Shown: piece after piece, positions 1-64,000 of the stretch | Layout of the letters: each line of letters starts with the position of its first letter | Numbering within the stretch: position 1 is the first letter of the stretch | From: a virus | Length of the DNA: 64,000 bases | IMG/VR virus record: IMGVR_UViG_3300025728_000001 | Span: 1 to 64,000 of that record | Direction: 5' to 3' (one strand) | Made by a program: the position numbers and the translations under genes | Notes under the pieces: model-generated | The model's input: only the letters and a program-made list of their open reading frames with translations | Told to the model about the DNA's origin: nothing | Database searches by the model: none

Positions 1-155
1 CTCAGGTGCAGGCCGCCGAGGCTATCGGTATCAGTGAGCGCGCCATGCGCAACTACCTGAGCAAGACCGCGGGGAAGTACATCGCTCCCCCCTACCCGGT
101 CCAGTACGCGCTTGAGCAGTTGGCCGCCTACATTGGGAATAAGCCCGCGAAGTGA
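1..155 (+). CDS. C-terminal part of a small HTH DNA-binding protein
   Basis: The reading frame is open from base 3 and ends in TGA at 153-155; the start lies left of the window. The visible 50 residues contain AAEAIGISERAMRNYLS, a helix-turn-helix of the XRE/Cro kind in which the second helix begins near SERAMRNYL. Such short proteins act as phage transcription regulators. Nothing in the visible part shows a dimerisation or protease domain. It is followed after 18 bases by the next small gene in the same direction, so it is probably in one transcript with the genes to 1923. Confidence 0.6.
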   Translation, partial: QVQAAEAIGISERAMRNYLSKTAGKYIAPPYPVQYALEQLAAYIGNKPAK

Positions 156-173
156 GTAGAGAGGAATTTCGCT

Positions 174-440
174 ATGAGTACCTACACGCCACCGCCGATG
201 ACCAAAGAACAAATCAACAACCTGGTGCGCCATCACATCAGCGCTTTTCAAGTGGCCGATTCACGCATGGCGCTCGCGCTCAGGATGGCGCATATCCAGG
301 GAGTCTTGGAATTCGCTATCCGCGATTACCGCCTGACCATTGAGGAAGAGCTGGCGTTGGGCGTGGAAGCTGAAAACGCGATGAACGCAAGAGCTGAGCA
401 GCTGGCTCAGGAAAAAGCATCGAAAGGAACCCCGCAATGA
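174..440 (+). CDS. hypothetical phage protein, 88 aa
   Basis: Preceded by a purine-rich ribosome site (GAGGAA, about 9 bases before ATG). The product is mostly helical by composition: a middle section rich in Ala, Met and Arg followed by a Glu/Ala-rich tail with coiled-coil character. No known motif is recognised. Its stop overlaps the next start (ATGA at 437-440), so the two are translationally coupled. Confidence 0.7.
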   Translation: MSTYTPPPMTKEQINNLVRHHISAFQVADSRMALALRMAHIQGVLEFAIRDYRLTIEEELALGVEAENAMNARAEQLAQEKASKGTPQ

Positions 441-652
441 GTACCACGCCAGTCGAAAAGCCCCTCAAGCGCACGCTGTTACAGCGCCTGTTCCGTGGCG
501 GCCTGGGACGTCCGCTGATCAACCTATGGGTGGAGGAACAAACCGCCGGCTTTGGCCAGCGCCATACCGAAACCCGTCTCAAGCTTGGCCGCTATACGGT
601 GCTGCACTGGGAGAGCATCAAGACGGACATGGATCAATTCGACCGAAGCTAA
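437..652 (+). CDS. hypothetical phage protein, 71 aa
   Basis: Starts inside the stop of the preceding gene and has the ribosome site AAAGGAACCCC, a form reused upstream of 668, 1138, 36509 and 36791. The product begins with a basic stretch (KPLKRTLLQRLFRGG) and ends with hydrophobic and acidic residues. No family is recognised. Its position in a string of small coupled genes suggests a minor accessory or host-takeover role, which is inference only. Confidence 0.65.
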   Translation: MSTTPVEKPLKRTLLQRLFRGGLGRPLINLWVEEQTAGFGQRHTETRLKLGRYTVLHWESIKTDMDQFDRS

Positions 653-667
653 AAAGGAATCCCCTGC

Positions 668-1111
668 ATGGTCCTGAAAACCCGCAAACCGAAACGCGCC
701 CCGCCCGCGCCAGAGCAGCCGATTGTGTGGGAGCGCGCCGATCCGGCCGCCCTGGCCAAGTTCGACCCGGCGACAAAGACCTGCACCATGAATTGCGGCA
801 AGCACGCGCACGACCCGCGCAGCTACAAAGAATTGAAATTCATGTGCGACGACTGCGACTGCCACGCTGCTCCAGTCCCCACCGTGACTGTGAGCGTCAA
901 GGAGCTGGCCGAACTGCGCCGCAATGCGGAGCGCTATAGCTGGCTGCGCGAGCGTTCGTGGTACATCGACCAGGCGGCGCATGTGTTCGGGATGATCGAA
1001 CCGCGTAAACCCTGGAGTGATCGACCGCCCCGGCCCGACTGGGATGAGGTCGAGCAAAAGCTGGACGAGGTGATCAGCGGTCGGGATGAGCACCAATCAG
1101 AATACGAGTAA
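668..1111 (+). CDS. hypothetical phage protein with Cys cluster and RYxWLR module, 147 aa
   Basis: Two features stand out. Residues about 38-63 hold CTMNC and CDDCDC, a likely metal-binding knuckle. The C-terminal third has the pattern ERYSWLRERSW followed by W-D-E-V-E-x-K-L-D-E-V, a module common in uncharacterised phage proteins. The same module recurs in this window in the products at 51695 and 53622. Ribosome site AAAAAGGAATCCCC. Function unknown. Confidence 0.65.
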   Translation: MVLKTRKPKRAPPAPEQPIVWERADPAALAKFDPATKTCTMNCGKHAHDPRSYKELKFMCDDCDCHAAPVPTVTVSVKELAELRRNAERYSWLRERSWYIDQAAHVFGMIEPRKPWSDRPPRPDWDEVEQKLDEVISGRDEHQSEYE

Positions 1112-1137
1112 CGCCTAATCAGAAAGGAACCCCTGTC

Positions 1138-1404
1138 ATGCTGACTGAGAAAACCATCGAGCCCAAGGAAAAAGCACTGCGTAAAGGTTCATTCATGCGC
1201 TGGCTGTCAACGTTTGAGCTGGGCGAGATTCGCATTAAAGAGTACGACTCCCGAGAGGGGGCAGTCCGTGATCATCGCTCGCTCTTTAACCACTCCAGAT
1301 TCAAAGGTGCGATGAAGGACATGCGGTTTTCTGGCTCGCAGGGGCTTGCGGTCTATTCCGACTTAAACGGCGTCCATATTCTGCGCGTCGAACGCACAAG
1401 CTAA
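1138..1404 (+). CDS. hypothetical phage protein, 88 aa
   Basis: Strong ribosome site (AGAAAGGAACCCC) before ATG. The product is an alternating polar/hydrophobic mix that ends in a probable beta strand (GVHILRVERTS). No motif recognised. It is separated by 33 bases from the next gene, whose leader carries the CGCCAGAGATAA element. Confidence 0.65.
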   Translation: MLTEKTIEPKEKALRKGSFMRWLSTFELGEIRIKEYDSREGAVRDHRSLFNHSRFKGAMKDMRFSGSQGLAVYSDLNGVHILRVERTS

Positions 1405-1420
1405 ACAAACCAAACCTAAC

Positions 1421-1432
1421 CGCCAGAGATAA
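1421..1432 (+). promoter_or_regulatory. CGCCAGAGATAA leader element, copy 1
   Basis: Twelve-base element that ends 5 bases before the ATG at 1438. Two further exact copies and one near copy stand directly upstream of starts at 23960, 25142 and 29947/29990. No better ribosome site lies between it and this ATG, so it may act as the ribosome site or a leader control element. Confidence 0.45.
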
Positions 1433-1437
1433 ACGAT

Positions 1438-1923
1438 ATGACAAAGAGACTCATGGAAGCCCCCCGGCTTGAATCCACGCCTTGCGCGCACTGCACCGCC
1501 ACTGGGTTGCGCGCTGGCGTTGATTGCCCCCGTTGCCACGGCCTGGGATCGTTCCTGACCAAACGCGGCCGAGCTGCTCGCGCCTACATGCGTACCCTGC
1601 TGGAAAAGCCGGGTGTGTCGGTAGTTGTGGGCGATGTAGTGTGGTTCCCGGTCGGGAGCTTGAAGGTCGCCACCGCTGTGCTGCGCGTGGAACTGGACGT
1701 AGGCCCAACCCGTCGCATTCGACTGCATGGCAAGCGCCGCAAGACTGACGAAGACATTGCCTTTACCGTCGCCACCGGCGGCCTGGTGGATCTGGCGTAT
1801 ACCCCGCAAGAGCTGGAAGAGGTCCGGGCCAAGGTCGAGGCGTACCAAGCGACCCTGGCCAAAACCGGCGAGGTATCAAAGCGCCCACGCTCCCTTAGTC
1901 GAGTCCTCAAGCGCGCCGCGTAA
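1438..1923 (+). CDS. small protein with DnaJ-type zinc finger, 161 aa
   Basis: The N-terminus has CAHC (residues 16-19) and CPRCHG (30-35), a CxxC-x10-CxxCxG arrangement like half of the cysteine-rich domain of DnaJ. The rest is beta-rich up to about residue 115, then a helical, basic C-terminal tail. Phage proteins of this type are often annotated as DnaJ-like zinc finger proteins with unknown role; a part in gene regulation or assembly is possible. The gene ends before a long inverted repeat at 1932-1965. Confidence 0.6.
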   Translation: MTKRLMEAPRLESTPCAHCTATGLRAGVDCPRCHGLGSFLTKRGRAARAYMRTLLEKPGVSVVVGDVVWFPVGSLKVATAVLRVELDVGPTRRIRLHGKRRKTDEDIAFTVATGGLVDLAYTPQELEEVRAKVEAYQATLAKTGEVSKRPRSLSRVLKRAA

Positions 1924-1931
1924 ATGACGCA

Positions 1932-1965
1932 AAGGCACCAAAGCGGTAAAGCGTTTTGGTGCCTT
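1932..1965 (+). terminator. 11-bp inverted repeat, possible terminator or operator
   Basis: AAGGCACCAAA (1932-1942) pairs perfectly with TTTGGTGCCTT (1955-1965) across a 12-base loop. It lies just after the stop at 1923. No U-run follows beyond the stem's own TT, so this is either a weak terminator or a binding site. Confidence 0.45.
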
Positions 1966-2014
1966 AAAGTTAGCCCCGCGGCCATCGGGGCCGACCGAAC
2001 ATAAGGCGTAGGGC

Positions 2015-2770
2015 ATGAGCGAAGTATTAGCGGTGCGTGAGAGTGATCAAGTAATGCGCGAGCTGGCGCAGACGAAAGCATCCGTTATCGAAGCTCAACG
2101 GGTGCTTATTGTTGGCGCTGGCGCTCTCCCCAAGCTGCTGGGGGAGTTGAACGACAGCCTGGCCGAGTTGGGCTATGTGTGCGTGCCGATTGAGCCCGCG
2201 CAAGGCCTGTACAAGACGTTTGCGGATCTGCTGGCGTGTCCGTCGCTGGCGCCGCTGCTGGAAACCACTGAGTTGGTGCAGGTGGTAGCTGATGATCGGC
2301 CCCATACGCACGGTGTCGCCATTGAGCCCGATCCGCAGCAATCAGCCTATGCGCCGTATGTTCCCGAAGGCGCCAGGCAGGCCGACGCGGCGCTTGATGA
2401 ATCGAGTATTGTCGAGCGCCAGATTCTCGCCCTGGAGCAATCACTTGCCCTTTCGGGCGCTGCACCTGAGCCCGTTGCCGACGATCCGTTGCCCGTTGTG
2501 GCTGACGTGTCGAAGCTCGACATGGGCAAGCCAATCAACTGGAAGTTGGGCGATGTCTTTATCTCCAACCCCCGCGTCACTCTCCCGCACAAGGTCCGTA
2601 AGTGGATTCTCGACTCGCTGGACGTTACCAATCTGGAAAATCTGCGTGGGGTGGACGTTCAACTCAGAAGTCCGAACACGACCACCACTGAACTGATGAC
2701 GCTCAAGCAATTTATGGCTGAGTATTTGTTCCTGAGACGCCCGGTAGCAGAGCAAAGCGCCGCCGAGTAA
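2015..2770 (+). CDS. hypothetical phage protein, 251 aa
   Basis: The first 90 residues are helical with a hydrophobic core (VLIVGAGALPKLLGELNDSL). A low-complexity Ala/Pro/Glu linker spans about 95-165, and a compact C-terminal domain starts near residue 170 (MGKPINWKLGDVFISNP). No family recognised. It sits immediately before the giant polyvalent gene and could be co-packaged or a head-associated protein; that is inference from position. Confidence 0.55.
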   Translation: MSEVLAVRESDQVMRELAQTKASVIEAQRVLIVGAGALPKLLGELNDSLAELGYVCVPIEPAQGLYKTFADLLACPSLAPLLETTELVQVVADDRPHTHGVAIEPDPQQSAYAPYVPEGARQADAALDESSIVERQILALEQSLALSGAAPEPVADDPLPVVADVSKLDMGKPINWKLGDVFISNPRVTLPHKVRKWILDSLDVTNLENLRGVDVQLRSPNTTTTELMTLKQFMAEYLFLRRPVAEQSAAE

Positions 2771-2826
2771 CCCCGTTTCGACGCCTCAAAATATGGGCTT
2801 GCATACCACTATGTAGGCCCTTATCC

Positions 2827-5800
2827 ATGCCCCCCAATGCCATAGAGCAAGCCCGGAGCGCCGCAAAGCTGTTACAGCTACGCGCGCCGCTACTGTCGGG
2901 CAGTCTTACCCCCATCGAACAAATGCGCGCCACGGCCGAATCTATCGAGCTGCATGCCGCTCTGTTGGACGCCCTCCCGGAATCAGCGCCAAACCCCCTT
3001 AACGCCTTGGAGTTAATGCGCTTTAGCGCTGAGCTTCTGACGGTGCGCGCCAACCTGGAAGCCGGCAAGCTCAGCCCGATTGAACAGGTTCGCGCCAGTG
3101 CCCGAGGTTTGGAGCTGCGCGGGCTGCTGGGCTCCGCTCGACGCCCGCAACGGCGCCGGCAAACTGAGCCCGCCAATACCGTGCGGCTTCTGGTTACGGA
3201 CACCATCGCGCAGAAAAACGGCGGTCTGCTCGTTACCGGCAACTCGCTGGCGCTGTCGGCCTATGCCACGGCCTACATGGATCAGGCCAGGTTCACCATG
3301 ACGGCGGCCGGCCTGCTCTTCACCAAGGCTCAGGCCCGAGCAGCCAAGGCGCTACCGACCACGCAAGAAATCTTGCCGTCTGGCGCTGTGCTCTACACCT
3401 ACGCCGATCCCGAAGGCGTGGCGGTGGCGTACAAGGGTGATATCTCCGGGATTGCCCGCGACCTGGCCGACCTGAAAAGCCTGATGGCGCAGGAATGGGG
3501 ACCGGTGAAATTCCGCACCGTGTTTGGTGAGGATGCAGCGCCGGCGGACGTTGAGGCGTACCAGGAAGAACAGGCCGCCATTGCCCAACGCAAACAGGGC
3601 TCGCTCGATGAGGCGGCGCAGGCTATTGCTGATCAGCAGCTGGCGCAGGAACAGGAACAGCTCCGGATCCAAGCAGAAGCCGACGAAACCGCGCGCATCG
3701 TGGCGCAGAACCAAGCGGACGCCCAGGCTGAATTTGAGCGCACCATCGGCGCCGGCACCTCTGAAAACCCACTCTACCAGGCCTATCTCGACACCCTGGA
3801 AGAGCTGCCTACCAAGATCAGCAACGCCGAATTCATCGGGTGGGCGGGTATTCGTGCCGGCGAATTTGAACGACTGAGCAAAGGCCGCGTATCGAACGAC
3901 AGGGCTGGGCACCTGGCCTATGTGCGCCAGTGGGCGGATGAGCACCTTTCGGCGCGAGTGAAGACTGCAAAGGCGCTGGCTGACAACCCGGAATCTCTCC
4001 CTGATCCAGCCGCGCAAGGCCCGCTGGTCATCACCGCCGAGACACCTGACGCCACCATTGAAGGCGCCAGCGACGAGCAGCTACAGGCGAAGCTGTTGGC
4101 CGTGGCCAAGGACTTCTATCGCGGCCTGAGTCATGCCACCAAGGACATCGCGCGGCGCCTGGAGAAAGGCACCTACGACCGCGCCGACGCCATCAAGGCC
4201 CTCAAGCAGAACCGTGACTACCTGATTGAGCGGGTGCGAGCGAGCGCCGAGTGGGACACCGACATGATGGCGCGCATGGGCCGTCAGTACGGTGAGAAGT
4301 CCGTGGCCGAGCTGGAATCGATCCATGAGGCCATGGGTGGCGAGATTCGCAGCACGCAAAGCGACCGGGAAATGAATGGCAACGGTGGGCGCCGCACTGG
4401 CGCGGCTGTGGCCAACGAAGCCGCGCGCGGAATGGGCCAGCACCGTCTGGAACTGGGGATCTACATCAAGGCCCGCAAAGCCGCCGAGCCGGTACCGGCG
4501 CCAGTGGTCGACGAACCCGTAATAGACCAGCCCGCGGCAACGCCTGCGCAGGCTGTGCAGCACGAAATCATTGAGTACACCACCAAGAAGGACAAGGTTC
4601 TGCGCGGGATCATCCGCACGGACCTGAGCCTGGCCGAAGCCAAGGCCATCGACCCGTACACCTGGCGCATGAACGGCGGTTACTTCATTCGCGAGAAGCA
4701 CCTGGAAGGCGAAACCGCACATATCCAGGCTGCGCCGGCGCCGGTGGTGCTGTCGCCTGAGCAGCAAGTGGAGAAAGCCGCCACTGACGAACGCCTGGCC
4801 GAAGAGCGCCGCCAGAAAGCACTGGGTAGCCAAGTCGAGAAACTGCGCAGCGTGGCGAACAAGGCCATTGAGGGCGGTGAGGCTGGCATGGGCCAGGATC
4901 GCAACACCAACACCGCCAGGCGCGCCGGTATGGCCGCCAGCGCCATCGCCAAAGCATCCGCCAACAAGGCCGACGGCCAGACGCTCAACAACATCGCAGA
5001 CGCTATCGAAGTCGGCGCCGGTGGCCTGCTGACCAAACTCAGCAGCCGCGCCCAACTGGAAGAGCTGCAAAGAGCCTTGCGCATGGCGCAGTACGAGACG
5101 GATCGGCGCCTGAGCTATAGCGAGCAGTTGAAGCGCAAAGGCCGGCCATTCGATGACGAAGACTTGAAAAACGTCGTCATGCCGAGCCAGGTAACGTGGG
5201 CGAGCCGCTTCAATGACGCCGCCAAGATCATTGCCAAGAAAAGCCCAACCGGCAATGCCCGCCTGATTGCCGCCCTGTACAAGATGGGCGCCCGCTCCGA
5301 ACGCTTCACCATGAACCCCGAGGACGCGGCGATTACCCGCAAGGCCTACGACGTGCTCAAGGGTTTGAAAGAGGGGTACACGCTGCAAGACCCGATGGAA
5401 AGCCTCGCCCGCCAGGAGCGTTTGGCCCGGATGGGGATCACCGACGCCTCAACCTTGCGCGAAGCCACGCGCGAGCTGTTGCCGATGATGGTTGCAAAGA
5501 CCGAAGAGAGCGCCGTCAAAAAAGCTGAGCGGGCCATTATTGGCCAGAAGGTCGGTATCGACTTTTTCCCAACGCCTGCAAACGTGGCGCAGCGCATGGC
5601 CCGGCTGGCGGGTATCAGCAAGGGTATGCGGGTATTGGAGCCAAGCGCCGGCAACGGCAACCTGGCGGACGCTGCCAAGGCGGACGGCGGGGAGGTGGAC
5701 GTGATCGAGATATCCAGCCAGCTGCGCGACATCCTCACGGCCAAGGGCTACAACGTCGTTGATCACAACTTTGACGGCTTCACGCCCGAGCAGCCGTATC

Positions 5801-6069
5801 AGGCGATCCTGATGAACCCACCGTTTAGCCAGCGCCAGGACGCGGCACACATCATGCGCGCCTTTGGAATGCTCGCCAGTGGTGGCCGCCTGGTAGCGAT
5901 TGCTGGGGAGGGTGTGTTCTTCGGCCAGGATCAGAAGGCTGTCGCTTTCCGCACTTGGTTGGACACTCACAACGCCACGGTTGAAAAGCTGGACGGCGGC
6001 ACGTTCAAGGACAAAGAGCTGTTGGCGCAAACCGGCGCAAATGCCCGTCTGATCGTCCTCAAAAAGTAG
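2827..6069 (+). CDS. polyvalent protein with C-terminal adenine-type DNA methyltransferase (DarB-like)
   Basis: 1080 residues. About the first 112 hold four imperfect repeats built around PIEQMRA/LELRA. A long Gln/Glu/Ala coiled coil follows near 245-310. Near 570-640 lies a domain beginning EIIEYTTKKDKVLRGI, of a kind found in large phage and plasmid polyvalent proteins. The last 175 residues are a class I methyltransferase: motif I VLEPSAGNGN (about 936-945) and motif IV NPPF (997-1000), the catalytic signature of N6-adenine enzymes. Head-carried proteins of this build (P1 DarB is the model) protect incoming DNA from restriction. The gene ends at a strong terminator just before the major capsid gene, which supports a virion role. 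Specificity cannot be read from sequence. Confidence 0.75.
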   Translation: MPPNAIEQARSAAKLLQLRAPLLSGSLTPIEQMRATAESIELHAALLDALPESAPNPLNALELMRFSAELLTVRANLEAGKLSPIEQVRASARGLELRGLLGSARRPQRRRQTEPANTVRLLVTDTIAQKNGGLLVTGNSLALSAYATAYMDQARFTMTAAGLLFTKAQARAAKALPTTQEILPSGAVLYTYADPEGVAVAYKGDISGIARDLADLKSLMAQEWGPVKFRTVFGEDAAPADVEAYQEEQAAIAQRKQGSLDEAAQAIADQQLAQEQEQLRIQAEADETARIVAQNQADAQAEFERTIGAGTSENPLYQAYLDTLEELPTKISNAEFIGWAGIRAGEFERLSKGRVSNDRAGHLAYVRQWADEHLSARVKTAKALADNPESLPDPAAQGPLVITAETPDATIEGASDEQLQAKLLAVAKDFYRGLSHATKDIARRLEKGTYDRADAIKALKQNRDYLIERVRASAEWDTDMMARMGRQYGEKSVAELESIHEAMGGEIRSTQSDREMNGNGGRRTGAAVANEAARGMGQHRLELGIYIKARKAAEPVPAPVVDEPVIDQPAATPAQAVQHEIIEYTTKKDKVLRGIIRTDLSLAEAKAIDPYTWRMNGGYFIREKHLEGETAHIQAAPAPVVLSPEQQVEKAATDERLAEERRQKALGSQVEKLRSVANKAIEGGEAGMGQDRNTNTARRAGMAASAIAKASANKADGQTLNNIADAIEVGAGGLLTKLSSRAQLEELQRALRMAQYETDRRLSYSEQLKRKGRPFDDEDLKNVVMPSQVTWASRFNDAAKIIAKKSPTGNARLIAALYKMGARSERFTMNPEDAAITRKAYDVLKGLKEGYTLQDPMESLARQERLARMGITDASTLREATRELLPMMVAKTEESAVKKAERAIIGQKVGIDFFPTPANVAQRMARLAGISKGMRVLEPSAGNGNLADAAKADGGEVDVIEISSQLRDILTAKGYNVVDHNFDGFTPEQPYQAILMNPPFSQRQDAAHIMRAFGMLASGGRLVAIAGEGVFFGQDQKAVAFRTWLDTHNATVEKLDGGTFKDKELLAQTGANARLIVLKK

Positions 6070-6093
6070 GCCCGCGCAACGCGAAAACCATGC

Positions 6094-6121
6094 AAACCCC
6101 CGCCAAAAACGGGGGTTTTTC
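6094..6121 (+). terminator. intrinsic terminator after the methyltransferase gene
   Basis: AAACCCCCG (6094-6102) pairs with CGGGGGTTT (6110-6118) across a 7-base loop, and the stem's 3' T's run on to a five-T tract. It isolates the capsid gene as the start of a new transcription unit. Confidence 0.9.
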
Positions 6122-6185
6122 GCACTTAACATCATTTCTGAAACGAATCGGGCGCAGCCCACCATTATCAGAAATGAGGTTACAC

Positions 6186-7871
6186 ATGCCTACGAATACT
6201 TACGCGCCCGACTCCGGTTTGGGTGAGGTTGCCGCCAAGGTTGGTACGCTGGTCGGTGCTGCGCGCGGCAACGGCAACATGCTCGACAGCATGAGCGCTT
6301 CGGCTCAGGACGTTGTGAAATTGGCCGTCGCCGATGCCAAAAACCTGCTGCCGGCCCGTATGGCTCGCCTGCTGGACAAGATCGACGGTGAAGGCAACCA
6401 GGCGTTGGCCGTTACCTCCATGCTGGACGGTATCGCCAGCTTCCAGCGCAAGCACGGCTTTACCCCGTCCGCCGACATGATCGATGCGGTACTGTCCCAG
6501 GCGGAAAACCTGGCAGACGGCAAGGCCACCAACGTGCTGCCGAACGGCACCACCTTGGACAGCATCAGCACCAACAACCAATCGGCCACCCTGTCGCACC
6601 AGCCAAACCGCATTGCGGTAGCCATCACCGGTGGTTTGAGCGAGGCGATTCCGTTCGGCGCCTACCTGCCGTCCGACCTCAGCTCTAACGAGTCGAAGCT
6701 GGCCATCATCACCAGCGTCGCCGGTTCGACCTTTGGCGGGTACACCGAGGGTGACATCCTTGACGGCACCAATGGTGGCCGCGAATACACCCGCTCCGAG
6801 CGTATCGTGACCGTTACCCTCGACGCCGAGCGTGATGCCGGTACCTTTGCCTTCAAAACCGGTTCTGCTGGCGGCGGCGCAACGGTGCCCCTGATCCGCA
6901 ATCGCACCGCTATCGTGGTGAACGGCTTCCCGGTGGCTTTCGAGCAGCCAAACAACTCCGGTACCGCCAACTCGCTGATTTCCGGCCAGGTCAAGATCGG
7001 CTCCACCAACCACGTCGTGACCGGTAGCGTCAATGTCACCACCGGCGCCGGTACCCTGGTGTTCGCTCCGGCACTGCCGGTCGCTACCGAAGTTGAAGCG
7101 CAAGGCTTCATTGACTTCGAAAAAAGCCCTGAGCTGGCCCCGTACATCGGCACCGTGGCTCAGAGCTTCTCGCTGTTCTGCGCCCCGACTCGCCTGATCA
7201 TGCAGGCCACCCCGGATTCCCGTAGCTCGACGCAATCGGAATTGGGCGCTGACCGTCTGACCATCGCTGTACAGGCTGCACGTACCCAGCTGGCGAACGA
7301 GCGTTACATCGCCGCCCTGAACAAGGTCCGCAAGCTGGCGAAGAACACCGCTCGCGAATACGACTTCAACGCGGCCGAGCAGCTGTTGCAGAAAACCCGT
7401 GCCCAAGGCTGGCGCGACTTCGGTTCCTTCGTGGCCGCGGTTGACCAGGACGTGGCCAACCAAACCATGGAATTCGGCCTGTCGTTCATGTACGTCGGCG
7501 CCAAGGGCATGTCGCAGTTCCTGTCGATGGGTACGGATGACTTCGTGCCGTCCGGTGTCGACGCCAAGGCCGGTATCTGGCGTGTCGGTCGCTACAAGAA
7601 CAAGTACGACGTCATTTACACCCCGTATGTCGTTCAGGAAACCGATTTCGATATCGAAATCCTCTGCATCGGTCGCTCCCCGCAAGTGGCGCGTAACCCG
7701 ATTGTGTTCTCGGATGCGGTGTCGCCAACCCTGATCCCGCTGGCAGTGAATGCGGACCTCAAAACCGGCGCGGCGCTGTTCTCCCGCCAGTTGACCGAGG
7801 TCAACCCGCACCAGCAATCGGCACTGGGCTGCGCGCTGATCACCATCAAGAACGTGTTTGCACTGAGCTAA
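6186..7871 (+). CDS. major capsid protein
   Basis: 561 residues from the ATG at 6186, which has the ribosome site TGAGGT; in-frame codons further upstream lie in the terminator and are not used. The product has the size and composition of a large myovirus capsid protein: helical N-terminal section (about 1-115), beta-rich middle with many Gly/Thr (140-350), helical spine region (365-430) and a beta C-terminus. An MLDS motif at 32-35 and TLDS at 123-126 match motifs repeated in the prohead protease/scaffold product (59442), suggesting a processing or scaffold contact site. Its place before the sheath and tube genes fits. A shell protein other than the main one is the alternative. Confidence 0.75.
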   Translation: MPTNTYAPDSGLGEVAAKVGTLVGAARGNGNMLDSMSASAQDVVKLAVADAKNLLPARMARLLDKIDGEGNQALAVTSMLDGIASFQRKHGFTPSADMIDAVLSQAENLADGKATNVLPNGTTLDSISTNNQSATLSHQPNRIAVAITGGLSEAIPFGAYLPSDLSSNESKLAIITSVAGSTFGGYTEGDILDGTNGGREYTRSERIVTVTLDAERDAGTFAFKTGSAGGGATVPLIRNRTAIVVNGFPVAFEQPNNSGTANSLISGQVKIGSTNHVVTGSVNVTTGAGTLVFAPALPVATEVEAQGFIDFEKSPELAPYIGTVAQSFSLFCAPTRLIMQATPDSRSSTQSELGADRLTIAVQAARTQLANERYIAALNKVRKLAKNTAREYDFNAAEQLLQKTRAQGWRDFGSFVAAVDQDVANQTMEFGLSFMYVGAKGMSQFLSMGTDDFVPSGVDAKAGIWRVGRYKNKYDVIYTPYVVQETDFDIEILCIGRSPQVARNPIVFSDAVSPTLIPLAVNADLKTGAALFSRQLTEVNPHQQSALGCALITIKNVFALS

Positions 7872-7882
7872 AGGGGGCTGTC

Positions 7883-8485
7883 ATGGCTGCGAAGAATGGC
7901 GTTAAAGCAGAGGTGAAAACCGCTGCTGCTAAACCCGCAGCGGCCCCAAAGACCCCGGAAGTCGTGGAGAAATCCACGGCCCTTCCGGGCGTTGGTGCGC
8001 CTGCTGATAACACGGCTCCACCAGGTAGCGAAAGCGAGGCGGACAAAGCCGCTCGCCTTGCCGAAGAGAAACGCTTGAGTGATGAGCTCCAGGCACTGAA
8101 AGACGCGGCCGAGGCGGCGCGCTTGCTGGCTGAGGAAATGGGGCTGCTGGAAGACGCGGCCCGCGCTGAGGATCTGGAGCGAACCGAGCGCCTGAAAACC
8201 ACGCAAACCCCCGCCGAAGATGGCGCCGGCAGTGCCGTAACTTTGATCGGGTGGGCGCTTCCTGAAATTAGCGAGTTCCCGGCAACGATCACCCTCGAAA
8301 ACCACACCCGCAACCGCACTCCGGTAGCCGGCGCCCAAGTTGTTTTGGAGCCCTACGCACAGGTTGAAGTAACGGTGACAGGGGATCAGTTCGCCAAGCT
8401 CGCCAAGGCGCTGACCAGCAGTGCACGGGCGCACAAGTGGGACAACCTCAAAGGCTTGCAGGTGAAATATGACCGTAAAAATTGA
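7883..8485 (+). CDS. putative head protein with helical stalk and beta domain, 200 aa
   Basis: Residues 1-55 are Ala/Pro/Lys-rich, 55-105 form a Glu/Ala/Leu coiled coil, and 118-195 are a beta-rich domain (ITLENHTRNRTPVAGAQVVL). The last domain resembles the N-terminal half of the next gene's product (Asn/Thr/Pro-rich strand pattern, then a QVEVTV/QVKVKS strand, then a helix with FAKLAKAL/LTDLAELA). Placed 11 bases after the capsid gene, it may be a decoration or head-vertex protein. The function is inferred from position. Confidence 0.5.
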   Translation: MAAKNGVKAEVKTAAAKPAAAPKTPEVVEKSTALPGVGAPADNTAPPGSESEADKAARLAEEKRLSDELQALKDAAEAARLLAEEMGLLEDAARAEDLERTERLKTTQTPAEDGAGSAVTLIGWALPEISEFPATITLENHTRNRTPVAGAQVVLEPYAQVEVTVTGDQFAKLAKALTSSARAHKWDNLKGLQVKYDRKN

Positions 8486-8858
8486 TCGAAACGCTGGCAG
8501 TGCCCCGCGCCCTCTTGCTGAGGCGTTGGTGGCTGGCCAGTCGTTCCCGTTCCTGGCGTCTTTGACGCACAGCAACAAAAAAGCATTGGTGGTCCCGTCC
8601 TCGGGCATCAATACCCCGATTGCACCAGGTGAGCCGGTCCAGGTGAAGGTTAAGAGCCTCGACCAAGCCTGGCTGCTGGTTACGGACCTGGCTGAGCTGG
8701 CGCACCGCGCTGGCAATGACGCCGAAGACTTTGCCGTATTGACCGCGCCGAAAGTGGTTGAAGTGCCGACAGTGCTGGAAGAAGCGTCAGCGCCGGTCGA
8801 GTCGCCAGCCCCAGCCGACGCTAAGGGCAGCAAGACCAAAGCCCAGGAGGCTAAGTAA
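8469..8858 (+). CDS. putative head protein, beta domain, 129 aa
   Basis: Overlaps the end of the preceding gene by 17 bases. Residues 20-85 are the beta domain that resembles the C-terminal domain of the 7883 product, and the tail (95-129) is Ala/Pro/Glu-rich and disordered. The pair looks like a tandem duplication. Role in the capsid or neck is inference. The stop is followed directly by the sheath start at 8859. Confidence 0.5.
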   Translation: MTVKIDRNAGSAPRPLAEALVAGQSFPFLASLTHSNKKALVVPSSGINTPIAPGEPVQVKVKSLDQAWLLVTDLAELAHRAGNDAEDFAVLTAPKVVEVPTVLEEASAPVESPAPADAKGSKTKAQEAK

Positions 8859-10490
8859 ATGAGCATTCCTTTTTCTCGCTCCATTGATAAGCGTTCGGGC
8901 GTCCAGCTCAACCACATCAATGACATGTCGGAAATGCCGAGCGTCAGCACCGTAGCGCACAACATGGCCATTGCTGGCCGGTTCGCGCGTGGTCGCACCG
9001 ACAAGGTGTTTGCCGTCTCGCGCGGCAAGCTCAAGCGCACTTTGGGCGCCGCTCAGTCGCTGTCGGTTAGCGCCTTGGGTGAGCCGTATGTGCATATCTC
9101 CGAAGCTCTGAAAGGCGGCACGGTGCAGGCCATCGTTTCCCGCCTGGTGAGTGCGGACGCCACCAACAAGCTGATGGTTGCCACGGCCTCGGTATTGCCA
9201 GAAACGGCGGTATGGACCCTGGTGGACGAAGCCACGGGCGCCACCGGCAATTATCTGATCGCCATCAAACACTTGGAATGCTTCTCGGAAGGCGTCAAGG
9301 CTGAGATTCATGCCGACGCCGCCACCGACGCCGAGGGTGATCCGGCCGCGTCCAAAATCATCGTGCTGCAACTGCGCGACGTGAACACCAACGCAATCGT
9401 CCTTGGTCCCTACAAGGGCTCGCTGGATCCGGCGGCGCTCGATGAGTTCGGCAAAAGCTATTTCATTGGCGATATCGTGGCGCAGTACACCGACCTGCTG
9501 GAAGTGGTCGACGTGCATGCCGCCGCCGAGGTTCCGCTCACTTGCGTGTTCTACGGCAAGAAGGACAACAAGGACGCTTTTGCATCGGCGGCCCTGACCC
9601 CCTTCACCGAAGGTTCGACGCTGTACACCACCGCTGACCTGGACGCGGCGGTTGATCGCATTCGACGCTCGAAACCGACCTTTACCTACATCGGTTTGGG
9701 CGGCACTGAAAGCGTGGCGTTGATTTCTCGCCTGCTGGAACTGGGCAAGGAAATCAACAAGCAGGCGCCGTGGGACATTCCTGGTCGTTTCACCCCGGAA
9801 GCTGCCAAGACCTTCTATGACTCCGTTGGTGGCGCTACCGACAGCCTGTACAGCCAGTGCTATTGGGCGCCGATCATGGCTACCAACCCGGAAGTGGGCG
9901 GCAAGGCCTTTATGGGCACATCGGGCCTGAACATCGGCCTGCGCTGCGCTCGCAACGCTCAGACCAACGCCAAGGGCATCGCCCCGCGTAACGTCGTGAT
10001 TGCCGGCAGTGACTTCGCGGTCAACCGTACCAACATGGTGCAGACCTACGAGCCGTCGGACGACGAGCTTGAGTTGTTGGCGGCCAGCCGGATCAACCCG
10101 GTGTTGTTCAAGGATTACGCCAGCGGCGGCAAATACGCCTGGCTCGATTCCTTGACCGGTGCGCAGACCGAAGGCGCCAGCAAGTTGATCGCCGTAGTGG
10201 AAATGGCCACCTACGTCGACGACACCATCGCCTCGGCCGCTCAGGAAGCGTTGCAGAAGCCAATGGCCAAGGCCATCAAGCAAACCACGAAGTTCATTTC
10301 GACCTTCCTGGAGTCGCTGCAATCGGCGGAATGGCTGCAACCGAGTGCAGAACTCGACGGCGCCTGCTACTCGGCGGAAATCCAGGCGAATGCCAATCAG
10401 CCATTCGAGAAAATGAACATCGACACGTCCATCTGCTACGACGGTACGGCTCGGATCATCGTCCAGCAGCAATCGATCGTCCGCACTTAA
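8859..10490 (+). CDS. contractile tail sheath protein
   Basis: 543 residues, the usual size for a sheath subunit. The N-terminus (SIPFSRSIDKRSGVQ) and the pattern of a variable outer domain (about 60-270) followed by a conserved C-terminal half that ends in a beta strand (GTARIIVQQQSIVRT) match myovirus sheath proteins. In the family the C-terminal strands weave neighbouring subunits together and contract to drive the tube through the envelope. The tube gene follows 2 kb later, as expected. The intact reading frame and good ribosome site (CCAGGAGG inside the preceding gene) support expression. Confidence 0.8.
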   Translation: MSIPFSRSIDKRSGVQLNHINDMSEMPSVSTVAHNMAIAGRFARGRTDKVFAVSRGKLKRTLGAAQSLSVSALGEPYVHISEALKGGTVQAIVSRLVSADATNKLMVATASVLPETAVWTLVDEATGATGNYLIAIKHLECFSEGVKAEIHADAATDAEGDPAASKIIVLQLRDVNTNAIVLGPYKGSLDPAALDEFGKSYFIGDIVAQYTDLLEVVDVHAAAEVPLTCVFYGKKDNKDAFASAALTPFTEGSTLYTTADLDAAVDRIRRSKPTFTYIGLGGTESVALISRLLELGKEINKQAPWDIPGRFTPEAAKTFYDSVGGATDSLYSQCYWAPIMATNPEVGGKAFMGTSGLNIGLRCARNAQTNAKGIAPRNVVIAGSDFAVNRTNMVQTYEPSDDELELLAASRINPVLFKDYASGGKYAWLDSLTGAQTEGASKLIAVVEMATYVDDTIASAAQEALQKPMAKAIKQTTKFISTFLESLQSAEWLQPSAELDGACYSAEIQANANQPFEKMNIDTSICYDGTARIIVQQQSIVRT

Positions 10491-10500
10491 GGGGAATTAC

Positions 10501-11238
10501 ATGGATAAGCTACTGCAACGCGTTCTCACGTCCAGCGAGGCGATCACCAAGGCCTACGCGGCACCGGTGATTGTTCCCGAGGTGGCGCAAGTACCAAACC
10601 TGCCACTGTCGAACCTGTCTCAGGCCATGCTCGACGCCATCGATCCAGCCAACGCGCCGGCGGCTCTGTTCACCGACGAAATGCGCCAGGAGGCGGTGGC
10701 CATCGTCCAGGAATGGGCTGAGTCGGAACTGGAAACCGGCGAAGGCTTTGGCGACCGTCTGTATGCGCTGGTTGTGGGCAGTGCCACCGACAGCGACGAC
10801 GAAATCAGCGACGACGAAGCCGAATATGCCGCTGGCCTGGCTGAACTGGTGGGCGACTACCTGGAAGGCAAGGGCATCGACGGCGCCGACGTGGATTCGC
10901 TGCTCAGTGACGATCCGTCGTTTGATAACGACGTGGCCGCCCGCATTCACGACGCGCTGCTGGATAAGCTGCCGCAGGGTGAAGATGCCATGCTCGATGA
11001 CGCTGACAAGTTCGTCAGTGGCGAAGACGATGAAATGCTCGACGCGGTTTACAAAAAGGTCGTGGCGATCCGTGGTGGTAAGAAGGTCCGCATCAAGAAG
11101 CGCGTTAGCGGGCACGTTCGCCTGACCGCCGCGCAGAAAGGTGCTGTGCGTAAGATGCAGCGCAAAGCCTTCTCGGGTGGCGCAAAGATGAAGCGCGCCA
11201 AGTCCATGCGCTTGCGCCAACGTCTGCTCGGTAAGTAA
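10501..11238 (+). CDS. hypothetical virion protein, acidic middle and basic tail, 245 aa
   Basis: Ribosome site AAGGGG before ATG. Residues 75-180 are strongly acidic (DSDDEISDDEAEY, EDAMLDDADKF), while the last 50 are strongly basic (KKVRIKKRVSG, KMKRAKSMRLRQRL). The split charge suggests a nucleic-acid or protein-binding tail in a structural or assembly protein. It sits between sheath and tube in the structural operon. No family recognised. Confidence 0.5.
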   Translation: MDKLLQRVLTSSEAITKAYAAPVIVPEVAQVPNLPLSNLSQAMLDAIDPANAPAALFTDEMRQEAVAIVQEWAESELETGEGFGDRLYALVVGSATDSDDEISDDEAEYAAGLAELVGDYLEGKGIDGADVDSLLSDDPSFDNDVAARIHDALLDKLPQGEDAMLDDADKFVSGEDDEMLDAVYKKVVAIRGGKKVRIKKRVSGHVRLTAAQKGAVRKMQRKAFSGGAKMKRAKSMRLRQRLLGK

Positions 11239-11241
11239 AAC

Positions 11242-12426
11242 ATGGCTGACTTTGGCTTTGATAGCCTGGGCAAAACCGTCTCCGCCAGCATCAAGGGCGT
11301 TACCGGGACGGTGGCCGGGAGTACTTCCAACTCACTGCTAGGGTCAGCCACCAAATTCTTAGGGGACGGCGCCGCTGGCGCCGGCTCTGGCATTCTCAAG
11401 GCCGGCGTGTTGCAGATTGACGGCCTGGTGGGCGGTACCGCCAACCGCAAGGCCATTGAGGGCGCCGTCAGCACCGTGACGGGCACGGTGGCCGATCTGT
11501 GGAGCGGTAAAACCTCCATCGGCGCGGTATACGACAAGGCCTCTGAAAAAGTGATGGGGCTGGTGGGCGGCGGCGGGACTGATGCCGGGCCGGGCGCGCT
11601 GGTCGGCAACGTCCTGGGCAGCGTGGGCGAGTACCTGCCAGGGCTCAAGACGCTCAGTTCTGACCTGGGTGGCGACTGGGGCCGGCTTTCGCCGTTGTTG
11701 CTGGCGCGGATTTTCGTCTGCAATGCCAAGGGCGTGGCCGATATCCTGGAGTTCGCCGGCGTGTTTGGGGCGCTCAAAGAGGGCTCGCTGGAGATTCAGC
11801 AAAACTGGCAATCGCCGTTTGAGAACACTGGCCCGGAAACCAAGGCGCCCGCGTTGGCCGGTATGCTGCAATCGGGTTCGCTGGTGCCGGTTCTAAACGC
11901 GCTCCAGGCGATATCCCCATTCAAGGATGGCGCGATATCGGACAGCCTCAACGGTGGCTCTGACAAGCTCAAGAGCGTCATGCGCGACCTTGAGGGGCGC
12001 ACAGGCATCACCAAGCTGAATTCGCGCCAAGTGTTTTCCGGTATGCCGCCGGTAAAGGTGAATTTCACCCTGCATTTCCGGGCGTTGAGCGATCCGCTCA
12101 CCGAGGTTGAGGCGCCGCTGACGCGTTTGCTTGAGTGGGTGTTCCCACAAGAGCTGGCCGAAGACGGGATTCTGTCGGAAGTGCTGAAAACCACGAACAG
12201 CGTCGAGTCGTTTATTCAGGCGTTGTTTCCGTCTACAGCGCCCAAGCTGCTGGGCCTCACCTACGCCGGCCGTACCTGGTCGCCCATGGTGATCGAAAAC
12301 GTCAGTTTCCCGCTCGACTCCCCGAAGAACTCGCAGGGCTATTTCATCGACCTCCCGGTGCAGGTGTCCATGTCGACCCTCACGGCGCTCGACCGCCCGG
12401 ACATCAAGCGTTTCTTTGGTCGCTAA
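11242..12426 (+). CDS. putative tail/baseplate protein, 394 aa
   Basis: Begins 3 bases after the previous stop. The first 170 residues are Gly/Ala/Ser-rich and partly hydrophobic (GAGSGILKAGVLQIDG), typical of a flexible or membrane-active N-terminus. The second half is a compact domain with beta strands (PVKVNFTLHFRALSDPLTEV, GYFIDLPVQVSMSTLTAL). Its place between sheath and tube and the beta domain suggest a tail-tube initiator or baseplate hub protein. The unit ends at the terminator at 12452. Confidence 0.45.
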   Translation: MADFGFDSLGKTVSASIKGVTGTVAGSTSNSLLGSATKFLGDGAAGAGSGILKAGVLQIDGLVGGTANRKAIEGAVSTVTGTVADLWSGKTSIGAVYDKASEKVMGLVGGGGTDAGPGALVGNVLGSVGEYLPGLKTLSSDLGGDWGRLSPLLLARIFVCNAKGVADILEFAGVFGALKEGSLEIQQNWQSPFENTGPETKAPALAGMLQSGSLVPVLNALQAISPFKDGAISDSLNGGSDKLKSVMRDLEGRTGITKLNSRQVFSGMPPVKVNFTLHFRALSDPLTEVEAPLTRLLEWVFPQELAEDGILSEVLKTTNSVESFIQALFPSTAPKLLGLTYAGRTWSPMVIENVSFPLDSPKNSQGYFIDLPVQVSMSTLTALDRPDIKRFFGR

Positions 12427-12451
12427 CTGACTGCAAACCCTGCAAACCCTG

Positions 12452-12470
12452 CCCCGAGGCGGGGTTTTTT
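12452..12470 (+). terminator. intrinsic terminator after the 11242 gene
   Basis: CCCCG (12452-12456) pairs with CGGGG (12460-12464) across AGG, followed by six T's. The hairpin is preceded by a doubled TGCAAACCCT repeat. Confidence 0.85.
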
Positions 12471-12516
12471 ACGTGTGACGATTACCCGGAGTGTTCCAAT
12501 TCTCCAGAGGTGATTT

Positions 12517-12990
12517 ATGTCTGTTAGCAGCATGCCGGTACTGAGCCGCACGTTTCAAAACACCAACGATTTAGGCGCCAAAGCCATCCAGGCCGATTCC
12601 ACCTTGGTGATCGATGGTTACGAGGACATGGTGTTGCTGTTCAAGCAATTTCCGTGGCCGGTGGCCACCGTCGGCGGCGTGGTTGAGTACTTCGGTCCCT
12701 TGGGCCAGAAAATGGGTCAGCCAAGCCAGGTCAAGACCATGCAGGAAGGCCCGGTCGCCATCTACGAAACCCGTCTCAACAAAGCCGGCGAGTTCCTGAA
12801 ACAACTGGTTGCCGCTGGTGGCGAGTTCAACGGCACCGTGTACGCCGGCCGCCCGGACGACTACACCCGCAAAGAAGACTTGAAAAAGTGCATCTTGGTG
12901 GTCGACACCCCGGATCGCGACTGGGAAAACGACATGCAGGTGCTGATGCTGGCCGGCACCATGACGTTCCACTGGTTTGCGAATCAGTAA
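12517..12990 (+). CDS. tail tube protein
   Basis: 157 residues with ribosome site AGAGGTG. The length, the early strand TLVIDGYEDMVLLFKQFPWP, the central ETRLNKAGEFLKQLVAAGG helix and the C-terminal strand AGTMTFHWFANQ fit a myovirus tail-tube monomer, which stacks in rings inside the sheath and carries DNA. It has its own transcription start region after the 12452 terminator, useful for a protein needed in many copies. A baseplate or terminator protein of the same fold is the alternative. Confidence 0.6.
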   Translation: MSVSSMPVLSRTFQNTNDLGAKAIQADSTLVIDGYEDMVLLFKQFPWPVATVGGVVEYFGPLGQKMGQPSQVKTMQEGPVAIYETRLNKAGEFLKQLVAAGGEFNGTVYAGRPDDYTRKEDLKKCILVVDTPDRDWENDMQVLMLAGTMTFHWFANQ

Positions 12991-12992
12991 GC

Positions 12993-13397
12993 ATGAATAT
13001 CAGCCAATTAGTTGACCAGTACGTTGCTGAGCTGCCGATTGGCTGTGTGCTGACAGAAGAGCAAATCACCCGCCACCTGCGCGATGCCGTGCGCCAGTAT
13101 TGCGGGTATGCCCGACTGACCAGCGCGCAGTCACTCGATACCGTGCACAGCGACCTCTACACCCCCGGTACCGATCCCGTCGCCGTGGACGTTGATCTGA
13201 CGCACAGCGAACTGGCAATCATCCGCCCCTTGTGGTGGCTCTACATCGAGAAAGAGAACGGCACGGCGCTGGAAGCTTCGCGCAGCCAGGGCGCTGACCC
13301 GTGGGGCCGCGCTGTGGCCGAGGTTGCGCAAGCGATCACTGATTATGAGGCGCGCCTACCGTCGCTGACGTTCATCTACGAAGTGAGGTCGATTTAA
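12993..13397 (+). CDS. putative neck/tail completion protein, 134 aa
   Basis: The ATG at 12993 lies 2 bases after the tube stop and is preferred to in-frame codons inside the tube gene. Residues 10-45 are helical (LTEEQITRHLRDAVRQYCGY), as in small connector proteins; the middle holds beta strands and a WWLYIEKENG helix. No firm family match. Its stop codon overlaps the next start by one base. Confidence 0.4.
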   Translation: MNISQLVDQYVAELPIGCVLTEEQITRHLRDAVRQYCGYARLTSAQSLDTVHSDLYTPGTDPVAVDVDLTHSELAIIRPLWWLYIEKENGTALEASRSQGADPWGRAVAEVAQAITDYEARLPSLTFIYEVRSI

Positions 13398-14104
13398 TGG
13401 CCAACATCTTCGAACGAATGGCGTTCCAGGGGATTGAGTCGGTCACGCCAAAGTTTGGTTTGAGTAGCAAAGTACTCAAGTACAGCAGCGCCGCCCGCAA
13501 CCTGCTGAGCGGGAACCTGAGCGGCGCCGCCAATGGCCTGCTCGATAACGTTTTCGGCCGTACCAACGCGTTTTCCGAAGGCGGCAACATCATTTTGGCT
13601 GGCCAGTCTTGGGCCAGCCAACTCCAGATGTTTGAAGAGGCGTCGAGCGTCAAGCGCGAGCGCACAAACCTGTGGCATATCGGGATTGACCCGGTGGGCA
13701 AAATCGCCGCGCCGCGCGTCAACCTGCTGGCCACCGAAGTTTCATTTAACAGCGTCCAGCTGGGGTATGAGCCGGTCAAGATCGGTTCCGGCTTCACCCA
13801 AGCCCCCACGGGCGCCGACCCGGTCGAGCTGCGTATCGTCTGTTACGACGTCAGCGGGGAAATCAAAACCTGGTTTGACAACCTAAAAACCCTGGCCGCG
13901 CACCCGGACGGCACCTTTGGCGTGCCGTCGGACTACGCCAACACCATCACCGTGACCCATGGCGCCATCGAAGAAGGCAAGGGCTACTCCAAAAGCTGGG
14001 TACTCCTACCGGTGTCGTGCGAGGTCAGCCTGTCGCGCAGCACGGATGAATTTACCGCGCTCAACCTGTCATTTACCCAACACGACACCTTTGGCGGCCT
14101 ATGA
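13397..14104 (+). CDS. putative baseplate/tail protein, 235 aa
   Basis: Start at 13397 shares a base with the preceding stop. The product has a helical N-terminal 45 residues, then a mixed alpha/beta domain with many Val/Ser strands and a C-terminal strand SLSRSTDEFTALNLSFTQHD. The strand-rich C-terminus resembles the ending of the 11242 product in kind. A role in the baseplate hub or tube cap is suggested by place only. Couples to the next gene by an ATGA overlap. Confidence 0.4.
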   Translation: MANIFERMAFQGIESVTPKFGLSSKVLKYSSAARNLLSGNLSGAANGLLDNVFGRTNAFSEGGNIILAGQSWASQLQMFEEASSVKRERTNLWHIGIDPVGKIAAPRVNLLATEVSFNSVQLGYEPVKIGSGFTQAPTGADPVELRIVCYDVSGEIKTWFDNLKTLAAHPDGTFGVPSDYANTITVTHGAIEEGKGYSKSWVLLPVSCEVSLSRSTDEFTALNLSFTQHDTFGGL

Positions 14105-14871
14105 AATATATCAACCCGGTAAACACGCGGCGCATATCCGTAGAAATGTCGGAAATGCTCATTGAAGACGTGGAAAAGCTGTGTGAAATCCCGTCCGTTT
14201 TTGAGCAGCGCACCGCCACCGAACTGCTGCGCCGCGTCTGCAAACCGATCGATCGTCCCAACGCCGTGGCCGATCCGCGTTTCTGGTCGGTGAACGAGCG
14301 AATTTTTGTGATCGCCAGCTACATGGCCGCCACCCGCGACGATGGCCCCGATTTCCCGGTGGGTGACGACAAGGACGGGGGCCACTTTAGCGATTACCTG
14401 CTGTCGGAAGCCGATTACGTGGGCGACATCCCGTTTTCGTTCGATGGCAATGACGCGCTGTACACCCCGTTGCTGGGCTACCAGGCCGAGATTATCGAGT
14501 CGTTGATTGCCGGCGGCACCTACAAGCCAACCGATTTCAGTTGGTGGTGTGCAGCCATGGCCGCGTGCGTGCGTGGAGTAAACGAAGAGCCAGAGCCCTA
14601 TACCGACGATGCCAGTTACGAAACTTGGCTTGTGAAGCGCATCACCGGTATCCGCAAACTGGTGGCTTCTGAGTTTGTGCAAATGTTTCATGCCTTCCAG
14701 GACGTGCAGCTGAGTGGCGCGCACCTGGTGCATGCGATCACCGGTTCGTTCGGCGTGGTGGCCTCGCCTGTCTCTGAGCGGGCAGAGGGGGCGCCAGAGT
14801 TAGCACCAGCCTGCTTTCCTGCCCATACCGCCATCAGCAGCGGCGCGCGTGCAGTTATGGGAATCGTATAA
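14101..14871 (+). CDS. putative tail assembly chaperone / baseplate assembly protein, 256 aa
   Basis: Overlaps the previous stop. The product is acidic and helical, with paired Trp and Cys residues near residue 142 (FSWWCAAMAACV). The final 50 residues after about 205 are low-complexity (Ala/Pro/Ser/Glu). A second frame (open from 14804) overlaps its end, the layout of tail chaperone pairs and of T4 gp26/gp51-like baseplate assembly genes. No catalytic motif. Function is inferred from location. Confidence 0.4.
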   Translation: MKYINPVNTRRISVEMSEMLIEDVEKLCEIPSVFEQRTATELLRRVCKPIDRPNAVADPRFWSVNERIFVIASYMAATRDDGPDFPVGDDKDGGHFSDYLLSEADYVGDIPFSFDGNDALYTPLLGYQAEIIESLIAGGTYKPTDFSWWCAAMAACVRGVNEEPEPYTDDASYETWLVKRITGIRKLVASEFVQMFHAFQDVQLSGAHLVHAITGSFGVVASPVSERAEGAPELAPACFPAHTAISSGARAVMGIV

Positions 14872-15097
14872 CGACGTTCGTGCCGAGCTGGCGCTGTACT
14901 TCGGCCAAGACCTGGCGCAGGCCGGGAAGCTCACCGAAAGCCGCGTCCGCAAGCTGTTTGAAAGCAAGCCTTTCGGCAACTGGAAGAGCATGCGCGAAAA
15001 CGAGAACAAGGTAGTCCAGGCAGAGCTCAACCGCTTGGACGCGATCATTAAATCACTGGGCAACGTGGCGCAGATTATCGCCAAAAAAGGCGTCTGA
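14849..15097 (+). CDS. small helical protein overlapping the chaperone-like gene, 82 aa
   Basis: Begins with GTG at 14849, inside the preceding gene but in the frame one base later; the frame is open from 14804, so it could also be reached by a +1 or -2 ribosomal shift from the 14101 gene. The product is highly charged and helical (TESRVRKLFESKPFGNWKSM), without Cys and without a membrane segment. Pairs like this upstream of tail length genes often act as assembly chaperones. No clear ribosome site precedes the GTG, which makes the shifted product worth testing. Confidence 0.45.
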   Translation: MQLWESYNDVRAELALYFGQDLAQAGKLTESRVRKLFESKPFGNWKSMRENENKVVQAELNRLDAIIKSLGNVAQIIAKKGV

Positions 15098-15157
15098 AAC
15101 GCGCAAACCGGCCACGGAAGGCTGGCACAAAGCCATAGACAATATCGGTAATGAACC

Positions 15158-15484
15158 ATGACTAGATGGGAAAACGATATGGCCGCTGACGTGCAGCGAT
15201 TCATGGATACACCCTTTGCCAAGATGGGCGCCGGGATCGCGCAGGCGGTGGCTGGCGCAATGATTATCGGCATTGGCAGCAGCATGATTGCCAAGCTCGA
15301 CAACATCCAAAACACAGTGAATCAGGGCACACAAAACATGGCCCTGGTGCAGCGCGACGTTCGATTGCTGGAAGCGACGACGGCCGAACTCCGCACCGAA
15401 CAGGTGTCGGGCGAAAAGCGGATTTCTCGCCTGGAATTCAAGGCTGAGCAGCTGGAAAAGGACCGGGCCAATGACCGCAAGTAA
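15158..15484 (+). CDS. holin-like membrane protein with coiled-coil tail, 108 aa
   Basis: First gene of the lysis cassette. One hydrophobic segment at about 24-44 (GAGIAQAVAGAMIIGIGSS) is followed by a long coiled coil (about 52-105, ending EFKAEQLEKDRAND). This build is known from XhlA-like lysis accessory proteins and some holin partners, which sit in the inner membrane and pair with the true holin. It overlaps the next gene by 14 bases. Confidence 0.55.
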   Translation: MTRWENDMAADVQRFMDTPFAKMGAGIAQAVAGAMIIGIGSSMIAKLDNIQNTVNQGTQNMALVQRDVRLLEATTAELRTEQVSGEKRISRLEFKAEQLEKDRANDRK

Positions 15485-15731
15485 GGTTCCGGCGCCGACG
15501 ACCTTCAAGGATCTGTTGCGCCAGAAGTTCAAGCCCCACAACAAGCAGATTTTTGCGGTCTGCCTGCTGCTCGACTCGCTGGTAACGATCATGACGCTCT
15601 ACAGCGATCACCCGCCGTTTAATCCGGTGATTTACGGCGCACTTTCCGCCCTGGTGAAGGGCGCGAACATCGGCCTTCACTACCTCAGCAAAGCCATTCA
15701 AGAGGAAGACCCCGATGCAGCAGCTCAGTAG
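15471..15731 (+). CDS. holin-like inner-membrane protein, 86 aa
   Basis: Two hydrophobic stretches (about residues 26-42, IFAVCLLLDSLVTIMTLYS, and 50-67) flanked by a basic N-terminus (RQKFKPHNKQ) and an acidic C-terminus. Size and topology fit a class II holin. It stands directly upstream of, and overlapping, the endolysin gene by 17 bases. The endolysin has no signal peptide, so it would need a holin for export. Confidence 0.6.
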   Translation: MTASKVPAPTTFKDLLRQKFKPHNKQIFAVCLLLDSLVTIMTLYSDHPPFNPVIYGALSALVKGANIGLHYLSKAIQEEDPDAAAQ

Positions 15732-16161
15732 ACCAACCACCGCCACCGTGGGCGATATCGACATTCTGGCGCGGACGCTGTGGGGCGAGGCCCGTGGCGA
15801 GAGCCAGGCCGGTATGGAAGCTGTGGCGTGGACCATCCGCAACCGGGTATTCGATGGCAAGGAGAAATCCTGGTGGGGCGAAGGCTATGCCGGTGTGTGC
15901 CAAAAGCCTTGGCAATTCAGTTGCTGGAACGCCAACGATGTGAACTCGCCTTTTCTGCGTGGTGCCAAGCCGATCCCCGCGGGCGAGTACAAAAAAGCCC
16001 TGGCCGCGGCCACTTCGGTGGTGAATGGTCTGGTACCGGACCCAACCGGGGGCGCGACCCACTACTACGCGACCACCATGCCGAAGGCGCCGACCTGGGT
16101 GAATGGAGCCACGCAAACGCTCAAGCTGGGGCAACACATCTTTTTCAAGAACGTTCCGTGA
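15715..16161 (+). CDS. endolysin, SleB/Hydrolase_2-type cell wall hydrolase
   Basis: 148 residues. ARTLWGEARGES (about 19-30) contains the catalytic Glu of the SleB family, and the following MEAVAWTIRNRV, VCQKPWQFSCWN and the late ATHYYAT segment complete its signature. Members cut the glycan strands of peptidoglycan. No signal peptide or membrane segment is present, so release depends on the preceding holin-like protein. The stop overlaps the GTG of the next gene (GTGA). Confidence 0.8.
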   Translation: MQQLSRPTTATVGDIDILARTLWGEARGESQAGMEAVAWTIRNRVFDGKEKSWWGEGYAGVCQKPWQFSCWNANDVNSPFLRGAKPIPAGEYKKALAAATSVVNGLVPDPTGGATHYYATTMPKAPTWVNGATQTLKLGQHIFFKNVP

Positions 16162-16484
16162 GTCGCCTGTCGAGGGTGCTGCAAGACGGCCCCGGCAACG
16201 TCGTAATGTTCTGGTGCCCTGCCTGCGATGGCGCGCACGCCATCCAACATGGCGCCGGTACCGGGCCACGCTGGGACTGGAACGGCAACGCAGAAAAACC
16301 GACCTTTACCCCGTCCATCCTGGTCCGCTTCCAGGCTAACCCGAACGCCGGCGAAGAGTTCAAGGAGTGGCGCACGGAGCGGGTTTGCCACTCGTTCGTC
16401 ACCGACGGCCGCATTCAATTCCTTGGCGATTGCACGCATGCCTTGGCTGGCCAAACGGTTGATCTGCCGGACTGGGAGAGCTAA
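16158..16484 (+). CDS. DUF6527-like small protein within the lysis cassette, 108 aa
   Basis: Begins with GTG at 16158 overlapping the endolysin stop. Features: CPACDGAH (metal-ligand candidates), KPTFTPSILVRF, VCHSFVTDGRIQFLGDCTH and a final DLPDW. This order matches a family often found in phages and labelled DUF6527 or, wrongly, ammonia monooxygenase. The repeated Cys/His suggests a bound metal. Why it sits between endolysin and spanins is unknown; it is not one of the usual lysis functions. Confidence 0.6.
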   Translation: MSRLSRVLQDGPGNVVMFWCPACDGAHAIQHGAGTGPRWDWNGNAEKPTFTPSILVRFQANPNAGEEFKEWRTERVCHSFVTDGRIQFLGDCTHALAGQTVDLPDWES

Positions 16485-16489
16485 CGCCA

Positions 16490-16852
16490 ATGAGTATTAG
16501 CGTTAAAGCGCTGCTGGCATTCCTACTGCTGGGCATTGGCGCCGCTGGCGGTTTTTGGCAAGCGGCCACCCACTATCGGCCGCTGCTCGATACCGCTAAC
16601 CGTGAGCTGGCCACCGCCACCACCGGGCGCAACAACCTGGAAGCGTTGGCCGGTGAGCAGGGTAGGAAGCTGGGGGAGCTGGTGACGGCGGGGAACGTGC
16701 GTGAGGAACTGGCGCGCCAGGCTCTGGCCAAGGCTCGCGACGAGGCGAAACCAGACTACGCGGCGGCCAATCGAATCCAGCGAGAGCATATCGGCGGTGA
16801 TGACTGCGTAGCGGCCACGGTAGTGATTGATCAGGAGATTTTCGGCCTATGA
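16490..16852 (+). CDS. Rz: i-spanin Rz
   Basis: 120 residues: N-terminal membrane anchor (residues 5-24, VKALLAFLLLGIGAAGGFW), then a helical periplasmic domain with repeated Leu/Ala/Glu. The protein spans from the inner membrane and pairs with the Rz1 lipoprotein to fuse the two membranes in the last lysis step. Its identification is strengthened by the adjoining lipoprotein gene, which overlaps by four bases (ATGA). Confidence 0.8.
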   Translation: MSISVKALLAFLLLGIGAAGGFWQAATHYRPLLDTANRELATATTGRNNLEALAGEQGRKLGELVTAGNVREELARQALAKARDEAKPDYAAANRIQREHIGGDDCVAATVVIDQEIFGL

Positions 16853-17106
16853 AGGCTTTACTCATCGGTGCCCTGGTACTGCTGGCGGGGTGTGCCGGAC
16901 AACCGCCGGAAGTCCGCACTGTGCGCGCCGACGTACCGGTACCGGTTCCGTGTCGCACGAGCACTGTGGCGGTGCCAGCCTTTGCAGCGGAAGGGCTCAA
17001 GAAGACAGATTCCCTTGAGGTGAAAGTGCGCGCCTTGCTGGCCGAACGGAGACAGCGCATCGGCTACGAGCGTGAGCTGGTGGCTTCCGTTTCAGCGTGT
17101 CAGTGA
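16849..17106 (+). CDS. Rz1: o-spanin Rz1 lipoprotein
   Basis: 85 residues with a lipoprotein signal: MKALLIGALVLLAGC, lipobox LAGC with the acylated Cys at 15. After it comes a Pro-rich stretch (PVPVPCRTSTVAVPAF) typical of Rz1, then a helical C-terminus. The gene overlaps Rz only at ATGA; it is not nested inside Rz as in lambda. Last gene of the rightward late unit before the converging integrase gene. Confidence 0.85.
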   Translation: MKALLIGALVLLAGCAGQPPEVRTVRADVPVPVPCRTSTVAVPAFAAEGLKKTDSLEVKVRALLAERRQRIGYERELVASVSACQ

Positions 17107-17164
17107 CCAGGCAGCAGTAACCCTGGCGACAGGTTTCGTCGCCATAAAGGTACCCCACAAAGTC

Positions 17165-17200
17165 AAAGGCAAGGCGTTACAGCCCGGTGCCTTTCTTTAT
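17165..17200 (+). terminator. possible terminator between converging lysis and integrase genes
   Basis: AAAGGCA (17165-17171) pairs with TGCCTTT (17188-17194), loop 16, followed by CTTTAT. It overlaps the end of the leftward integrase gene, and a second small hairpin (TGGCGAC...GTCGCCA) lies just left of it. Reasonable as a terminator for the lysis unit, but the U-run is weak. Confidence 0.45.
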
Positions 17201-18408
17201 GCGTGGACGCTTGCCATGGGCTGCCTTGGCGTCGCGCGCTTTTCGACATACGAAGGCGCTACGCTGCGTTCCATCACATACTTGGCCCAACGCTCCATCA
17301 GCGGGCGGCGGCGTTCCAGCAGGTTGCCGCGGTTGTAGGCGCGGGTGGTGGCGTTACCCACGGAGTGCGACAGCGCAACCTCACACAAATCAGATGGGAA
17401 TTTGGTTTTCTCGGCCGCCCACATCCGGAACGTGGCGCGGAAACCGTGCGGTGTGGCGCTTTCCCCGTACTTGATCAGCACACGGCGCATGGCGTTGTTG
17501 GCCATGATCGATTCCATAGTGCGGTTCGGAAAAATCAAGCTGCTCTTGCCGCGGGTGTGCACGTCCTTGAGCACGGCCATGGCCGCATCACTCAGCGGGA
17601 TCTGGTGCGGCTCGCGGTTCTTCATGCGTTCGGCCGGAATGTTCCAAGTCTTGGTTTCGAAATCAATTTCGTCCCAAGTCGCGCCCATGGCCTCGCCACT
17701 GCGACAAGCTGTCAATATTACGAATTGTAGGCAGCGTGCGGCGCGGGTGATATCGCCTTCCAATTTCTCCATAAAGGCCGGTAGGCGTGAGTAGGGCATG
17801 GATTCCAGGTGCGTGGTTTCCGGTACCGCCTGCGACAGGATGTTTTGCAGGTGACCGCGCCAGCGCGCCGGGTTTTCGCCCGTGCGGTGCCCCCGCGTTT
17901 TGGCGAAGTCGAGGATCAGTTCAATGCGGTTGCGCACGCGGCGGGCCGATTCTGGCAATTCACGCCAAATAGGCTCAAGGACCGACATCACCGCTTTTGT
18001 GTCGATGTCGCTGACCGGCATAAGGCCGATGGTTGGGAATACGTGGTCGCGCAGGGAGCTGAACCACTGGGCGGCGTGCTTCTCCGACCAGCCGTGTTTG
18101 TAGCGCTCGATGCGTTCTAATGCTTCGTCTTGAAAGGTAACGGTCGGTTTGGCCTGCTGATGTTTCTGCGCCAGCGGATCAATACCGTTGTTGATCTGTA
18201 CGCGCAATTCAAGACATTTTGCCCGAGCTTCCGCCAGCGACACGAGCGGGAACGAGCCCAGCCCCATGTCGTGACGGTCGCCGTCGAGCTGGTAACGGAA
18301 GATCCAGGATTTCGCACCAGTCTTAGAAACGCGCAGGGATAAACCATTCTTATCCGTGTACGTCGCTGGGATGGTGATGTTTTGGATCACTTTTTGTGTG
18401 AGAGCCAT
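17197..18408 (-). CDS. int: tyrosine integrase, P4/CP4-57 type
   Basis: 403 residues. N-terminal SAM-like arm-binding region (about 1-85, with LSLRVSKTGAKSWIFRY), core-binding domain (about 90-180) and catalytic domain. Catalytic residues are visible: Arg236 in TACRSGEAMGATW, Lys263, His321 and Arg324 in HGFRATFR, His348 in LSHS, and the nucleophile Tyr358 in TRAYNRG. Enzymes of this family integrate into tRNA or tmRNA ends by site-specific recombination. It makes the phage temperate, or a descendant of one. Transcribed toward the lysis genes, opposite to late transcription; the 306 bases upstream are the likely place for attP. Confidence 0.9.
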   Translation of the reverse strand: MALTQKVIQNITIPATYTDKNGLSLRVSKTGAKSWIFRYQLDGDRHDMGLGSFPLVSLAEARAKCLELRVQINNGIDPLAQKHQQAKPTVTFQDEALERIERYKHGWSEKHAAQWFSSLRDHVFPTIGLMPVSDIDTKAVMSVLEPIWRELPESARRVRNRIELILDFAKTRGHRTGENPARWRGHLQNILSQAVPETTHLESMPYSRLPAFMEKLEGDITRAARCLQFVILTACRSGEAMGATWDEIDFETKTWNIPAERMKNREPHQIPLSDAAMAVLKDVHTRGKSSLIFPNRTMESIMANNAMRRVLIKYGESATPHGFRATFRMWAAEKTKFPSDLCEVALSHSVGNATTRAYNRGNLLERRRPLMERWAKYVMERSVAPSYVEKRATPRQPMASVHA

Positions 18409-18714
18409 TGTGAGTACCTTTTATGCGCGATTTGTTGAAGCGATATCCATTTCGTGAGCAAGAATTTGCTGGGTACGGCTAGACAGTTTTGGATTACGTA
18501 AGGTTTAGGGACCGCTGTTCTTCCAGATAGTGCTGAAAGTACGAGGGATATGTTATCCCCGAACGGCTGGCCGTAAACCCCAACAAGCAAAGGCTTTTGG
18601 CATAAAAGGGGTGGCGTGGTCCCACACTTGCCCCCACATCAAACCGTAGAAGGTTTGCCGGCGGGGGCGGGGCTTTATAGAGAGGGGGTGCGGCGATTCC
18701 GACGAATGGTCGGA
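18409..18714. other. gene-free stretch upstream of int, likely attP/promoter region
   Basis: 306 bases without a plausible gene. It holds short dyads (AAACC-GTAGAA-GGTTT; GTGG-TC-CCAC with flanking C runs) and a GC-rich run just right of them. Integrases of this family commonly have attP beside int, so the site may be here, but no attB or second core copy is available for comparison and no tRNA end is recognisable. Confidence 0.35.
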
Positions 18715-19059
18715 TCAGATGGGGGTTTTTTGCGCTGTTTTGCTGTTCAAGTACGTCAAATATGCATCTGCACTGCCAAATATTTCAATCATTCGGGCCG
18801 CGTGGCGCTGTTCGGCGGCCATCCGTCGCTCAGATCGGTCACTTTGCTGCTGTACCTGGTGCTCATTCAAGCGCTGGAGGCCTCGCCCGACCTCGACCGG
18901 CAAGCCATAACCCGCCGCCACACTCAAAATCATGATCAGTACCCCGAGGCCAAGCCGAACACGCTTGGCCAGCGCCGGAATGGGGTGATACGCCGGGTGC
19001 ATGGCGCGGTAGACAAACACCAGCGCCAGGCAGAGGACGATTGCGGCAATTGACAGCAT
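18715..19059 (-). CDS. small membrane protein, 114 aa
   Basis: The start is taken at 19059, after AAGGGATA, because the upstream in-frame extension overlaps the neighbour and is low-complexity. Two membrane segments: residues 1-18 (MLSIAAIVLCLALVFVYR) and about 37-55 (LGVLIMILSVAAGYG), then a cytoplasmic Arg/Gln/Glu helix. No family recognised. Lying between integrase and recombination genes, it is probably expressed from the leftward early or lysogenic transcript; superinfection exclusion is a possibility but only a guess. Confidence 0.55.
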   Translation of the reverse strand: MLSIAAIVLCLALVFVYRAMHPAYHPIPALAKRVRLGLGVLIMILSVAAGYGLPVEVGRGLQRLNEHQVQQQSDRSERRMAAEQRHAARMIEIFGSADAYLTYLNSKTAQKTPI

Positions 19060-19063
19060 ATGG

Positions 19064-19567
19064 TTATCCCTTGAATTCGAATTGAATGAGCCAGCACCAC
19101 GGGTTGCTTTCCGCAGGGGTGCCGGGAAGACTCCCCGCCCAATATTTGTGGAACTCGACCTTGGTTGAATAGCCGCACGCCTGCCAATCGTGCTCACCAA
19201 GATCGGCAAAGCGGGCGATGTCCAGGCGTTTGACGCGGCCGGTACCGAAGTGCGCGAGCTTTTGCGGGGGCAGCTCTTGCAGCAGCTCGAAAGCGTGGCC
19301 CTGTTGGATGGGGGCGATATCGCGGCCGATCAGACCGATACGGAAGGCGAGCCGAACGGCGTACATCACGGCGGGGGTGTCTTCGATACTCAGGCCGACC
19401 GCGGCCAGTTCCTGGTGGTCGATCACCGGTTGCGGATCGAAGGGCACGATGACCAATTGCACCGCTCCGCTTTGCACTTTGGCGCTGATTTCAGGCGAAA
19501 AGACCATTTTCTTTAACGAAAAGTCGGAATTTCCGTCATTGGCTCGGGTAAGGGCGCCGTCATTCAT
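19064..19567 (-). CDS. hypothetical protein, faint ASCH-like pattern, 167 aa
   Basis: Start taken at 19567, where ATG overlaps the upstream stop. The segment ISAKVQSGAVQLVIVPF near the start and the ending NPWCWLIQFEF resemble the first strand and last strand of ASCH (PUA-like) proteins, while the middle is divergent. ASCH domains bind RNA or modified nucleotides. The certain ASCH protein of this window is at 28004. The assignment here is weak. Confidence 0.4.
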   Translation of the reverse strand: MNDGALTRANDGNSDFSLKKMVFSPEISAKVQSGAVQLVIVPFDPQPVIDHQELAAVGLSIEDTPAVMYAVRLAFRIGLIGRDIAPIQQGHAFELLQELPPQKLAHFGTGRVKRLDIARFADLGEHDWQACGYSTKVEFHKYWAGSLPGTPAESNPWCWLIQFEFKG

Positions 19568-19982
19568 CAGCGGTTGGCGCCGGTTTCGCTTCACGCCAAG
19601 CCATCAAGTGCTCCCGAACGCCATTGAGGTCTTGGCCGCGCCAGGCCATGCGGGTGGCATTGGGGGCGTAAGCCACGCCAGCCAATATGGAGCCGTCTGT
19701 GAGCTTGATGTCCAGAAGGCTGTTGCGATCAGGCAAGTCCTCAGTTTCCCAGCTGTGGGCGTCCTTGGTCAGCTGCTCGACCGCCTCAACTACCTGGCTG
19801 ATTTCGAAGCCCTGGCGACTGTGCAGCCCCACCGTTGAGGCAATTTGCAGAAGGCCCGTCATCCAGCGGTCTTTGCGCACGGGCTTATCATCACCGGGGC
19901 GCAGCTCGTAGTCCTCAAGCTTGGCGGCACGGAATTCAGGCAGCCGAAAATCGGCCTCGGTTACTGTTCGTTGGTGTTTCAT
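19560..19982 (-). CDS. hypothetical phage protein, 140 aa
   Basis: Mixed alpha/beta product with basic and acidic clusters: RPGDDKPVRKDRWMTGLLQIAST and LLDIKLTDGSILAGVAYAP. Overlaps its neighbours on both sides by one to eight bases, so it belongs to one leftward operon with rdgC and ssb. No motif recognised. Confidence 0.55.
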   Translation of the reverse strand: MKHQRTVTEADFRLPEFRAAKLEDYELRPGDDKPVRKDRWMTGLLQIASTVGLHSRQGFEISQVVEAVEQLTKDAHSWETEDLPDRNSLLDIKLTDGSILAGVAYAPNATRMAWRGQDLNGVREHLMAWREAKPAPTADE

Positions 19983-20245
19983 CAGCGGCTCACCAGGTTG
20001 AAAGTGATTTTCTTGATCGGGTGGTTATGGTCGGTGTAGAGCATTGAGGTTAGCGAGTCGATCAGGTTTAGTGCCGCCTCGCGCGCTTCTGTGTACGTCA
20101 TCAAGCCGCCGCTCTCGGGCAACCATTCCGCCTCACGGGCGTTACCCTGTGCATCTACCACCATGAATCGCCCTGACCAGCGCACCGGTTTTTTTGGCTG
20201 CTTGCCTTGGGTGCGACTGGCACGGCCATTAAAATTGACATTCAT
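19982..20245 (-). CDS. hypothetical phage protein, 87 aa
   Basis: The ATG at 20245 follows a good ribosome site (AAGGAA); the longer upstream frame runs through a terminator hairpin and is rejected. The N-terminus is basic (NGRASRTQGKQPKKPVRW), followed by a short strand-rich section and a helix (YTEAREAALNLIDSLTSM). Function unknown. Confidence 0.55.
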   Translation of the reverse strand: MNVNFNGRASRTQGKQPKKPVRWSGRFMVVDAQGNAREAEWLPESGGLMTYTEAREAALNLIDSLTSMLYTDHNHPIKKITFNLVSR

Positions 20246-20319
20246 CGGGTGATTCCTTGCATAACTGGCGCCCTTGCGTAGAATTCGGGCTACTTTTCTC
20301 TGGCGATTAAAGTGAGAAG

Positions 20320-20350
20320 AAACCGCGCGGCCTCGGCTACGCGGTTTTTT
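20320..20350. terminator. strong hairpin between rdgC and the next leftward gene
   Basis: AAACCGCG (20320-20327) pairs with CGCGGTTT (20340-20347) across a 12-base GC-rich loop. Rightward it is followed by a T-run (20345-20352); leftward, the direction of rdgC transcription, the tract TTTCTTCTC follows. It probably reduces read-through from rdgC toward int, and could work in both directions. Confidence 0.7.
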
Positions 20351-20366
20351 TTCGTCTGCCGTTTGG

Positions 20367-21287
20367 TCAAATCCCCTGTGGGACTTCCTCGCCGCCAAGG
20401 GCTTCAATGAGAGTCGGCAGAAATTGCCGGAAGGTCAGCATCATCAGGACAAACCCCGCATCGAGCTGGCCCATAGCATCATCACCGCCGTCGGTTTCTG
20501 CCTGGTCGGTCAAGATGTCCTCAAACTTGATGCCCTTGATGGTCATTCGGTCGTCGAGCGCAAACGCCAGCTTGTCCTGGTAAGCCATGGCCACCTGGGT
20601 GACCAGCTTTCCGGTGCTCAGATGCAGCTGGATTTCTTCGCTGGTCAGATCCTGGCGCGTGCAACGGACAACGCCACCGTCTTCGTGGGTGTCACGCAAC
20701 TCGCACCTGTCGAGCACAAACAAATCGTCCGGTGCCTTCTTGGTCTGAACCCACTCCGTCATGCAGGCGGCCGGGTTGATCTTGACCGTCAGCGGGCGCA
20801 CGGGCAGCGAGCCGAGTACTTCGCGCAAGGTCGACAGCAAGTCCTCGGCGCGGGCCGGGCTGGCCGAGTTGACCAGAATCAGGCCCGCCTGTGGATCGAT
20901 GGCGGCAAAGGTGGTCGACCGGCGCACGAATGCCCGCGGCAGGAAGGCCTGGATGATTTCGTCCTTGATCTGGTCGCGTTCCTTTTTGTAGACCTTGCGC
21001 CCCTGGTCCGCTTCGATTTCTTCGACCTTTTCCTTCACCGCGTCCCGCACGACGTTGCCCGGCAAAATGCGCTCTTCCTTGCGGGCGGCAATCAGCAGGA
21101 ATCCGTGGCTGTGGTGTAGCAGTGGTGCGTCCTCGCCCTTGCCAAAGGGGGCAGCAAAGCCGTAGGTGTTGAATTCTTGGGTAGCGGTCGGGTGAGCCGG
21201 CTTGGTGGCCAGTGCGGTAGCCAGCGCGTCGATGTTCCACGGCAGGGTTTGGGTGAGGCGGTAGACCAGCAGATTCTTGAAAAACAT
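20367..21287 (-). CDS. rdgC: recombination-associated protein RdgC
   Basis: 306 residues from the ATG that begins [17 protein letters not shown], the usual RdgC start; a 15-residue upstream extension is rejected. Other RdgC marks: the [21 protein letters not shown] segment, a charged helical section near 95-115 and a Thr/Arg-rich C-terminal lobe. RdgC forms a ring around DNA and limits RecA loading; in phages it appears with recombination genes. Its length is normal and the frame is intact. It sits 51 bases downstream of ssb in the same operon. Confidence 0.9.
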
Positions 21288-21338
21288 GGTTGTCCTTAGC
21301 GGGGTAGGGCAAGCGTGGACCGGGTGGCCCACGGCGAA

Positions 21339-21854
21339 TTAGGCGCCAGCCAGGTGGGGCATGGGCGCAAAAGGTATGTCGTCGTCGAAACTGTCCGGCG
21401 GTGCGGCTTGCTGATTCTGTTGTGGGCGCGGCGCCTGCTGGCGTGCGGCCTGATCCTGATTGGGGCGCTGTTGGCGCTGTTGCTGTGGCTGGCTCTGCTG
21501 GTCACCCTGTGGGCGGCCGCCGAGCAGCTGCATGGTGCCCTGCATGTCGACGACGATTTCAGTGGTGTAGCGCTTGATACCGTCCTTTTCCCATTCGCGG
21601 GTTTGCAGCTTGCCCTCGATATAGACCTGGGAGCCTTTGCGCAGGTACTCGCCAGCGATTTCTGCGACCTTGCCGAACATGCTTACCCGGTGCCATTCCG
21701 TCTTCTCGACTTTCTGGCCGGTCTGCTTGTCGGTCCACTGCTCGCTGGTGGCCAGGCTCAGGTTCGTTACTGCGTTACCGTTGGGTAAATACCGGACTTC
21801 CGGATCTTGGCCACATGTACCGACCAAAATCACTTTGTTGACCCCGCGAGCCAT
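21339..21854 (-). CDS. ssb: single-stranded DNA-binding protein SSB
   Basis: 171 residues from ATG at 21854, ribosome site GGAGGGGG. Residues 1-110 are the OB fold ([42 protein letters not shown]), followed by a Gln/Pro-rich linker (about 113-158). The conserved acidic tip DDDIPF is present but is not terminal: nine more residues (APMPHLAGA) follow it. In cellular SSB the free C-terminal Phe docks partner proteins, so this extension is unusual. The GTATAGGGATAC element lies 17-29 bases upstream of the start. Confidence 0.9.
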
Positions 21855-21871
21855 AAAAGCCCCCTCCTGTT

Positions 21872-21883
21872 GTATCCCTATAC
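21872..21883 (-). promoter_or_regulatory. GTATAGGGATAC palindromic element upstream of ssb
   Basis: Read on the minus strand: GTAT-AGGG-ATAC, symmetrical half-sites around AGGG. The same 12 bases lie upstream of the XRE repressor (43891) and the LytTR gene (54542). It could be an operator, and TATAGG inside it could also act as a -10 box. Confidence 0.6.
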
Positions 21884-22011
21884 GTGGTTCGGGTGTAGTA
21901 ACCCGCTGTTGGCGCATAAGATAATGCCTTATCAGGATTTAAAACAGCGCTTTTGTGTCTGCATGGTTTAGTATCTAGGCCATATCGAACTGAATTAGGG
22001 CTGTGAGGACA

Positions 22012-22503
22012 ATGAACCTGGAAGTGTTTGAGGGGGCGGTGACCGACGAAGAGGCGGTGCAAGCCAGTTACCTGGAGCGACAGCGCCGGTTTTACCTGTA
22101 CGTCGACTTGAAAGCCGATGGCGTGCGCCTGGACTTGTTCCGGCACTTGCCGGAAAAGGAACTGCACACCCTGTCGAATCAGGTGAGCGTGGCGTGCAAC
22201 GGCCGGACGGGAATCACCGAAAAGCTGGCCAGACGCTTGGAATACCTGATCGGGCTGCCTTTTGGCTTCTTTGACCACCCACTGCCTGAGCGTGAAATGC
22301 GGGCGTCCTTGGCCCGCGGTACCCGGCTGGTGCGCAAGCTCGCCAAGTACGACCTTGATCCAGAGTGGACAAAGCGCAGCAAGAAGAAAATTGCTCAGGT
22401 TATGGAGGCGCCCAGCGGGCAAAGAGGGGTATCAAAAGCCCTGTATCAGCAAGTGATCGAGGCGTTGCGCCCGAAAAAAGGCAGTGCGAACAAGGAAGTA
22501 TAG
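22012..22503 (+). CDS. divergent phage regulator with HTH-like C-terminal half, 163 aa
   Basis: ATG at 22012 preferred over the GTG at 22003 because TGAGGA is then the ribosome site. The middle contains ITEKLARRLEYLIGLPFGFFD, which matches the last helices of XRE-type regulators where a Leu-Gly-Leu-Pro-x-Gly-Phe/Trp ending is typical. A basic C-terminus follows (KRSKKKIAQVMEAPSGQRGV). It is transcribed away from ssb across a 157-base shared promoter region, the usual place for a Cro/CI-like switch protein. The DNA site it reads is not known. Confidence 0.55.
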   Translation: MNLEVFEGAVTDEEAVQASYLERQRRFYLYVDLKADGVRLDLFRHLPEKELHTLSNQVSVACNGRTGITEKLARRLEYLIGLPFGFFDHPLPEREMRASLARGTRLVRKLAKYDLDPEWTKRSKKKIAQVMEAPSGQRGVSKALYQQVIEALRPKKGSANKEV

Positions 22504-22900
22504 GGAGGGAGGAATGTTAGACGGCCACCTTTCAGCTATGGTATACAGCACGCCGAATTGAGGTGATCCGCCTAACTCCCACTAAACAGGAGACGAAAAA
22601 AAAGAACCCTCCCCCGCCAAGGTTTTAGGTTCTTTTTGACTACACACATGAAACAACAATCACCACGTCAATCCGTAAGCTTTCCTTGCTTACCCCGTGC
22701 TATCAGGCGATGGCGCCAGGGGGATCTATTTTGTTGACGTCCCGAGTATACCACAGGCTCGGGATCTGCAAACTTTCCAGCCGATTCAACCAAGAATTTG
22801 ATAACGACGTTTCCCTGAGCCGGCCCTTTGGCTGTGATCCTCAGCGCCCGTTTTTGTCCGTCACTTTTGCCGTCAGCATCCAATTTCAAGGGGGTGCTCG
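22504..22900. other. gene-poor control region before the replication gene
   Basis: 397 bases between the regulator and the replication gene. It contains a half copy of the GTATAGGGA element (22498-22506), a 15-codon mini-ORF with a very strong ribosome site (ATG 22514), the terminator at 22599-22637, a 29-codon ORF (ATG 22648) without a good ribosome site, and a small hairpin CCCGAG...CTCGGG (22741-22763). No longer gene is convincing. Likely houses the promoter of the rightward early unit; an origin is possible but no iterons are seen. Confidence 0.4.
22599..22637 (+). terminator. intrinsic terminator after the 22012 regulator
   Basis: AAAAAGAACC (22599-22608) pairs with GGTTCTTTTT (22628-22637) around a 19-base C-rich loop and ends in five T's. 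It closes the short regulator transcript before the replication genes. Confidence 0.75.
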
Positions 22901-23914
22901 ATGAGCATCATTCGCGCCGCACGAAAATCCCAGTTCTACACCCTGCCTACCGCCACCATCGACGACGACCGACTGTCATGGGAGGCGCGCGGCCTGCTGA
23001 TCTACCTGTTGAGCAAGCCAGACCATTGGATGGTGCAAGTTAAAGACCTGATCAATCGCACCCGGAACGCCATAGGCAAGTCTTCTGGCCGTGACAAGGT
23101 GTACACCATCCTCAACGAGCTGCGCGCCGCTGGTTACATCATCCGGAGCTTCCAGCGTTGTGGTGGGAACTTCACGGGGATCGAGTACGAAGTGGCTGAA
23201 ACAGCTGATTTAGAGGCTGGCGCGGAGTATGTCCGGAGCATTGAACAGAAGGGCCGGGCACCGTTTCCGGAAAACACGGAAACGGACTCATCGGCTGAGG
23301 ATTCACCGTCAGCGTCTGCACCGTTTACGTCTAAGCCCGAAACATTAGATAGTACTGAAAGTGCAATTAAGATTGAAAAAGCAGTAAAACCTACCACCGA
23401 CCCCCTGGACGAAAAAACCGATCAGGATCAGGGCGCCGATATCGACTCAACGCTACCCGCTGATTACCCAAGTGATTACCCAGGACCGGCCAGCTCGATT
23501 TTCAGAGCCTGGCGGGCGTATGCCTTAGCGATTCGTGAGCGGTACAAGCTTTGGCCGGTCTACAACTCCAAAGTTGGCGGCTTGATGGGCAAAGCTGTTG
23601 TCCGCATCCAAGCCGCCACCCCCGCCGCCGTTACCCACTTTGTGAAGCTTGAATCAGCCCCGAGCCTGGTCGACAAGCTTCACCCTGTTACCGCGTTCCT
23701 CATGTACTGCGAGTCGTATGCCGTCAAGGCAGAGCTGGCTGCGCAAAGCAAAAAGCGAGCGGACAGGGCGGCGGTGGCCGTGCAAGAAGCCGAACGAGCC
23801 AGCGCCTCAGCGCCCCAGGCAAACGAAAACACTAAATCCACACCGTCGCCAGCCTCGGCCGGCGCCGCAGCCCTGAGCGCGCTCAAAACTCGCGTGGGCA
23901 TCCCGAGCAAGTGA
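22901..23914 (+). CDS. phage replication protein with N-terminal HTH
   Basis: 337 residues, ribosome site AAGGGGG. Residues 1-90 form a winged helix found in many phage replication initiators: LSWEARGLLIYLLSKPDHW, then KVYTILNELRAAGYI. A long Ser/Thr/Glu-rich linker (about 115-190) leads to a C-terminal helical domain (FRAWRAYALAIRERYKLWPV). The protein is expected to bind the origin and bring in the host helicase/primase. No helicase gene is seen nearby, so host functions are probably used. It starts the operon with ref and dut. Confidence 0.65.
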   Translation: MSIIRAARKSQFYTLPTATIDDDRLSWEARGLLIYLLSKPDHWMVQVKDLINRTRNAIGKSSGRDKVYTILNELRAAGYIIRSFQRCGGNFTGIEYEVAETADLEAGAEYVRSIEQKGRAPFPENTETDSSAEDSPSASAPFTSKPETLDSTESAIKIEKAVKPTTDPLDEKTDQDQGADIDSTLPADYPSDYPGPASSIFRAWRAYALAIRERYKLWPVYNSKVGGLMGKAVVRIQAATPAAVTHFVKLESAPSLVDKLHPVTAFLMYCESYAVKAELAAQSKKRADRAAVAVQEAERASASAPQANENTKSTPSPASAGAAALSALKTRVGIPSK

Positions 23915-23940
23915 TTCACCCGTAACCCCCAACACTCAAT

Positions 23941-23952
23941 CGCCAGAGAGAA
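23941..23952 (+). promoter_or_regulatory. CGCCAGAGAGAA leader element, copy 2 (one mismatch)
   Basis: Same element as at 1421, with G for T at position 10, ending 7 bases before the ATG at 23960. The leader has no standard AAGGAG site. Confidence 0.4.
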
Positions 23953-23959
23953 AACAACC

Positions 23960-24373
23960 ATGCGCCATTCAGGTAAAAACCCAACCAAAGCCCAAAACCA
24001 GTGGTTCAACGACGTTGCGGACATTTGCGGCTGCATCTGCTGCATATTGGACGGCTTCCCACGGGACTTTTCCGAGAACGCCCACGTTTCGATCCACCAC
24101 TGTGACGGTCGCACCAAGCCCCACGCCCATTTCTTTGTGCTGCCGCTGTGCGCTGGCCACCACCAAAACGGCTATGGCCAGCGCCCTGGCATGTTGGCGG
24201 TTCACGGCCACAAAGCCCGCTGGATTGCGGAGTACGGCCGCGAAATCGAATTGGTGGGGATGTGTGTCCAGATGGTGGACGCCTCGGGCCGCGCGGTACC
24301 GGATGGCGTGCGGGCACTGGTGACAGCATGGGAACAGAGCAATCACGAGTCGACAGAGGCCATTGCATGCTGA
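23960..24373 (+). CDS. ref: Ref-like RecA-dependent nuclease
   Basis: 137 residues. The block HHCDGRTKPHAHFF, LPLCAGHHQNG, and the final MLAVHGHKARWIAEYG follow the P1 Ref pattern: an HNH-like metal site rich in His, with the CxxH and GHH ligands. Ref cuts DNA within RecA-formed displacement loops. P1 Ref has a long basic N-terminal arm; here that arm is short. Downstream of the replication gene and upstream of dut, it belongs to the replication-recombination operon. Nuclease activity is inferred. Confidence 0.7.
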   Translation: MRHSGKNPTKAQNQWFNDVADICGCICCILDGFPRDFSENAHVSIHHCDGRTKPHAHFFVLPLCAGHHQNGYGQRPGMLAVHGHKARWIAEYGREIELVGMCVQMVDASGRAVPDGVRALVTAWEQSNHESTEAIAC

Positions 24374-24570
24374 GTACAGAGGACAGGGTGCTCACCAAGA
24401 GCACCAAGTCTTGCCGGTGTGGAAGCACCGCCCTGATTGAATTCCAGTCGCTCAACCGAAAGCGGTGTAGCGACTGCAACAAACTCATCTACTGGCCGCT
24501 CACCACGGGCCAGCAACCACTCAACGGCCACCACCGGGCGGGCCGCAAGAACAAGGATCAACCCAAATGA
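24367..24570 (+). CDS. small zinc-ribbon protein, 67 aa
   Basis: Starts within the end of ref and ends inside the dut start (ATGA). CRCG (16-19) and CSDC (34-37) form a likely four-cysteine zinc ribbon, followed by a basic tail (GHHRAGRKNKDQPK). The position between Ref and dUTPase suggests a DNA-linked role. No family recognised. Confidence 0.55.
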   Translation: MLSTEDRVLTKSTKSCRCGSTALIEFQSLNRKRCSDCNKLIYWPLTTGQQPLNGHHRAGRKNKDQPK

Positions 24571-25007
24571 AAGTAAGACGTATCGGTACCCACGATCTGC
24601 CCCTGCCTGAGCGCGCCAAGGCTCGCGACTTCGGTTATGACCTGCGCACTACCGCGGCCTTTACGATCCACCCTGGTCAGCGCCTAACAGTCCCGACCGG
24701 CTTCGCCTACGACTTCCTGGTCGATCAGGGCGCCATGATCTGGCCGCGCAGTGGATTGGCGGACCAGCACGGGATCGACACCCTGGCCGGTCTGGTCGAC
24801 GGTGGCTATCAGGGTGAGGCGAAGGCGATCCTAATCAACCACGGCCATGAGCCGGTATCGTTTGAGGCGGGGGATAGAATCGCGCAGATGGTAATCATTA
24901 CCCGCGTGTCACCGGCATTTTTCAGTACCGAAATGGAAGAGGTCGAAGAGTTCACTACGGCCTCAGACCGTGGTGTCGGGGGCTTCGGCCACACTGGCGC
25001 CGCATAG
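24567..25007 (+). CDS. dut: dUTPase
   Basis: 146 residues with all five motifs of the trimeric enzyme: DFGYDLRTT (21-29), PRSGLA (60-65), LAGLVDGGYQGE (73-84), GDRIAQMVI (102-110) and a C-terminal RGVGGFGHTG (135-144). It hydrolyses dUTP to dUMP and keeps uracil out of phage DNA. Motif 2 Ser and motif 3 Asp are present, so it should be active. Closes the early replication unit before a hairpin. Confidence 0.92.
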   Translation: MKVRRIGTHDLPLPERAKARDFGYDLRTTAAFTIHPGQRLTVPTGFAYDFLVDQGAMIWPRSGLADQHGIDTLAGLVDGGYQGEAKAILINHGHEPVSFEAGDRIAQMVIITRVSPAFFSTEMEEVEEFTTASDRGVGGFGHTGAA

Positions 25008-25020
25008 CTTTACCCGATAT

Positions 25021-25050
25021 TGTCCGGGGATATCTTTCTATCCCCGGACA
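25021..25050. terminator. 10-bp perfect inverted repeat after dut
   Basis: TGTCCGGGGA (25021-25030) pairs with TCCCCGGACA (25041-25050) across TATCTTTCTA. No T-tract follows directly, so it may be a weak terminator or a dyad binding site in front of the promoter at 25079. Confidence 0.5.
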
Positions 25051-25078
25051 CAATCCATAAGTTTTATTCAAAAAAAGC

Positions 25079-25106
25079 TTTATAAAATTCAGGGCATAAT
25101 GATAAT
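25079..25106 (+). promoter_or_regulatory. possible sigma-70-like promoter for the accessory operon
   Basis: TTTATA (25079-25084) and GATAAT (25101-25106) are separated by 16 bases in an AT-rich stretch that stands out from the GC-rich surroundings. It precedes the CGCCAGAGATAA leader and the gene at 25142. The -35 match is poor. Confidence 0.4.
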
Positions 25107-25124
25107 CTTGCGTCCTCACCAAAA

Positions 25125-25136
25125 CGCCAGAGATAA
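25125..25136 (+). promoter_or_regulatory. CGCCAGAGATAA leader element, copy 3
   Basis: Exact copy, 5 bases before the ATG at 25142. It lies about 18 bases after the predicted -10 box, so it would be at the very start of the transcript. Confidence 0.45.
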
Positions 25137-25141
25137 ACCCA

Positions 25142-25498
25142 ATGCCCTCCCTCCCACTCATGTTTAGCCGGATGTCGGCGGACCTTTTAGCGCACCGCAT
25201 GCGCTTCCTGGCCTGCCCTGAAATCCTGGCCGATCTGTACGACATCAACCCGCCGGCCGGGTTTGACCTTGAACGCTGGGCCGATACCGCTCGTGCGCTG
25301 ACCGAGGATCTGCAAGCCGGTAAAGCCATTACCCCCGATCAAGCCACCATCGCGTTGCTGGTCGAGTCACTGGAGGGCAATAGCGTGATCGCCAAAGCCC
25401 CTATGAGTAGTCGTGCTGGCCTGATTCAAGTGGCAGCCATGATTGCAACCCGCCTTGAGCCCTATGCAGGCCGCTCGATTCATCCGGAGGTTCACTGA
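25142..25498 (+). CDS. hypothetical phage protein, 118 aa
   Basis: Helical product rich in Leu/Ala, with a central ERWADTARALTEDLQAGKAI segment. First gene of a long tightly packed accessory run. No motif recognised. The leader carries the CGCCAGAGATAA element in place of a usual ribosome site. Confidence 0.6.
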   Translation: MPSLPLMFSRMSADLLAHRMRFLACPEILADLYDINPPAGFDLERWADTARALTEDLQAGKAITPDQATIALLVESLEGNSVIAKAPMSSRAGLIQVAAMIATRLEPYAGRSIHPEVH

Positions 25499-25499
25499 T

Positions 25500-26168
25500 A
25501 TGACCGTTCAACCCCTAATCCCGGTCGGCGGCAAGCCTGATTGGGTTGGCGCGATGGTGGGCAACGCCCGCTTTGAGTTCACCGCGCGTCTGTGTACCGG
25601 CAACGACAAGCTGCGCCTGATCGCCAAGCACCTGCCAACCTGCACCACGGCCGAGCTGGAGGTGTGCGCCGTCGGCAATTCCGACATGAATACCGCCCGT
25701 GTTGAGCTGTGCGAGAAACTGGTGGCGACCATGCTGCAAGAAGGCACGGTAGATCACGGTATTAGCCAGTTCGCCAAACTGCTGCGCTGTGAGTACGCCA
25801 ATCGCCTGATTCAGGTCATTTCCAGCTATGGCCGGTTCTTCTTTTACTCCCGGTCGTGCGACAGCGTGGCGCGGCTGACCTTTGACCAGCGGGTTTACTT
25901 GCACGATGAGAAAGGCGCCACGATTGAGGTTAAGGCATCCAGCAAGTGGAAGGGGTTCAGCCACGGGGGCACGCTGCGCGATCTGGTGTTGCAGATGCGC
26001 AACTACGTGATGCGGGGTGAGCGTATCGACCCTGCCTATCTCGGGATCGATCGTCGGCTGGGCGGAAACATTTGGGGCTATCCGCCTGAGCAGATGCGCC
26101 TGTGTCGTGAGGCGGCGCAGCAGCTGCCGATTATCAACGTGGCTACCCCGCTGGAGTGTGCGGCATGA
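25500..26168 (+). CDS. hypothetical phage protein, 222 aa
   Basis: Start at 25500 lies one base after the preceding stop. Mixed alpha/beta with several Cys and paired aromatic runs (YGRFFFYSRSCDSVARL), and a late helix (GTLRDLVLQMRNYVMRGE). No known active site. Overlaps the next small gene (ATGA at 26165-26168). Confidence 0.6.
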   Translation: MTVQPLIPVGGKPDWVGAMVGNARFEFTARLCTGNDKLRLIAKHLPTCTTAELEVCAVGNSDMNTARVELCEKLVATMLQEGTVDHGISQFAKLLRCEYANRLIQVISSYGRFFFYSRSCDSVARLTFDQRVYLHDEKGATIEVKASSKWKGFSHGGTLRDLVLQMRNYVMRGERIDPAYLGIDRRLGGNIWGYPPEQMRLCREAAQQLPIINVATPLECAA

Positions 26169-26314
26169 GCATTCACCAAGGGCCAAAGCCGTTTGGCCAT
26201 ATCAGCGTTAAGTCCGTGTGTGATGAGTGTGGGCGCGCCCGTAGCAGCGGTAACCATGCGAAGTGCAGCAAGAAGCGCCAAGTTCGCACCGCCTCGCTGA
26301 GGGCTGGACAATGA
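26165..26314 (+). CDS. very small zinc-finger-like protein, 49 aa
   Basis: Starts and ends in ATGA overlaps with its neighbours, so expression is almost certain. It contains VCDECGRAR and a later AKCSKKRQ, giving Cys ligands in a CxxC...C layout, within a basic chain. Probably a small DNA- or RNA-binding protein. Confidence 0.55.
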   Translation: MSIHQGPKPFGHISVKSVCDECGRARSSGNHAKCSKKRQVRTASLRAGQ

Positions 26315-26754
26315 CCGCCTCTGTCGCGCCAGCGCTGGCGCCGGTCTTGACCGCCGCGGAACAGGATCAGATCGAAGCCGCCGCCCTGCAAAGCTGGCTG
26401 GTGGGTAATGCCCGCTCTATCCGCCCGGTGGCCCGCGTTGGGCTGATGGGCTGGGCGCTGGCGGCGCTCAAGGCCAACCCGGCAGTGGCTGAGCTGCATA
26501 TCCTTGAAGAGGTCTGCGCCTTCTACGCGAACGACGAAGACACTTTCAACGGTGAAGGCGGGGAGCCTTTCGGCTCGATCCCTACTGAGGTCGGCATGAA
26601 AGCCCGCCAGGCGCGCGAACGGTTCATTGAGCGGGAAGAGCGCACGAACACCAGCGGCCAGGCCCATTGCCCTAACTGCGGCGTCTGCCACACGAGTGAC
26701 GAAACCTGCGTTATAGCGCTTAAGCGTTTTAACTCTTTAGAGTCAGGTGAATGA
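26311..26754 (+). CDS. hypothetical protein with C-terminal zinc knuckle, 147 aa
   Basis: ATG at 26311 overlaps the previous stop. The bulk is helical (Ala/Leu/Gln rich); a helix with ARQARERFIEREERT leads into CPNCGVCHTSDETC (about 122-135), a compact Cys-rich site. The DNA coding its last residues contains GTTATAGCGCT, one of three exact copies in the window. Function unknown. Confidence 0.55.
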   Translation: MTASVAPALAPVLTAAEQDQIEAAALQSWLVGNARSIRPVARVGLMGWALAALKANPAVAELHILEEVCAFYANDEDTFNGEGGEPFGSIPTEVGMKARQARERFIEREERTNTSGQAHCPNCGVCHTSDETCVIALKRFNSLESGE

Positions 26755-27137
26755 CGCGCCGGCCCGAAGTGCAGACCGACATGTTTGCCATGCCGGCGCC
26801 CGAGCAGCCGAAGCCGGTACCAGAAAGCCCGGTACCGGTGGCCAGCGAGGAAAGCCGGGCACTCAATGCGGTGTATGGCGAGTACCTGGAGCACAGCGTG
26901 CGCTATTACGTGCTGGATTCGCCTGTGGTGCTGGATGGGTACTTCGACAAGCTCTGCAAGACGCTGCTGGCGGGCTGGGAGCTGGTCACGCACCGATACA
27001 AGGACATGTGCGATGAGTCGGCGCTGTCGGCGGGGACGGGGTTTCAAGTGCCGTTCCACAAGTTGGACCCCATCGTCTGGCTTTGCCGTCAGCACCCCGG
27101 AACCCCACTCAAAGACATTTACGGAAGCCACCCATGA
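26751..27137 (+). CDS. stand-alone LigA Ia-like domain protein, 128 aa
   Basis: Residues about 36-76 read ALNAVYGEYLEHSVRYYVLD, then SPVVLDGYFDKLCKTLL, closely following the Ia domain that opens NAD-dependent DNA ligases (Y-x-x-x-Y-Y-V-L-D-x-P-V-x-x-D-x-x-Y/F-D-x-L). In LigA this domain binds NAD+ and drives AMP transfer. Here the adenylation, OB and BRCT domains are missing. It may bind a nucleotide or act on host ligase. The frame is intact and coupled to both neighbours, so it is not a broken ligase. Confidence 0.6.
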   Translation: MTRRPEVQTDMFAMPAPEQPKPVPESPVPVASEESRALNAVYGEYLEHSVRYYVLDSPVVLDGYFDKLCKTLLAGWELVTHRYKDMCDESALSAGTGFQVPFHKLDPIVWLCRQHPGTPLKDIYGSHP

Positions 27138-27733
27138 ATAACCAAGTCACCCCAGCTGGCGCCATCGTTCGCCATAACGCCACCTCCCTGCGCTTTGCCA
27201 CTGGCGACCTGGCCAAGGCCGAGTTTGTGGACGCCAAGCTGTTGGACGAAGCCCTGGCGCGTATTGCCGAGCTGGAAGAGGCCCGGCCCGCGGCTCTGCG
27301 CCAGGTGTATGACCTGATCGGCCTGCACTACAGCCACCCGGTATCGGTTCTGCTGGAAAATTTCAAAAACATCAAGCGGTTTTCCGACCTTCTGCACGCC
27401 GTGGAGCGTGAGTTTTTCATGGTGCCGGGTGAGCCAAGCGACGAGCCCGAGGACGAAGGTGCGCCGGTTGACGACGATTGCCTGTTGAATTGCTGGGGAT
27501 CGAGCCAAGAGCAGTACCTTGAGCAGTTCCGTCTCGCGCTGCTGATGCTTTCCAAGCCAGCAGGGGAAGCGGTGGCCCATATCCAGTTTGGCGAGGTTGA
27601 TTCGGGCGAGATTGGCGATTACGAGATTGAGCCCAACCGTAAGGTCTGTGACGCCTTGAACGTGGCGGACAACGGGAATGCGTCGATCTATGACCTTTAC
27701 CTGTTCCCCCGCCAGGATGCCGCCGCGCAATGA
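27134..27733 (+). CDS. hypothetical phage protein, 199 aa
   Basis: ATG at 27134 overlaps the previous stop. Acidic, with a helical first half (DAKLLDEALARIAELEEARP) and an acid-rich middle (EPSDEPEDEGAPVDDD). The C-terminal section is strand-rich. No motif recognised. Confidence 0.6.
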   Translation: MNNQVTPAGAIVRHNATSLRFATGDLAKAEFVDAKLLDEALARIAELEEARPAALRQVYDLIGLHYSHPVSVLLENFKNIKRFSDLLHAVEREFFMVPGEPSDEPEDEGAPVDDDCLLNCWGSSQEQYLEQFRLALLMLSKPAGEAVAHIQFGEVDSGEIGDYEIEPNRKVCDALNVADNGNASIYDLYLFPRQDAAAQ

Positions 27734-27876
27734 CCACGCACCTGGTTTGGTTCGCGCCTCAGTACGGCAATCCCGGCTGCTGGCGCGAATGCACCGTTGA
27801 CCGCTTTGGCGTGTGGCGTGGCCCTACCGGCTCCTACATCCCGGCCCCAAGCCCTGATCGAGTGAAGAAGAAATGA
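27730..27876 (+). CDS. very small hypothetical protein, 48 aa
   Basis: ATG overlaps the stop at 27733, and its own stop overlaps the next start. The chain has several Trp and a Gly/Pro-rich middle (PQYGNPGCWRECTVDRFGVW), typical of a small beta fold. No family recognised. Confidence 0.5.
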   Translation: MTTHLVWFAPQYGNPGCWRECTVDRFGVWRGPTGSYIPAPSPDRVKKK

Positions 27877-28007
27877 GCAACTGCGACTGGAACAGCGCAG
27901 ACCGCAACCGGGAGCTTGCCCGCGAGCGTGCTGAGCGTAGCGACCCTTTCCACCCAATACGTCGCTCCAAGGGCGAAAAGCACCGCAATAGGAAGGCGCG
28001 CAAATGA
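27873..28007 (+). CDS. very small basic protein, 44 aa
   Basis: Starts in the stop of 27730 and stops in the start of the ASCH gene. It is strongly basic, with clusters RNRELARERAER and RRSKGEKHRNRKARK. Likely to bind nucleic acid or an acidic partner. No family recognised. Confidence 0.5.
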   Translation: MSNCDWNSADRNRELARERAERSDPFHPIRRSKGEKHRNRKARK

Positions 28008-28399
28008 AAGCACTGACAATTCGCCAGCCGTGGGCATGGCTGATCATCCACGGCGGCAAGGACATCGAAAACCGCTCGTGGCACACCAAGTTTCGCGGGC
28101 GCTTCCTGGTGCATGCCGCCAAGGGCATGACAAGGGACGAATACGCCGACGGCTACAAGTTCGCCCTGGAATGCGGCATTACCGACCTGCCGCGCTTCGG
28201 TGAGCTGCAACGGGGCGGGATTATCGGCTCTGTGGAGCTGGTCGACAGCCTGGACCATAGCGATTCGCCTTGGTACATGGGGCAAAAGGCCTTTGTCCTG
28301 CGCGAGCCTCGGTTCCTGCCGTTCACCGCCTACAAAGGGCAGCTTCAATTCTTCGAAGTGTCGAACGCCCTACTGCCGCACGGAGCTGCAAATGTCTGA
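28004..28399 (+). CDS. ASCH-domain protein
   Basis: 131 residues. The start MKALTIRQPWAWLIIHGGKD, the NRSWHTKFRGRFLVHAAKG motif and the later IIGSVELVD strand are the defining marks of ASCH proteins (PUA-like). The Lys/Arg of K-D-I-E-N-R and the RG-R-F-L-V-H-A segment form the presumed binding pocket. In the family, proteins bind RNA or hydrolyse modified nucleosides such as N4-acetylcytidine. Which of these this one does is not shown. Confidence 0.8.
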   Translation: MKALTIRQPWAWLIIHGGKDIENRSWHTKFRGRFLVHAAKGMTRDEYADGYKFALECGITDLPRFGELQRGGIIGSVELVDSLDHSDSPWYMGQKAFVLREPRFLPFTAYKGQLQFFEVSNALLPHGAANV

Positions 28400-29021
28400 C
28401 GTCGAGTTTCTATTGCAAGACTCCCGCGGCAACACCGGTGACCGTCTGATGTTTTGGGCAGCTGGCGGCGGGTACACGACGAACCTGGACGCGGCGCAGC
28501 GCTATACCAAGGAAGAGGCGGCCAGTCAGAACGAAAGCCGGGAGTCTGACCTGCCTTGGCCGCTGGCGTACCTGGTCGAGCGCATGGAGCTGGCGATTGA
28601 TTGCCAGTACTTGAAGCCAGAAGCCGTGGATGCCGGCATGCAGACCGCCGAGCGTGGCTACCTGTACGCGGGCGGTACCTGGAATGGGAACGACCTGTGC
28701 TGGCTAACCGATGACGGCAATATCACCAGCGATTTCAGGAGGGCGCACGCCTTCCCGATGAACATCGCCAAGAGCATGGCCGCTCCGAAGCACCACAACG
28801 TGCATTTGGCACCGGCCGACCTTGTTGAGTCACTGGCGCGCAAGGTGGTGGCCGCCGGCAACGTAAAGCACAAGGAAGCACTGAGAGGAACGGGGATTAT
28901 CCTGACCAAGCCCCCGAAGCTCAGGGTATTCCGCGACCGCTGCGGCAACTGCGGGGTGTTTATCTCCGACGCCCAGCGCTTCCAGGACTGCCCCAAGTGC
29001 GGCGGTAGCAACGCGCCCTGA
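28392..29021 (+). CDS. hypothetical protein with C-terminal zinc ribbon, 209 aa
   Basis: ATG at 28392 overlaps the ASCH gene by 8 bases. The front has GGGYTTNLDAAQRYTKEEA, a pattern seen in small phage proteins, and the end is a zinc ribbon, CGNCGVFIS with CPKCGGSN, at about 184-206. Last gene before the terminator at 29053. Function unknown. Confidence 0.6.
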   Translation: MSDVEFLLQDSRGNTGDRLMFWAAGGGYTTNLDAAQRYTKEEAASQNESRESDLPWPLAYLVERMELAIDCQYLKPEAVDAGMQTAERGYLYAGGTWNGNDLCWLTDDGNITSDFRRAHAFPMNIAKSMAAPKHHNVHLAPADLVESLARKVVAAGNVKHKEALRGTGIILTKPPKLRVFRDRCGNCGVFISDAQRFQDCPKCGGSNAP

Positions 29022-29052
29022 TACAGCCACGTAAAAGCGCTATAACATCTTA

Positions 29053-29084
29053 ACGGCAAAGCGCCATAACGCTTTGCCGTTTTT
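29053..29084 (+). terminator. intrinsic terminator closing the 25.1-29.0 kb unit
   Basis: ACGGCAAAGCG (29053-29063) pairs perfectly with CGCTTTGCCGT (29070-29080) around CCATAA, followed by TTTTGG. Just upstream, AGCGCTATAAC (29036-29046) is the reverse of the element at 26710 and 50295. Confidence 0.85.
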
Positions 29085-29112
29085 GGTTGAGTCGAAGAAA
29101 GGGCGGTGCGTC

Positions 29113-29853
29113 ATGCTTGAGGTAATAGGGACAATTCGAATGAAGCGCTTCGCGGCCAACACGGCGGGCCGGGATTTTGCTGTGGGCGATATCCACGGCC
29201 ATTTCACCCGGCTGCAAAAGGCACTGGACGCGGTGGGGTTTGATCCGGAGCGCGACCGGCTATTCAGTGCGGGCGATCTGGTGGACCGTGGCCCGGAGTG
29301 TCGCGACGTTCTGGAGTGGCTGGCCAAGTCCTGGTTTCACCCGGTGCGCGGCAACCATGACGACTACGTGTGTCGCTTCGATACGTGCGATGTCGACAAC
29401 TGGATCTATAACGGCGGCTCGTGGTTCGCGGGGCTGTCGCTGTTCGAACAGAAAGAGTTCGCCGTCCAGTTTGCCGAAATCCCTATCGCCATTGAGGTCG
29501 AGACAGCCGGCGGCCTGGTGGGGGTGGTTCACGCTGATTGTCCATTCCCGTCGTGGGATCGATTGCGCGATGAGCTGGAATCGCCGGAGAGCAAGAAGCG
29601 CCTGCGCCTGGTGCACAACACCTGTATGTGGTCACGCAAGCGCGTAGAGGAAGGCGACACGACACCTGTGGAAGGCGTGCGGGCGCTGGTGGTCGGTCAC
29701 AGCCCGCTACGGTCGCCGTTGGTGCTGGGTAACGTCCATCACATCGACACGGGCGGCTGGCGCAGTGACTGGGGGCATTTCACCCTGCTCGACTTGTCCA
29801 CGCTGGCCACGTTCCCCGCGGCACTCCCAACGCTGCTGCCTGACTGGGAATAA
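29113..29853 (+). CDS. PPP-type metallophosphoesterase (lambda phosphatase-like)
   Basis: 246 residues from ATG 29113, preceded by AAAGGG; a later ATG (29140) is possible. Metal-binding motifs of the PPP family are complete: GDIHG (25-29), GDLVDRG (54-60), GNHDD (80-84), and later GHS in VVGHSPL. Lambda NinI-like enzymes remove phosphate from Ser, Thr, Tyr or His, and this one is likely similar. It is the first gene of a new unit after the 29053 terminator. Confidence 0.85.
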   Translation: MLEVIGTIRMKRFAANTAGRDFAVGDIHGHFTRLQKALDAVGFDPERDRLFSAGDLVDRGPECRDVLEWLAKSWFHPVRGNHDDYVCRFDTCDVDNWIYNGGSWFAGLSLFEQKEFAVQFAEIPIAIEVETAGGLVGVVHADCPFPSWDRLRDELESPESKKRLRLVHNTCMWSRKRVEEGDTTPVEGVRALVVGHSPLRSPLVLGNVHHIDTGGWRSDWGHFTLLDLSTLATFPAALPTLLPDWE

Positions 29854-29871
29854 CTACAAGGAGTTAAGGCG

Positions 29872-29884
29872 TTAAAACGTTAAT
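29872..29884 (+). promoter_or_regulatory. GTTAAAACGTTAA AT-rich element upstream of 29990
   Basis: Matches GTTATAACGTTAA at 35020 in 12 of 13 bases. Both lie in gene gaps upstream of a new run of genes and in AT-rich stretches. Probably part of promoters or a binding site. Confidence 0.4.
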
Positions 29885-29921
29885 GACACATTAGCGCTTT
29901 TATGTAATTATGCCGTCACTC

Positions 29922-29933
29922 CGCCAGAGATAA
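29922..29933 (+). promoter_or_regulatory. CGCCAGAGATAA leader element, copy 4
   Basis: Exact copy, 13 bases before the ATG at 29947 and 56 bases before the main gene start at 29990. Confidence 0.4.
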
Positions 29934-29946
29934 GGATTACCCCCCC

Positions 29947-29997
29947 ATGAACGATTACCCCGCAACGGCTCCCGGCCAGGAGCACGCAAATGGCTGA
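29947..29997 (+). CDS. possible leader peptide, 16 aa
   Basis: MNDYPATAPGQEHANG, ending inside the next gene's first codons (stop at 29995-29997). The start follows a C-run and the CGCCAGAGATAA element. If translated it would couple to the gene at 29990. Uncertain because of its length. Confidence 0.3.
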   Translation: MNDYPATAPGQEHANG

Positions 29998-30340
29998 ATA
30001 CATGCACATTACCCGCGAGCTGCTGCAAGGGCTGTATGAGGATCTTGAGCGCGCCGTGCCCGAAATGCCGTCTTTGAAGTCTGACGCCGGCGCCCGTCGC
30101 AACTTGATTCGCCTCATTCTGGCCCGCCAGCCGTCCGAGCATGTCCGCCCGATTCCGACCACTACGGAGGAACTGGCGGAACAAGCGAAAGCAACGGCCG
30201 AACGCCTGCGTCATGCCGAGCGTTTGTTGCACCGAAGCCTGCCGTTGATCGTCGAAGGTGGGCGCTATATCGAGGCCGGTTCGGTGACTGAATCGGTAGA
30301 ACGGTTCCTGAAAACTGCATACCGTGGGGGTGAGGAATGA
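29990..30340 (+). CDS. hypothetical phage protein, 116 aa
   Basis: Ribosome site CAGGAG before ATG. Helical and charged; central ARRNLIRLILARQPS and later AERLRHAERLLHRSLPL segments. No motif recognised. Overlaps the following gene by ATGA. Confidence 0.6.
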   Translation: MAEYMHITRELLQGLYEDLERAVPEMPSLKSDAGARRNLIRLILARQPSEHVRPIPTTTEELAEQAKATAERLRHAERLLHRSLPLIVEGGRYIEAGSVTESVERFLKTAYRGGEE

Positions 30341-31206
30341 GCACATCAAACGGACCAGTCCGCCACGACATCATGTTCAGCATGTCCGCCGCGAGCCATG
30401 AGCGCGTGAATCTGCTACTGAGCCAGTGCGGCCACCAAAACCTCAATCTGTTGCTGGCGCGTGGTCTGGCGCTGGTGCAATGGGTTGAGGATCAGCAAGA
30501 CCTTGGCCGCACCATTGGCGCCGTGATTTATGGCGATGAGGGGGTAGACGTCGCGGAACTGGAAGAGCGCCCGGAGCTGTTGAAGCCCCAGCCGCGGCCC
30601 CAGTCGCTGACGCAACCCAAGGCCGTCACCCCTGCGCCAGAGCCTGAGCTGGCGCCGGTGGTGGAGCCAACCCCAGCCCCAAAGCCTGAGCCGGTGGCTA
30701 CCCCTGCGCCGGTGATCGATCCGGCCAAGCTGGTGGCGCGCCCAAAGACGCCGCCGCCGGTAACGCAGCCGAAATACCGCGCCCCAAGTGGCCGTGAGCA
30801 GGTATTGCGCGCCCATATCCCCAATGACCAAGGCCCGGTAAAGACTCATACGTGGGTGGCATGGCGCTGCAAGATGGATAAGCGCCTGCCGCCGATCCTC
30901 ATTGGTGATGACCGTGCGCTACCGGGTGAGCTGAGCCTTGAGCACCTTCCAGAGCTTGAGCGCATGCTGGTGGACGCTCGCCACGCCACGCACTTCCAAC
31001 TGACTAAAGAGAACTACCTTGCCTATTACGCCTTCCAGCATGGCAATGGAAAGCGCGGCGGCTGGTGCTATGTCGAAGAAGACTCGATGCAGCTGCGCAA
31101 GGATGACCATTGCGACAGCGGGATGTTTGCGATTTTCCCGGTGGTGATGGCGGTCGAGTACTTGCGCCGCCTGACCAATCCACGGGCGTCGGTGGCCAGC
31201 GCATGA
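30337..31206 (+). CDS. hypothetical protein with Pro-rich linker, 289 aa
   Basis: A helical N-terminal 75 residues (HERVNLLLSQCGHQNLNLLL) is joined by a long Pro/Ala/Glu linker (about 88-145, repeats of PAPEPE/PTPAPKPE) to a C-terminal domain of about 140 residues with conserved-looking Trp/His (KTHTWVAWRCKMD, HATHFQLTKENYLAYYAF). This bipartite form suggests two binding surfaces. No family recognised. Confidence 0.55.
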   Translation: MSTSNGPVRHDIMFSMSAASHERVNLLLSQCGHQNLNLLLARGLALVQWVEDQQDLGRTIGAVIYGDEGVDVAELEERPELLKPQPRPQSLTQPKAVTPAPEPELAPVVEPTPAPKPEPVATPAPVIDPAKLVARPKTPPPVTQPKYRAPSGREQVLRAHIPNDQGPVKTHTWVAWRCKMDKRLPPILIGDDRALPGELSLEHLPELERMLVDARHATHFQLTKENYLAYYAFQHGNGKRGGWCYVEEDSMQLRKDDHCDSGMFAIFPVVMAVEYLRRLTNPRASVASA

Positions 31207-31553
31207 ACGGCCGCCTGCATTGCGCCTTTGAGGCGTTCGTGATCGATCAGCACAGTGCGCAGATGAAGGGCGCCGGGCACCAGTTCACCGAGGCGATGCG
31301 CCAGCACATGGTCAAAATACTTGAGCATGGGCGTCCGTTTTACAGCTTTATCGAAGGTGGTGAGCAGTGGCCCGCGTTCGAAGCGGCTTGGAACCTTTCG
31401 CGTGAGGCGCTGGTGATTACGTTGCCGGCGCGTGCTCTACCGATCCTGTACCAAGATCGTCCGATTTTCAGCATGAACGGCGAAGGCCGAAACGCGGCGC
31501 TGGATGAGGTCCGCACCATTATCGAATCCGAGGGAGTGACCGTAAGTGGATAA
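31203..31553 (+). CDS. hypothetical phage protein, 116 aa
   Basis: ATG at 31203 overlaps the previous stop. Helical first half with His and Met (AMRQHMVKILEHGRPFYSF), then strands (ALVITLPARALPILYQD). No motif recognised; tightly coupled to its neighbours. Confidence 0.6.
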   Translation: MNGRLHCAFEAFVIDQHSAQMKGAGHQFTEAMRQHMVKILEHGRPFYSFIEGGEQWPAFEAAWNLSREALVITLPARALPILYQDRPIFSMNGEGRNAALDEVRTIIESEGVTVSG

Positions 31554-31977
31554 CGTGAAGCGCTACACAGTTGAGAGCCGTCACCTGTTCCAACACCTTG
31601 AGCACCATCGTGTTGGCTCTGTCGAATCAGTGGTCGTGCATGCCGCCGACTTCGCCGCGGCCCTGGCCCGCGAGGCCGCGTTGCAGGAACAACTGGAGCC
31701 CAAGACAGTGCGCGAGCTTCTTGAGTGCAACATGCTCAAAAGTCTTCCCGAGAAGAAAATCAACGACGTGCTCAAGCAGTTGCACCGTGAGACCGTGGAC
31801 CTGCGCCGCCACCTTCATGAGGCCGCCACGTCGCTGGAAACGATCAGCAAGCAGGCCGGCCGCGATGAGTTCTTGAAGCACATGAGCCAGGTGTGTGGCT
31901 ACGCTAACAGCCGCGCCACGGTGGCCCGTGCGTTCATGGATGCGCAACAAGTCGAAGGTGTAAGCGATGATCGTTGA
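31546..31977 (+). CDS. hypothetical coiled-coil protein, 143 aa
   Basis: GTG start at 31546 with GAGGGA upstream, overlapping the preceding gene by 8 bases. Mostly helical: ALAREAALQEQLEPK and LHRETVDLRRHLHEAATSL suggest a coiled coil. No known domain. Confidence 0.55.
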   Translation: MDNVKRYTVESRHLFQHLEHHRVGSVESVVVHAADFAAALAREAALQEQLEPKTVRELLECNMLKSLPEKKINDVLKQLHRETVDLRRHLHEAATSLETISKQAGRDEFLKHMSQVCGYANSRATVARAFMDAQQVEGVSDDR

Positions 31978-32656
31978 TGACGTAATGACCGACAAAATCA
32001 CTCTGCACGGCCTCGGCTTCGTGCAGGTTCAGCTCCAGGGTAATCAGCGACTGCATGTCTGGCACCCTGAGTTGCCGCGCCGCGCGTGCTTCGAACACTC
32101 TGCGATCCACGACCACCGCTTTAACTTCACTTCACGTGTGATTGTCGGAACGCAGATTAACCACACGTTCGAAGATGCTGCCAATGATGCTGGCGAATTC
32201 GTGCTCTACCTGCATGAGGGTGCGCGCACAGCTGGCGGTGGCCGCCCTTGGACGCCGGATGGTCGAGCAGACATGGTGCGCACTGAATCCTATGTGATCG
32301 AAGCGGGAAACGATTACAACACCCTGGCCTATGAATTCCACCGCACTGAGCCAGCTGGTGATGGCCGAGTGGCCACGATAATGGCGAAACGCGGTGAGTA
32401 CCCTGCCGGGGCGCACTCTACCTGCCGTTTCGGCATCATGCCCGACACGGACTTCGACCGATTCCAGTGGTCGACCGCCAAGCTGTGGGAGGTGGTAGCT
32501 GACGTTTTGGCGGGGCAGGCGCTCGCAGCCCCTACACCGCCAGTTGCCCGGCCAACATTCGAACCATTCAAATTCAGCGATTCCCCTGATGGGTGTGCGG
32601 CCGAGGCTGTGTATCTGCGCCAGGTAGCAGCTGAGGACAAATTCAATGGGCAATAA
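31967..32656 (+). CDS. cupin-like protein of unknown role, 229 aa
   Basis: Overlaps its upstream neighbour by 11 bases. HSAIHDHRFNF (about 45-55), the later TYVIEAGNDYNTL, and FHRTEPAG (about 124-131) look like the two His-rich metal-binding strands of a small beta barrel. Similar phage proteins are unassigned. The C-terminal 60 residues are a Pro-rich tail. A metal-dependent enzyme or a structural beta fold are both possible. Confidence 0.45.
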   Translation: MIVDDVMTDKITLHGLGFVQVQLQGNQRLHVWHPELPRRACFEHSAIHDHRFNFTSRVIVGTQINHTFEDAANDAGEFVLYLHEGARTAGGGRPWTPDGRADMVRTESYVIEAGNDYNTLAYEFHRTEPAGDGRVATIMAKRGEYPAGAHSTCRFGIMPDTDFDRFQWSTAKLWEVVADVLAGQALAAPTPPVARPTFEPFKFSDSPDGCAAEAVYLRQVAAEDKFNGQ

Positions 32657-32996
32657 CAAAACGATTGACGGCGTGCCGCGTGAGTTGCTGGAGCGCGTCC
32701 ATTCCGAGCTTACCAGTGGTGCGGTAACCATCCGGACGGGTGCGGATGTGCGTGCACTTCTCGCCAAACAGCCAACTTGCGCAAAATCGCAAGTGGCGGA
32801 TGGCGCGGTGACCGGATGGCTATTGGTTTCGCACCCTGATAGCACAGAATGGGCGGTAGAGGCTGGGAGTAAACAGCACGACCGGGCCTTACGCGCTCAC
32901 CATTTGACGATCCAGCCACTTTACACCCAAGCCGAACCACCGAGTCGCGACTATCCGCAAGGCGAATCCTTTTATCGCAACAAGGATGCAGACTGA
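32646..32996 (+). CDS. hypothetical phage protein, 116 aa
   Basis: ATG at 32646 overlaps the previous gene by 11 bases. Basic/polar N-terminal helix (VPRELLERVHSELTSG), then a strand-rich centre. No motif recognised. Its stop shares a base with the next start. Confidence 0.55.
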   Translation: MGNNKTIDGVPRELLERVHSELTSGAVTIRTGADVRALLAKQPTCAKSQVADGAVTGWLLVSHPDSTEWAVEAGSKQHDRALRAHHLTIQPLYTQAEPPSRDYPQGESFYRNKDAD

Positions 32997-33178
32997 TGGG
33001 TAACGAACAGCTGCAAGTCTTGGCCCTGATCATGGCGAACAACGCCTACGTGCTGGGCATGCAGGCAGACAACGCCTACCGTGCCGCCCTCGGTGAATCG
33101 CCGGCGTGGAATTATTCAGACTTTAGCCGTCAAGCAGTAGAGCTTGAAGAACTGGCGAACCGAGCGAGGCACCTATGA
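32996..33178 (+). CDS. hypothetical phage protein, 60 aa
   Basis: Starts in the stop of the previous gene and ends in ATGA with the next. Helical, with MANNAYVLGMQADNAYRAAL. Likely a small partner protein; nothing more can be said. Confidence 0.55.
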   Translation: MGNEQLQVLALIMANNAYVLGMQADNAYRAALGESPAWNYSDFSRQAVELEELANRARHL

Positions 33179-33795
33179 GCAATGGAATCAATGAGCGCGC
33201 GGCGCTGATAGTCCGTGATATTTGCGAGCACGAGCCTGACGATACGCCGGAGAGCGTGCATATCAGCGTCAAGGCGCTTGGGTTGGTTCTGGCGCAGCGC
33301 CTTACCGACTTCCAGGCCGATATCGACGCCGTTCTGGCGGACCACAATCGCCTGGTGCGTGAGCTGGACGTGCTGCTGAATGGCGAGGCTGGTGCAGCTG
33401 ATCAGGCCAGCCTGTGCGATATCGTGGCCCAAGTGCGTATGGCGCGTAAGAAACCCGGTACCGGATCGCTTCAATTGCTGGCGCTGGTACCTGACCAAGT
33501 GGTTGGGCGCGTGCATCACAATCCCGATCATCACGACCAGGTTCGGGCGGTGCTGAATAGCTGCGGCCGAGCGCTGCCAGATGGTGCGCCGATGTACGCC
33601 CGCCCCGCCGATACCGTAATGCGCTATGTCCGTGCGCCGTCCCGGAAAGATCCGAAGTACCACGAGGTTTGGCCAGAGATTGAGGGCGGCCCGGTGTTCG
33701 ATGGCGTCACCTACTGCAATGACCTGTTTGCAGCGCTAAAGCGTTATAACGTCATAGTGGCGGAAACCCTGCCTGAGGGTGCAGTCGATGAGTAA
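33175..33795 (+). CDS. hypothetical phage protein, 206 aa
   Basis: Helical N-terminal 90 residues (VKALGLVLAQRLTDFQADID), then a region with His-rich VGRVHHNPDHHDQVRAVL. The coding DNA near 33730-33755 holds AAAGCGTTATAACGTC, related to the AT-rich elements. No family recognised. Confidence 0.55.
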   Translation: MSNGINERAALIVRDICEHEPDDTPESVHISVKALGLVLAQRLTDFQADIDAVLADHNRLVRELDVLLNGEAGAADQASLCDIVAQVRMARKKPGTGSLQLLALVPDQVVGRVHHNPDHHDQVRAVLNSCGRALPDGAPMYARPADTVMRYVRAPSRKDPKYHEVWPEIEGGPVFDGVTYCNDLFAALKRYNVIVAETLPEGAVDE

Positions 33796-34024
33796 GCAGA
33801 AGGAGGCCCAGTTGCAGCGGATCATAGACAAGATCGTTGCCGACACTGCCCTGGCCAAGAAGCTGGCCGTTGAGCTGTACGGTAAAGAGGCCAACCTGTT
33901 CGAAGAGTCGTCGAATTTGTACGTGATGGACGGTGACAGCTACGACGGGCTGGCCCGCGAGCGGCAGAAGCATATCCGGATGACTGCCAACGGGGTCTGT
34001 TATATCAACGGAGGGGCGTGGTGA
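33788..34024 (+). CDS. hypothetical phage protein, 78 aa
   Basis: ATG at 33788 within the end of the previous gene. Charged helix (QKEAQLQRIIDKIVADTALAK) followed by strands and a Gly/Trp end. No motif. Confidence 0.55.
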   Translation: MSKQKEAQLQRIIDKIVADTALAKKLAVELYGKEANLFEESSNLYVMDGDSYDGLARERQKHIRMTANGVCYINGGAW

Positions 34025-34233
34025 TGAGCAACAAAGCGTCTGTAACCCGTATTCGCCATGCGCTGCTAGTGAGCCAGGAGATTACTGAGTCGCTGGCCAC
34101 GCTTGAGGCCGGCATTAAGGCCGCGATAGGTAAGGCCAAAGACGAAGGGCTGCCGCAAGGGCTACTGTCTTCAATCTTGAGTGCTTATGCGCTCCAAGAG
34201 ACACAGAGAATGCTGGGGAGTAGCGAAGCATGA
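34024..34233 (+). CDS. hypothetical phage protein, 69 aa
   Basis: ATG at 34024 chosen over the GTG two codons before, since it overlaps the previous stop as in the neighbours. Helical, ending in SAYALQETQRMLGSSEA. Function unknown. Confidence 0.5.
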   Translation: MSNKASVTRIRHALLVSQEITESLATLEAGIKAAIGKAKDEGLPQGLLSSILSAYALQETQRMLGSSEA

Positions 34234-34925
34234 GAATCGTCAACCGCAAGACCTTCCTGGCCATGCCGGTGGGTACGGTGTTCGCCAAGTACGACCCGAG
34301 CATTATTCGGGAGCCCATGGTGAAGAGCGATTCAGTGGCCGTCGCTGGCGATCTTGTGGACTTTCGCTATATGAATCTGACTGATGAGGTGGATTGCAGC
34401 GGATCGTCTGAGCGTGATCACATCATGTTTACCGCCGAGGAAGAGGGCGCGTCTTTCGCCCTGCACTTCAATACCGAGAGTCGTGACGGCCTGTATGACG
34501 CTGATCAGCTGTTCGCAGTGTGGGAGCGTGGCGACGTAGAGGGGTTGATTGCTCGCCTACAGTTGGCGCTGGCGGATGGGTACGCCACTGCCACGCCACC
34601 GCCTGCTGACTGCGTGAGTGATGAGAATGAGCGTCCTGTAGTGGTTAGCATCAGGGCGCCGAGTGACCTAGCTATCGGTGACTACGTGTTCGCCAGTCGT
34701 TGGGCTGACTGCTGCCCTGGCGACCCGTGGCACGTAGGGCATGTGTCTGAGGTGGGGGAAAACTATGTGGTCGTTGGCGACGTCTCCCAAAGGCGCTGGG
34801 GCAATGCCATGCGTATCACCGAGGAACAAGGTCGCCGCATAGCTGCTGAGTACCCTGCAATGGAGGATGGTCCGGCGCTACCGTACAAGGCGATTGCCCG
34901 TGTGTTTGGCGTGCCTGCGGAATAG
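34230..34925 (+). CDS. hypothetical phage protein, 231 aa
   Basis: Last gene of the 29.1-34.9 kb run. Beta-rich; NRKTFLAMPVGTVFAKYDP opens it, and near the end YVFASRWADCCPGDPWHVG contains a Cys pair. No family recognised. A 155-base gap with AT-rich dyads follows. Confidence 0.55.
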   Translation: MRIVNRKTFLAMPVGTVFAKYDPSIIREPMVKSDSVAVAGDLVDFRYMNLTDEVDCSGSSERDHIMFTAEEEGASFALHFNTESRDGLYDADQLFAVWERGDVEGLIARLQLALADGYATATPPPADCVSDENERPVVVSIRAPSDLAIGDYVFASRWADCCPGDPWHVGHVSEVGENYVVVGDVSQRRWGNAMRITEEQGRRIAAEYPAMEDGPALPYKAIARVFGVPAE

Positions 34926-35019
34926 GGTAGCGTATACACCGCGACACCTTGGCCGCGACTGAGGATAATGCCGCGCCCAAACGCACCAGCGAAAGCCGTA
35001 CCGTTTATAGCGTTAATGA

Positions 35020-35032
35020 GTTATAACGTTAA
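35020..35032 (+). promoter_or_regulatory. GTTATAACGTTAA AT-rich element upstream of 35081
   Basis: Near copy of the element at 29872, 48 bases before the ATG at 35081; the gap around it also has TTTATAGCGTTAATGAG. Likely the promoter/operator of the membrane protein gene. Confidence 0.4.
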
Positions 35033-35080
35033 GCAGTTAAATATCAATCTTACGGAAGCCATACAGAGAGGCGTCATTTT

Positions 35081-35506
35081 ATGGATATCTACCAAACCCT
35101 TATGCTGTTCGGCCCTGGCCGCTTTGTCGCGCTTGTAAGCATTGTATTGGCAACATTTTGGGTGGGTATGGAGCTTTACAGCGTGGCCCGCCAGTTGGCG
35201 TGGAACTGGATCGACGAAACAAAACACCCGATACAGCGCAGCCGTGCTTTGCTGGCGATCCTGAAAGCCGTCGACAAGACGCGCATGCCCGCTTTAGAGG
35301 GATCCCTTGCCGTGCTCTGCCTGCTGATGCTTTGGCCGGTGGCGTGGATGGTGTGGATAGCGATGGCAATGATGCGCCGCGCTCGTGAAGCCCGCCGCTT
35401 GGAAAAGAAGAACTTGGCCGCCGCTGGCGCGCTGACTGTAGAGCGGACGCAAATGATTGAGCAGGATTTGCGCCGGGTTGAATCAAAAGAGCCTCTGCTG
35501 GGCTGA
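35081..35506 (+). CDS. two-segment membrane protein, 141 aa
   Basis: Hydrophobic segments at about 14-33 (RFVALVSIVLATFWVGMELY) and 70-96 (EGSLAVLCLLMLWPVAWMVW) with a basic charged tail (RRAREARRLEKKN). Topology suggests an inner-membrane anchor with cytoplasmic tail. Possibly superinfection exclusion or another host-change factor, as inference. Followed by a dyad at 35522. Confidence 0.6.
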   Translation: MDIYQTLMLFGPGRFVALVSIVLATFWVGMELYSVARQLAWNWIDETKHPIQRSRALLAILKAVDKTRMPALEGSLAVLCLLMLWPVAWMVWIAMAMMRRAREARRLEKKNLAAAGALTVERTQMIEQDLRRVESKEPLLG

Positions 35507-35521
35507 CCGCTGCAACCACGA

Positions 35522-35556
35522 ATGCCCGTCTGACCACTCGGTGTAAAGACGGGCAT
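35522..35556. terminator. 10-bp perfect inverted repeat after the membrane protein
   Basis: ATGCCCGTCT (35522-35531) pairs with AGACGGGCAT (35547-35556) around a 15-base loop, without a T-tract. Either a weak terminator or a control hairpin. Confidence 0.45.
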
Positions 35557-35616
35557 AGCTGGCGCCTGATATCGTTGAGGGAAGTGACACACCACAACCC
35601 AAGAGAACGGACCTCG

Positions 35617-36252
35617 ATGTCTAAAAAGCTGATTGCTTTAGCGCTATCCACTGGCCTTGGCCTGCTCGCCGGTATCCCAAGCGCCTCCGCTGGCGTGAGT
35701 CTGTTCAAGGACTACACCTACGGCACTCCCATCGACAAATACACGCGATCCGCGGGCTATTACGACTGTTCGAATACCGAGCAGAAGGGGCGCTGCACCG
35801 ACAATTTCAACTTTGTCGGGGAAAAGTTCACGGCGGTGCTGTACTTCCGCGAGGACAAGCTAGACACGGTTGCCCTGATTGCGCCCTACAAGCAGAGCCT
35901 GTACCCGAAAGTCTCCGCGGCACTGGATAAGTCGTTCAACATCATTTCAATGGAAAACGAGAAATCGTTTCTCGACATGGTGACGCTGCGCAACACGGCC
36001 ACCCAAGAGGACTACGTGAAACAGTTCGTAGCCTTTGAGGGGGCGGCGCTTAAGGCTGGCGACCTGACCTATACCTACCTTGAGGTACCGGACACCGTGG
36101 GTTATGCGGATGTCGACGCGATCATGCGGGCCTCACAGGAGGACGTGCGCCGTGCGGCGGTGCGGCTGGTGAGGGACACGGAATCGACTAGCCTGATCGT
36201 TAGGTTTGAGCTTCCGAATGTGAGCCACAAGCATGCCGACGAATCTTTCTGA
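35617..36252 (+). CDS. exported phage protein with signal peptide, 211 aa
   Basis: ATG at 35617; upstream in-frame codons are not used. The N-terminus MSKKLIALALSTGLGLLAG with SASA before residue 26 is a classic Sec signal peptide cut after Ala25. The mature part (about 186 residues) has two Cys (YYDCS, GRCTD) that could form a disulfide, and is rich in strands. It is probably a periplasmic or surface protein made in the infected or lysogenic cell (a moron-type gene). No homologue recognised. Confidence 0.6.
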   Translation: MSKKLIALALSTGLGLLAGIPSASAGVSLFKDYTYGTPIDKYTRSAGYYDCSNTEQKGRCTDNFNFVGEKFTAVLYFREDKLDTVALIAPYKQSLYPKVSAALDKSFNIISMENEKSFLDMVTLRNTATQEDYVKQFVAFEGAALKAGDLTYTYLEVPDTVGYADVDAIMRASQEDVRRAAVRLVRDTESTSLIVRFELPNVSHKHADESF

Positions 36253-36274
36253 TTCGGGTAAGGAGGTCGCGTAA

Positions 36275-36490
36275 ATGGGTGCATACGTCAATGAAAGGGG
36301 CCGTATCCAGTGCGGCGACCATCAATTCTTTACCGGTGAATGCGTAGCGGTGTGGATGTCTGGCGAGTGGGTAGAAACCCGCATTGAGTTCGACCATGAG
36401 GCTCAGGCGTTTTACTCGGTTGATGGCCTAGACTTGATTGGCCAGGAAGTCCGGCGCCATCGTTCTGATGGTGATTACCGCTTGGATTGA
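36275..36490 (+). CDS. small beta protein, DUF5348-like, 71 aa
   Basis: Near-ideal ribosome site AAGGAGG. The pattern GRIQCGDHQFFTGECVAVWM, then EWVETRIEF and AFYSVDGLDLIG, is the five-strand layout of the DUF5348 family common in phages and mobile elements. The role of that family is not known. Confidence 0.5.
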   Translation: MGAYVNERGRIQCGDHQFFTGECVAVWMSGEWVETRIEFDHEAQAFYSVDGLDLIGQEVRRHRSDGDYRLD

Positions 36491-36508
36491 TTCAAAGGAG
36501 CCCCCGCC

Positions 36509-36772
36509 ATGATGAAGCCATTCGCCCCTGTCGACCCGGCGACCCTGCAAGTGCGGTTAGAAATGGTCTTTGACCGCATCCTGCCGCTGATGGAAGAGGC
36601 GCAGGGGGAGAATCGCGCCATTTACTACGGGCAATTGTTGGGCCTTTTGGCGGGGCTGTTCCAGGCCGGGATCATCGGGCCTGATGATTTTGAGCTTCGA
36701 CGGCTGGCGGTCCATGCCAACTACGCGCCTGGCTCGCTGGAGACTTACAACCCGTTTAAGCCTGACGCATAA
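36509..36772 (+). CDS. hypothetical phage protein, 87 aa
   Basis: Ribosome site AAAGGAGCCCC. Helical (RLEMVFDRILPLMEEAQGEN) with a hydrophobic middle (LLGLLAGLFQAGIIGPDDF). No motif recognised. Confidence 0.6.
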   Translation: MMKPFAPVDPATLQVRLEMVFDRILPLMEEAQGENRAIYYGQLLGLLAGLFQAGIIGPDDFELRRLAVHANYAPGSLETYNPFKPDA

Positions 36773-36790
36773 ACCGAAAGGAGCCCCGCC

Positions 36791-37036
36791 ATGAGCGAAC
36801 CCTATACCGCAAAAATCACCATCGACATCAAGGCGGTCAGCGTCGAGCACGCTAACGAGATGTGGTTACAGGTCGTAAAGCTGATCGAAACCACATGTGC
36901 CAGCGGCAGTTGCGTTGTGCCCGGAAAAGGCGAGGCCAGCTTTACCGTGGTCGAGACGGGCAACCCGGACGCCGGATCGCTCCAGCGCGAACTGCACGAC
37001 ATGATGAACAAGGCCCTGCGCGGCGAGTTGGATTAG
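36791..37036 (+). CDS. hypothetical phage protein, 81 aa
   Basis: Ribosome site AAAGGAGCCCC. Alpha/beta with an opening strand (AKITIDIKAVSVEHANE) and a closing helix. No motif recognised. Followed by a 249-base gap with the terminator at 37151. Confidence 0.6.
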   Translation: MSEPYTAKITIDIKAVSVEHANEMWLQVVKLIETTCASGSCVVPGKGEASFTVVETGNPDAGSLQRELHDMMNKALRGELD

Positions 37037-37150
37037 CCGCATGCGTTACACGTAAAGCCTGATACCATCACCGCTCGCTCTGCCTTTGTTGGCTGTGGTG
37101 ATGTGTCCAGGGGGATGGCCCTCGAAAACTTCCCCCTTGGATCGCTGTAG

Positions 37151-37186
37151 AAGCCCTGACGCTGTTGAAGCTGTCGGGGCTTTTTT
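37151..37186 (+). terminator. intrinsic terminator
   Basis: AAGCCCTGAC (37151-37160) pairs with GTCGGGGCTT (37173-37182; one G-T pair) around a 12-base loop, followed by TTTT. Closes the unit that ends at 37036. Confidence 0.8.
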
Positions 37187-37285
37187 ATGTCTGTTTTTCA
37201 GATAAATACATAAAAATGATGTATTGAGTTTTATGGCCGGTGTATAGTGGCGCCAAGCCAGAAATAGCCAGTCAGGTACACGGGT

Positions 37286-38014
37286 ATGTCGGATACTGAA
37301 AACGTCGTAGAGATAGGCGAGCTGCGGCTTGCAAGGGTCAAGCAGGGTTATCTGCGGATGCGTGAAGGCTGCCAGCATAAGCAGGTAGAACTCGACGATA
37401 CCGGCGAAGTGGTCACCTGTATGACCTGTAAAGTCCAAGTATCCGCGTACTGGGCACTGAGCATGCTCACCACCTATTGGGGCGACAACATGCTCAAGGT
37501 GAAGCGCGCGCAGGAAGCTGCCAAAGAAGAGCGCGGCGCCGTGTTGCACCTGACAGCGGCCAAGAGGGTCGAGGCGGCTTGGCGTAGCAGAACCATGGTG
37601 CCGGGCTGCCCACACTGCAATCGCGGAATCTTTCCCGAGGATGGGTTTGGTGGCTCCTTGATTCAGCGCCGCTTTGAGACTGGCCTGCGGGAACGGGAGA
37701 GGGCAGACAGCATTGCGCAGGGTTTGCCGGTGGTAGCGAAGCTGTTGCCGCGCAAGACCGTGAAAAGAACCACCCCGGCCAACGCCAAACCACGCTCCAA
37801 GGTCAAACCCCGCCCACTGTGGGCCAACGCACCGGCTTGGGCTGAATGGCTCACAGGCGACGTTAAGGGCCGCTGGACATGGCACCAGATCGAGCCCTTT
37901 GAGGTTTCGAACGAATACCAGAGCGGATCCATGCACGAGTTCGCCGGCACGACGCTGGCGCCCGCGGATGGTGTTGGCATCAAAGAGAAGCGCCCGCGGG
38001 GTGAAACGGCATGA
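37286..38014 (+). CDS. hypothetical protein with Cys/His clusters, 242 aa
   Basis: First gene after the 37151 terminator; TATAGT at 37243-37248 may be its -10 box. CQH and CMTC near residues 29-49 and GCPHCNRG near 107-114 form two likely zinc sites. The C-terminal third is Lys/Arg/Pro-rich. Zinc fingers with a basic tail suggest DNA binding. Overlaps the next gene by ATGA. Confidence 0.5.
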   Translation: MSDTENVVEIGELRLARVKQGYLRMREGCQHKQVELDDTGEVVTCMTCKVQVSAYWALSMLTTYWGDNMLKVKRAQEAAKEERGAVLHLTAAKRVEAAWRSRTMVPGCPHCNRGIFPEDGFGGSLIQRRFETGLRERERADSIAQGLPVVAKLLPRKTVKRTTPANAKPRSKVKPRPLWANAPAWAEWLTGDVKGRWTWHQIEPFEVSNEYQSGSMHEFAGTTLAPADGVGIKEKRPRGETA

Positions 38015-38220
38015 CTTCCCCGGTCGTTACCCGTAACCACACTGGCCATCGCGTTGGCGCCTGTCACCAGAACGCCAATCTAACCACCGCGCAGGTTGAG
38101 GCCATTCGTGCGGACTACGCCGCCAAACGGGGCGGTTACATCGTACTGGGCCGCCTACACGGCTGCGGAGCTTCGACAGTCCGCGACATTGTTCTATTCA
38201 GAACGCGCTGGGCTGCATAA
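38011..38220 (+). CDS. small HTH protein, homing-endonuclease-tail-like, 69 aa
   Basis: The pattern HQNANLTTAQVEAIRADYAA, then a Gly-rich turn and LGRLHGCGASTVRDIV is the helix-turn-helix found at the ends of HNH homing endonucleases and in free-standing phage regulators. No nuclease domain is attached. It may be a regulator or a remnant of a homing enzyme. Confidence 0.5.
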   Translation: MTSPVVTRNHTGHRVGACHQNANLTTAQVEAIRADYAAKRGGYIVLGRLHGCGASTVRDIVLFRTRWAA

Positions 38221-38255
38221 GCGCTTACAACCCCTTAACCGTCTGGAAACCTCAA

Positions 38256-39353
38256 ATGAACCAAGAGCAGGAAAACAAGCTGTCGGCTGATATCGCCGGA
38301 TGCCTGAAAGACCACGTTTACACCGAATTGACCAATGCGAATGGCGTTGAAGTGTGGCGCTGCCAGAAGCCTGGTAGCCACAATCTGGCGTTCGATATCT
38401 GTGTGACCCGCTACGGCACGGCGGTATTTGGCGATATCGGGCACCTGACCTTCGATATCGACGCCCGCTATGGCATTCATTACCTCGCCAATACCGGCTA
38501 CAGCAACCTGCACGGGAAGCTGGCGGCGTCCTGCAAGGAAGAGTGGATAGACCTGGACGCGATTCTAGATACCGTGCGTGATTGCATTTATACGGCGCTG
38601 GATGATGAAGAGGTCGAATATCCAGGGGGTATGGATATCAAGTCGTTGATCGGTTGGCTGGGAGCTACGGCCAAGAAGCGCGAAGAATCGGATTTGCCGC
38701 TTGAAGAGTGGGCCGATTTGCTGGATACCGTAGGCCGTTTTGACACTGAAACGGCTCGCGACATTGTGCCGGCCTTTGACCTGCTGGCCGAAAGCGAAGA
38801 GCTGTTACGCACCAGCGACCTGTGGGAATCGACATTCTCCAAACCATCCGATCATGTCTGGCGCAAGATTTTCTATGTGCAGCACGCGGCCAACGCCATC
38901 ATGGCTCAGAAGGCCGCGGCCGAGGACGCTGCACTGGCGCCTGAGTACTGCTACGCACTGGGGCCGGCTGATGAGCGTTGGAGTAGTGACAGCCTGGCGT
39001 CGTATGTGAGCGACCACGAATTGCCTATGGGCGCCGTGATCCAGCGAGCGGTGATATCCCGTAGTAGCGCAAGCAGCTTCCTGCCTGATGCCAGTGACGT
39101 GATTGAGCACATGGCGAACGCAGCAGATGACGAGAACAGCGAGTTTGCCGATGGCTTCCCGAACGAAACAAAAGAACAGAAGGCCGAGCTTGAGCGCCTG
39201 TTGAAGCCGCTGCAATCCTGGGCAGACCGCACGTTCGATGTGAGCTTCTACACCATCGAGAACGACAGTATTGAGTCCTACGTCGTGACTGCTGAGGACG
39301 TGGCCGCCGGTGAGGCGTACCGCAAGACCCTGGAAACGGAGGTTGCGGCATGA
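38256..39353 (+). CDS. hypothetical phage protein, 365 aa
   Basis: A large acidic product with no clear domain. It has an alpha/beta N-terminal 100 residues (NGVEVWRCQKPGSHNLAFDI) and a mostly helical remainder. No catalytic motif. Coupled by ATGA to the DUF2591-like gene. Confidence 0.55.
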   Translation: MNQEQENKLSADIAGCLKDHVYTELTNANGVEVWRCQKPGSHNLAFDICVTRYGTAVFGDIGHLTFDIDARYGIHYLANTGYSNLHGKLAASCKEEWIDLDAILDTVRDCIYTALDDEEVEYPGGMDIKSLIGWLGATAKKREESDLPLEEWADLLDTVGRFDTETARDIVPAFDLLAESEELLRTSDLWESTFSKPSDHVWRKIFYVQHAANAIMAQKAAAEDAALAPEYCYALGPADERWSSDSLASYVSDHELPMGAVIQRAVISRSSASSFLPDASDVIEHMANAADDENSEFADGFPNETKEQKAELERLLKPLQSWADRTFDVSFYTIENDSIESYVVTAEDVAAGEAYRKTLETEVAA

Positions 39354-39790
39354 CTGCTACAGCCGAAAAGACGGTTGTTATCGAGACGGCAAAGCTTGAA
39401 GGCCTGGCGCTTGAGTGGGCGGTAGGCAAAGCGCGCAGTCCTGCGCCTGGCTACAAGCTGGCTTATTTGCGCCCGGCGTTCATCGACGAGAACAACCGGC
39501 CATCCGTCGTGTACATGTCCATGGCTGACGGGATCGCCACGCCATGGCAACCGCTCAGTGACGGTAATCAGGCGTGGGAGCTGGTGGACGCTCATATCAA
39601 GCGCCTGGGTGACTGTGCGGCGCCTGTGAACGGCTGGGACGCTATCCCTGAGGGTAAGCAGTACTTTGCAATGAATCATGACAGCGACATGGCCTTTGGA
39701 TCGACCAAGCGCATTGCAGTGTGTCGTGCTGTTGTGCTGGCCAAGCTGGGAACTTCGGTGGAAGTGCCGGCGGTGTTGGTGTCGCAATGA
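39350..39790 (+). CDS. DUF2591-like phage protein, copy 1, 146 aa
   Basis: LEGLALEWAVGKA near the start, PWQPLSDGNQAWELVDAH in the middle and AVCRAVVLAKLGTSVEVPAVLV at the end fit the DUF2591 layout. A second member is at 41119. Such genes are common in accessory regions of phages and have no assigned role. Confidence 0.6.
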   Translation: MTATAEKTVVIETAKLEGLALEWAVGKARSPAPGYKLAYLRPAFIDENNRPSVVYMSMADGIATPWQPLSDGNQAWELVDAHIKRLGDCAAPVNGWDAIPEGKQYFAMNHDSDMAFGSTKRIAVCRAVVLAKLGTSVEVPAVLVSQ

Positions 39791-40068
39791 CCAAGTACGT
39801 GGCGGTCCCTCACGTCGCGCTGAGCTCTCAGGTAGATGGCGAATGGGTGAATGTCGGCACTGTCGCGCATTTGGGCTATCCCCAGCCCTGGCCGTCCGCC
39901 GGCGCAGTGGTGCTGTACGAAGAGTATGCCGAGATTCACGACCGCGTGTTTGAGGCGGTAAAGCCTGGCGCTCTCACCAAGCTAATCGCCGGGCAGAAAA
40001 AGCCGCCGCAGGAATGCCAACCAACCAAAAGCCACCCGTTAGTTGACCGCTGGGGACGCCTGAAATGA
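39787..40068 (+). CDS. hypothetical phage protein, 93 aa
   Basis: ATG overlaps the previous stop. Strand-rich first half (YVAVPHVALSSQVDGEWVNV) and a basic C-terminus. No motif. Confidence 0.55.
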   Translation: MTKYVAVPHVALSSQVDGEWVNVGTVAHLGYPQPWPSAGAVVLYEEYAEIHDRVFEAVKPGALTKLIAGQKKPPQECQPTKSHPLVDRWGRLK

Positions 40069-40859
40069 CCGAATACACCAAATCGAAAGAGTTGCAGCTG
40101 CTTGAGCTTGCAGGGAAGGCGCTCGCACTGTCGCACGCCATGTACTACGAAGCCTGTCCTGATGATGGCTTCCCTATGCCCTATGCCAAGCTGGGGAAGA
40201 GTCATTACTGGAATCCGTACTGTGATGACGGGGACTCAATGCGCGGTGCTGTTCTCAAGGGCTTGAATCTCCATACTGAGCAAGAGCCTGCTGGTACGGC
40301 GTATTGCACCGATCACGCTGGCCACCTCTACCCATCGGCTTATGCGGAGGTCGGGGCGAATCGTGTGGCTGCTTACTACGAGGCTGCACGTCGGGCCATC
40401 GTGCTGGCGCTGGCCGAGATAGGGGCATCGCTCGCGTCCGCGGACTTGGTTGAAGCGGACGCGGCGCCCGAGCCCGACCGTAAAGACTTCGAAGACAAAT
40501 GCCTGGTGCTGGCTGTGAAGCACTACGGATACGAGCCAGGTGACGCGCTATTGAAATCTATCCTTGAGCGCCGCGCCAATGATCGTTACATGCTGCCGTG
40601 GGTAGATGGCGCATGGATTGGCTACCAGGCTGCCATTGAGCCGGTGTCGGTGATTACTATCGATCAGCCAACCCTTGACCGCATGTATGAGCGGACCAAG
40701 GCGTTGATCGACGCCGGGGAGCCCCGCTTTATGGTGGTCCTGCCGAGGCCGTTCATGAGCGGGTACACCGAGAGCGGCAACTGTCCGGCAACCGATCTGT
40801 ACAGTTTCGATGACGTTAAATCCGCCATTGAAGCCGCCGGCGGGACGGTGACGAAATGA
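40065..40859 (+). CDS. hypothetical phage protein, paralogue-cassette member, 264 aa
   Basis: The N-terminal 125 residues resemble the whole product at 41499: ELQLLELAGKAL / ELLTFAAKAIG, then WNPYCDDGD / WDPTSDDGA, then Ala-rich helices ending in a run before an Ile/Gly. The C-terminus (SFDDVKSAIEAAGGTVTK) matches that of the next gene (SDAVAAIEAAGGTVK). So this gene seems to be a fusion or precursor of the modules that follow. Confidence 0.5.
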   Translation: MTEYTKSKELQLLELAGKALALSHAMYYEACPDDGFPMPYAKLGKSHYWNPYCDDGDSMRGAVLKGLNLHTEQEPAGTAYCTDHAGHLYPSAYAEVGANRVAAYYEAARRAIVLALAEIGASLASADLVEADAAPEPDRKDFEDKCLVLAVKHYGYEPGDALLKSILERRANDRYMLPWVDGAWIGYQAAIEPVSVITIDQPTLDRMYERTKALIDAGEPRFMVVLPRPFMSGYTESGNCPATDLYSFDDVKSAIEAAGGTVTK

Positions 40860-41122
40860 CCGACAAGATTCGCGAAGAGTTTGAGCGTACCAGCGCCCGC
40901 GACCATCGCCGCCAGCCACCGAAGGGCAATAACTACATCGATCCAATGGCCCAGGCTGACTGGGATTCGTTCCAGAAGGGCTGGATGCAGTCCCGCGCTG
41001 CAATGGTGGTGGAACTGCCGAAGGGCGGAAGCATGTGGAACGACGAGCCCATTGAAATTAAGCGTAGTGACGCGGTGGCAGCGATTGAAGCCGCTGGCGG
41101 CACTGTGAAGGTGAAATCATGA
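40856..41122 (+). CDS. hypothetical phage protein with AIEAAGGTVK end, 88 aa
   Basis: Overlaps both neighbours by ATGA. Polar/charged N-terminus (REEFERTSARDHRRQPPKGN), then ADWDSFQKGWMQSR, typical of a phage protein family of unknown role. The C-terminus shares its last motif with the 40065 product. Confidence 0.55.
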   Translation: MTDKIREEFERTSARDHRRQPPKGNNYIDPMAQADWDSFQKGWMQSRAAMVVELPKGGSMWNDEPIEIKRSDAVAAIEAAGGTVKVKS

Positions 41123-41502
41123 ATACCGTTCCTGTGCTTGTGGATGTCGCTGTAAAGGATCTATCAGGGGCTGCGCTTGATTGGGCCATAGCTGTATCGG
41201 GATGCGTGACTGTTGAGGGAAATGGTTTGAGGTTCGATCTGCTGCATCGTCCGACCGTGGGCGGCGACTTTTCGATGCCTTACCAGCCCTCCACCAATTG
41301 GAGCCAAGCCGGCCCGCTGATCGACAAGTACAAGGCGTGCTTTGCTGCCTATGACTACGGGTACCTGTGCCTGTTGGCGCATAACGACCTGCACCACGGC
41401 CAAGGGAAAGGCCCGGACCACCTTACAGCCGCCTGCCGCGCCATTGTCGCCGCTCACCTTGGCGATATCGTCAAAGTCCCTCACTGCCTGGTGATGCCAT
41501 GA
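41119..41502 (+). CDS. DUF2591-like phage protein, copy 2, 127 aa
   Basis: DLSGAALDWAIAVSG at the start, PSTNWSQAGPLIDKY in the middle and TAACRAIVAAHLGDIVKVPHCL at the end align with the family and with the product at 39350. The gene order (DUF2591-like, WxP-DDGD, AIEAAGG) is repeated around it, so the cassette seems to have duplicated. Confidence 0.6.
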   Translation: MNTVPVLVDVAVKDLSGAALDWAIAVSGCVTVEGNGLRFDLLHRPTVGGDFSMPYQPSTNWSQAGPLIDKYKACFAAYDYGYLCLLAHNDLHHGQGKGPDHLTAACRAIVAAHLGDIVKVPHCLVMP

Positions 41503-41864
41503 GAAACCACAATCAAGAATTGTTGACCTTTGCTGCCAAGGCTATCGGCCAAGGCCCGAGCGGCACCTATTACGCGGATGGTGGGTGGTCGCCTAGCGTC
41601 GAGCGCAGTTTCAAGCCCTCCAGTGGTATCGGTAGCGTCTCTGTAGAGGCCGGCTGGGATCCGACGAGCGACGACGGCGCCTGTGCTCGCTTGGAGGCTG
41701 CTCTGTTGCTGTCCGTCATATGGGGTGAAAGCGAGGTGAGTATCCAGTACCAGGGGCAGACCTTGAGCGCGGCGGCTTATGAAGCGTACAGGGGTGATCG
41801 AAACATGGCCCGACGTTATGCCTCTGTTAACGCTGCCGCGATGATTGGGAGAGCCATGCAATGA
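41499..41864 (+). CDS. hypothetical phage protein, paralogue-cassette member, 121 aa
   Basis: The product aligns with the first 125 residues of the 40065 product (see there). WDPTSDDGACARLEAALLLS is the best-kept segment. No known function. Confidence 0.55.
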   Translation: MRNHNQELLTFAAKAIGQGPSGTYYADGGWSPSVERSFKPSSGIGSVSVEAGWDPTSDDGACARLEAALLLSVIWGESEVSIQYQGQTLSAAAYEAYRGDRNMARRYASVNAAAMIGRAMQ

Positions 41865-42217
41865 AAGTGTTCGAAATTGAACTGACCGTGACGGCCGTAG
41901 TGGCGGCTGAGAGTGAATTCTCAGCTGAGCAGTGGGCGGATCTGAATATGGTCGAGATTTGTAACGGTTCTACAGTGCTGGCCACCAGCTCCCGCGAAAT
42001 CACGACGCGTGCCGAGCTGGATACGGTGGAGAACGGCCAGTGGAACGACGCCCAGCCGTATGGTCTGCCGTCGGGTGATAAGCGCCAGATCGTCGACCTG
42101 CTGCCGTTCGATCCTGACGCACCGTATCGCTGTGAGCAGACGGTGGACATGTTTTCGCCTAATCCAGTCACCGCCGGCATAGATCGGGATACGACGGGGG
42201 CGATTGGTCAGCCATGA
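41861..42217 (+). CDS. hypothetical phage protein, 118 aa
   Basis: Strand-rich opening (VFEIELTVTAVVAAESEF), acidic. No motif recognised. Overlaps the HNH gene by ATGA. Confidence 0.55.
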   Translation: MKVFEIELTVTAVVAAESEFSAEQWADLNMVEICNGSTVLATSSREITTRAELDTVENGQWNDAQPYGLPSGDKRQIVDLLPFDPDAPYRCEQTVDMFSPNPVTAGIDRDTTGAIGQP

Positions 42218-42585
42218 GACTCAAGAAGGCCGAGCGGGCGTTGCTGCGCGAGAAGTTCGGCGGGCATTGCGCCTACTGCGGGATCGAGCTGGAAGGCAAC
42301 AAGTGGCATGAGGACCATGTAGACCCGATCATTCGCCAGGTGGAAAAGCCGACCGAACGCCCGGAGAACCATCACATGGACAACATGATGCCGGCATGCG
42401 CGCCCTGCAATCTCAGCAAGGGACGCCAAGAGCTGGAAGGCTGGCGTTTGTGGCTGGCGGGGCATGTGAACAGCCTTAACGAGTACCACGGTATCTACCG
42501 CATGGCGAAGGCTTACGGCCTGGTAGTCGAGACGGCGGCGCCGGTGGTGTTCTATTTCGAGCGCGTCGGCCTGGCCGCTCATTAA
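42214..42585 (+). CDS. HNH endonuclease
   Basis: 123 residues. The HNH fold is clear: HCAYCGIEL, then HEDHVDPII with the catalytic His, the central Asn near HHMDNMMPACAPCN, and the two CxxC zinc pairs. The C-terminal part is a short helical domain with no known DNA-binding tail. Free-standing HNH genes near terminase genes may aid DNA cutting in packaging, or be homing enzymes; the distance here (about 3 kb from the terminase) leaves both open. Confidence 0.8.
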   Translation: MRLKKAERALLREKFGGHCAYCGIELEGNKWHEDHVDPIIRQVEKPTERPENHHMDNMMPACAPCNLSKGRQELEGWRLWLAGHVNSLNEYHGIYRMAKAYGLVVETAAPVVFYFERVGLAAH

Positions 42586-42601
42586 AACCAAAGGAGTAGG
42601 T

Positions 42602-42967
42602 ATGGACCTGTTCAAAAATGCTTGCTGGCTGCATCTGAGCTTCGCCATCAACCGCTATTTGATGGCCAACGCTGACGGCCGCCAGGATGGTCACGAGAAG
42701 GCTCAGCGACATTTGGAGCTGTGCTACTTCTACCTTGCAGCGTTTAAAGGCGTTGATATTGATCAGGCGCGGATCGACTTCATAGACGAATACCTGGCGC
42801 TGCATGAACACACCCAAGCGCTTACCGACTACCTGGATGAGCAGATAGGGTTCCCGCTCAAGGGGCGGCCAGACTACGACAAGCTTGCGCCGATGTTCTT
42901 CGAAAAATTCCACGCGCTGGCTATGGAATCCCTCGCTGCTCTAGTGCCAGCCACCACGAACGCGTAA
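42602..42967 (+). CDS. hypothetical phage protein, 121 aa
   Basis: Ribosome site AAAGGAG. Helical, with ELCYFYLAAFKGVDIDQARID. No motif recognised. Ends before the terminator at 42983. Confidence 0.55.
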   Translation: MDLFKNACWLHLSFAINRYLMANADGRQDGHEKAQRHLELCYFYLAAFKGVDIDQARIDFIDEYLALHEHTQALTDYLDEQIGFPLKGRPDYDKLAPMFFEKFHALAMESLAALVPATTNA

Positions 42968-42982
42968 CCGATCGATTCATGC

Positions 42983-43010
42983 AAAGGGCGCCCAAGCTGG
43001 CGCCCTTTTT
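42983..43010 (+). terminator. intrinsic terminator before the DUF1064 gene
   Basis: AAAGGGCGCC (42983-42992) pairs with GGCGCCCTTT (42999-43008) around CAAGCT, followed by TT. Preceded by TGC, giving the recurring TGCAAA lead-in. Confidence 0.85.
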
Positions 43011-43027
43011 GTTGGGAAAATGCGGCC

Positions 43028-43558
43028 ATGACTAGATGGATAAGCGACGATCACTTGAAGAGCCTCCCGGCCGCCATGACGCGGCGTGCGCTGGGTGGTG
43101 TTGCCTCGACACCTGCGGCCAGGAAGCCGGCGAGCCGGGCCACGGCCAAGACTGTGCAGATTCCTGAGCCGGTGGTGGCTACCGTTCCCGCTCCCACGGC
43201 AAAGCAGCGTATGCAGGCCAAGGGGCGCTTGCCGAAAGGGGTGATGAACGCCACCGAAACCCGGTACGCGGCGCACCTGGACGAGTTGAAGCTGGTCGGG
43301 GAGGTTGTGTGGTGGCGTTTCGAGCCGGTGAAGCTGTTACTGGCGCCGCTCACTACCCTGACGCCTGATTTCATGGTGCAGCTCGCTGACGGCGCGCTAG
43401 AAATGCACGACGTGAAGGGGGCGAAGGCCATCTACGAGGATGACGCCAAGGTCAAGATGAAGGTGGCCGCCAAGGAATACCCCTTTGTGTTCCGTGTGGT
43501 GTTCCCCAAGGCCAAGAAGGACGGCGGCGGGTGGTTGATTGAGCAGGTTGGTGAATGA
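43028..43558 (+). CDS. DUF1064-family nuclease/resolvase-like protein
   Basis: 176 residues. After a Pro/Ala-rich N-terminal 65 residues comes the DUF1064 core: NATETRYAAHLDEL, VWWRFEPVKLLL, TLTPDFMVQLADG, EMHDVKGAKA and DDAKVKMKVAAKEYP. The E...PDF...E-x-H-D-V-K-G pattern is a PD-(D/E)xK nuclease signature. Members are thought to cut branched phage DNA. It is transcribed with a small zinc-knuckle gene. Confidence 0.7.
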   Translation: MTRWISDDHLKSLPAAMTRRALGGVASTPAARKPASRATAKTVQIPEPVVATVPAPTAKQRMQAKGRLPKGVMNATETRYAAHLDELKLVGEVVWWRFEPVKLLLAPLTTLTPDFMVQLADGALEMHDVKGAKAIYEDDAKVKMKVAAKEYPFVFRVVFPKAKKDGGGWLIEQVGE

Positions 43559-43833
43559 GCGGGCCACAGCCTCCCGAGGTGCTGGCCGCCCACGAACGAT
43601 ACGTTAGCCATATCATGTTTTGCGTTGTTTGTTTTGCCCCAAAAAAGCGCCATTGTCCTACAGGATTGGCATTGCGGGTGGAGTACGACGCCCGTTTTTT
43701 AATGACCATTTCCGACCTTCGCTGGCGCCGAATCCTGTTGCAGCGCGAGGTCGAGCAAAACCCGGCAAATGCTGACGGGCTCAAGGACCGCGTTATAGAG
43801 CTGTACAACGAAGAACAGGGCGAGGCGCAATAG
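43555..43833 (+). CDS. small hypothetical protein with Cys pairs, 92 aa
   Basis: ATGA overlap with the nuclease gene. CVVCFAPKKRHC (about 23-34) is a small metal-binding loop, the rest a charged helix (LQREVEQNPANADGLKDRVI). Its end leads into the operator of the repressor gene. Confidence 0.5.
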   Translation: MSGPQPPEVLAAHERYVSHIMFCVVCFAPKKRHCPTGLALRVEYDARFLMTISDLRWRRILLQREVEQNPANADGLKDRVIELYNEEQGEAQ

Positions 43834-43890
43834 GTTGTCAGTTTTCCCGCGTCAATAGCTAAGCTCTTGCGCCTTTTTGGCTTGCTAAAT

Positions 43891-43902
43891 GTATAGGGAT
43901 AC
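43891..43902 (+). promoter_or_regulatory. GTATAGGGATAC element upstream of the XRE repressor
   Basis: Second exact copy of the 12-base element, 43 bases before the repressor ATG. Its flanks AATG and TTT match those of the copy at 54542. TTGCGC at 43867-43872 could be a -35 box at 19 bases from TATAGG. Confidence 0.65.
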
Positions 43903-43945
43903 TTTCTAATCGCCGACGTTGAGACGTGCCGGGGAGGGTGCCTAG

Positions 43946-44704
43946 ATGGATGGGAACAAAACAATCGCAGCGGCTACTACAGAGCAGGAAGGCGCCGCGC
44001 CTGGCGATACCCAGCCGTCGGTGCTCTCGCTGTTTTGTGAGTCGGAGGATTTGGGGGTTGGTGCTGGCAAGAGCGAGCGTCGGCGGGCCGAAGAGGCCAA
44101 GCTGATGGCCGTTATGGGTGCCAAGCTGCGCCGGGCGCGCAAGGCTGCCGGACTGAGCGCGAATGACGCGGGGCTGGCACTGGCACAAGAAGGGATGACC
44201 ATGATCAGCCTGTACGAGAATGGCCATCGTCTGCCCAGCCTTACTAACATTCGTTTAATGGCACAATTGTACGGCGTGACCACCGATTACCTGTTGGACA
44301 TGCACGACGACGTTGTGGCCCGGCCAGAAGACGGCAATCAGGCTGTTCTAAAGGGAATTATCAGTACCTCCCTAATGGGCCAGTTTGGCCAGTTCGTAGA
44401 TGTCATGTCCCGCCGCAACTCCGTAATGATCGAGGCCCTGAGCTTGGATCGCGCCCTGTTGTCCAGCCTGGCCGTCGTCGCCACTGATCTGGTCAGCGCT
44501 TTAAACGTCGTCAAAACCCACGCCCCCGAGTTCGAAGAGATTCGCGGAGGTGCAAAGCTCGTCCGTTTGGTCGGTGAGCTGCATGTGAGTATGTCCGAAC
44601 AGATACGCCGCCGAGCGCGCGAGGAAGCCATGGCCGATTACGAGCCCTTCTATCCCGCGCCGGACCAGATTGCAGAGAAGGTGCAGCAGTTCTTTTTGTT
44701 TTAG
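43946..44704 (+). CDS. XRE-family repressor-like regulator
   Basis: 252 residues. Residues about 55-120 hold a full XRE HTH: MGAKLRRARKAAGLSANDAG, then MISLYENGHRLPSLTNIRLM and the ending YGVTTDYLLDM. A disordered N-terminal 50 residues precedes it and a helical C-terminal 130 follows, without the Ser/Lys protease pair of LexA-like repressors, so RecA-driven self-cutting is unlikely. Probably an immunity or late regulator acting on the GTATAGGGATAC sites, one of which lies in its own leader. That link is inference. Confidence 0.75.
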   Translation: MDGNKTIAAATTEQEGAAPGDTQPSVLSLFCESEDLGVGAGKSERRRAEEAKLMAVMGAKLRRARKAAGLSANDAGLALAQEGMTMISLYENGHRLPSLTNIRLMAQLYGVTTDYLLDMHDDVVARPEDGNQAVLKGIISTSLMGQFGQFVDVMSRRNSVMIEALSLDRALLSSLAVVATDLVSALNVVKTHAPEFEEIRGGAKLVRLVGELHVSMSEQIRRRAREEAMADYEPFYPAPDQIAEKVQQFFLF

Positions 44705-44795
44705 AAGGTGGATACACGGGCTGGAGAGGTGGACGCGTATAGCCCTGCGTGGCGTCCACTGGCTTGACCAGCTGGTTAACGGGGGCAGTGGTACC

Positions 44796-44832
44796 CCCGC
44801 AAGCTTGAACTCGATCAGGCTTGCGGGTTTCT
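44796..44832 (+). terminator. hairpin after the repressor gene
   Basis: CCCGCAAGC (44796-44804) pairs perfectly with GCTTGCGGG (44819-44827) around a 14-base loop, followed by TTTCT. It may end the repressor transcript, or be one domain of the structured RNA. Confidence 0.55.
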
Positions 44833-45227
44833 AAAGGAGTACGCATACCGGAGCGCTTTGTGAAGAGCACTGCGGTATGCAGTAGGCCGAAAGGTGAGCA
44901 AGCATGGCCGGGGCTTCCTACCGGTTGTAGAGGCGCCAGTAACGCGGGTTGACCATGCGCCTAAGCGCGTTACCTGCTGCATTTCGAATTTGCGCTCTGC
45001 GCGGATAGCTTGGCCTCCTTAAGGGGCATGTGATGCGGTCGCTCGTCGTTGGTGGTCAGGTGTGCGGTTTGCACTCGGCATATAGCGTCCTTAGACAGTG
45101 CGCTGAAACACCGCGGCATGGATAACCGACAGGGAGAAAGGTATTACCACCTTTGCGGCGCCGATCAGTAGCGTTCCCGTTGGCTGATAGTGGTGGGGGT
45201 CTACCAGGACCAACGCCCAAAAGAATG

Positions 45228-45251
45228 GCCCGCTCTGCGGGCTATTTTTTT
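45228..45251 (+). terminator. intrinsic terminator ending the gene-free region
   Basis: GCCCGC (45228-45233) pairs with GCGGGC (45237-45242) around TCT, extended by G-T and T-A pairs, with seven T's following after TA. It stops transcription before the small terminase gene. Confidence 0.85.
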
Positions 45252-45322
45252 AAGGTGAAGCGCAAGAAGTTGGCCGCGTTACCACGGCTGACAGCGAACA
45301 TATTACGCATTAGGGATAACAG

Positions 45323-46396
45323 ATGCCGCGCAAGCCAGAGAGTGATAAACCTGCGATGTCGAGGGATGATTTATCCCCGTCCAAGGCTCCGGCGCGTGAT
45401 CGAAAACCTGCAAAACCGCGCGCGGCTAATGCCAACACGGTGCAAAGCAGCAAAAAGCCGGCCACCACGGAAACTAAAAAGCCCGTGAAAGCTGCTGCTA
45501 AACCTGCCGCTAAACGCAAGCCTCGCAGTGCGGCCACGATTGGAAGGACTGCGATCAAGAACCCGGTAAAGCTCCCCCCTAAGGCCCAGCAAGCCATTGA
45601 TATCTCTGCGTTTCAAGGGCTCGACGCCCGACAGGCGAAGTTCGTGGATCTGTGGCTGGTCACCTACAACGGGGCTCAGTCCTACCGGGACGCGGGTTAC
45701 AAGTGCAAGAACGACAACGTTGCGCGGGTGGGTGCCCACAAACTGCTAACTAAGGTTAAAAACCACCCGTATACGCTCGCTCGACAGGTTGAACTGTTCT
45801 CACGCACCGCCGATGTGCAAAACCAGATCGTCGCCACCTTCCACGCCGCCTCCTTTGCCGATCCGCGGGAACTGGTCGAGTACGTGCGCCGGTGCTGCCG
45901 CTATTGCTATGGCATCGATCACAAGTTTCAGCTGCGCCCCAGTGAAATGGAGCGCCGCCGCCAGCAGTACGAGGCGGACAAAACCGCCCTCAAGGCCGAG
46001 GGCAAGGAAATTGGCGAGTTCGACGAGCTGGGTGGTGTGGGCTACGACGGCAAGAAGTCGCCCAACTACGATTGCCCCGAGTGCGACGGCGAAGGCGAAG
46101 GCCGCGCACTGTTCAAAGACAGCTCCACCCTGTCCCCTGCTGCCCTGACGCTGTACGAGGGCGTGAAAGAGGGCAAGGACGGTACCGAAATGAAGGTGGC
46201 CAGCCAGAAAGGCTATCGCGACTCCCTGGCGAAGCTGTTCAACATGAACGTAGAGCCGGCGGTAACAGTGACGCTGGGTATCAGTGAAGAGAAGTTAGAG
46301 GAAATCCTGGCGATAGCTGAGGCGAACACTCAGAAGAATCGCGAGGCCATGTCAGCCCGCGCCGAAGAGCTGGCCAAGATAGGGATTGTGTCGTGA
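45323..46396 (+). CDS. terS: terminase small subunit
   Basis: 357 residues, long for the family. A Lys/Ala/Pro-rich N-terminal 85 residues precedes the DNA-binding core: LDARQAKFVDLWLVTYNGAQ, SYRDAGYKCKND, VARVGAHKLLTKVKNHPY. An inserted section has CCRYC and CPEC (about residues 192-255), a likely zinc site. The C-terminus is helical. TerS selects the pac or cos site and regulates the large subunit. The gene overlaps a small HTH gene and precedes both large-terminase-like genes. Confidence 0.75.
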   Translation: MPRKPESDKPAMSRDDLSPSKAPARDRKPAKPRAANANTVQSSKKPATTETKKPVKAAAKPAAKRKPRSAATIGRTAIKNPVKLPPKAQQAIDISAFQGLDARQAKFVDLWLVTYNGAQSYRDAGYKCKNDNVARVGAHKLLTKVKNHPYTLARQVELFSRTADVQNQIVATFHAASFADPRELVEYVRRCCRYCYGIDHKFQLRPSEMERRRQQYEADKTALKAEGKEIGEFDELGGVGYDGKKSPNYDCPECDGEGEGRALFKDSSTLSPAALTLYEGVKEGKDGTEMKVASQKGYRDSLAKLFNMNVEPAVTVTLGISEEKLEEILAIAEANTQKNREAMSARAEELAKIGIVS

Positions 46397-46674
46397 AGCA
46401 TCCAGGCCCGACTGCGGCCGATGTTAAGCATTCACGCGTTACCACGGGCCTAAGCCAGCGAGCGAGCGCCGCCCTGATCCACGTCAGCCGGAGAGCCTGG
46501 CAGACGTATGAAGACGGGACGGTTGTGATGAAGCTTGGCCTGTGGGAGCTGTACCAGTTCAAGACCGGACAAATATGGGTCTGTCCGCTGCCAGTGAAGG
46601 GCGCGAAGCGGGCGACATTACGCCAGGGTAGGCAAGAAAACTTAACGCCATTCAAGGCTAAGTCACAGGAGTAG
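46393..46674 (+). CDS. small XRE-like HTH protein, 93 aa
   Basis: GTG start overlapping the TerS stop (GTGA). TGLSQRASAALIHVSRRAWQ, then TYEDGTVVMKLGLWELYQF is an XRE helix-turn-helix. A basic C-terminus follows. Its place inside the packaging operon suggests it senses or controls that operon, but no target is known. Confidence 0.55.
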   Translation: MKHPGPTAADVKHSRVTTGLSQRASAALIHVSRRAWQTYEDGTVVMKLGLWELYQFKTGQIWVCPLPVKGAKRATLRQGRQENLTPFKAKSQE

Positions 46675-46680
46675 GTACAC

Positions 46681-47337
46681 ATGCCGCACGTAGAGAAATC
46701 AGTTGCTGTTGAGCGTCGTTCGCCTGTTGCCGCACCAGGTGCAAGCATCGTGAACGATATCGGCCTGTTGAATGCCGAGCAGATCCCGGCCTTCCGGGTG
46801 TTCCTGGAAGAAAGCGGCCTGCTAGTCCGTGATTCGGGCGCTGGGCAGTTCTTTCACGTCCGCCTGCCTGAGTTGCCGCGCTGGCTGCCAATCGAGCGTG
46901 GTCGTGCCGGTGCGCCGGTAACGCCGGACGTGTTGCGCCCCTTCGTGGCCAGCTTCCTCAAGAAGCCATTGGATAGCGTGATGGGCGAGGTTCGTGCAGC
47001 CCGCCAAGCTGCTGAGCGTGCCGTGGCCCGTGCAGCGCTTGATTTACCGCTGAATGTCTTTTCTGCCTCGCCTGCCTTATTGGAGCCGATCCGCCCCGTA
47101 GAGCCAGAACAATCGGTTGTCACGTCATCACAGGGTGTGGCTTTCATGCCTGCGCTCGCCAAGCAGGCCGCACCATTGTCGAGTTACCTCAGCGACCTGC
47201 GCGACGACTTCGCCTTGCATGCGCCCATCCCTTTGTGCTCACTCCACACCGAGGACGACCTCATGAACCATGCTATTCGCCGCTGGGAGTACGCGGACGT
47301 GATGCTTTCAACACGATCCGTAAAGGCCGGGGATTAA
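46681..47337 (+). CDS. hypothetical phage protein, 218 aa
   Basis: Ribosome site CAGGAG. The first third is helical with AEQIPAFRVFLEESG, then a small strand-rich part (GQFFHVRLPELPRWLPI), then an Ala/Arg-rich helix (AARQAAERAVARAALDL). No motif recognised. Confidence 0.5.
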   Translation: MPHVEKSVAVERRSPVAAPGASIVNDIGLLNAEQIPAFRVFLEESGLLVRDSGAGQFFHVRLPELPRWLPIERGRAGAPVTPDVLRPFVASFLKKPLDSVMGEVRAARQAAERAVARAALDLPLNVFSASPALLEPIRPVEPEQSVVTSSQGVAFMPALAKQAAPLSSYLSDLRDDFALHAPIPLCSLHTEDDLMNHAIRRWEYADVMLSTRSVKAGD

Positions 47338-47355
47338 CCGGGAGAGTACAAACCA

Positions 47356-47526
47356 ATGGTTTGCCGTTACTGCGACGGGGCCAGGGTCGTGTGGCGCACA
47401 GGTGCGCACGGCCCATTCACCCTTTGCCAGGACTGCAAACGTCGGAACTGTGAGCGGGGCACCAGAGCCCTGCCTCACGGGCACCACGAATGCGTCCGCG
47501 CCCAACTTCAACTGAAAATGCTGTGA
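47356..47526 (+). CDS. small zinc-finger protein, 56 aa
   Basis: CRYC (3-6) and CQDC (25-28) flank a short strand; a further Cys and HGHHEC follow. Zinc binding is likely. Short ribosome site GGAGAG lies 10 bases upstream. Gene supported by tight fit between neighbours. Confidence 0.5.
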   Translation: MVCRYCDGARVVWRTGAHGPFTLCQDCKRRNCERGTRALPHGHHECVRAQLQLKML

Positions 47527-47533
47527 GCCCCCT

Positions 47534-47992
47534 ATGAGCCAGTCACAGAAAGCCCTGTTAGCCGCCACTGAATTGAATCGCGCCACCCGCCTGGTGCGGT
47601 TGCAGCACGCCAACGCGGTGTTGATCGAGATATCGAAGGTCGGGAACCACACATGGGCGAACGAAGCGGGGGACGTGTGCCGCTTGCGCCTCACCATCGA
47701 CGGCCGCGTGCATTTCCGCGACCACAACCCGGAAACGCCAACCATCGACCTGCACAGCACCGCCAAGGGCACCCACGGCTTCTGGCTGGGGTTTCCCTAC
47801 AAGGGCTCCGAAGCGCTGGTGCTGCGCGGCCTGCGCGACTACGTGGCGAAGGGGACCAAGATCCACCGCACGTTGCTGGTGCCGCTGGTGAATGGGCGCC
47901 TGGCCCGTGGGTATACCGCCGACGACGTGGCGCTGATCGAGGACCGGTTGAAGTTCGTGCCGATCTTTGTTGAGCCGGGGGCGCGGCCATGA
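47534..47992 (+). CDS. hypothetical phage protein, 152 aa
   Basis: Strand-rich opening after a helical 25 residues (RLRLTIDGRVHFRDHNPETP), then a helical second half. HFRDHN and the spacing of His residues are not a recognised nuclease pattern. Overlaps the next gene by ATGA. Confidence 0.5.
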   Translation: MSQSQKALLAATELNRATRLVRLQHANAVLIEISKVGNHTWANEAGDVCRLRLTIDGRVHFRDHNPETPTIDLHSTAKGTHGFWLGFPYKGSEALVLRGLRDYVAKGTKIHRTLLVPLVNGRLARGYTADDVALIEDRLKFVPIFVEPGARP

Positions 47993-48576
47993 TTTTTCTG
48001 AATCGCGCTGATTTTGAGTATGCCGCCAAGGAAGCCGGGATAACCGACCTTGAGCACGCCGGGGAGCATTACGCCAACCCCCACACGCAAGCGGCCTTCT
48101 TGGTCTGGATGAGCGTGGCATTCCCGCGCACCAGCACCGGGGTCAGTCCGCTGGCGTGGGTGAATCGTCGTAACGGCAAGGCGGTGGGGCTGAGCATGAC
48201 GCGCCCGAGCGGGCCAGAGTCGGCCGGCTGGGCCAAGCGCCGCGCCCAAGGCTGGGAGCCGTCTATGCCGATGTTCGCCAACGTGCCAGGGGTGAGCCCC
48301 GAGGTGATGGCGGTCGTGCTTGAGCACCAGCGCCAGCGCCAGGAAGAGGGCTATTCGATACAGAGCGACCTGGCGCAATACCGCGGTGGCGAGCTGGCGC
48401 GGTCGGCGGCGTGCTACGCGATGCAGGCCGGTGGCATGTATCCCCTACGGTGGGCCAACTTCTGGCCGTTTAACTCGAAAATGAAGTCGTGCCCGCCCAC
48501 TGAATCGCTGATCAAGGCGGGCGCACTGATCTTTTCCGAACTGGAGCGCATCAAGGCACAAGAGGCGGCCCGATGA
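47989..48576 (+). CDS. conserved phage protein with GGELARSAACYA motif, 195 aa
   Basis: The C-terminal third contains QYRGGELARSAACYAMQAGG, YPLRWANFWPFN and LIKAGALIFSELERIK, a pattern seen in many phage proteins of unknown function. The N-terminal part is probably a small alpha/beta domain. No enzymatic site recognised. Confidence 0.55.
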   Translation: MIFLNRADFEYAAKEAGITDLEHAGEHYANPHTQAAFLVWMSVAFPRTSTGVSPLAWVNRRNGKAVGLSMTRPSGPESAGWAKRRAQGWEPSMPMFANVPGVSPEVMAVVLEHQRQRQEEGYSIQSDLAQYRGGELARSAACYAMQAGGMYPLRWANFWPFNSKMKSCPPTESLIKAGALIFSELERIKAQEAAR

Positions 48577-49262
48577 GTTTGCCACCGCTCTACGAGGATG
48601 CCCGGTGGCCCGCGTTCATCGCTCGTTACGCCAACGACCTCTGCGCGTTTGCCGCTGATGTCCTCGGCATGGAGGTAACGCCAGCGCTCGCCCACGCCTA
48701 CTGCCTCGCCTCGCTCCCTGGCTGTCGTGTGTCCATCGCTACCGACATCGATTTGAATGGTGTCGACGCCATTAGCCCGATGGCGCCTATCGCGATCTGG
48801 CGCCTGCTGTGTCGCCCTGAGTCCAGAACCTTAGTGACCATTCCTTTTGGTGGTGGGCGTGCCCGCAAACAGCAATACGTGCGGTTGCTGACGTGGATGG
48901 TCGAGGGCGCCCATAGCTGGTTGCGCGCCTATATCAGTGTTGACGCTACTCAAATCTATCTGCGGCGCGGGTATACGGGCTCGAAAATCCTGTTCCTCTG
49001 TGCCGACCAGAGAAGCCCCGAGAGTCTGGCCGGGTTCTACGGGGGTCACATTTGCTGGCTGATGGAGGCCGCCGAGGACATTCCTGATGCGTGTTTCAGC
49101 GTGGCGCTCGCGGCGATGACCGATCCGGGCGCCTGCATGCTGCTCACCAACAAACCTTGGCGGGAATCGGGGTTTGCCGCCGACACACGCGGAAAGCTGA
49201 GCAAGGACCAGGGCGGACAGTGGGACGTCTGCGCCTTGGCTGGCGCGCAAACCACGCAATAA
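48573..49262 (+). CDS. degenerate terminase large-subunit ATPase paralogue, 229 aa
   Basis: Aligns along its whole length with the ATPase domain of the following terminase: RWPAFIARYA/RWPAFVARYA, GCRVSIA/GCRVSVA, IWRLLC/LWHLLC, RSPESLAG/GSPENLAG, IPDACFSVALAAMTDP/IPDENFGVIGGALTDP and RESGF/RSSGF. Where the true enzyme has Walker A (SGHG-TGKT) this one has ATDIDLNGVDAI, and the Walker B Asp-Glu is Glu-Ala (WLMEAAEDIP). It has no intein and no nuclease domain. The frame is intact and ATGA-coupled, so it is kept. A pseudo-ATPase partner of the motor is the likely role. Confidence 0.7.
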   Translation: MSLPPLYEDARWPAFIARYANDLCAFAADVLGMEVTPALAHAYCLASLPGCRVSIATDIDLNGVDAISPMAPIAIWRLLCRPESRTLVTIPFGGGRARKQQYVRLLTWMVEGAHSWLRAYISVDATQIYLRRGYTGSKILFLCADQRSPESLAGFYGGHICWLMEAAEDIPDACFSVALAAMTDPGACMLLTNKPWRESGFAADTRGKLSKDQGGQWDVCALAGAQTTQ

Positions 49263-49289
49263 GTGCCATCAAATCAAGCAGTAAGGTGT

Positions 49290-49313
49290 AAGGGCCGGTA
49301 ATACGGCCCTTTT
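49290..49313 (+). terminator. hairpin between the paralogue and the true terminase
   Basis: AAGGGCCG (49290-49297) pairs with CGGCCCTT (49304-49311) around GTAATA, followed by TTGCG. A modest terminator that may lower terminase expression. Confidence 0.6.
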
Positions 49314-49328
49314 GCGTTAAGGAATGGC

Positions 49329-51623
49329 ATGGCCAGGGCGAAGAAAGAAAAACAGTTGGTGCTCGATGCCGATCCGCGCTGGCCTGCGTTTGTTGCCCGG
49401 TATGCCTTCGAACAGTACAAGTTCGCCGTCGAAGTGTGCGGCATGGGCATTGTGGGCAAGCCCGTAACGCACCAGCAGAAAGAACTGTTCGATGAGGCCT
49501 CGCCCTATGGCTGCCGGGTGTCGGTGGCGTCTGGCCACGGCTGCTTTGCGCTGGGCACTAAACTCATGCTCGCCAGCGGTGAGCCGATTGCCGTAGAGGA
49601 CGTGAAGTCTGGCCAGCGCCTCATGGGCGCCGACGGCTCGCACGCCACCACGGTCCTGGAGCTTAAGCGTGGGCGCCAGGCCATGTACCGGTTCACCTAT
49701 ACCGACGGCACCAGCCACACATTCAACGAAGCACACATTCTTTGCCTGGTGGCCATCGCGCCCGATGGTGACGTGGGCGTGGGCGCCGAGATTGAAACGT
49801 CCGTAGAGCAGTGGTTGACCTGGGGGGCGGACAAGCAGGCCCGGTATGCGACCTATCGAAGCGATGCCAAGTCGTTCCGGCGCCCACTGCGCAACCTGTC
49901 GGTGTCTCCATACGTCATGGGCCAGCGGCTGGCGCTTTCTGGTGAGCTGATCCCCGCCGATTACCTGTACAGCGGCCAGGCGCAACGCCAAGAGCTGCTG
50001 GATGGCATGGTGGGGCGTGCTGGCGCCCAATTCATTAGTGGGAGCGAGGCTGTCACCCGTCAAGTGAGCTGGCTGGCGCGTTCGGTTGGGTACCACTCCA
50101 GTGTGGTGCGCCTTGAGTCCGGCAACTGGCTGGCCAAGATCGATCGGTTGCCTGGCGCGCTGCACTTCGCGATTGCTTCCTGTGAGGCGCTGGGGGAGGG
50201 CGACTACTACGGCTTCACCCTGGACGGCGACAACCGGCTGCTTGGGCATGACTTCACCGTTCTGCACAACACCGGCAAGACTAGGAGTTTTGGCGTTATA
50301 GCGCTTTGGCACCTGCTCTGCTATCGCAACTCAAACACCTACATCACCGCGCCAAAGCTCAAGACGGTACGGGAGGGTGTCTGGAAGGAAATCACCACAC
50401 TCAAGGCGCAGATCGAGAAAGGCCCGCACGCCTGGATTGCGCAATACATCACCATCCAGGCCGAAAAGGTCTACATCAACACCAAGTCGGCTATCTGGTA
50501 CGTCACGACCCGTACAGCGCCCCGCGGCTCGCCTGAGAACCTGGCCGGTACCCACGGTGATTACCTCTTATGGATGGCGGATGAGGCGTCAGGCATCCCG
50601 GACGAAAACTTTGGTGTGATCGGTGGCGCCCTCACCGATCCGCGTAACCGTTTCATCATGGCCAGCCAGCCTACCCGTAGCAGCGGGTTCTTTCGTGACT
50701 CGCACCACAGTAAGAGCAAGCGCCAGGGCGGGGCGTGGACAAGCCTCACATTCAGCTCCGAAGAGTCGACGCTGGTTGGTATCGAGTTCATCAAGGAAAA
50801 GCTCATCCAGTACGGTGGGCGCGATGAAATGGAATACCAGATCAAGGTCCGGGGCATGTTCCCGACCAACTCAAGCAAGTACCTGCTCAGCCAGGCAGCC
50901 CTTGAGCGCGTCATTGAAGGCCCGAACGTCATTCTGCCGGGCGAAGCCTATGGTCACCTGATCATCGTCGACGTGGCGGCGGGCGTAGGGCGAGACAAGA
51001 CCGTGGCCACCCATATGAAGGTGATCGGCAACGGCGACCGCATGAGCGCAGACCGGCGCCGGATTGAGGTAGTGGCGGTACCGGTCTACACCAACACCGA
51101 AGACTGGACACCGGTGGCGGTGAAGGTGCTGGACTACGCGGCGCAGTTCTCCAACGTAACGATCATCGTCGACACCAACGGCATGGGTAACCAGTTCCTC
51201 AAGCGGCTGATAGAGCTGTCGGGCGGCGGTATCCATGCCAAGGGCTGTCGCTGGGGTGAATTGCCGTTCAGCAACGAATACCGCAAGCGATTCCTCAATC
51301 AGCGGGCGCAAAGCACCGTGCACCTGGTTGAGGCGATCAAGGACGGCGTGGTACGTCTGTCGAGCCAGTACAAAAAGGATCTGATCGACCAGGGCAGCCG
51401 TATTCCTTACTTCCTGGACGAGCTGGGGCGATATCACATCGCCCGCAAGCAGGACATGGCCGCCGAGGGTCTGCCATCCCCCGACCTTTTGGACACGCTC
51501 GCCATGGCGTTTCTGGAATCTGCGGACTACGTGCCAGCGCAAGGCGAGGCCGTCAGCCTCAGCACAGACAGGCGCCAGGCCGCACTTGATGCGGCTCGCG
51601 AGGCGCTGGCGGGCATCACGTAA
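49329..51623 (+). CDS. terL: terminase large subunit interrupted by an intein
   Basis: 764 residues as translated. Residues 1-71 and 315-764 make a 521-residue terminase after splicing. The junction forms VASGHG+TGKTRSFG, a complete Walker A. Walker B is YLLWMADEAS. The nuclease domain shows acidic residues in GHLIIVDVAAG, VTIIVDTNG and DLLDTLAM. TerL powers DNA entry to the capsid and cuts the concatemer. Unspliced protein would have a split Walker A and be inactive, so packaging depends on splicing. Upstream is a degenerate paralogue without the intein. Confidence 0.9.
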   Translation: MARAKKEKQLVLDADPRWPAFVARYAFEQYKFAVEVCGMGIVGKPVTHQQKELFDEASPYGCRVSVASGHGCFALGTKLMLASGEPIAVEDVKSGQRLMGADGSHATTVLELKRGRQAMYRFTYTDGTSHTFNEAHILCLVAIAPDGDVGVGAEIETSVEQWLTWGADKQARYATYRSDAKSFRRPLRNLSVSPYVMGQRLALSGELIPADYLYSGQAQRQELLDGMVGRAGAQFISGSEAVTRQVSWLARSVGYHSSVVRLESGNWLAKIDRLPGALHFAIASCEALGEGDYYGFTLDGDNRLLGHDFTVLHNTGKTRSFGVIALWHLLCYRNSNTYITAPKLKTVREGVWKEITTLKAQIEKGPHAWIAQYITIQAEKVYINTKSAIWYVTTRTAPRGSPENLAGTHGDYLLWMADEASGIPDENFGVIGGALTDPRNRFIMASQPTRSSGFFRDSHHSKSKRQGGAWTSLTFSSEESTLVGIEFIKEKLIQYGGRDEMEYQIKVRGMFPTNSSKYLLSQAALERVIEGPNVILPGEAYGHLIIVDVAAGVGRDKTVATHMKVIGNGDRMSADRRRIEVVAVPVYTNTEDWTPVAVKVLDYAAQFSNVTIIVDTNGMGNQFLKRLIELSGGGIHAKGCRWGELPFSNEYRKRFLNQRAQSTVHLVEAIKDGVVRLSSQYKKDLIDQGSRIPYFLDELGRYHIARKQDMAAEGLPSPDLLDTLAMAFLESADYVPAQGEAVSLSTDRRQAALDAAREALAGIT
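49542..50270 (+). mobile_element. intein (243 residues) inserted in the terminase Walker A motif
   Basis: Begins at Cys72 (CFALGTKLMLASGE, block A) and ends at Asn314 (GDNRLLGHDFTVLHN, block F) with Thr as +1 residue. Block B is TFNEAHILCLV with the conserved His. The middle keeps features of a LAGLIDADG endonuclease (IPADYLYSGQ, then LLDGMVGRAG, then VSWLARSVGYHSS), but the second LAGLIDADG motif lacks its Asp-Gly end (MVGRAG), so nuclease activity is probably lost. Splicing residues are intact. Confidence 0.88.
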
Positions 51624-51694
51624 CAAACAATGTTTTGATAATGCGTAATCCGCTGATATGCTGGCGCCCGCCCCACATATTCGGAACAAAACTT

Positions 51695-52381
51695 ATGAGT
51701 GATTTTGTGTGCCGTAAGAGCATGACGCCCTGCAAGACACCGGGTATGTGCTCGCCGCACGGCGGATGCCCCAGCACTGAGCAAGTCAGCAGCGCATGGC
51801 TGGCGCAGCTGCGCAGTGAGTACCTGGTGTTTGGTCAGCAAGCCACGGCTTTGAAGGCCGAGAACGTCCGTCTGCGCGAACAGGTTGCCGCACTGCAATC
51901 CAGTCCGCTGGATGCGCGGCTTGCTGGCTTCTGGCGCTCCCCGAAGGAAATGCCGCCAGAGGACGCCCAAGTGGTGGTGCTGCGCGATGCCGGCAACGTG
52001 GGGAATGGTCAGCACCCTGGCCACCGCTGTGGGCGCTGGCTTGAGCTGACCACGGCCAGTCGCCTTATGTTCGCCTGCGATGCGCTTTCAACCGGAAACG
52101 TTATCGGCTGGGTTGGCGCTGATGAGTTCCTAGGGCTTGAGGGTTTGAGCGCCAACGCCTGCCGCTATCTGTGGTTGCGCGACAAGGACGAAACGACGGC
52201 GGCCCATTTCCTTGGTTATTCGGACGGCAGTGTTGGCGATTCGATCCTTGATAAGGCAATGAGCAGGGAGAGCGGCGAAGAGTTTCGATGCAAGACCTGC
52301 TATTGCGAATGGATAGGCACCAAAGCCCATCCAGATACCGCTTGTGAAGCCCCAGACGTTAGAGCGGGGCGTCGGCCATGA
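51695..52381 (+). CDS. hypothetical phage protein with RYxWLR module, 228 aa
   Basis: Start at 51695; upstream frame rejected because no ribosome site. CRKSMTPCKTPGMCSPHGGC opens a Cys-rich N-terminus (7-26). A leucine-rich coiled coil follows (TALKAENVRLREQVAAL), then GFWRSPKEMPPEDAQVVVL and the CRYLWLRDKD module shared with 668 and 53622. The last 30 residues hold CKTCYCEW. Several metal-site-like clusters, no recognised enzyme. Confidence 0.55.
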   Translation: MSDFVCRKSMTPCKTPGMCSPHGGCPSTEQVSSAWLAQLRSEYLVFGQQATALKAENVRLREQVAALQSSPLDARLAGFWRSPKEMPPEDAQVVVLRDAGNVGNGQHPGHRCGRWLELTTASRLMFACDALSTGNVIGWVGADEFLGLEGLSANACRYLWLRDKDETTAAHFLGYSDGSVGDSILDKAMSRESGEEFRCKTCYCEWIGTKAHPDTACEAPDVRAGRRP

Positions 52382-52563
52382 GTGACGGAGCACTGGCCGC
52401 GCTGGTGATCTGCTACCTGGCTGGCAGCTCCATCACCCTCATGAGCATGGACGCGCCCAGCAAAGTGCGTTTCCTGTACCGCCGTCTCGCGCTGTGGCCG
52501 CTGTACTGGGCCTACCTGCTCGTAAAGATGGCTTTCATGCTGGCGCACGAGCTGCGCCGGTAA
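52378..52563 (+). CDS. small membrane protein, 61 aa
   Basis: Starts in the previous stop. Two hydrophobic stretches: 4-22 (GALAALVICYLAGSSITLM) and 36-56 (LALWPLYWAYLLVKMAFML), with Arg residues between and after. No family recognised. Confidence 0.55.
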   Translation: MSDGALAALVICYLAGSSITLMSMDAPSKVRFLYRRLALWPLYWAYLLVKMAFMLAHELRR

Positions 52564-52605
52564 ACACCCTTTCAACCCCAACCCATAAACCCGAGGAACA
52601 TCACC

Positions 52606-53625
52606 GTGCCTGTACTCCATAGCGCTATTCACAAGATCGACAAGAAGCCAGACGGCACCCCGGCCGTGCTGCACCTTGGCCGTTCCGAGCAGGTCGAGAG
52701 CATGGCCCGCGATGAGCTGATGAGTCAGTTCAACGACAGCTACAACGCCACTACCGGCAAGGCTTGGGGTTTCTTTCACCCGGAGTCCGGGGCGCACCCA
52801 CTGCGCGGATGGCTCACGACGTACCTGGCTGGCGCGTCTGACTTCCTGACGTTCAGCACCATCGCCGTCGAACACCTGACCAGGCTCATGGAAGAATCGA
52901 ATCTGACCACGGGCGGCCACGCGCTCTTCTGCCACTACCGTCAAGGTATGACCGACTACCTGGTCATCGCCCTGGTGCAGGAAACCGAAGCGCTGACAAT
53001 GACCGAAGAGCTGGACCTGATCAGAGGCAAGCGCCTGGACCTGGACCACCTGCGCCTGGCCGCGCGTATCAACCTGTCGGAGTGGGCGAGTAATTCCGCG
53101 TCCAAGCAATACGTCTCTTATCTCAAGGGTAAGAACGGCAAGCGGGCCAGCGAGTATTTCCGCGACTTCGTTGGTGTGCAGGAAGGCGTCGACGGCGCCG
53201 GCGAAACCCGGACCTTGCTCAAGGCGTTCAGTGACTTCGTTGAAAGCGAGGATCTGCCAGAAGAGTCCACCCGTGAGCGCACCAAGGCACTGATCGATTA
53301 CGCCAGCAGCCAGACCAAGCGGGGCGAGTCGATGAATCTTGAAGAGCTGTCGGAGCTGATCGACGAAGAGCGCCCGAAAGCCTTCTATGATCACATCCGG
53401 GCCAAGGACTACGGCCTGTCTCCTGAAATCCCGGCCGATAAACGCGTTCTGAATCAGTTCCGCCGCTTCACCGGGCGCACAGATGGCATGTCGATCAGCT
53501 TTGATTCGCATCTGCTGGGCTCTAAGGTCGCGTTTGACCAAGAGGGCGGCACGCTGACACTGAGCGGCCTGCCAACCCAGCTCACCGAACAGCTGAAACG
53601 CGCCGCAAAGGACGCCAACGCATGA
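52606..53625 (+). CDS. ndpA: NdpA/YejK-like nucleoid-associated protein
   Basis: 339 residues, GTG start after GAGGAACATC. The pattern fits the YejK family: [15 protein letters not shown] near the start, [35 protein letters not shown], and later [20 protein letters not shown]. The family binds the host nucleoid at AT-rich sites. Phage versions may compete with host H-NS-like or NdpA proteins, or pack DNA before packaging; either is inference. Confidence 0.75.
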
Positions 53626-54296
53626 AAAAGAGCAAATCAATTCAGGCTGTGATCCGCCGAGCCCGCGCACAGGGCCGGGCCGAGGCCGTCACGATGCTGA
53701 GCAGCCTTTGCCCTGAGGATGGCCTTGATAAGTGCATAGGCAGCTCAGCGAACGGTGACGCTGGCGACTACAGCAGCTATTGGGACGTGGACGCGCTGCG
53801 CAAGCTGCTGTGTGCTGATACCGAGGTGTGCGACAAGATCGATCGGTTGCACGGTGCGCATGAGTGGGTGTCGTACCTGGAGTTCGACCTTAAGAAGGCG
53901 CGCGAAGAGCTGGCGCTGGCCAAACCGAACGCCGCCCGGTACCAGCACCTAAAAGCTACGTGGGAGGATGGCGGCCTTATTGCGCAGCTGGATACGAACG
54001 TGAAGCCTGAGCACTGGGACGCGACCATAGATGCCGATATCGCCAAGACAGGCGTGGTGCGCGCCGACATTGAACGGATGACGATGGGGCTCGACCTCAG
54101 CGAAGAGCAGATTCTGGAGGCGATGGCGAGCGCACGACGAATGATCAACCTGGAGCGCTTGCCGCTGAGCATGCCAGCCAGCGCCGAATTCAATGCAGTA
54201 GTGCGAAAGAGCACAGAGGCCATGTTCGGCCCAATCATGGCTCCGCAGATGTACCCAGGCGCTTATAGCAAGTCGAGTGGTGGCGCCCATGAGTGA
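53622..54296 (+). CDS. hypothetical phage protein with RYxxLR module, 224 aa
   Basis: Basic start ([20 protein letters not shown]), helical throughout, then [15 protein letters not shown] and [15 protein letters not shown], the same module as in the 668 and 51695 products. Coupled to the NdpA-like gene by ATGA. Confidence 0.55.
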
Positions 54297-54486
54297 CGTG
54301 GAGCTTGTTCAGGTGGTTGTCAGTGTCGACGGCGCACTATGCCAAGTAGTGATCCCATCGGAGTACAAGCCGGCCTTGCTGCGCCTGATGCAGGGCTTCT
54401 GTGAGGGCGGCGCCTTGAAGGTGGTCCGCCTGCCCGATACGGTGGGGCTGATCCCACTGCATGACGTGATTAAGTCAGAATCATGA
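54289..54486 (+). CDS. hypothetical phage protein, 65 aa
   Basis: Start at 54289 overlaps the previous gene by 8 bases. Short mixed alpha/beta protein (VVVSVDGALCQVVIPSEYKP). No motif recognised. Followed by the third GTATAGGGATAC copy. Confidence 0.5.
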   Translation: MSDVELVQVVVSVDGALCQVVIPSEYKPALLRLMQGFCEGGALKVVRLPDTVGLIPLHDVIKSES

Positions 54487-54541
54487 AATGCGATAGAGTG
54501 GCGTTTTAGCACCACAAAAGCCGTTTTTTAACCGAAAGAAT

Positions 54542-54553
54542 GTATAGGGATAC
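54542..54553 (+). promoter_or_regulatory. GTATAGGGATAC element upstream of the LytTR gene
   Basis: Third exact copy, 54 bases before the ATG at 54608, flanked by AAT and TTTTT as in the repressor leader. Together the three sites define a likely control set. Confidence 0.65.
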
Positions 54554-54607
54554 TTTTTGGATCCCTTTTTTGCCCCAAACCAGTAAAACGATAAGGATGG
54601 AAACCGG

Positions 54608-55000
54608 ATGATCTTGAAGGCGTACAGGGATGGGCAATTTCATTACATCAAGGCCCGCGATTTCGCCGGGTTCAAGGCAGACAGCAAGTATGTGATAGGC
54701 GTCACCCCGGATGGGCGCGAGTGGTTGTTGTCGGATGGCGTGACCCTTAAGTCTATCGAGTCGGTGTTGCCCGACCTGATCCGGTTGAATCGTGGGGTGC
54801 TGGTCAAGCGCTCCCACGTCACCGGGCTGATTCGCACGCGCAAGGGCAGCAACATCGCTATCACCGTGGTGACGACGGCCGGCGAGTACAGGCTGGCGCG
54901 CCGCAACTGCGTGAGCACCATTGTCGAGCTGATCGAGCACAACCTTAGGCGCGAACGCTCCCCCACTTACCCCATGGATAAATCGCCAGATGAGCTTTGA
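54608..55000 (+). CDS. LytTR-type DNA-binding regulator
   Basis: 130 residues. SDGVTLKSIESVLPDLIRLN and RGVLVKRSHVTGLIRTR, then AGEYRLARRNCVSTIVELI form the beta-strand/helix order of a LytTR DNA-binding domain (about 40-118). There is no receiver domain, so it is not a two-component regulator. Phage LytTR proteins are thought to act as late-gene or lysogeny regulators. It stands at the head of the late unit and has its own copy of the shared operator. Confidence 0.7.
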   Translation: MILKAYRDGQFHYIKARDFAGFKADSKYVIGVTPDGREWLLSDGVTLKSIESVLPDLIRLNRGVLVKRSHVTGLIRTRKGSNIAITVVTTAGEYRLARRNCVSTIVELIEHNLRRERSPTYPMDKSPDEL

Positions 55001-55472
55001 AGACACAACCCCGGACTTGTCCGGTCTTATATCGCCCGCACCCACCGAAACGCTTGAGCAGGCCCGTGAGCGCATCATTGCCCAGGTGATGGACCGTCAG
55101 AAGGCATTGAGCGAGCAATTCAGTAAGGTCGATCACCCCTTTGTCAGTGAGGCCGCGCAGGATGACTACGAGCTGGCCGCCGAAGAGTTCCGGGCGCTGA
55201 TCAAGTGCGTGGTCCATTTGCCTAATTCGGTCGAGGGGGTGCGCTTCCTGGAAGGCTGGCACGCTAACCGTATGAAGCAAGTCGAGCTGCTGATGGATCA
55301 CGCCAGACCGGGCCAGCACATAGCGTTCGGCGCCGGTACCGAGCCCGTGGCCATCAGTGAAGAGTTTGCCAAGGGGATGCGGGCGGGCCTGTTGGTGGTT
55401 CGCGATATGTTCGGAAATTTCCCCCTGGCGCTGACGGTGAGTGAAGAGCCCGAAGACGACCCAGCGGAATAG
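54990..55472 (+). CDS. hypothetical phage protein, 160 aa
   Basis: Overlaps the LytTR stop. Helical, acidic (AQDDYELAAEEFRALIKCVV, VEGVRFLEGWHANRMKQVEL). No motif recognised. Ends at the terminator at 55488. Confidence 0.55.
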   Translation: MSFEDTTPDLSGLISPAPTETLEQARERIIAQVMDRQKALSEQFSKVDHPFVSEAAQDDYELAAEEFRALIKCVVHLPNSVEGVRFLEGWHANRMKQVELLMDHARPGQHIAFGAGTEPVAISEEFAKGMRAGLLVVRDMFGNFPLALTVSEEPEDDPAE

Positions 55473-55487
55473 CCCACAACGCTCCCG

Positions 55488-55516
55488 AAGCCCGCCCACA
55501 AAGCGGGCTTTGCTTT
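55488..55516 (+). terminator. intrinsic terminator after the LytTR unit
   Basis: AAGCCCGC (55488-55495) pairs with GCGGGCTT (55503-55510) around CCACAAA, followed by TGCTTTTC. Confidence 0.8.
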
Positions 55517-55571
55517 TCTGGTATGCTGAATAAATCTTATAAGCACCAGACTCTAAATTCAGGGTGGCACG

Positions 55572-55796
55572 ATGGAAGTAGCACGATTGGTTGAACTACT
55601 CGGCAACAAGAAGGCGGTAGCGGAGGCGCTGGGGCTGGCCTACCAAACCGTTTATTGCTGGGAAAAGGACGTACCGCCGAGACAGCTGCCTACCGTCCTG
55701 GTGGCGCTGGAGACAAAAAGCATTGAAGCGATGGAGCATTCCAAGTTGCTGGCGCGTGAAGCCAAGGCGCTGCGCCACCAGCTGACCACCGAGTAA
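55572..55796 (+). CDS. small Cro/YdaS-like HTH protein, 74 aa
   Basis: Residues 5-45: LVELLGNKKAVAEALGLAYQ, then TVYCWEKDVPPRQLPTVLVA, the YdaS/Cro helix-turn-helix. The rest is a charged helix (EHSKLLAREAKALRHQL), possibly a dimer interface. Free-standing between two terminators/hairpins, it is probably a separately controlled switch protein. A weak hairpin GGCGCT...AGCGCC (55797-55817) follows. Confidence 0.65.
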   Translation: MEVARLVELLGNKKAVAEALGLAYQTVYCWEKDVPPRQLPTVLVALETKSIEAMEHSKLLAREAKALRHQLTTE

Positions 55797-55879
55797 GGCG
55801 CTGGCGTGCAAAGCGCCGGCCAATCCCCTTTCCCCTGCATGTGACACTACCGCCCTGGCTATCAATGGGGTGCGTGGAC

Positions 55880-56176
55880 ATGATCGAAGAGTCGCGGTTT
55901 TATCGGGAGGTGCGCAAGTTTGCCACCACTGAGCCGACCTATTCCGCCAACTGCCAAGTGATCCGCACCGTTCCCAGTGACCGACACAACCTGTCGGCGG
56001 TGGCGCGGCGGGCGTTTGGTGATGCGACAGAAACGCGCACGATCCTTGCCGCGGCGGGCCTGCCCAATGTCGACTCCCCGCTGGTCGAGCAAGACCTGGT
56101 GCTGCCGACGATTGCCTACCTGCGCTATCTGAAAGAGAAGTGCGGGATCACCACAGCGGTTAGGACTGTTCGCTAA
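55880..56176 (+). CDS. putative baseplate or head-completion protein, gp53/LysM-like, 98 aa
   Basis: Three starts are possible (GTG 55841, ATG 55865, ATG 55880); the last is chosen since the preceding residues look non-coding and GGGG lies 10 bases upstream. DRHNLSAVARRAFGDATETRTILAAAGL is like the LysM-type domain of small T4 gp53-like baseplate proteins. Its place just upstream of the head genes fits a minor virion part. Weakly supported. Confidence 0.4.
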   Translation: MIEESRFYREVRKFATTEPTYSANCQVIRTVPSDRHNLSAVARRAFGDATETRTILAAAGLPNVDSPLVEQDLVLPTIAYLRYLKEKCGITTAVRTVR

Positions 56177-57249
56177 TGGCGGCCAAGGACCAGGGCCGGC
56201 CGGATGTGGTGCAGGACGCGCGCAAGGCCGGCAAGGAAGCCCGTGAGGCGTTTGAGTTCGATCTAAAGCGCCGTCTCGGGGACCAGGCCAAGATCCTGTC
56301 CGCCGACGACATGGGCGGGCTGTACGAACCAAAGCGCGGGCTGTTCACGTCGATTGACGGCAAGCCCCGCATGCTCACCTTTGACGACATCCTGGCGTTC
56401 AAGGCCGCGGTCAAAGACATTCAGCGGATGCACGGCCAGCACAGCAAGCAGGCGTCCGGCGGGATCCTGGTCAAGAAGGTGATCGACCTGTCCACGCCCC
56501 AGGACCGGGAGCGCGCCAACAAGCAGATCCATTTCGCGGTACCGATGAGCAATCGCGCGGGCGTGGTGCAGTTCCAGACCAACTCCGGCCCCAACTCCGA
56601 CGTATCGCGCCACACGGTGATGGTGCAGTTCCTTAGCTATGACGCGGCCCTATCGAGTGGTCAGCCGGCGCCCGAGGCGGCCAAGTCGCTGGCGCGCGGC
56701 AAGATCAAATACGACTGTAGCTGCAACCGGCACACGTTCTGGTTTCGCTACATCGCCAGCATTGGCAACTTCAACTACGGCCGCGCTGAGGATGGTTTTC
56801 CGCGCATCCGCAACCCCAAGCTGTACGGTGTTGCCTGCAAGCACGTCATCCGGGTTATGGCCACGCTGGGGCATTCAGGGACGTTCAACAACTACGCCCG
56901 GAAGATGATCGAGCACGGACGTAAAACGCTGAGCGGCAAACAGCAAATCATGACGGTGAAAGAGCAGCAGGCGTTTATTGACAACGCCACCAACGCTCGC
57001 CGCCGGGCGCGCACCGTCAAGACCTCCGAAGAGAAGCGCCTGGAGCGTGCCGCACAGCCCGCGCAGCAACGCAAAGCCGTAGAGGCGGCCAGGGTCAAGG
57101 CGGCGAATGACGAGCTGCGCAGAACGCACGCCACCAAGGTCAACAAGCCGGTGCCACTGGACAAGAAAATCAAGGCCATGATGAAGCTGGGCTACTCCGA
57201 ACAGGCCGCACGTATCGCCATCACCGCCGCCGACAACGCACAGGGTTAA
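56176..57249 (+). CDS. SWIM zinc-finger virion-associated protein, 357 aa
   Basis: The ATG overlaps the previous stop (TAATG). A clear SWIM motif: Cys181-Ser-Cys183 ... Cys221-Lys-His223 (CxCxnCxH), in KYDCSCNRHTFWFRYIASIG and VACKHVIRV. SWIM fingers bind DNA or proteins. The N-terminal 100 residues are basic/acidic helical and the C-terminal 100 is Arg/Ala-rich and helical. Located between the LysM-like protein and the portal, it is likely made with head proteins, but whether it enters the head is unknown. Confidence 0.6.
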   Translation: MAAKDQGRPDVVQDARKAGKEAREAFEFDLKRRLGDQAKILSADDMGGLYEPKRGLFTSIDGKPRMLTFDDILAFKAAVKDIQRMHGQHSKQASGGILVKKVIDLSTPQDRERANKQIHFAVPMSNRAGVVQFQTNSGPNSDVSRHTVMVQFLSYDAALSSGQPAPEAAKSLARGKIKYDCSCNRHTFWFRYIASIGNFNYGRAEDGFPRIRNPKLYGVACKHVIRVMATLGHSGTFNNYARKMIEHGRKTLSGKQQIMTVKEQQAFIDNATNARRRARTVKTSEEKRLERAAQPAQQRKAVEAARVKAANDELRRTHATKVNKPVPLDKKIKAMMKLGYSEQAARIAITAADNAQG

Positions 57250-57252
57250 GAC

Positions 57253-57762
57253 ATGCTCAACAACGTCGCTATTGCAATCAACAAGGCCAACCGCCAGCGC
57301 ACCCTGCGCGAGCCCAACGCTATCGAGTGTGTGCTGTTCACCAAGCGAGTCGACCGGGAGTCAGACAGCACCAGCTATGACGGCTATCCCACGCTGGGCG
57401 GCGCTGGCGTCATGAGCGATGAGGATGAGGTGAACTATTCGTGGGTGTACGCCTGCGATGCCAAGATTCACTTTGCCCAAGGCTTTGCCGCGCCGCTGGG
57501 CAACACGGCCGACGATGATGGGCGCCTCAACTACCCCGAGGGCGTGACAGAGGCGTCTATCGAGCCAATCCTTGATCCGGGTGCCGAAGGCTACGTGCAG
57601 CCGGCCAAGCGCATGCTGGTGGCCTTACTGATGGGGGACGGCCTGATCATCAACTACGAGATTGTTGACGTGACCGGTAACGTGAACATCCCGCCGTATA
57701 CCCGCAAGTACCTGGTTAATCCGCGCCCGGATGAAGAGGCGACCGGGGATCTGGAACCATAG
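57253..57762 (+). CDS. putative head protein, 169 aa
   Basis: Starts 3 bases after the SWIM gene. Beta-rich with acidic surface (YSWVYACDAKIHFAQGFAAP and MLVALLMGDGLIINYEIVDV). Position before the portal suggests a head completion or neck role. No family recognised. Confidence 0.45.
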   Translation: MLNNVAIAINKANRQRTLREPNAIECVLFTKRVDRESDSTSYDGYPTLGGAGVMSDEDEVNYSWVYACDAKIHFAQGFAAPLGNTADDDGRLNYPEGVTEASIEPILDPGAEGYVQPAKRMLVALLMGDGLIINYEIVDVTGNVNIPPYTRKYLVNPRPDEEATGDLEP

Positions 57763-57815
57763 CGCGCCCGTCCTCCATATGGTGCAAAGCCCCGCCCGGA
57801 AGGGCTCAAAACCGC

Positions 57816-57852
57816 CTGTACGCTGACCGGTAAATGGGACTAATGCGTACAG
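57816..57852 (+). promoter_or_regulatory. stem-loop directly upstream of the portal start
   Basis: CTGTACGC (57816-57823) pairs with GCGTACAG (57845-57852), loop 21, ending 3 bases before ATG at 57856. The portal has no AAGGAG-type ribosome site, so folding here may control its translation. Confidence 0.5.
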
Positions 57853-57855
57853 ACA

Positions 57856-59445
57856 ATGGCCGACGAAAAGAAACCGAAAAAGAGCTGGCTGGGGTCGCTT
57901 AGCGACACCACCAAGCTTTTGCTGGGCGAGGTGAGCACGGCGCCCGAAAACCGAATGGAAGGCATCAGCACCTTCGACGCTGATTACGTCGGCATTGAAA
58001 TGCTGTTGGGGTCGAGTGATCGCCCCGCCCGGTCCCGTTCTGCGATCTATCAGAAGTGGCATTACATGATTCAGGACGGGCTGATCAGCACCATCCTGCG
58101 CTTACACGTCCAGATGGCGCTGGGCGGCCACGAGACGACCGGGGAAACGATCTTTATCGAACCCAAGCCCGGTATCTCGGCGGCGGACAAGAAGGCCGTC
58201 GACGAACTGCAATTTATCGCCAAGATCCTCAACAAGCACGCGCACGGCATGTGCTTCACCGCCTGTGCCTTCGGGGATGCCTACGCCCGGCTCTACACCC
58301 AAAAGGGCGAGGGGATGTTTGCCTTCGACAGCGAGCAGCCGTTTGCGCCCCTGGTGCAGGCCTATGAAGAGATTGGCCAGACCGTGGGCTACATCGTCAG
58401 TCTCGGGTCGAAGCTGCAAAGCCGCTTCAATCACCTGGACATGGTGCGTATGCGCATGCCGCGCATGGTGTACCTGCCACAGATGCGCGCCATCGAGAAC
58501 GCCCAAAAGATCAACCTGGAAGCCACTCAGCCGCGCGATATGCGGCCATTGCCGGCGCTGGTGGGCGGTTCGTTCCTGGAAGCGGCCGAGGTGGACTACG
58601 ACAACCTTATGTCCGCCCTGCGCGGGATGATCGGCCAGCGTATCGCCGGATCGATTGACGAAACCATGATCGGCGCCAACCTCTCCGACATGACGGCGGC
58701 GCAACAAAAGCTGTTCATGGACTCGCTGGAAAAGATGCTTATCAGCATGAAAACCCGCGCAGAGGATGCCGTGCGCACGGGCCAATACGCCACCTCGCGC
58801 AACTTCCACGTCATGCCGACCTTCAATGAAAAGCAGCTGACGCAAATCAGCTCGTTTCAGGGCGGCTCCAACTCCGGCGCCGGCGCCAACATCGAAGACG
58901 TGATGTTCTGCGCCCGCAAGCTGGCGGGCACGCTGGGCATTGACCTGTCGATGGTGGGCTTCGCTGACCAAATGACCGGGGGCCTGGGTGAGGGTGGCTT
59001 TAACCGCACCAGCAGCCAGGCCGCTGAGCGCTCCCGAATCATCCGCACCGCCTTTATGCAGACGGTGAACGACACCATCGACCGCCACATGCTGGCCAAG
59101 ACCGGCAAGTGTTGGGCGGACGATGAACGCCCCTATGACGTGAATTTCTTCGGCTCCATTGCGGCGCTTGAGGCTGAGAAACAGGCCAGCCGAGAACGAT
59201 CGATCAATGCCGGCGCCATGCTGCTCCAGGCTATGGATGGCATGCGAACCATGGGCCTGCCGCAAGACGTTTGCGAGCAGTTCCTGGCCTCAATGATGGA
59301 AATCGACGCCGACAAGGCCAAGGTGTTCGCCAAAGGGATCAAGGATGCAAAACCGCCAGCGCCTGATATGGGCGGTGGCTTCGGCGGTGGTGATGACAAC
59401 CCGCAACCGCTACTGCCGAACGGCACTACAGAGAGAGAGGAATGA
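57856..59445 (+). CDS. portal protein
   Basis: 529 residues, typical for T4-type portals. ARSRSAIYQKWHYMIQDGLI, then ILRLHVQMALGGHETTG mark the N-terminal wing; the helical stem lies near 260-330 (LSDMTAAQQKLFMDSLEKM). The late DLSMVGFADQMTGGLGEGGF region is the crown-side loop, and the tail is Gly/Pro/Asp-rich. The dodecamer is the gate for DNA and joins head to tail. Overlaps the protease gene by ATGA. Confidence 0.85.
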   Translation: MADEKKPKKSWLGSLSDTTKLLLGEVSTAPENRMEGISTFDADYVGIEMLLGSSDRPARSRSAIYQKWHYMIQDGLISTILRLHVQMALGGHETTGETIFIEPKPGISAADKKAVDELQFIAKILNKHAHGMCFTACAFGDAYARLYTQKGEGMFAFDSEQPFAPLVQAYEEIGQTVGYIVSLGSKLQSRFNHLDMVRMRMPRMVYLPQMRAIENAQKINLEATQPRDMRPLPALVGGSFLEAAEVDYDNLMSALRGMIGQRIAGSIDETMIGANLSDMTAAQQKLFMDSLEKMLISMKTRAEDAVRTGQYATSRNFHVMPTFNEKQLTQISSFQGGSNSGAGANIEDVMFCARKLAGTLGIDLSMVGFADQMTGGLGEGGFNRTSSQAAERSRIIRTAFMQTVNDTIDRHMLAKTGKCWADDERPYDVNFFGSIAALEAEKQASRERSINAGAMLLQAMDGMRTMGLPQDVCEQFLASMMEIDADKAKVFAKGIKDAKPPAPDMGGGFGGGDDNPQPLLPNGTTEREE

Positions 59446-60347
59446 TCATGCGTAAGCGCACAGGGGTTATCAGCTACAACTTGAACGACCGTGGCCGAGA
59501 CTTTAACGGCCAGGATCGTGACGTCGACATTGCCGCGGCCATGCGCTTGATCAATGGCCCGGCGGTACAGGAGCTGGTGCGCCAGGGTGATGTGTACGGT
59601 TACTTCGGGCACACGTTCCGCGAGAAATACGGCCTGAATGTGCCTGAAACGGTGATCGAGGGCGGCAAAGTGGTGGTGCTTGAGCCCAGCGTGCGCACGG
59701 TGTTTATCAAGTGCCTGCCTGACGGCACCGTAGAGCACGAACAGGAGTTTTTGAACAATGCGCCCGGCCGTATTGCTGGCCGCCTGTACGACAGCAAGGC
59801 CTACGGTTTCAGTTCGGTGTTCCATGCGCCCGAAGAGAACGGCAAGCGCACGCCCAAGACCTATCACGGCATGGATTTCGTCAGGACACCGAACTACAAC
59901 ACCAACAAGGGCTATACCGCGATGCTGGATAGCGTCGAGCCGGGCGCCATCGAGTCGCTGGGCTTTGCGGGCGAGTGCGCCGCCATGATGGACAGCGTAG
60001 ACGCGATCATGGCTGAGAACGACGCTACCGCGGCCGGGATCAGCGAGGCCTACCTGCACCAGTGCAAGGTTAACGATGACCTGGTAGACCTCAATGCACG
60101 CCTGATGCTGCGCCTACAGAAGGCCGGTACCGGCGCCATGCTCGACAGTCTCGATCCGACCACACTGCAACGCGGTTCGGAGTTCCTGCCCAGTCGTGCG
60201 GCGGCCATGCTCGACAGCGCGGATCGTTTCATGTCCGCTGTTCTGCCAGAACTGGAGCCTGCGCCCGAACAAGTGGAAGCCGACAAGAAATCCGGCGTCC
60301 TGGCCAAGAGCATCGACATGGTGCGCAAAGTGATTGGGGGGGTGTAA
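59442..60347 (+). CDS. prohead protease/scaffold protein
   Basis: 301 residues. The first 150 fit a T4 gp21-type protease (YFGHTFREKYG with a candidate His57; GRIAGRLYDSKAYGFSSVFHA with Ser124/125). The C-terminal half is scaffold-like (helical, acidic). It has MLDS at 161-164, 233-236 and 256-259 and MMDS at 182-185, motifs also near the start of the major capsid protein. They may be cut sites or scaffold contacts. Placement directly after the portal is usual. Assignment by order and motifs. Confidence 0.65.
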   Translation: MIMRKRTGVISYNLNDRGRDFNGQDRDVDIAAAMRLINGPAVQELVRQGDVYGYFGHTFREKYGLNVPETVIEGGKVVVLEPSVRTVFIKCLPDGTVEHEQEFLNNAPGRIAGRLYDSKAYGFSSVFHAPEENGKRTPKTYHGMDFVRTPNYNTNKGYTAMLDSVEPGAIESLGFAGECAAMMDSVDAIMAENDATAAGISEAYLHQCKVNDDLVDLNARLMLRLQKAGTGAMLDSLDPTTLQRGSEFLPSRAAAMLDSADRFMSAVLPELEPAPEQVEADKKSGVLAKSIDMVRKVIGGV

Positions 60348-62888
60348 GTGGCCAACCTTCCCTCTGGTCCGGACGGCTTCCTTACCGGGAAGGCCGCTGA
60401 ATCGCTCAGCCGGATCGCCAGCGAAATCGAGGTGCTTAAGGCGATCCACTCGGACACGACCGCGACCCTCAAAACGCTGACCAAAATGGCGCGCTCGCTG
60501 TCCAGCCCTGCGCCAGCGGCGCCGCCCAATCAGCGCGCGCCCCAGCAGCGCGCCCCAGCTGCCGCGCCACGAGCGCCCGTAGCGCCGCGTGATCCCTCTT
60601 CCAGTCCGTCGGGCGCCCCATCGTCCACGTCGAGTCGTGGCCGGGATGAGAACGGCCGATGGCGCCCCAAGACGCCCGCCTCAGACGCTAGCCCATCGCG
60701 CAGCAGTGAGGGCGGGCGCGTCTCGGCGGCCATGCACAACGTCGGGGACTCCCTGAAAGGTGCCGGCCACTCCATAGCGTCCGGCGCCGAAGGCATGGAC
60801 CCCACTGTCCAGGCCGTCAAGGAAATCAGCGGCATATTCTCCCCACTGTCGAGCATGCTTAAGCCCATGGGGCGACTGTTCGGTCGGGGCAAAACCCCTG
60901 AGCAGAAGAATCAGCGCGAAAATGTGACCTGGTACCGCCGCATCTGGAGCGCGGTCAAAAACCCGGCGGCCGGTGGCGGTGGCATGGGGCTGATCATGAC
61001 GGCCTTGCTGTCGATGCTGGGCATGCTGCTGGCGCCTATCAAGGCGCTGGGGCGACTGCTCGGCATGGGTTCGCTGGGCAAGCTCTTGGGCGGGCTTGCA
61101 GGGGGCGGTCGCGCGGGCTCAAGAGGTGCGCGAGGCGCAAATAGTCGGCTTGATGCAGGCGCAGCCGGTGGGAAGAGAAAACCGGGCACGGCAGGCGGTA
61201 CCGCTGGCGCTGCGACAACCGGCACAAAAGCCGAAGCGGCGGCGGCCAAGGCAGCAGCGAAGGCCGGCGGCAAGGGCATACTGGGCAAGGCCGCTGGCTT
61301 TGGCAAAGGGCTGCTCAAGCGGATTCCATTCCTCGGCGCGGCGCTGGGCTTGGGCATGGCTGCCAGTTCGGCTATGGCATCCGACGATCCCAATCTGTCG
61401 GCTGATGAGAACAAGAAGGAGCGTTATGGCGGTGTAGGCAGCGGCATCGGTGGCGTGATCGGTGGTGCGGTGGGGATGTTGGGCGGGCCAGCGGGCGCCA
61501 TTGCCGGCGCGATGATTGGCGACCAACTGGGCACCATGGTGGGCGAATGGCTGGCCACCGTCGACCTGGGCTCACTCCCCGGCAAAATTGGCGATGCGTT
61601 CACCAGCCTCAAAGACGGCACCCTTAAGGCGGCCACGGGGGCGTTTGACTCGATAAAAGAGGGCTGGAAGGGGCTGGTAGACACTGGCGCGAAACTCTTC
61701 ACCAGCATGAGCGATTGGGCCAAGGACACTTGGAAGGCGGCCACGGAAGCCGTCTTGGGCCTCAAGGACACCGTAGCCGACAAGTTGCAGACCGCCACGG
61801 ACTACGTGGGCGATAAAGCCACGTCGGTGAAGGATGCCGGCCAGAACCTGCTCAACAAGGCCACCGGTGGCAGCTACACGGGCGGCTCCAATGCGCGCAA
61901 GGATGAGCTGATTAAGGCAATGGACGCCGGCGGGATCACCGATCCGAAGTCGAAAGCCATGCTCATGTCCAACGTCGACGTCGAGACGGGCGGGTTCAAG
62001 AAGAATGAGGAAAACCTGAATTACAGCGCCAAGCGCCTACAGGAGGTATTCCCCAAGTACTACAGCACCCCCGAGGCGGCTCGCGCAGACGCCAACAACC
62101 CGGAAGCCATCGCCAACAAGGTCTATGGCGGGCGCATGGGCAACACCGACGCGGGTGACGGGTACAAGTACCGTGGGCGTGGCGACATCCAGCTCACCGG
62201 CAAAGCGCAGTATGCGGACATGGGCAAGAAGCTGGGCGTCGACCTGGTGAACAACCCGGATCTGGCCATGGATCCCAAGTATTCGGCGCAGATTGCCGTG
62301 CAGCATTGGAAAGGCTCCGGCGCCGACAAGGCGGCCATGGCCGGCGACCAGGACCGCGCCCGCAAGCTCACCAACGGCGGCACCAACGGCCTGGAGGACG
62401 TGAAAAGCAAGTATGACGGCTACCTGGATCAGGCCAAGGCCGGCGACTTGACGCCAACCCGCCGCGCCGATCAGGGCAAGGTGCAAGCCCCCGAGGGTGC
62501 TAACGCCGCGCTGGCCAGTACCATGTCAGCGGTAAGGGGTACCGCGGCCATAGGGGTGATGCCGATTGGCCCGCGTGGCGCAATGGCCCCGGCCATGCCT
62601 GGCGCTCAGACAGTGGGTGTTATGGCGCCGGCCGTGCCGACCACGGGCATGGCGTCCGTCAGGCCGATCAATGCCGGCATGATGGTCGCCCCCAGCTACT
62701 CGCCGCCGGCGCCGGACGCGTCCCTGACCAAGATCCCGCCAACGCCAGCCGTTGAAAAGCCCCTCCTGACACCAGGCAAGGCCGCGGCCTCCCCCGCTAT
62801 TCAGATGTCGGTACCGCTCAGCCAGAACTTGGAAGACAGGCAGATTGCCCACGTCGCCAGTGGTGGCATGGGAATGGGGAACAAGTAG
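60348..62888 (+). CDS. large structural protein with GH19 lysozyme domain (tape measure candidate)
   Basis: 846 residues, GTG start. Ala/Pro-rich 1-125; a glycine-rich hydrophobic region near 205-240 (GGGMGLIMTALLSMLGMLLA) and another near 365-400. At about 520-690 is a GH19 muramidase/chitinase domain: MSNVDVETGGFKKNEENLNY with the catalytic Glu in VET, YSAKRLQEVFPKYY, DGYKYRGRGDIQLTG. The remaining 150 are Pro/Ala-rich. No other tape measure gene is visible, and length and hydrophobic regions fit, so it may set tail length and open the cell wall during entry. A baseplate-tip lysozyme is the alternative. Confidence 0.6.
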   Translation: MANLPSGPDGFLTGKAAESLSRIASEIEVLKAIHSDTTATLKTLTKMARSLSSPAPAAPPNQRAPQQRAPAAAPRAPVAPRDPSSSPSGAPSSTSSRGRDENGRWRPKTPASDASPSRSSEGGRVSAAMHNVGDSLKGAGHSIASGAEGMDPTVQAVKEISGIFSPLSSMLKPMGRLFGRGKTPEQKNQRENVTWYRRIWSAVKNPAAGGGGMGLIMTALLSMLGMLLAPIKALGRLLGMGSLGKLLGGLAGGGRAGSRGARGANSRLDAGAAGGKRKPGTAGGTAGAATTGTKAEAAAAKAAAKAGGKGILGKAAGFGKGLLKRIPFLGAALGLGMAASSAMASDDPNLSADENKKERYGGVGSGIGGVIGGAVGMLGGPAGAIAGAMIGDQLGTMVGEWLATVDLGSLPGKIGDAFTSLKDGTLKAATGAFDSIKEGWKGLVDTGAKLFTSMSDWAKDTWKAATEAVLGLKDTVADKLQTATDYVGDKATSVKDAGQNLLNKATGGSYTGGSNARKDELIKAMDAGGITDPKSKAMLMSNVDVETGGFKKNEENLNYSAKRLQEVFPKYYSTPEAARADANNPEAIANKVYGGRMGNTDAGDGYKYRGRGDIQLTGKAQYADMGKKLGVDLVNNPDLAMDPKYSAQIAVQHWKGSGADKAAMAGDQDRARKLTNGGTNGLEDVKSKYDGYLDQAKAGDLTPTRRADQGKVQAPEGANAALASTMSAVRGTAAIGVMPIGPRGAMAPAMPGAQTVGVMAPAVPTTGMASVRPINAGMMVAPSYSPPAPDASLTKIPPTPAVEKPLLTPGKAAASPAIQMSVPLSQNLEDRQIAHVASGGMGMGNK

Positions 62889-62904
62889 CCCGCCAGTTCA
62901 CTGC

Positions 62905-62932
62905 AAACCGCCCCGCAATAGGGCGGTTTTTG
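62905..62932 (+). terminator. intrinsic terminator after the GH19 gene
   Basis: AAACCGCCC (62905-62913) pairs with GGGCGGTTT (62921-62929) around a 7-base loop, followed by TTG. Preceded by CTGC, giving the CTGCAAAC lead-in seen in other terminators of this phage. Confidence 0.85.
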
Positions 62933-62971
62933 TTTGTCATCATGTAATCAATAAACCGCTACCGGTGCCCT

Positions 62972-63292
62972 ATGGCAGACGACATGCTCAACACGGACCT
63001 GCTCTTTCGAATGATTGCCCATTGGGTGGGTACCCAGCCGAACAAGTACTACGGATCGACCTATGGCGCGCCGACCGAGGACTTGCTGCAAAAGCCCCTC
63101 AGTTCGCCCATTGCCGACGCCTACCTGGCCAAGATGCGCGAAGACATTCCCGTTATCGCTGCGCTGCCACCGGGCACGATCAACATGTACACAGACAACG
63201 ATGGGCTTGACCGAAAGACCATCTATATCGATATCAACGGCTCCTACGTGAGTCTGGCGGACCTGGGGGACGTGAAACGTGGCAGTTACTAA
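62972..63292 (+). CDS. putative baseplate wedge-like protein, 106 aa
   Basis: First gene after the 62905 terminator, with a promoter region expected in the AT-rich 62935-62960 (CATCATGTAATCAATAAA). Product is mixed with a GSTYGAPTEDLLQKPLSSPI segment and ends MYTDNDGLDRKTIYIDINGS. Order before a baseplate J-like gene suggests a gp25-like wedge part, but sequence support is weak. Confidence 0.4.
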   Translation: MADDMLNTDLLFRMIAHWVGTQPNKYYGSTYGAPTEDLLQKPLSSPIADAYLAKMREDIPVIAALPPGTINMYTDNDGLDRKTIYIDINGSYVSLADLGDVKRGSY

Positions 63293-64000
63293 AGACGACT
63301 TCATTCAAAGCGCGATTAATGAAATCGCCAGCTACCCCACTATCGCCATGCGGTACCAGATTGGTGATCCGCTGATTACGCAGGGGCTCGCGTCGATGGC
63401 GGCCATGCTGGCGGACGTGAGCAACCAGGTGGAGGTGACCGCCGGCGAGCCCTTCACCAAGGCCCGCGACGTGACGGTACGCAGTGATGCGGCCGTTAAA
63501 GGCATCTTGCCCTTCGCTACGCCCGCCATCGCCGCCATCAAGGTTACGAACGGCGCCCTGGTGCCGGTCCAAGTGCTGGCGGGGCGAGTGCTCCAGGATG
63601 CGGCTGGGCGCTATTGGTTGGTTACGTCGGGCGTGAACCTGGCCGCCGGCGCTATCGGTTACCTGACGGCCAAGCAAGTCAGCGCTCGCCGCTTCACGCA
63701 CCAGGTGACCGCGTTCATTCCGTTCTACTCGATTCCCCTCAGCCAGCCCGAGGTGGGGTTTATTGCCAACGTGCTGGTGGACACTTTCGAGTACTCCACC
63801 AACTTCGCCAACATCCTGGACGGCGAACGGGTTTACAACATCAAGTCCAACGAAGTCAGCGAGCTGAGCCTGCAATTCGGCATTGCCGGGCTGTCCGGTT
63901 ATCAGCCGGCCGTGGGCGCGCAGATCAAAATCACCGTGCAGGACACAGAGGGCGCTGTGACGCTCTCCACCGGCATGAAGTTCTATTTTGAGTACACCGG
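63279..64000 (+). CDS. baseplate J-like protein, N-terminal part
   Basis: GTG start overlapping the preceding gene by 14 bases; open to the window edge, 240 residues seen. After a helical N-terminus (KDDFIQSAINEIASYPTIAM), residues 70-230 follow a repeated-beta pattern (VRSDAAVKGILPFATPAIAA, then VTAFIPFYSIPLSQPEVGF and FANVLVDTFEYSTN), as in baseplate J/T4 gp6-like wedge proteins. The rest of the gene is outside the window. Confidence 0.6.
   Translation, partial: MAVTKDDFIQSAINEIASYPTIAMRYQIGDPLITQGLASMAAMLADVSNQVEVTAGEPFTKARDVTVRSDAAVKGILPFATPAIAAIKVTNGALVPVQVLAGRVLQDAAGRYWLVTSGVNLAAGAIGYLTAKQVSARRFTHQVTAFIPFYSIPLSQPEVGFIANVLVDTFEYSTNFANILDGERVYNIKSNEVSELSLQFGIAGLSGYQPAVGAQIKITVQDTEGAVTLSTGMKFYFEYT

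What the first reader, a model, noticed from the sequence alone, without database searches (positions are those of the whole stretch)
2827..6069. Polyvalent protein with four N-terminal repeats and a DNA methyltransferase
1080 residues: four PIEQ-x-RA/LELRA repeats, coiled coil, unknown domain and an NPPF methyltransferase, encoded just before the major capsid gene. This build is like P1 DarB: methylate incoming DNA before restriction. The repeats may anchor the protein in the capsid.
Basis: partly seen in the sequence, partly recalled or inferred. Interest (0 to 1): 0.55.

Follow-up and report, generated by a model that had tools for sequence, protein, structure and literature searches.

The report
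Doubled address tag on phage methyltransferase
A Pseudomonas phage gene thought to carry one block of four repeats actually carries two copies of a short start-of-protein tag, joined when a neighbouring gene was deleted; sister phages put that tag on two or three different proteins, probably to load them into the virus head for injection.

Summary
In detail: 2827-6069 encodes 1080 residues with four ~24-residue N-terminal repeats and a C-terminal NPPF methyltransferase, 20 bases before a P1-gp23-type major capsid gene. Relatives change its meaning. In 21 related records (Pseudomonas phage-plasmids and IMG/VR contigs) two separate genes lie before the capsid gene, an LPD1/HExxH protein and this methyltransferase, and each starts with a two-repeat tag (predicted helical hairpin). 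In the window and two sisters the LPD1 body is gone and both tags sit on one methyltransferase: repeats 1-2 nest among LPD1 tags, repeats 3-4 among methyltransferase tags, and the leader DNA is that of the LPD1 gene. So the four repeats are two fused tags; both are under purifying selection. Two more distant relatives put the tag also on a zincin-like protein. The record encodes DarA_N/Hdf-like and InPase-DarA_N-DdrB proteins outside the window, and P1 DarB enters the head by an N-terminal signal. Best reading: a portable capsid-targeting tag, shared by several Dar-type cargoes, delivers a TaqI-like adenine methyltransferase with the DNA. The fusion is well supported; capsid entry, injection and methylation are inferred. 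It is not a DarB orthologue: no helicase, only distant methyltransferase similarity.

The parts
2827..6069 (+). tagged methyltransferase gene, 1080 aa
2833..2973 (+). tag A (residues 3-49): two repeats, predicted helices 3-24 and 29-48; descended from the N-terminal tag of the lost LPD1 gene
   Evidence: tree; LLR +19.2; leader DNA; helices
2974..2997 (+). linker between the fused tags (residues 50-57); deletion junction lies here or close by
2998..3138 (+). tag B (residues 58-104): two repeats, predicted helices 60-79 and 84-104; the methyltransferase's own tag
   Evidence: tree; LLR -59.1; helices
3139..4536 (+). middle region (residues 105-570): beta-rich part ~120-202, long helix 239-305, helices; region of uneven length and content in relatives (LPD3 in some)
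4537..5436 (+). conserved region before the methyltransferase (residues 571-870)
5437..6066 (+). class I methyltransferase domain (residues 871-1080): FPTP 914-917, LEPSAGNGN 937-945, NPPF 997-1000
2782..2826 (+). leader shared with the LPD1 genes of sister phages (approximate limits)
   Evidence: alignment
2015..2770 (+). upstream ORF (251 aa), also present upstream of the third fused gene
6090..7871 (+). major capsid protein, P1 gp23 homologue
8859..10490 (+). tail sheath, P1 gp22-like
10501..11238 (+). P1 gp21-like protein
11242..12426 (+). PmgG-like head morphogenesis protein
57856..59445 (+). portal protein, P1 Prt-like (E 2.6e-40)
59442..60347 (+). prohead protease, P1 Pro-like (E 4e-22)

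Best explanation
This P1-like Pseudomonas phage family uses a ~46-residue N-terminal helical hairpin (two repeats) as an address tag on separate proteins that are loaded into the head and injected with the DNA. In the window phage an in-frame deletion removed the body of the tagged LPD1 gene and joined its tag to the tagged methyltransferase, giving four repeats. The tag would dock the protein to a Dar-type platform or to the inner face of the procapsid; after ejection the TaqI-like adenine methyltransferase would modify the incoming genome before restriction. Shown: tag homology, its place at the N-terminus of two or three cargo types, the fusion and its direction, purifying selection on both tags, DarA_N/Hdf/DdrB-like genes in the same record. 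Inferred: capsid entry, injection, adenine methylation, protection.
For: Fusion: the leader DNA before the start is nearly the same as at the LPD1 starts of two sisters; LPD1-versus-MT score +19.2 for tag A and -59.1 for tag B, against leave-one-out ranges of +39.5 to +62.2 (20 LPD1 tags) and -10.9 to -75.2 (20 MT tags); in the tree the three A tags form one group (99/99) inside the LPD1 tags next to those of the nearest relatives, and B tags lie among the MT tags; no LPD1 body in G000, G009 or G415. Portable tag: 21 records have LPD1 and MT genes, each with its own N-terminal tag; of 20 whole records searched, 19 have exactly two tagged places and one has three, with no extra place at E<=0.1; u13102, outside the model, has the tag on a zincin-like gene and on an MT gene, E 4e-10 and 6e-11. 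Constraint: dN/dS 0.117 tag A, 0.165 tag B, 0.084 methyltransferase. Setting: capsid gene next door; P1-like portal, protease, sheath, gp21, PmgG, DdrB, DarA, Hdf. P1 precedent: 30 N-terminal residues of DarB send a reporter into the head (PMC9024508, section 3.3). Methyltransferase: M.TaqI best structural match.
Against: No virion proteome or methylome was available. The tag does not match P1 DarB, DarA, Hdf, DdrB or Ulx (best P1 protein DdrA, E 0.05 among 12 proteins, hhalign probability 5%). Tag A's class score (+19 to +26) lies between the LPD1 and MT ranges. The tag was not found in P1 or in the 29.5-kb Rb1 stretch, so it is not general. No target-recognition domain was recognised after the methyltransferase. 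MT and LPD1 models have pTM 0.35 and 0.38.
Confidence: 0.6

Rival explanations
1. The hairpin is a docking domain: LPD1 protein and methyltransferase pair through their tags into one complex, and the fusion replaced that pair by one chain. Head targeting is not its job.
For: The two tagged genes are always neighbours; the four helices could pack as a bundle (helices; packing not examined); LPD1 tags and MT tags are separate in the tree.
Against: Three tagged proteins in pPRS08-11306, and a zincin-MT pair without LPD1 in u13102, need a tag that works with changing partners; the fused lineage keeps both tags after losing the partner, dN/dS 0.117 and 0.165.
Confidence: 0.25
2. The methyltransferase acts in the producing cell: it modifies phage DNA during lytic growth, and the tag only places it at assembling procapsids. 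It is not injected.
For: Location next to the capsid gene; catalytic motifs intact; M.TaqI-like fold.
Against: The same tag on LPD1 and zincin-like proteins, and the DarA/Hdf/DdrB-like genes, fit packaged cargo better; a cytoplasmic methylase needs no N-terminal tag shared with them.
Confidence: 0.2
3. Tag A is only a leftover of the deletion; one tag is enough and the four-repeat state means nothing.
For: A deletion explains its origin fully, and relatives manage with two repeats.
Against: It has stayed intact in three records of one lineage, with dN 0.085 against dS 0.73 between window and u16672; constraint on translation alone is not excluded.
Confidence: 0.25

Closest known systems
Phage P1 DarB and its N-terminal capsid-targeting sequence (Gonzales et al. 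2022, PMC9024508)
   Same: Large protein with an N6-adenine-type methyltransferase; P1-like virion; signal at the extreme N-terminus by analogy
   Different: No helicase here; tag unlike DarB's first 30 residues; shared by several cargoes, whereas in P1 BLAST showed no consensus among Dar N-termini (section 3.3); NPPF here, NVPF aligned in DarB
Polyvalent proteins with LPD domains (Iyer et al. 2017, PMC5512222)
   Same: Methyltransferase, LPD1, LPD3, InPase, DarA_N, DdrB-ParB and HExxH-bearing modules
   Different: MTase and LPD1 parts, both matched by one PHROG profile (phrog_18947), are separate chains here, each with its own tag
Phage T4 internal-protein capsid targeting sequence
   Same: Works like: N-terminal address for head cargo (described in PMC9024508, section 3.3)
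   Different: T4 details recalled, not tested; no sequence relation sought

Membership tests
DarB (methylase-helicase) family | EcoKI/TaqI-like methyltransferase domain | tested here: met
   Foldseek M.TaqI E 7.8e-6; hhalign to P1 DarB 87%, E 4e-6
DarB (methylase-helicase) family | C-terminal SF2 helicase | tested here: not met
   Protein ends with the methyltransferase domain; no helicase hit
DarB (methylase-helicase) family | LPD36 domain before the methyltransferase | tested here: inconclusive
   Helical region 644-890 present in the model; no LPD36 hit in the Pfam scan
Capsid-targeting sequence (DarB or T4 type) | Extreme N-terminal position, shared by different cargoes | tested here: met
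Capsid-targeting sequence (DarB or T4 type) | Necessary and sufficient for entry into heads | not testable with these tools
   Needs virion proteomics and reporter fusions
Capsid-targeting sequence (DarB or T4 type) | Sequence relation to the P1 DarB signal | tested here: not met
   Tag profiles gave no significant hit in P1 Dar proteins
P1-like phage | Homologues of gp23, gp22, gp21, PmgG, portal, Pro, PacB | tested here: met
P1 Dar system | DarA, Hdf and DdrB homologues in the genome | tested here: met
   G000:73409-74989 (Hdf E 4e-11, DarA_N 48 bits), G000:77138-81172 (DdrB E 5e-98; InPase, DarA_N, ddrB-ParB)
N6-adenine DNA methyltransferase | Methylation activity and target site | not testable with these tools
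   Motifs only; no recognised target-recognition domain

The most novel reading that the evidence does not exclude
A phage family has a portable, sequence-defined N-terminal hairpin that addresses several unrelated enzymes (LPD1/HExxH protein, zincin-like protein, adenine methyltransferase) to the head interior, so that cargo can be swapped or doubled by moving the tag; the window phage doubled it by a natural deletion-fusion. It would be the kind of common signal that was looked for and not found by BLAST among P1 Dar proteins.
Probability: 0.55. Interest if true: 0.75.

Novelty: new variant of a known kind. Interest (0 to 1): 0.6.

Why it matters
How phages choose which large proteins go into the head is known for few cases. 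For P1 the authors thought a common signal among Dar proteins reasonable, but BLAST found none (PMC9024508, section 3.3). Here a clear tag is shared by different cargoes in one phage family, with a third cargo and a natural doubling, so the question can be tested by tag transfer and proteomics in laboratory Pseudomonas phage-plasmids. A working tag of about 46 residues would also be a simple handle for studying phage protein delivery.

Tried and rejected
Kinship of the tag with the N-terminus of P1 DdrA (similar by eye): profile E 0.05 among 12 proteins, hhalign probability 5%; left as a lead only. Tag in P1 and in the Rb1 stretch by six-frame scan: lowest E 0.35 with the pair profile and 0.92 with the single-repeat profile. 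Tag region in sequenced phages by tblastn: no match. Origin of tag A as a copy of tag B: rejected by tree and leader DNA; plain pairwise scores alone had been ambiguous. Tag in 398 Pseudomonas genomes: the full tag only in the one already known (two places), plus one partial weak hit in G373 not followed up; in the listed genomes only 17 candidates each were scored, so this is a weak negative. LPD1 fold: no Foldseek match at E 0.001. LPD1 and MT in one chain in Acinetobacter pGFJ2: only LPD1 was clear (MT profile 2.0 bits). Acinetobacter phage ABMM1 was fetched but not scanned for tags. Genome scan with the capsid alignment gave 1 locus. Literature searches for precedents; I saw no listed paper that describes this tag, but only three papers were opened (passages of PMC12810830 and PMC5512222; abstract, passages and section 3.3 of PMC9024508) and the library is open-access only.

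Full report
OBSERVATION. The gene at 2827-6069 encodes 1080 residues. Its first ~105 residues hold four ~24-residue repeats. Residues 3-50 against 57-105 score 101 (best of 5000 shuffles 52), and four of six single-repeat pairs were reached by none of 3000 shuffles, the others by 3 and 19. The AF2 model (17 sequences, mean pLDDT 77, pTM 0.35) makes each repeat one helix: 3-24, 29-48, 60-79, 84-104. So two repeats make one hairpin. The C-terminal ~210 residues are a class I methyltransferase. Pfam hits are weak (Methyltransf_23 22.3 bits, cut-off 27) but PHROG hits are strong, and Foldseek's best match in the PDB is M.TaqI. FPTP, LEPSAGNGN and NPPF are conserved.

SETTING. The next gene, 6090-7871, is a homologue of P1 major capsid protein gp23 and of the capsid protein of Xanthomonas phage Rb1. 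Further P1-like genes: sheath, gp21-like, PmgG-like, portal, protease, PacB-like terminase. The record (G000, 85,816 bases) also holds, outside the window, a 527-residue frame with a DarA_N domain and similarity to P1 Hdf (73409-74989), and a 1345-residue frame with InPase, DarA_N and ddrB-ParB domains and strong similarity to P1 DdrB (77138-81172, E 5e-98). Homologues of the P1 Dar platform are therefore present.

RELATIVES. The nearest annotated relatives are plasmids of Pseudomonas: pKF715C, the SM1 and DR133 plasmids and, further away, pPRS08-11306. In the first three the methyltransferase gene is preceded, with a short overlap, by a ~774-residue gene; Pfam finds LPD1 (PF18796) in the pKF715C protein and in the u46542 one, and all three show an HExxH motif (read). 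Both proteins begin with a two-repeat tag. Scans anchored on the capsid protein, the methyltransferase and the LPD1 protein gave more loci. In the 86 loci and window pieces scanned (24,241 stop-to-stop frames) every frame with the tag at E<=0.01 was an LPD1 or MT gene, one of them a truncated MT start. After removal of duplicate contigs 21 records have both genes, each with its own tag at the extreme N-terminus (in one of them, u23082, only the first MT repeat passed the threshold; some records are near-copies, leaving 20 distinct tags of each kind). LPD1 proteins are 771-777 residues and complete MT proteins 803-1406, the difference lying in the middle region, which in some holds LPD3. Records whose gene starts were cut by contig ends were not counted (for example u46512 and u48913).

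EXCEPTIONS. In three records there is no LPD1 body and a single MT gene has four repeats: the window (G000), u16672 (G009) and u46615 (G415; gene cut by the contig end, found later). The sister LPD1 protein finds in them only the tags.

THE FOUR REPEATS ARE TWO TAGS. (1) The leader DNA before the window gene's start is nearly that of the LPD1 gene starts of u46542 and u34523. (2) A leave-one-out score built on 20 LPD1 and 20 MT tags separates the classes fully (LPD1 +39.5 to +62.2, MT -10.9 to -75.2); window tag A scores +19.2 and tag B -59.1, u16672 +26.4 and -50.9, u46615 +23.4 and -59.1. Tag A is on the LPD1 side but between the ranges. (3) In a tree of 46 tags the three A tags form one group (99/99), inside the LPD1 tags and beside those of the nearest relatives (95/84), while B tags fall among MT tags of the same relatives (99/99). 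The tree rests on 46 columns, and many forks are unresolved. The simplest history is one in-frame deletion in this lineage. After it, dN/dS between window and u16672 is 0.117 in tag A, 0.165 in tag B, 0.084 in the methyltransferase and 2.4 in the eight-codon linker, so both tags are kept.

THE TAG IS PORTABLE. A profile of 29 tags found exactly two places in 19 of 20 whole records and three in pPRS08-11306 (most of these tags are in the model, so the informative part is the lack of others). The third tagged protein there has HELAHHLE, an HExxH motif as in zincins (motif read by eye, no Pfam peptidase hit). In u13102, a distant record not in the model, the tag stands on a similar HExxH protein and on an MT gene, E 4e-10 and 6e-11, with no LPD1. 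So at least three cargo types carry it. It was not detected in P1, in the Rb1 stretch or in the 30-kb record u26278.

MECHANISM. In P1 the six Dar proteins are packaged, DarA and Hdf are needed for the others (PMC12810830, passages), and the first 30 residues of DarB suffice to send a reporter into heads; the authors thought a common signal reasonable but BLAST showed none (PMC9024508, abstract, passages and section 3.3). The Pseudomonas tag has the right place and the right distribution for such a common signal. I therefore read it as a capsid-targeting hairpin (about 0.6), with a docking function between the tagged proteins as the main rival. The methyltransferase resembles the EcoKI/TaqI-like type that PMC5512222 (passages) describes for polyvalent proteins and predicts to be adenine N6-specific. 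Its alignment to DarB shows NPPF here against NVPF in DarB. Without a recognised target-recognition domain or helicase its site and its need of partners are unknown.

MEMBERSHIP. It may work like DarB but is not filed as DarB: the helicase is missing and the N-terminus differs. It belongs to the polyvalent proteins in a broad sense.

LIMITS. No experiment touches head entry, injection or methylation. The LPD1 model is poor (pTM 0.38) and its fold search found nothing at E 0.001.

Noticed in passing
window 49329-51623 and 48573-49262: The large terminase (PacB-like) has a Hint/intein-type insert splitting its Walker A stretch (GHG...TGKT); directly upstream a 229-aa ORF also matches PacB residues 7-210 but lacks that motif, like a dead paralogue.
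   Followed up: partly
G000:77138-81172 (L008:2138-6172), outside the window: InPase, DarA_N and ddrB-ParB domains in one 1345-residue frame: DarA-like and DdrB-like parts, separate in P1, in one chain.
   Followed up: partly
L103:633-4885 (G419, u13102): The tagged methyltransferase gene of this distant relative is split by an inserted opposite-strand 626-residue ORF (1127-3007).
   Followed up: no
L005:17151-19013 (pPRS08-11306): A third tagged protein with an HExxH motif between the LPD1 and methyltransferase genes.
   Followed up: partly
L087:27542-27907 (P1 DdrA): P1 DdrA's first 45 residues look like a two-repeat hairpin by eye; statistics do not support kinship with the tag.
   Followed up: yes
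window 1438-1923: 161-aa ORF with weak similarity to Anti-TRAP and DnaJ zinc-finger families.
   Followed up: no
window 60348-62888: 846-aa protein with a GH19 chitinase-type domain and DUF6861 similarity, next to portal and protease genes.
   Followed up: no
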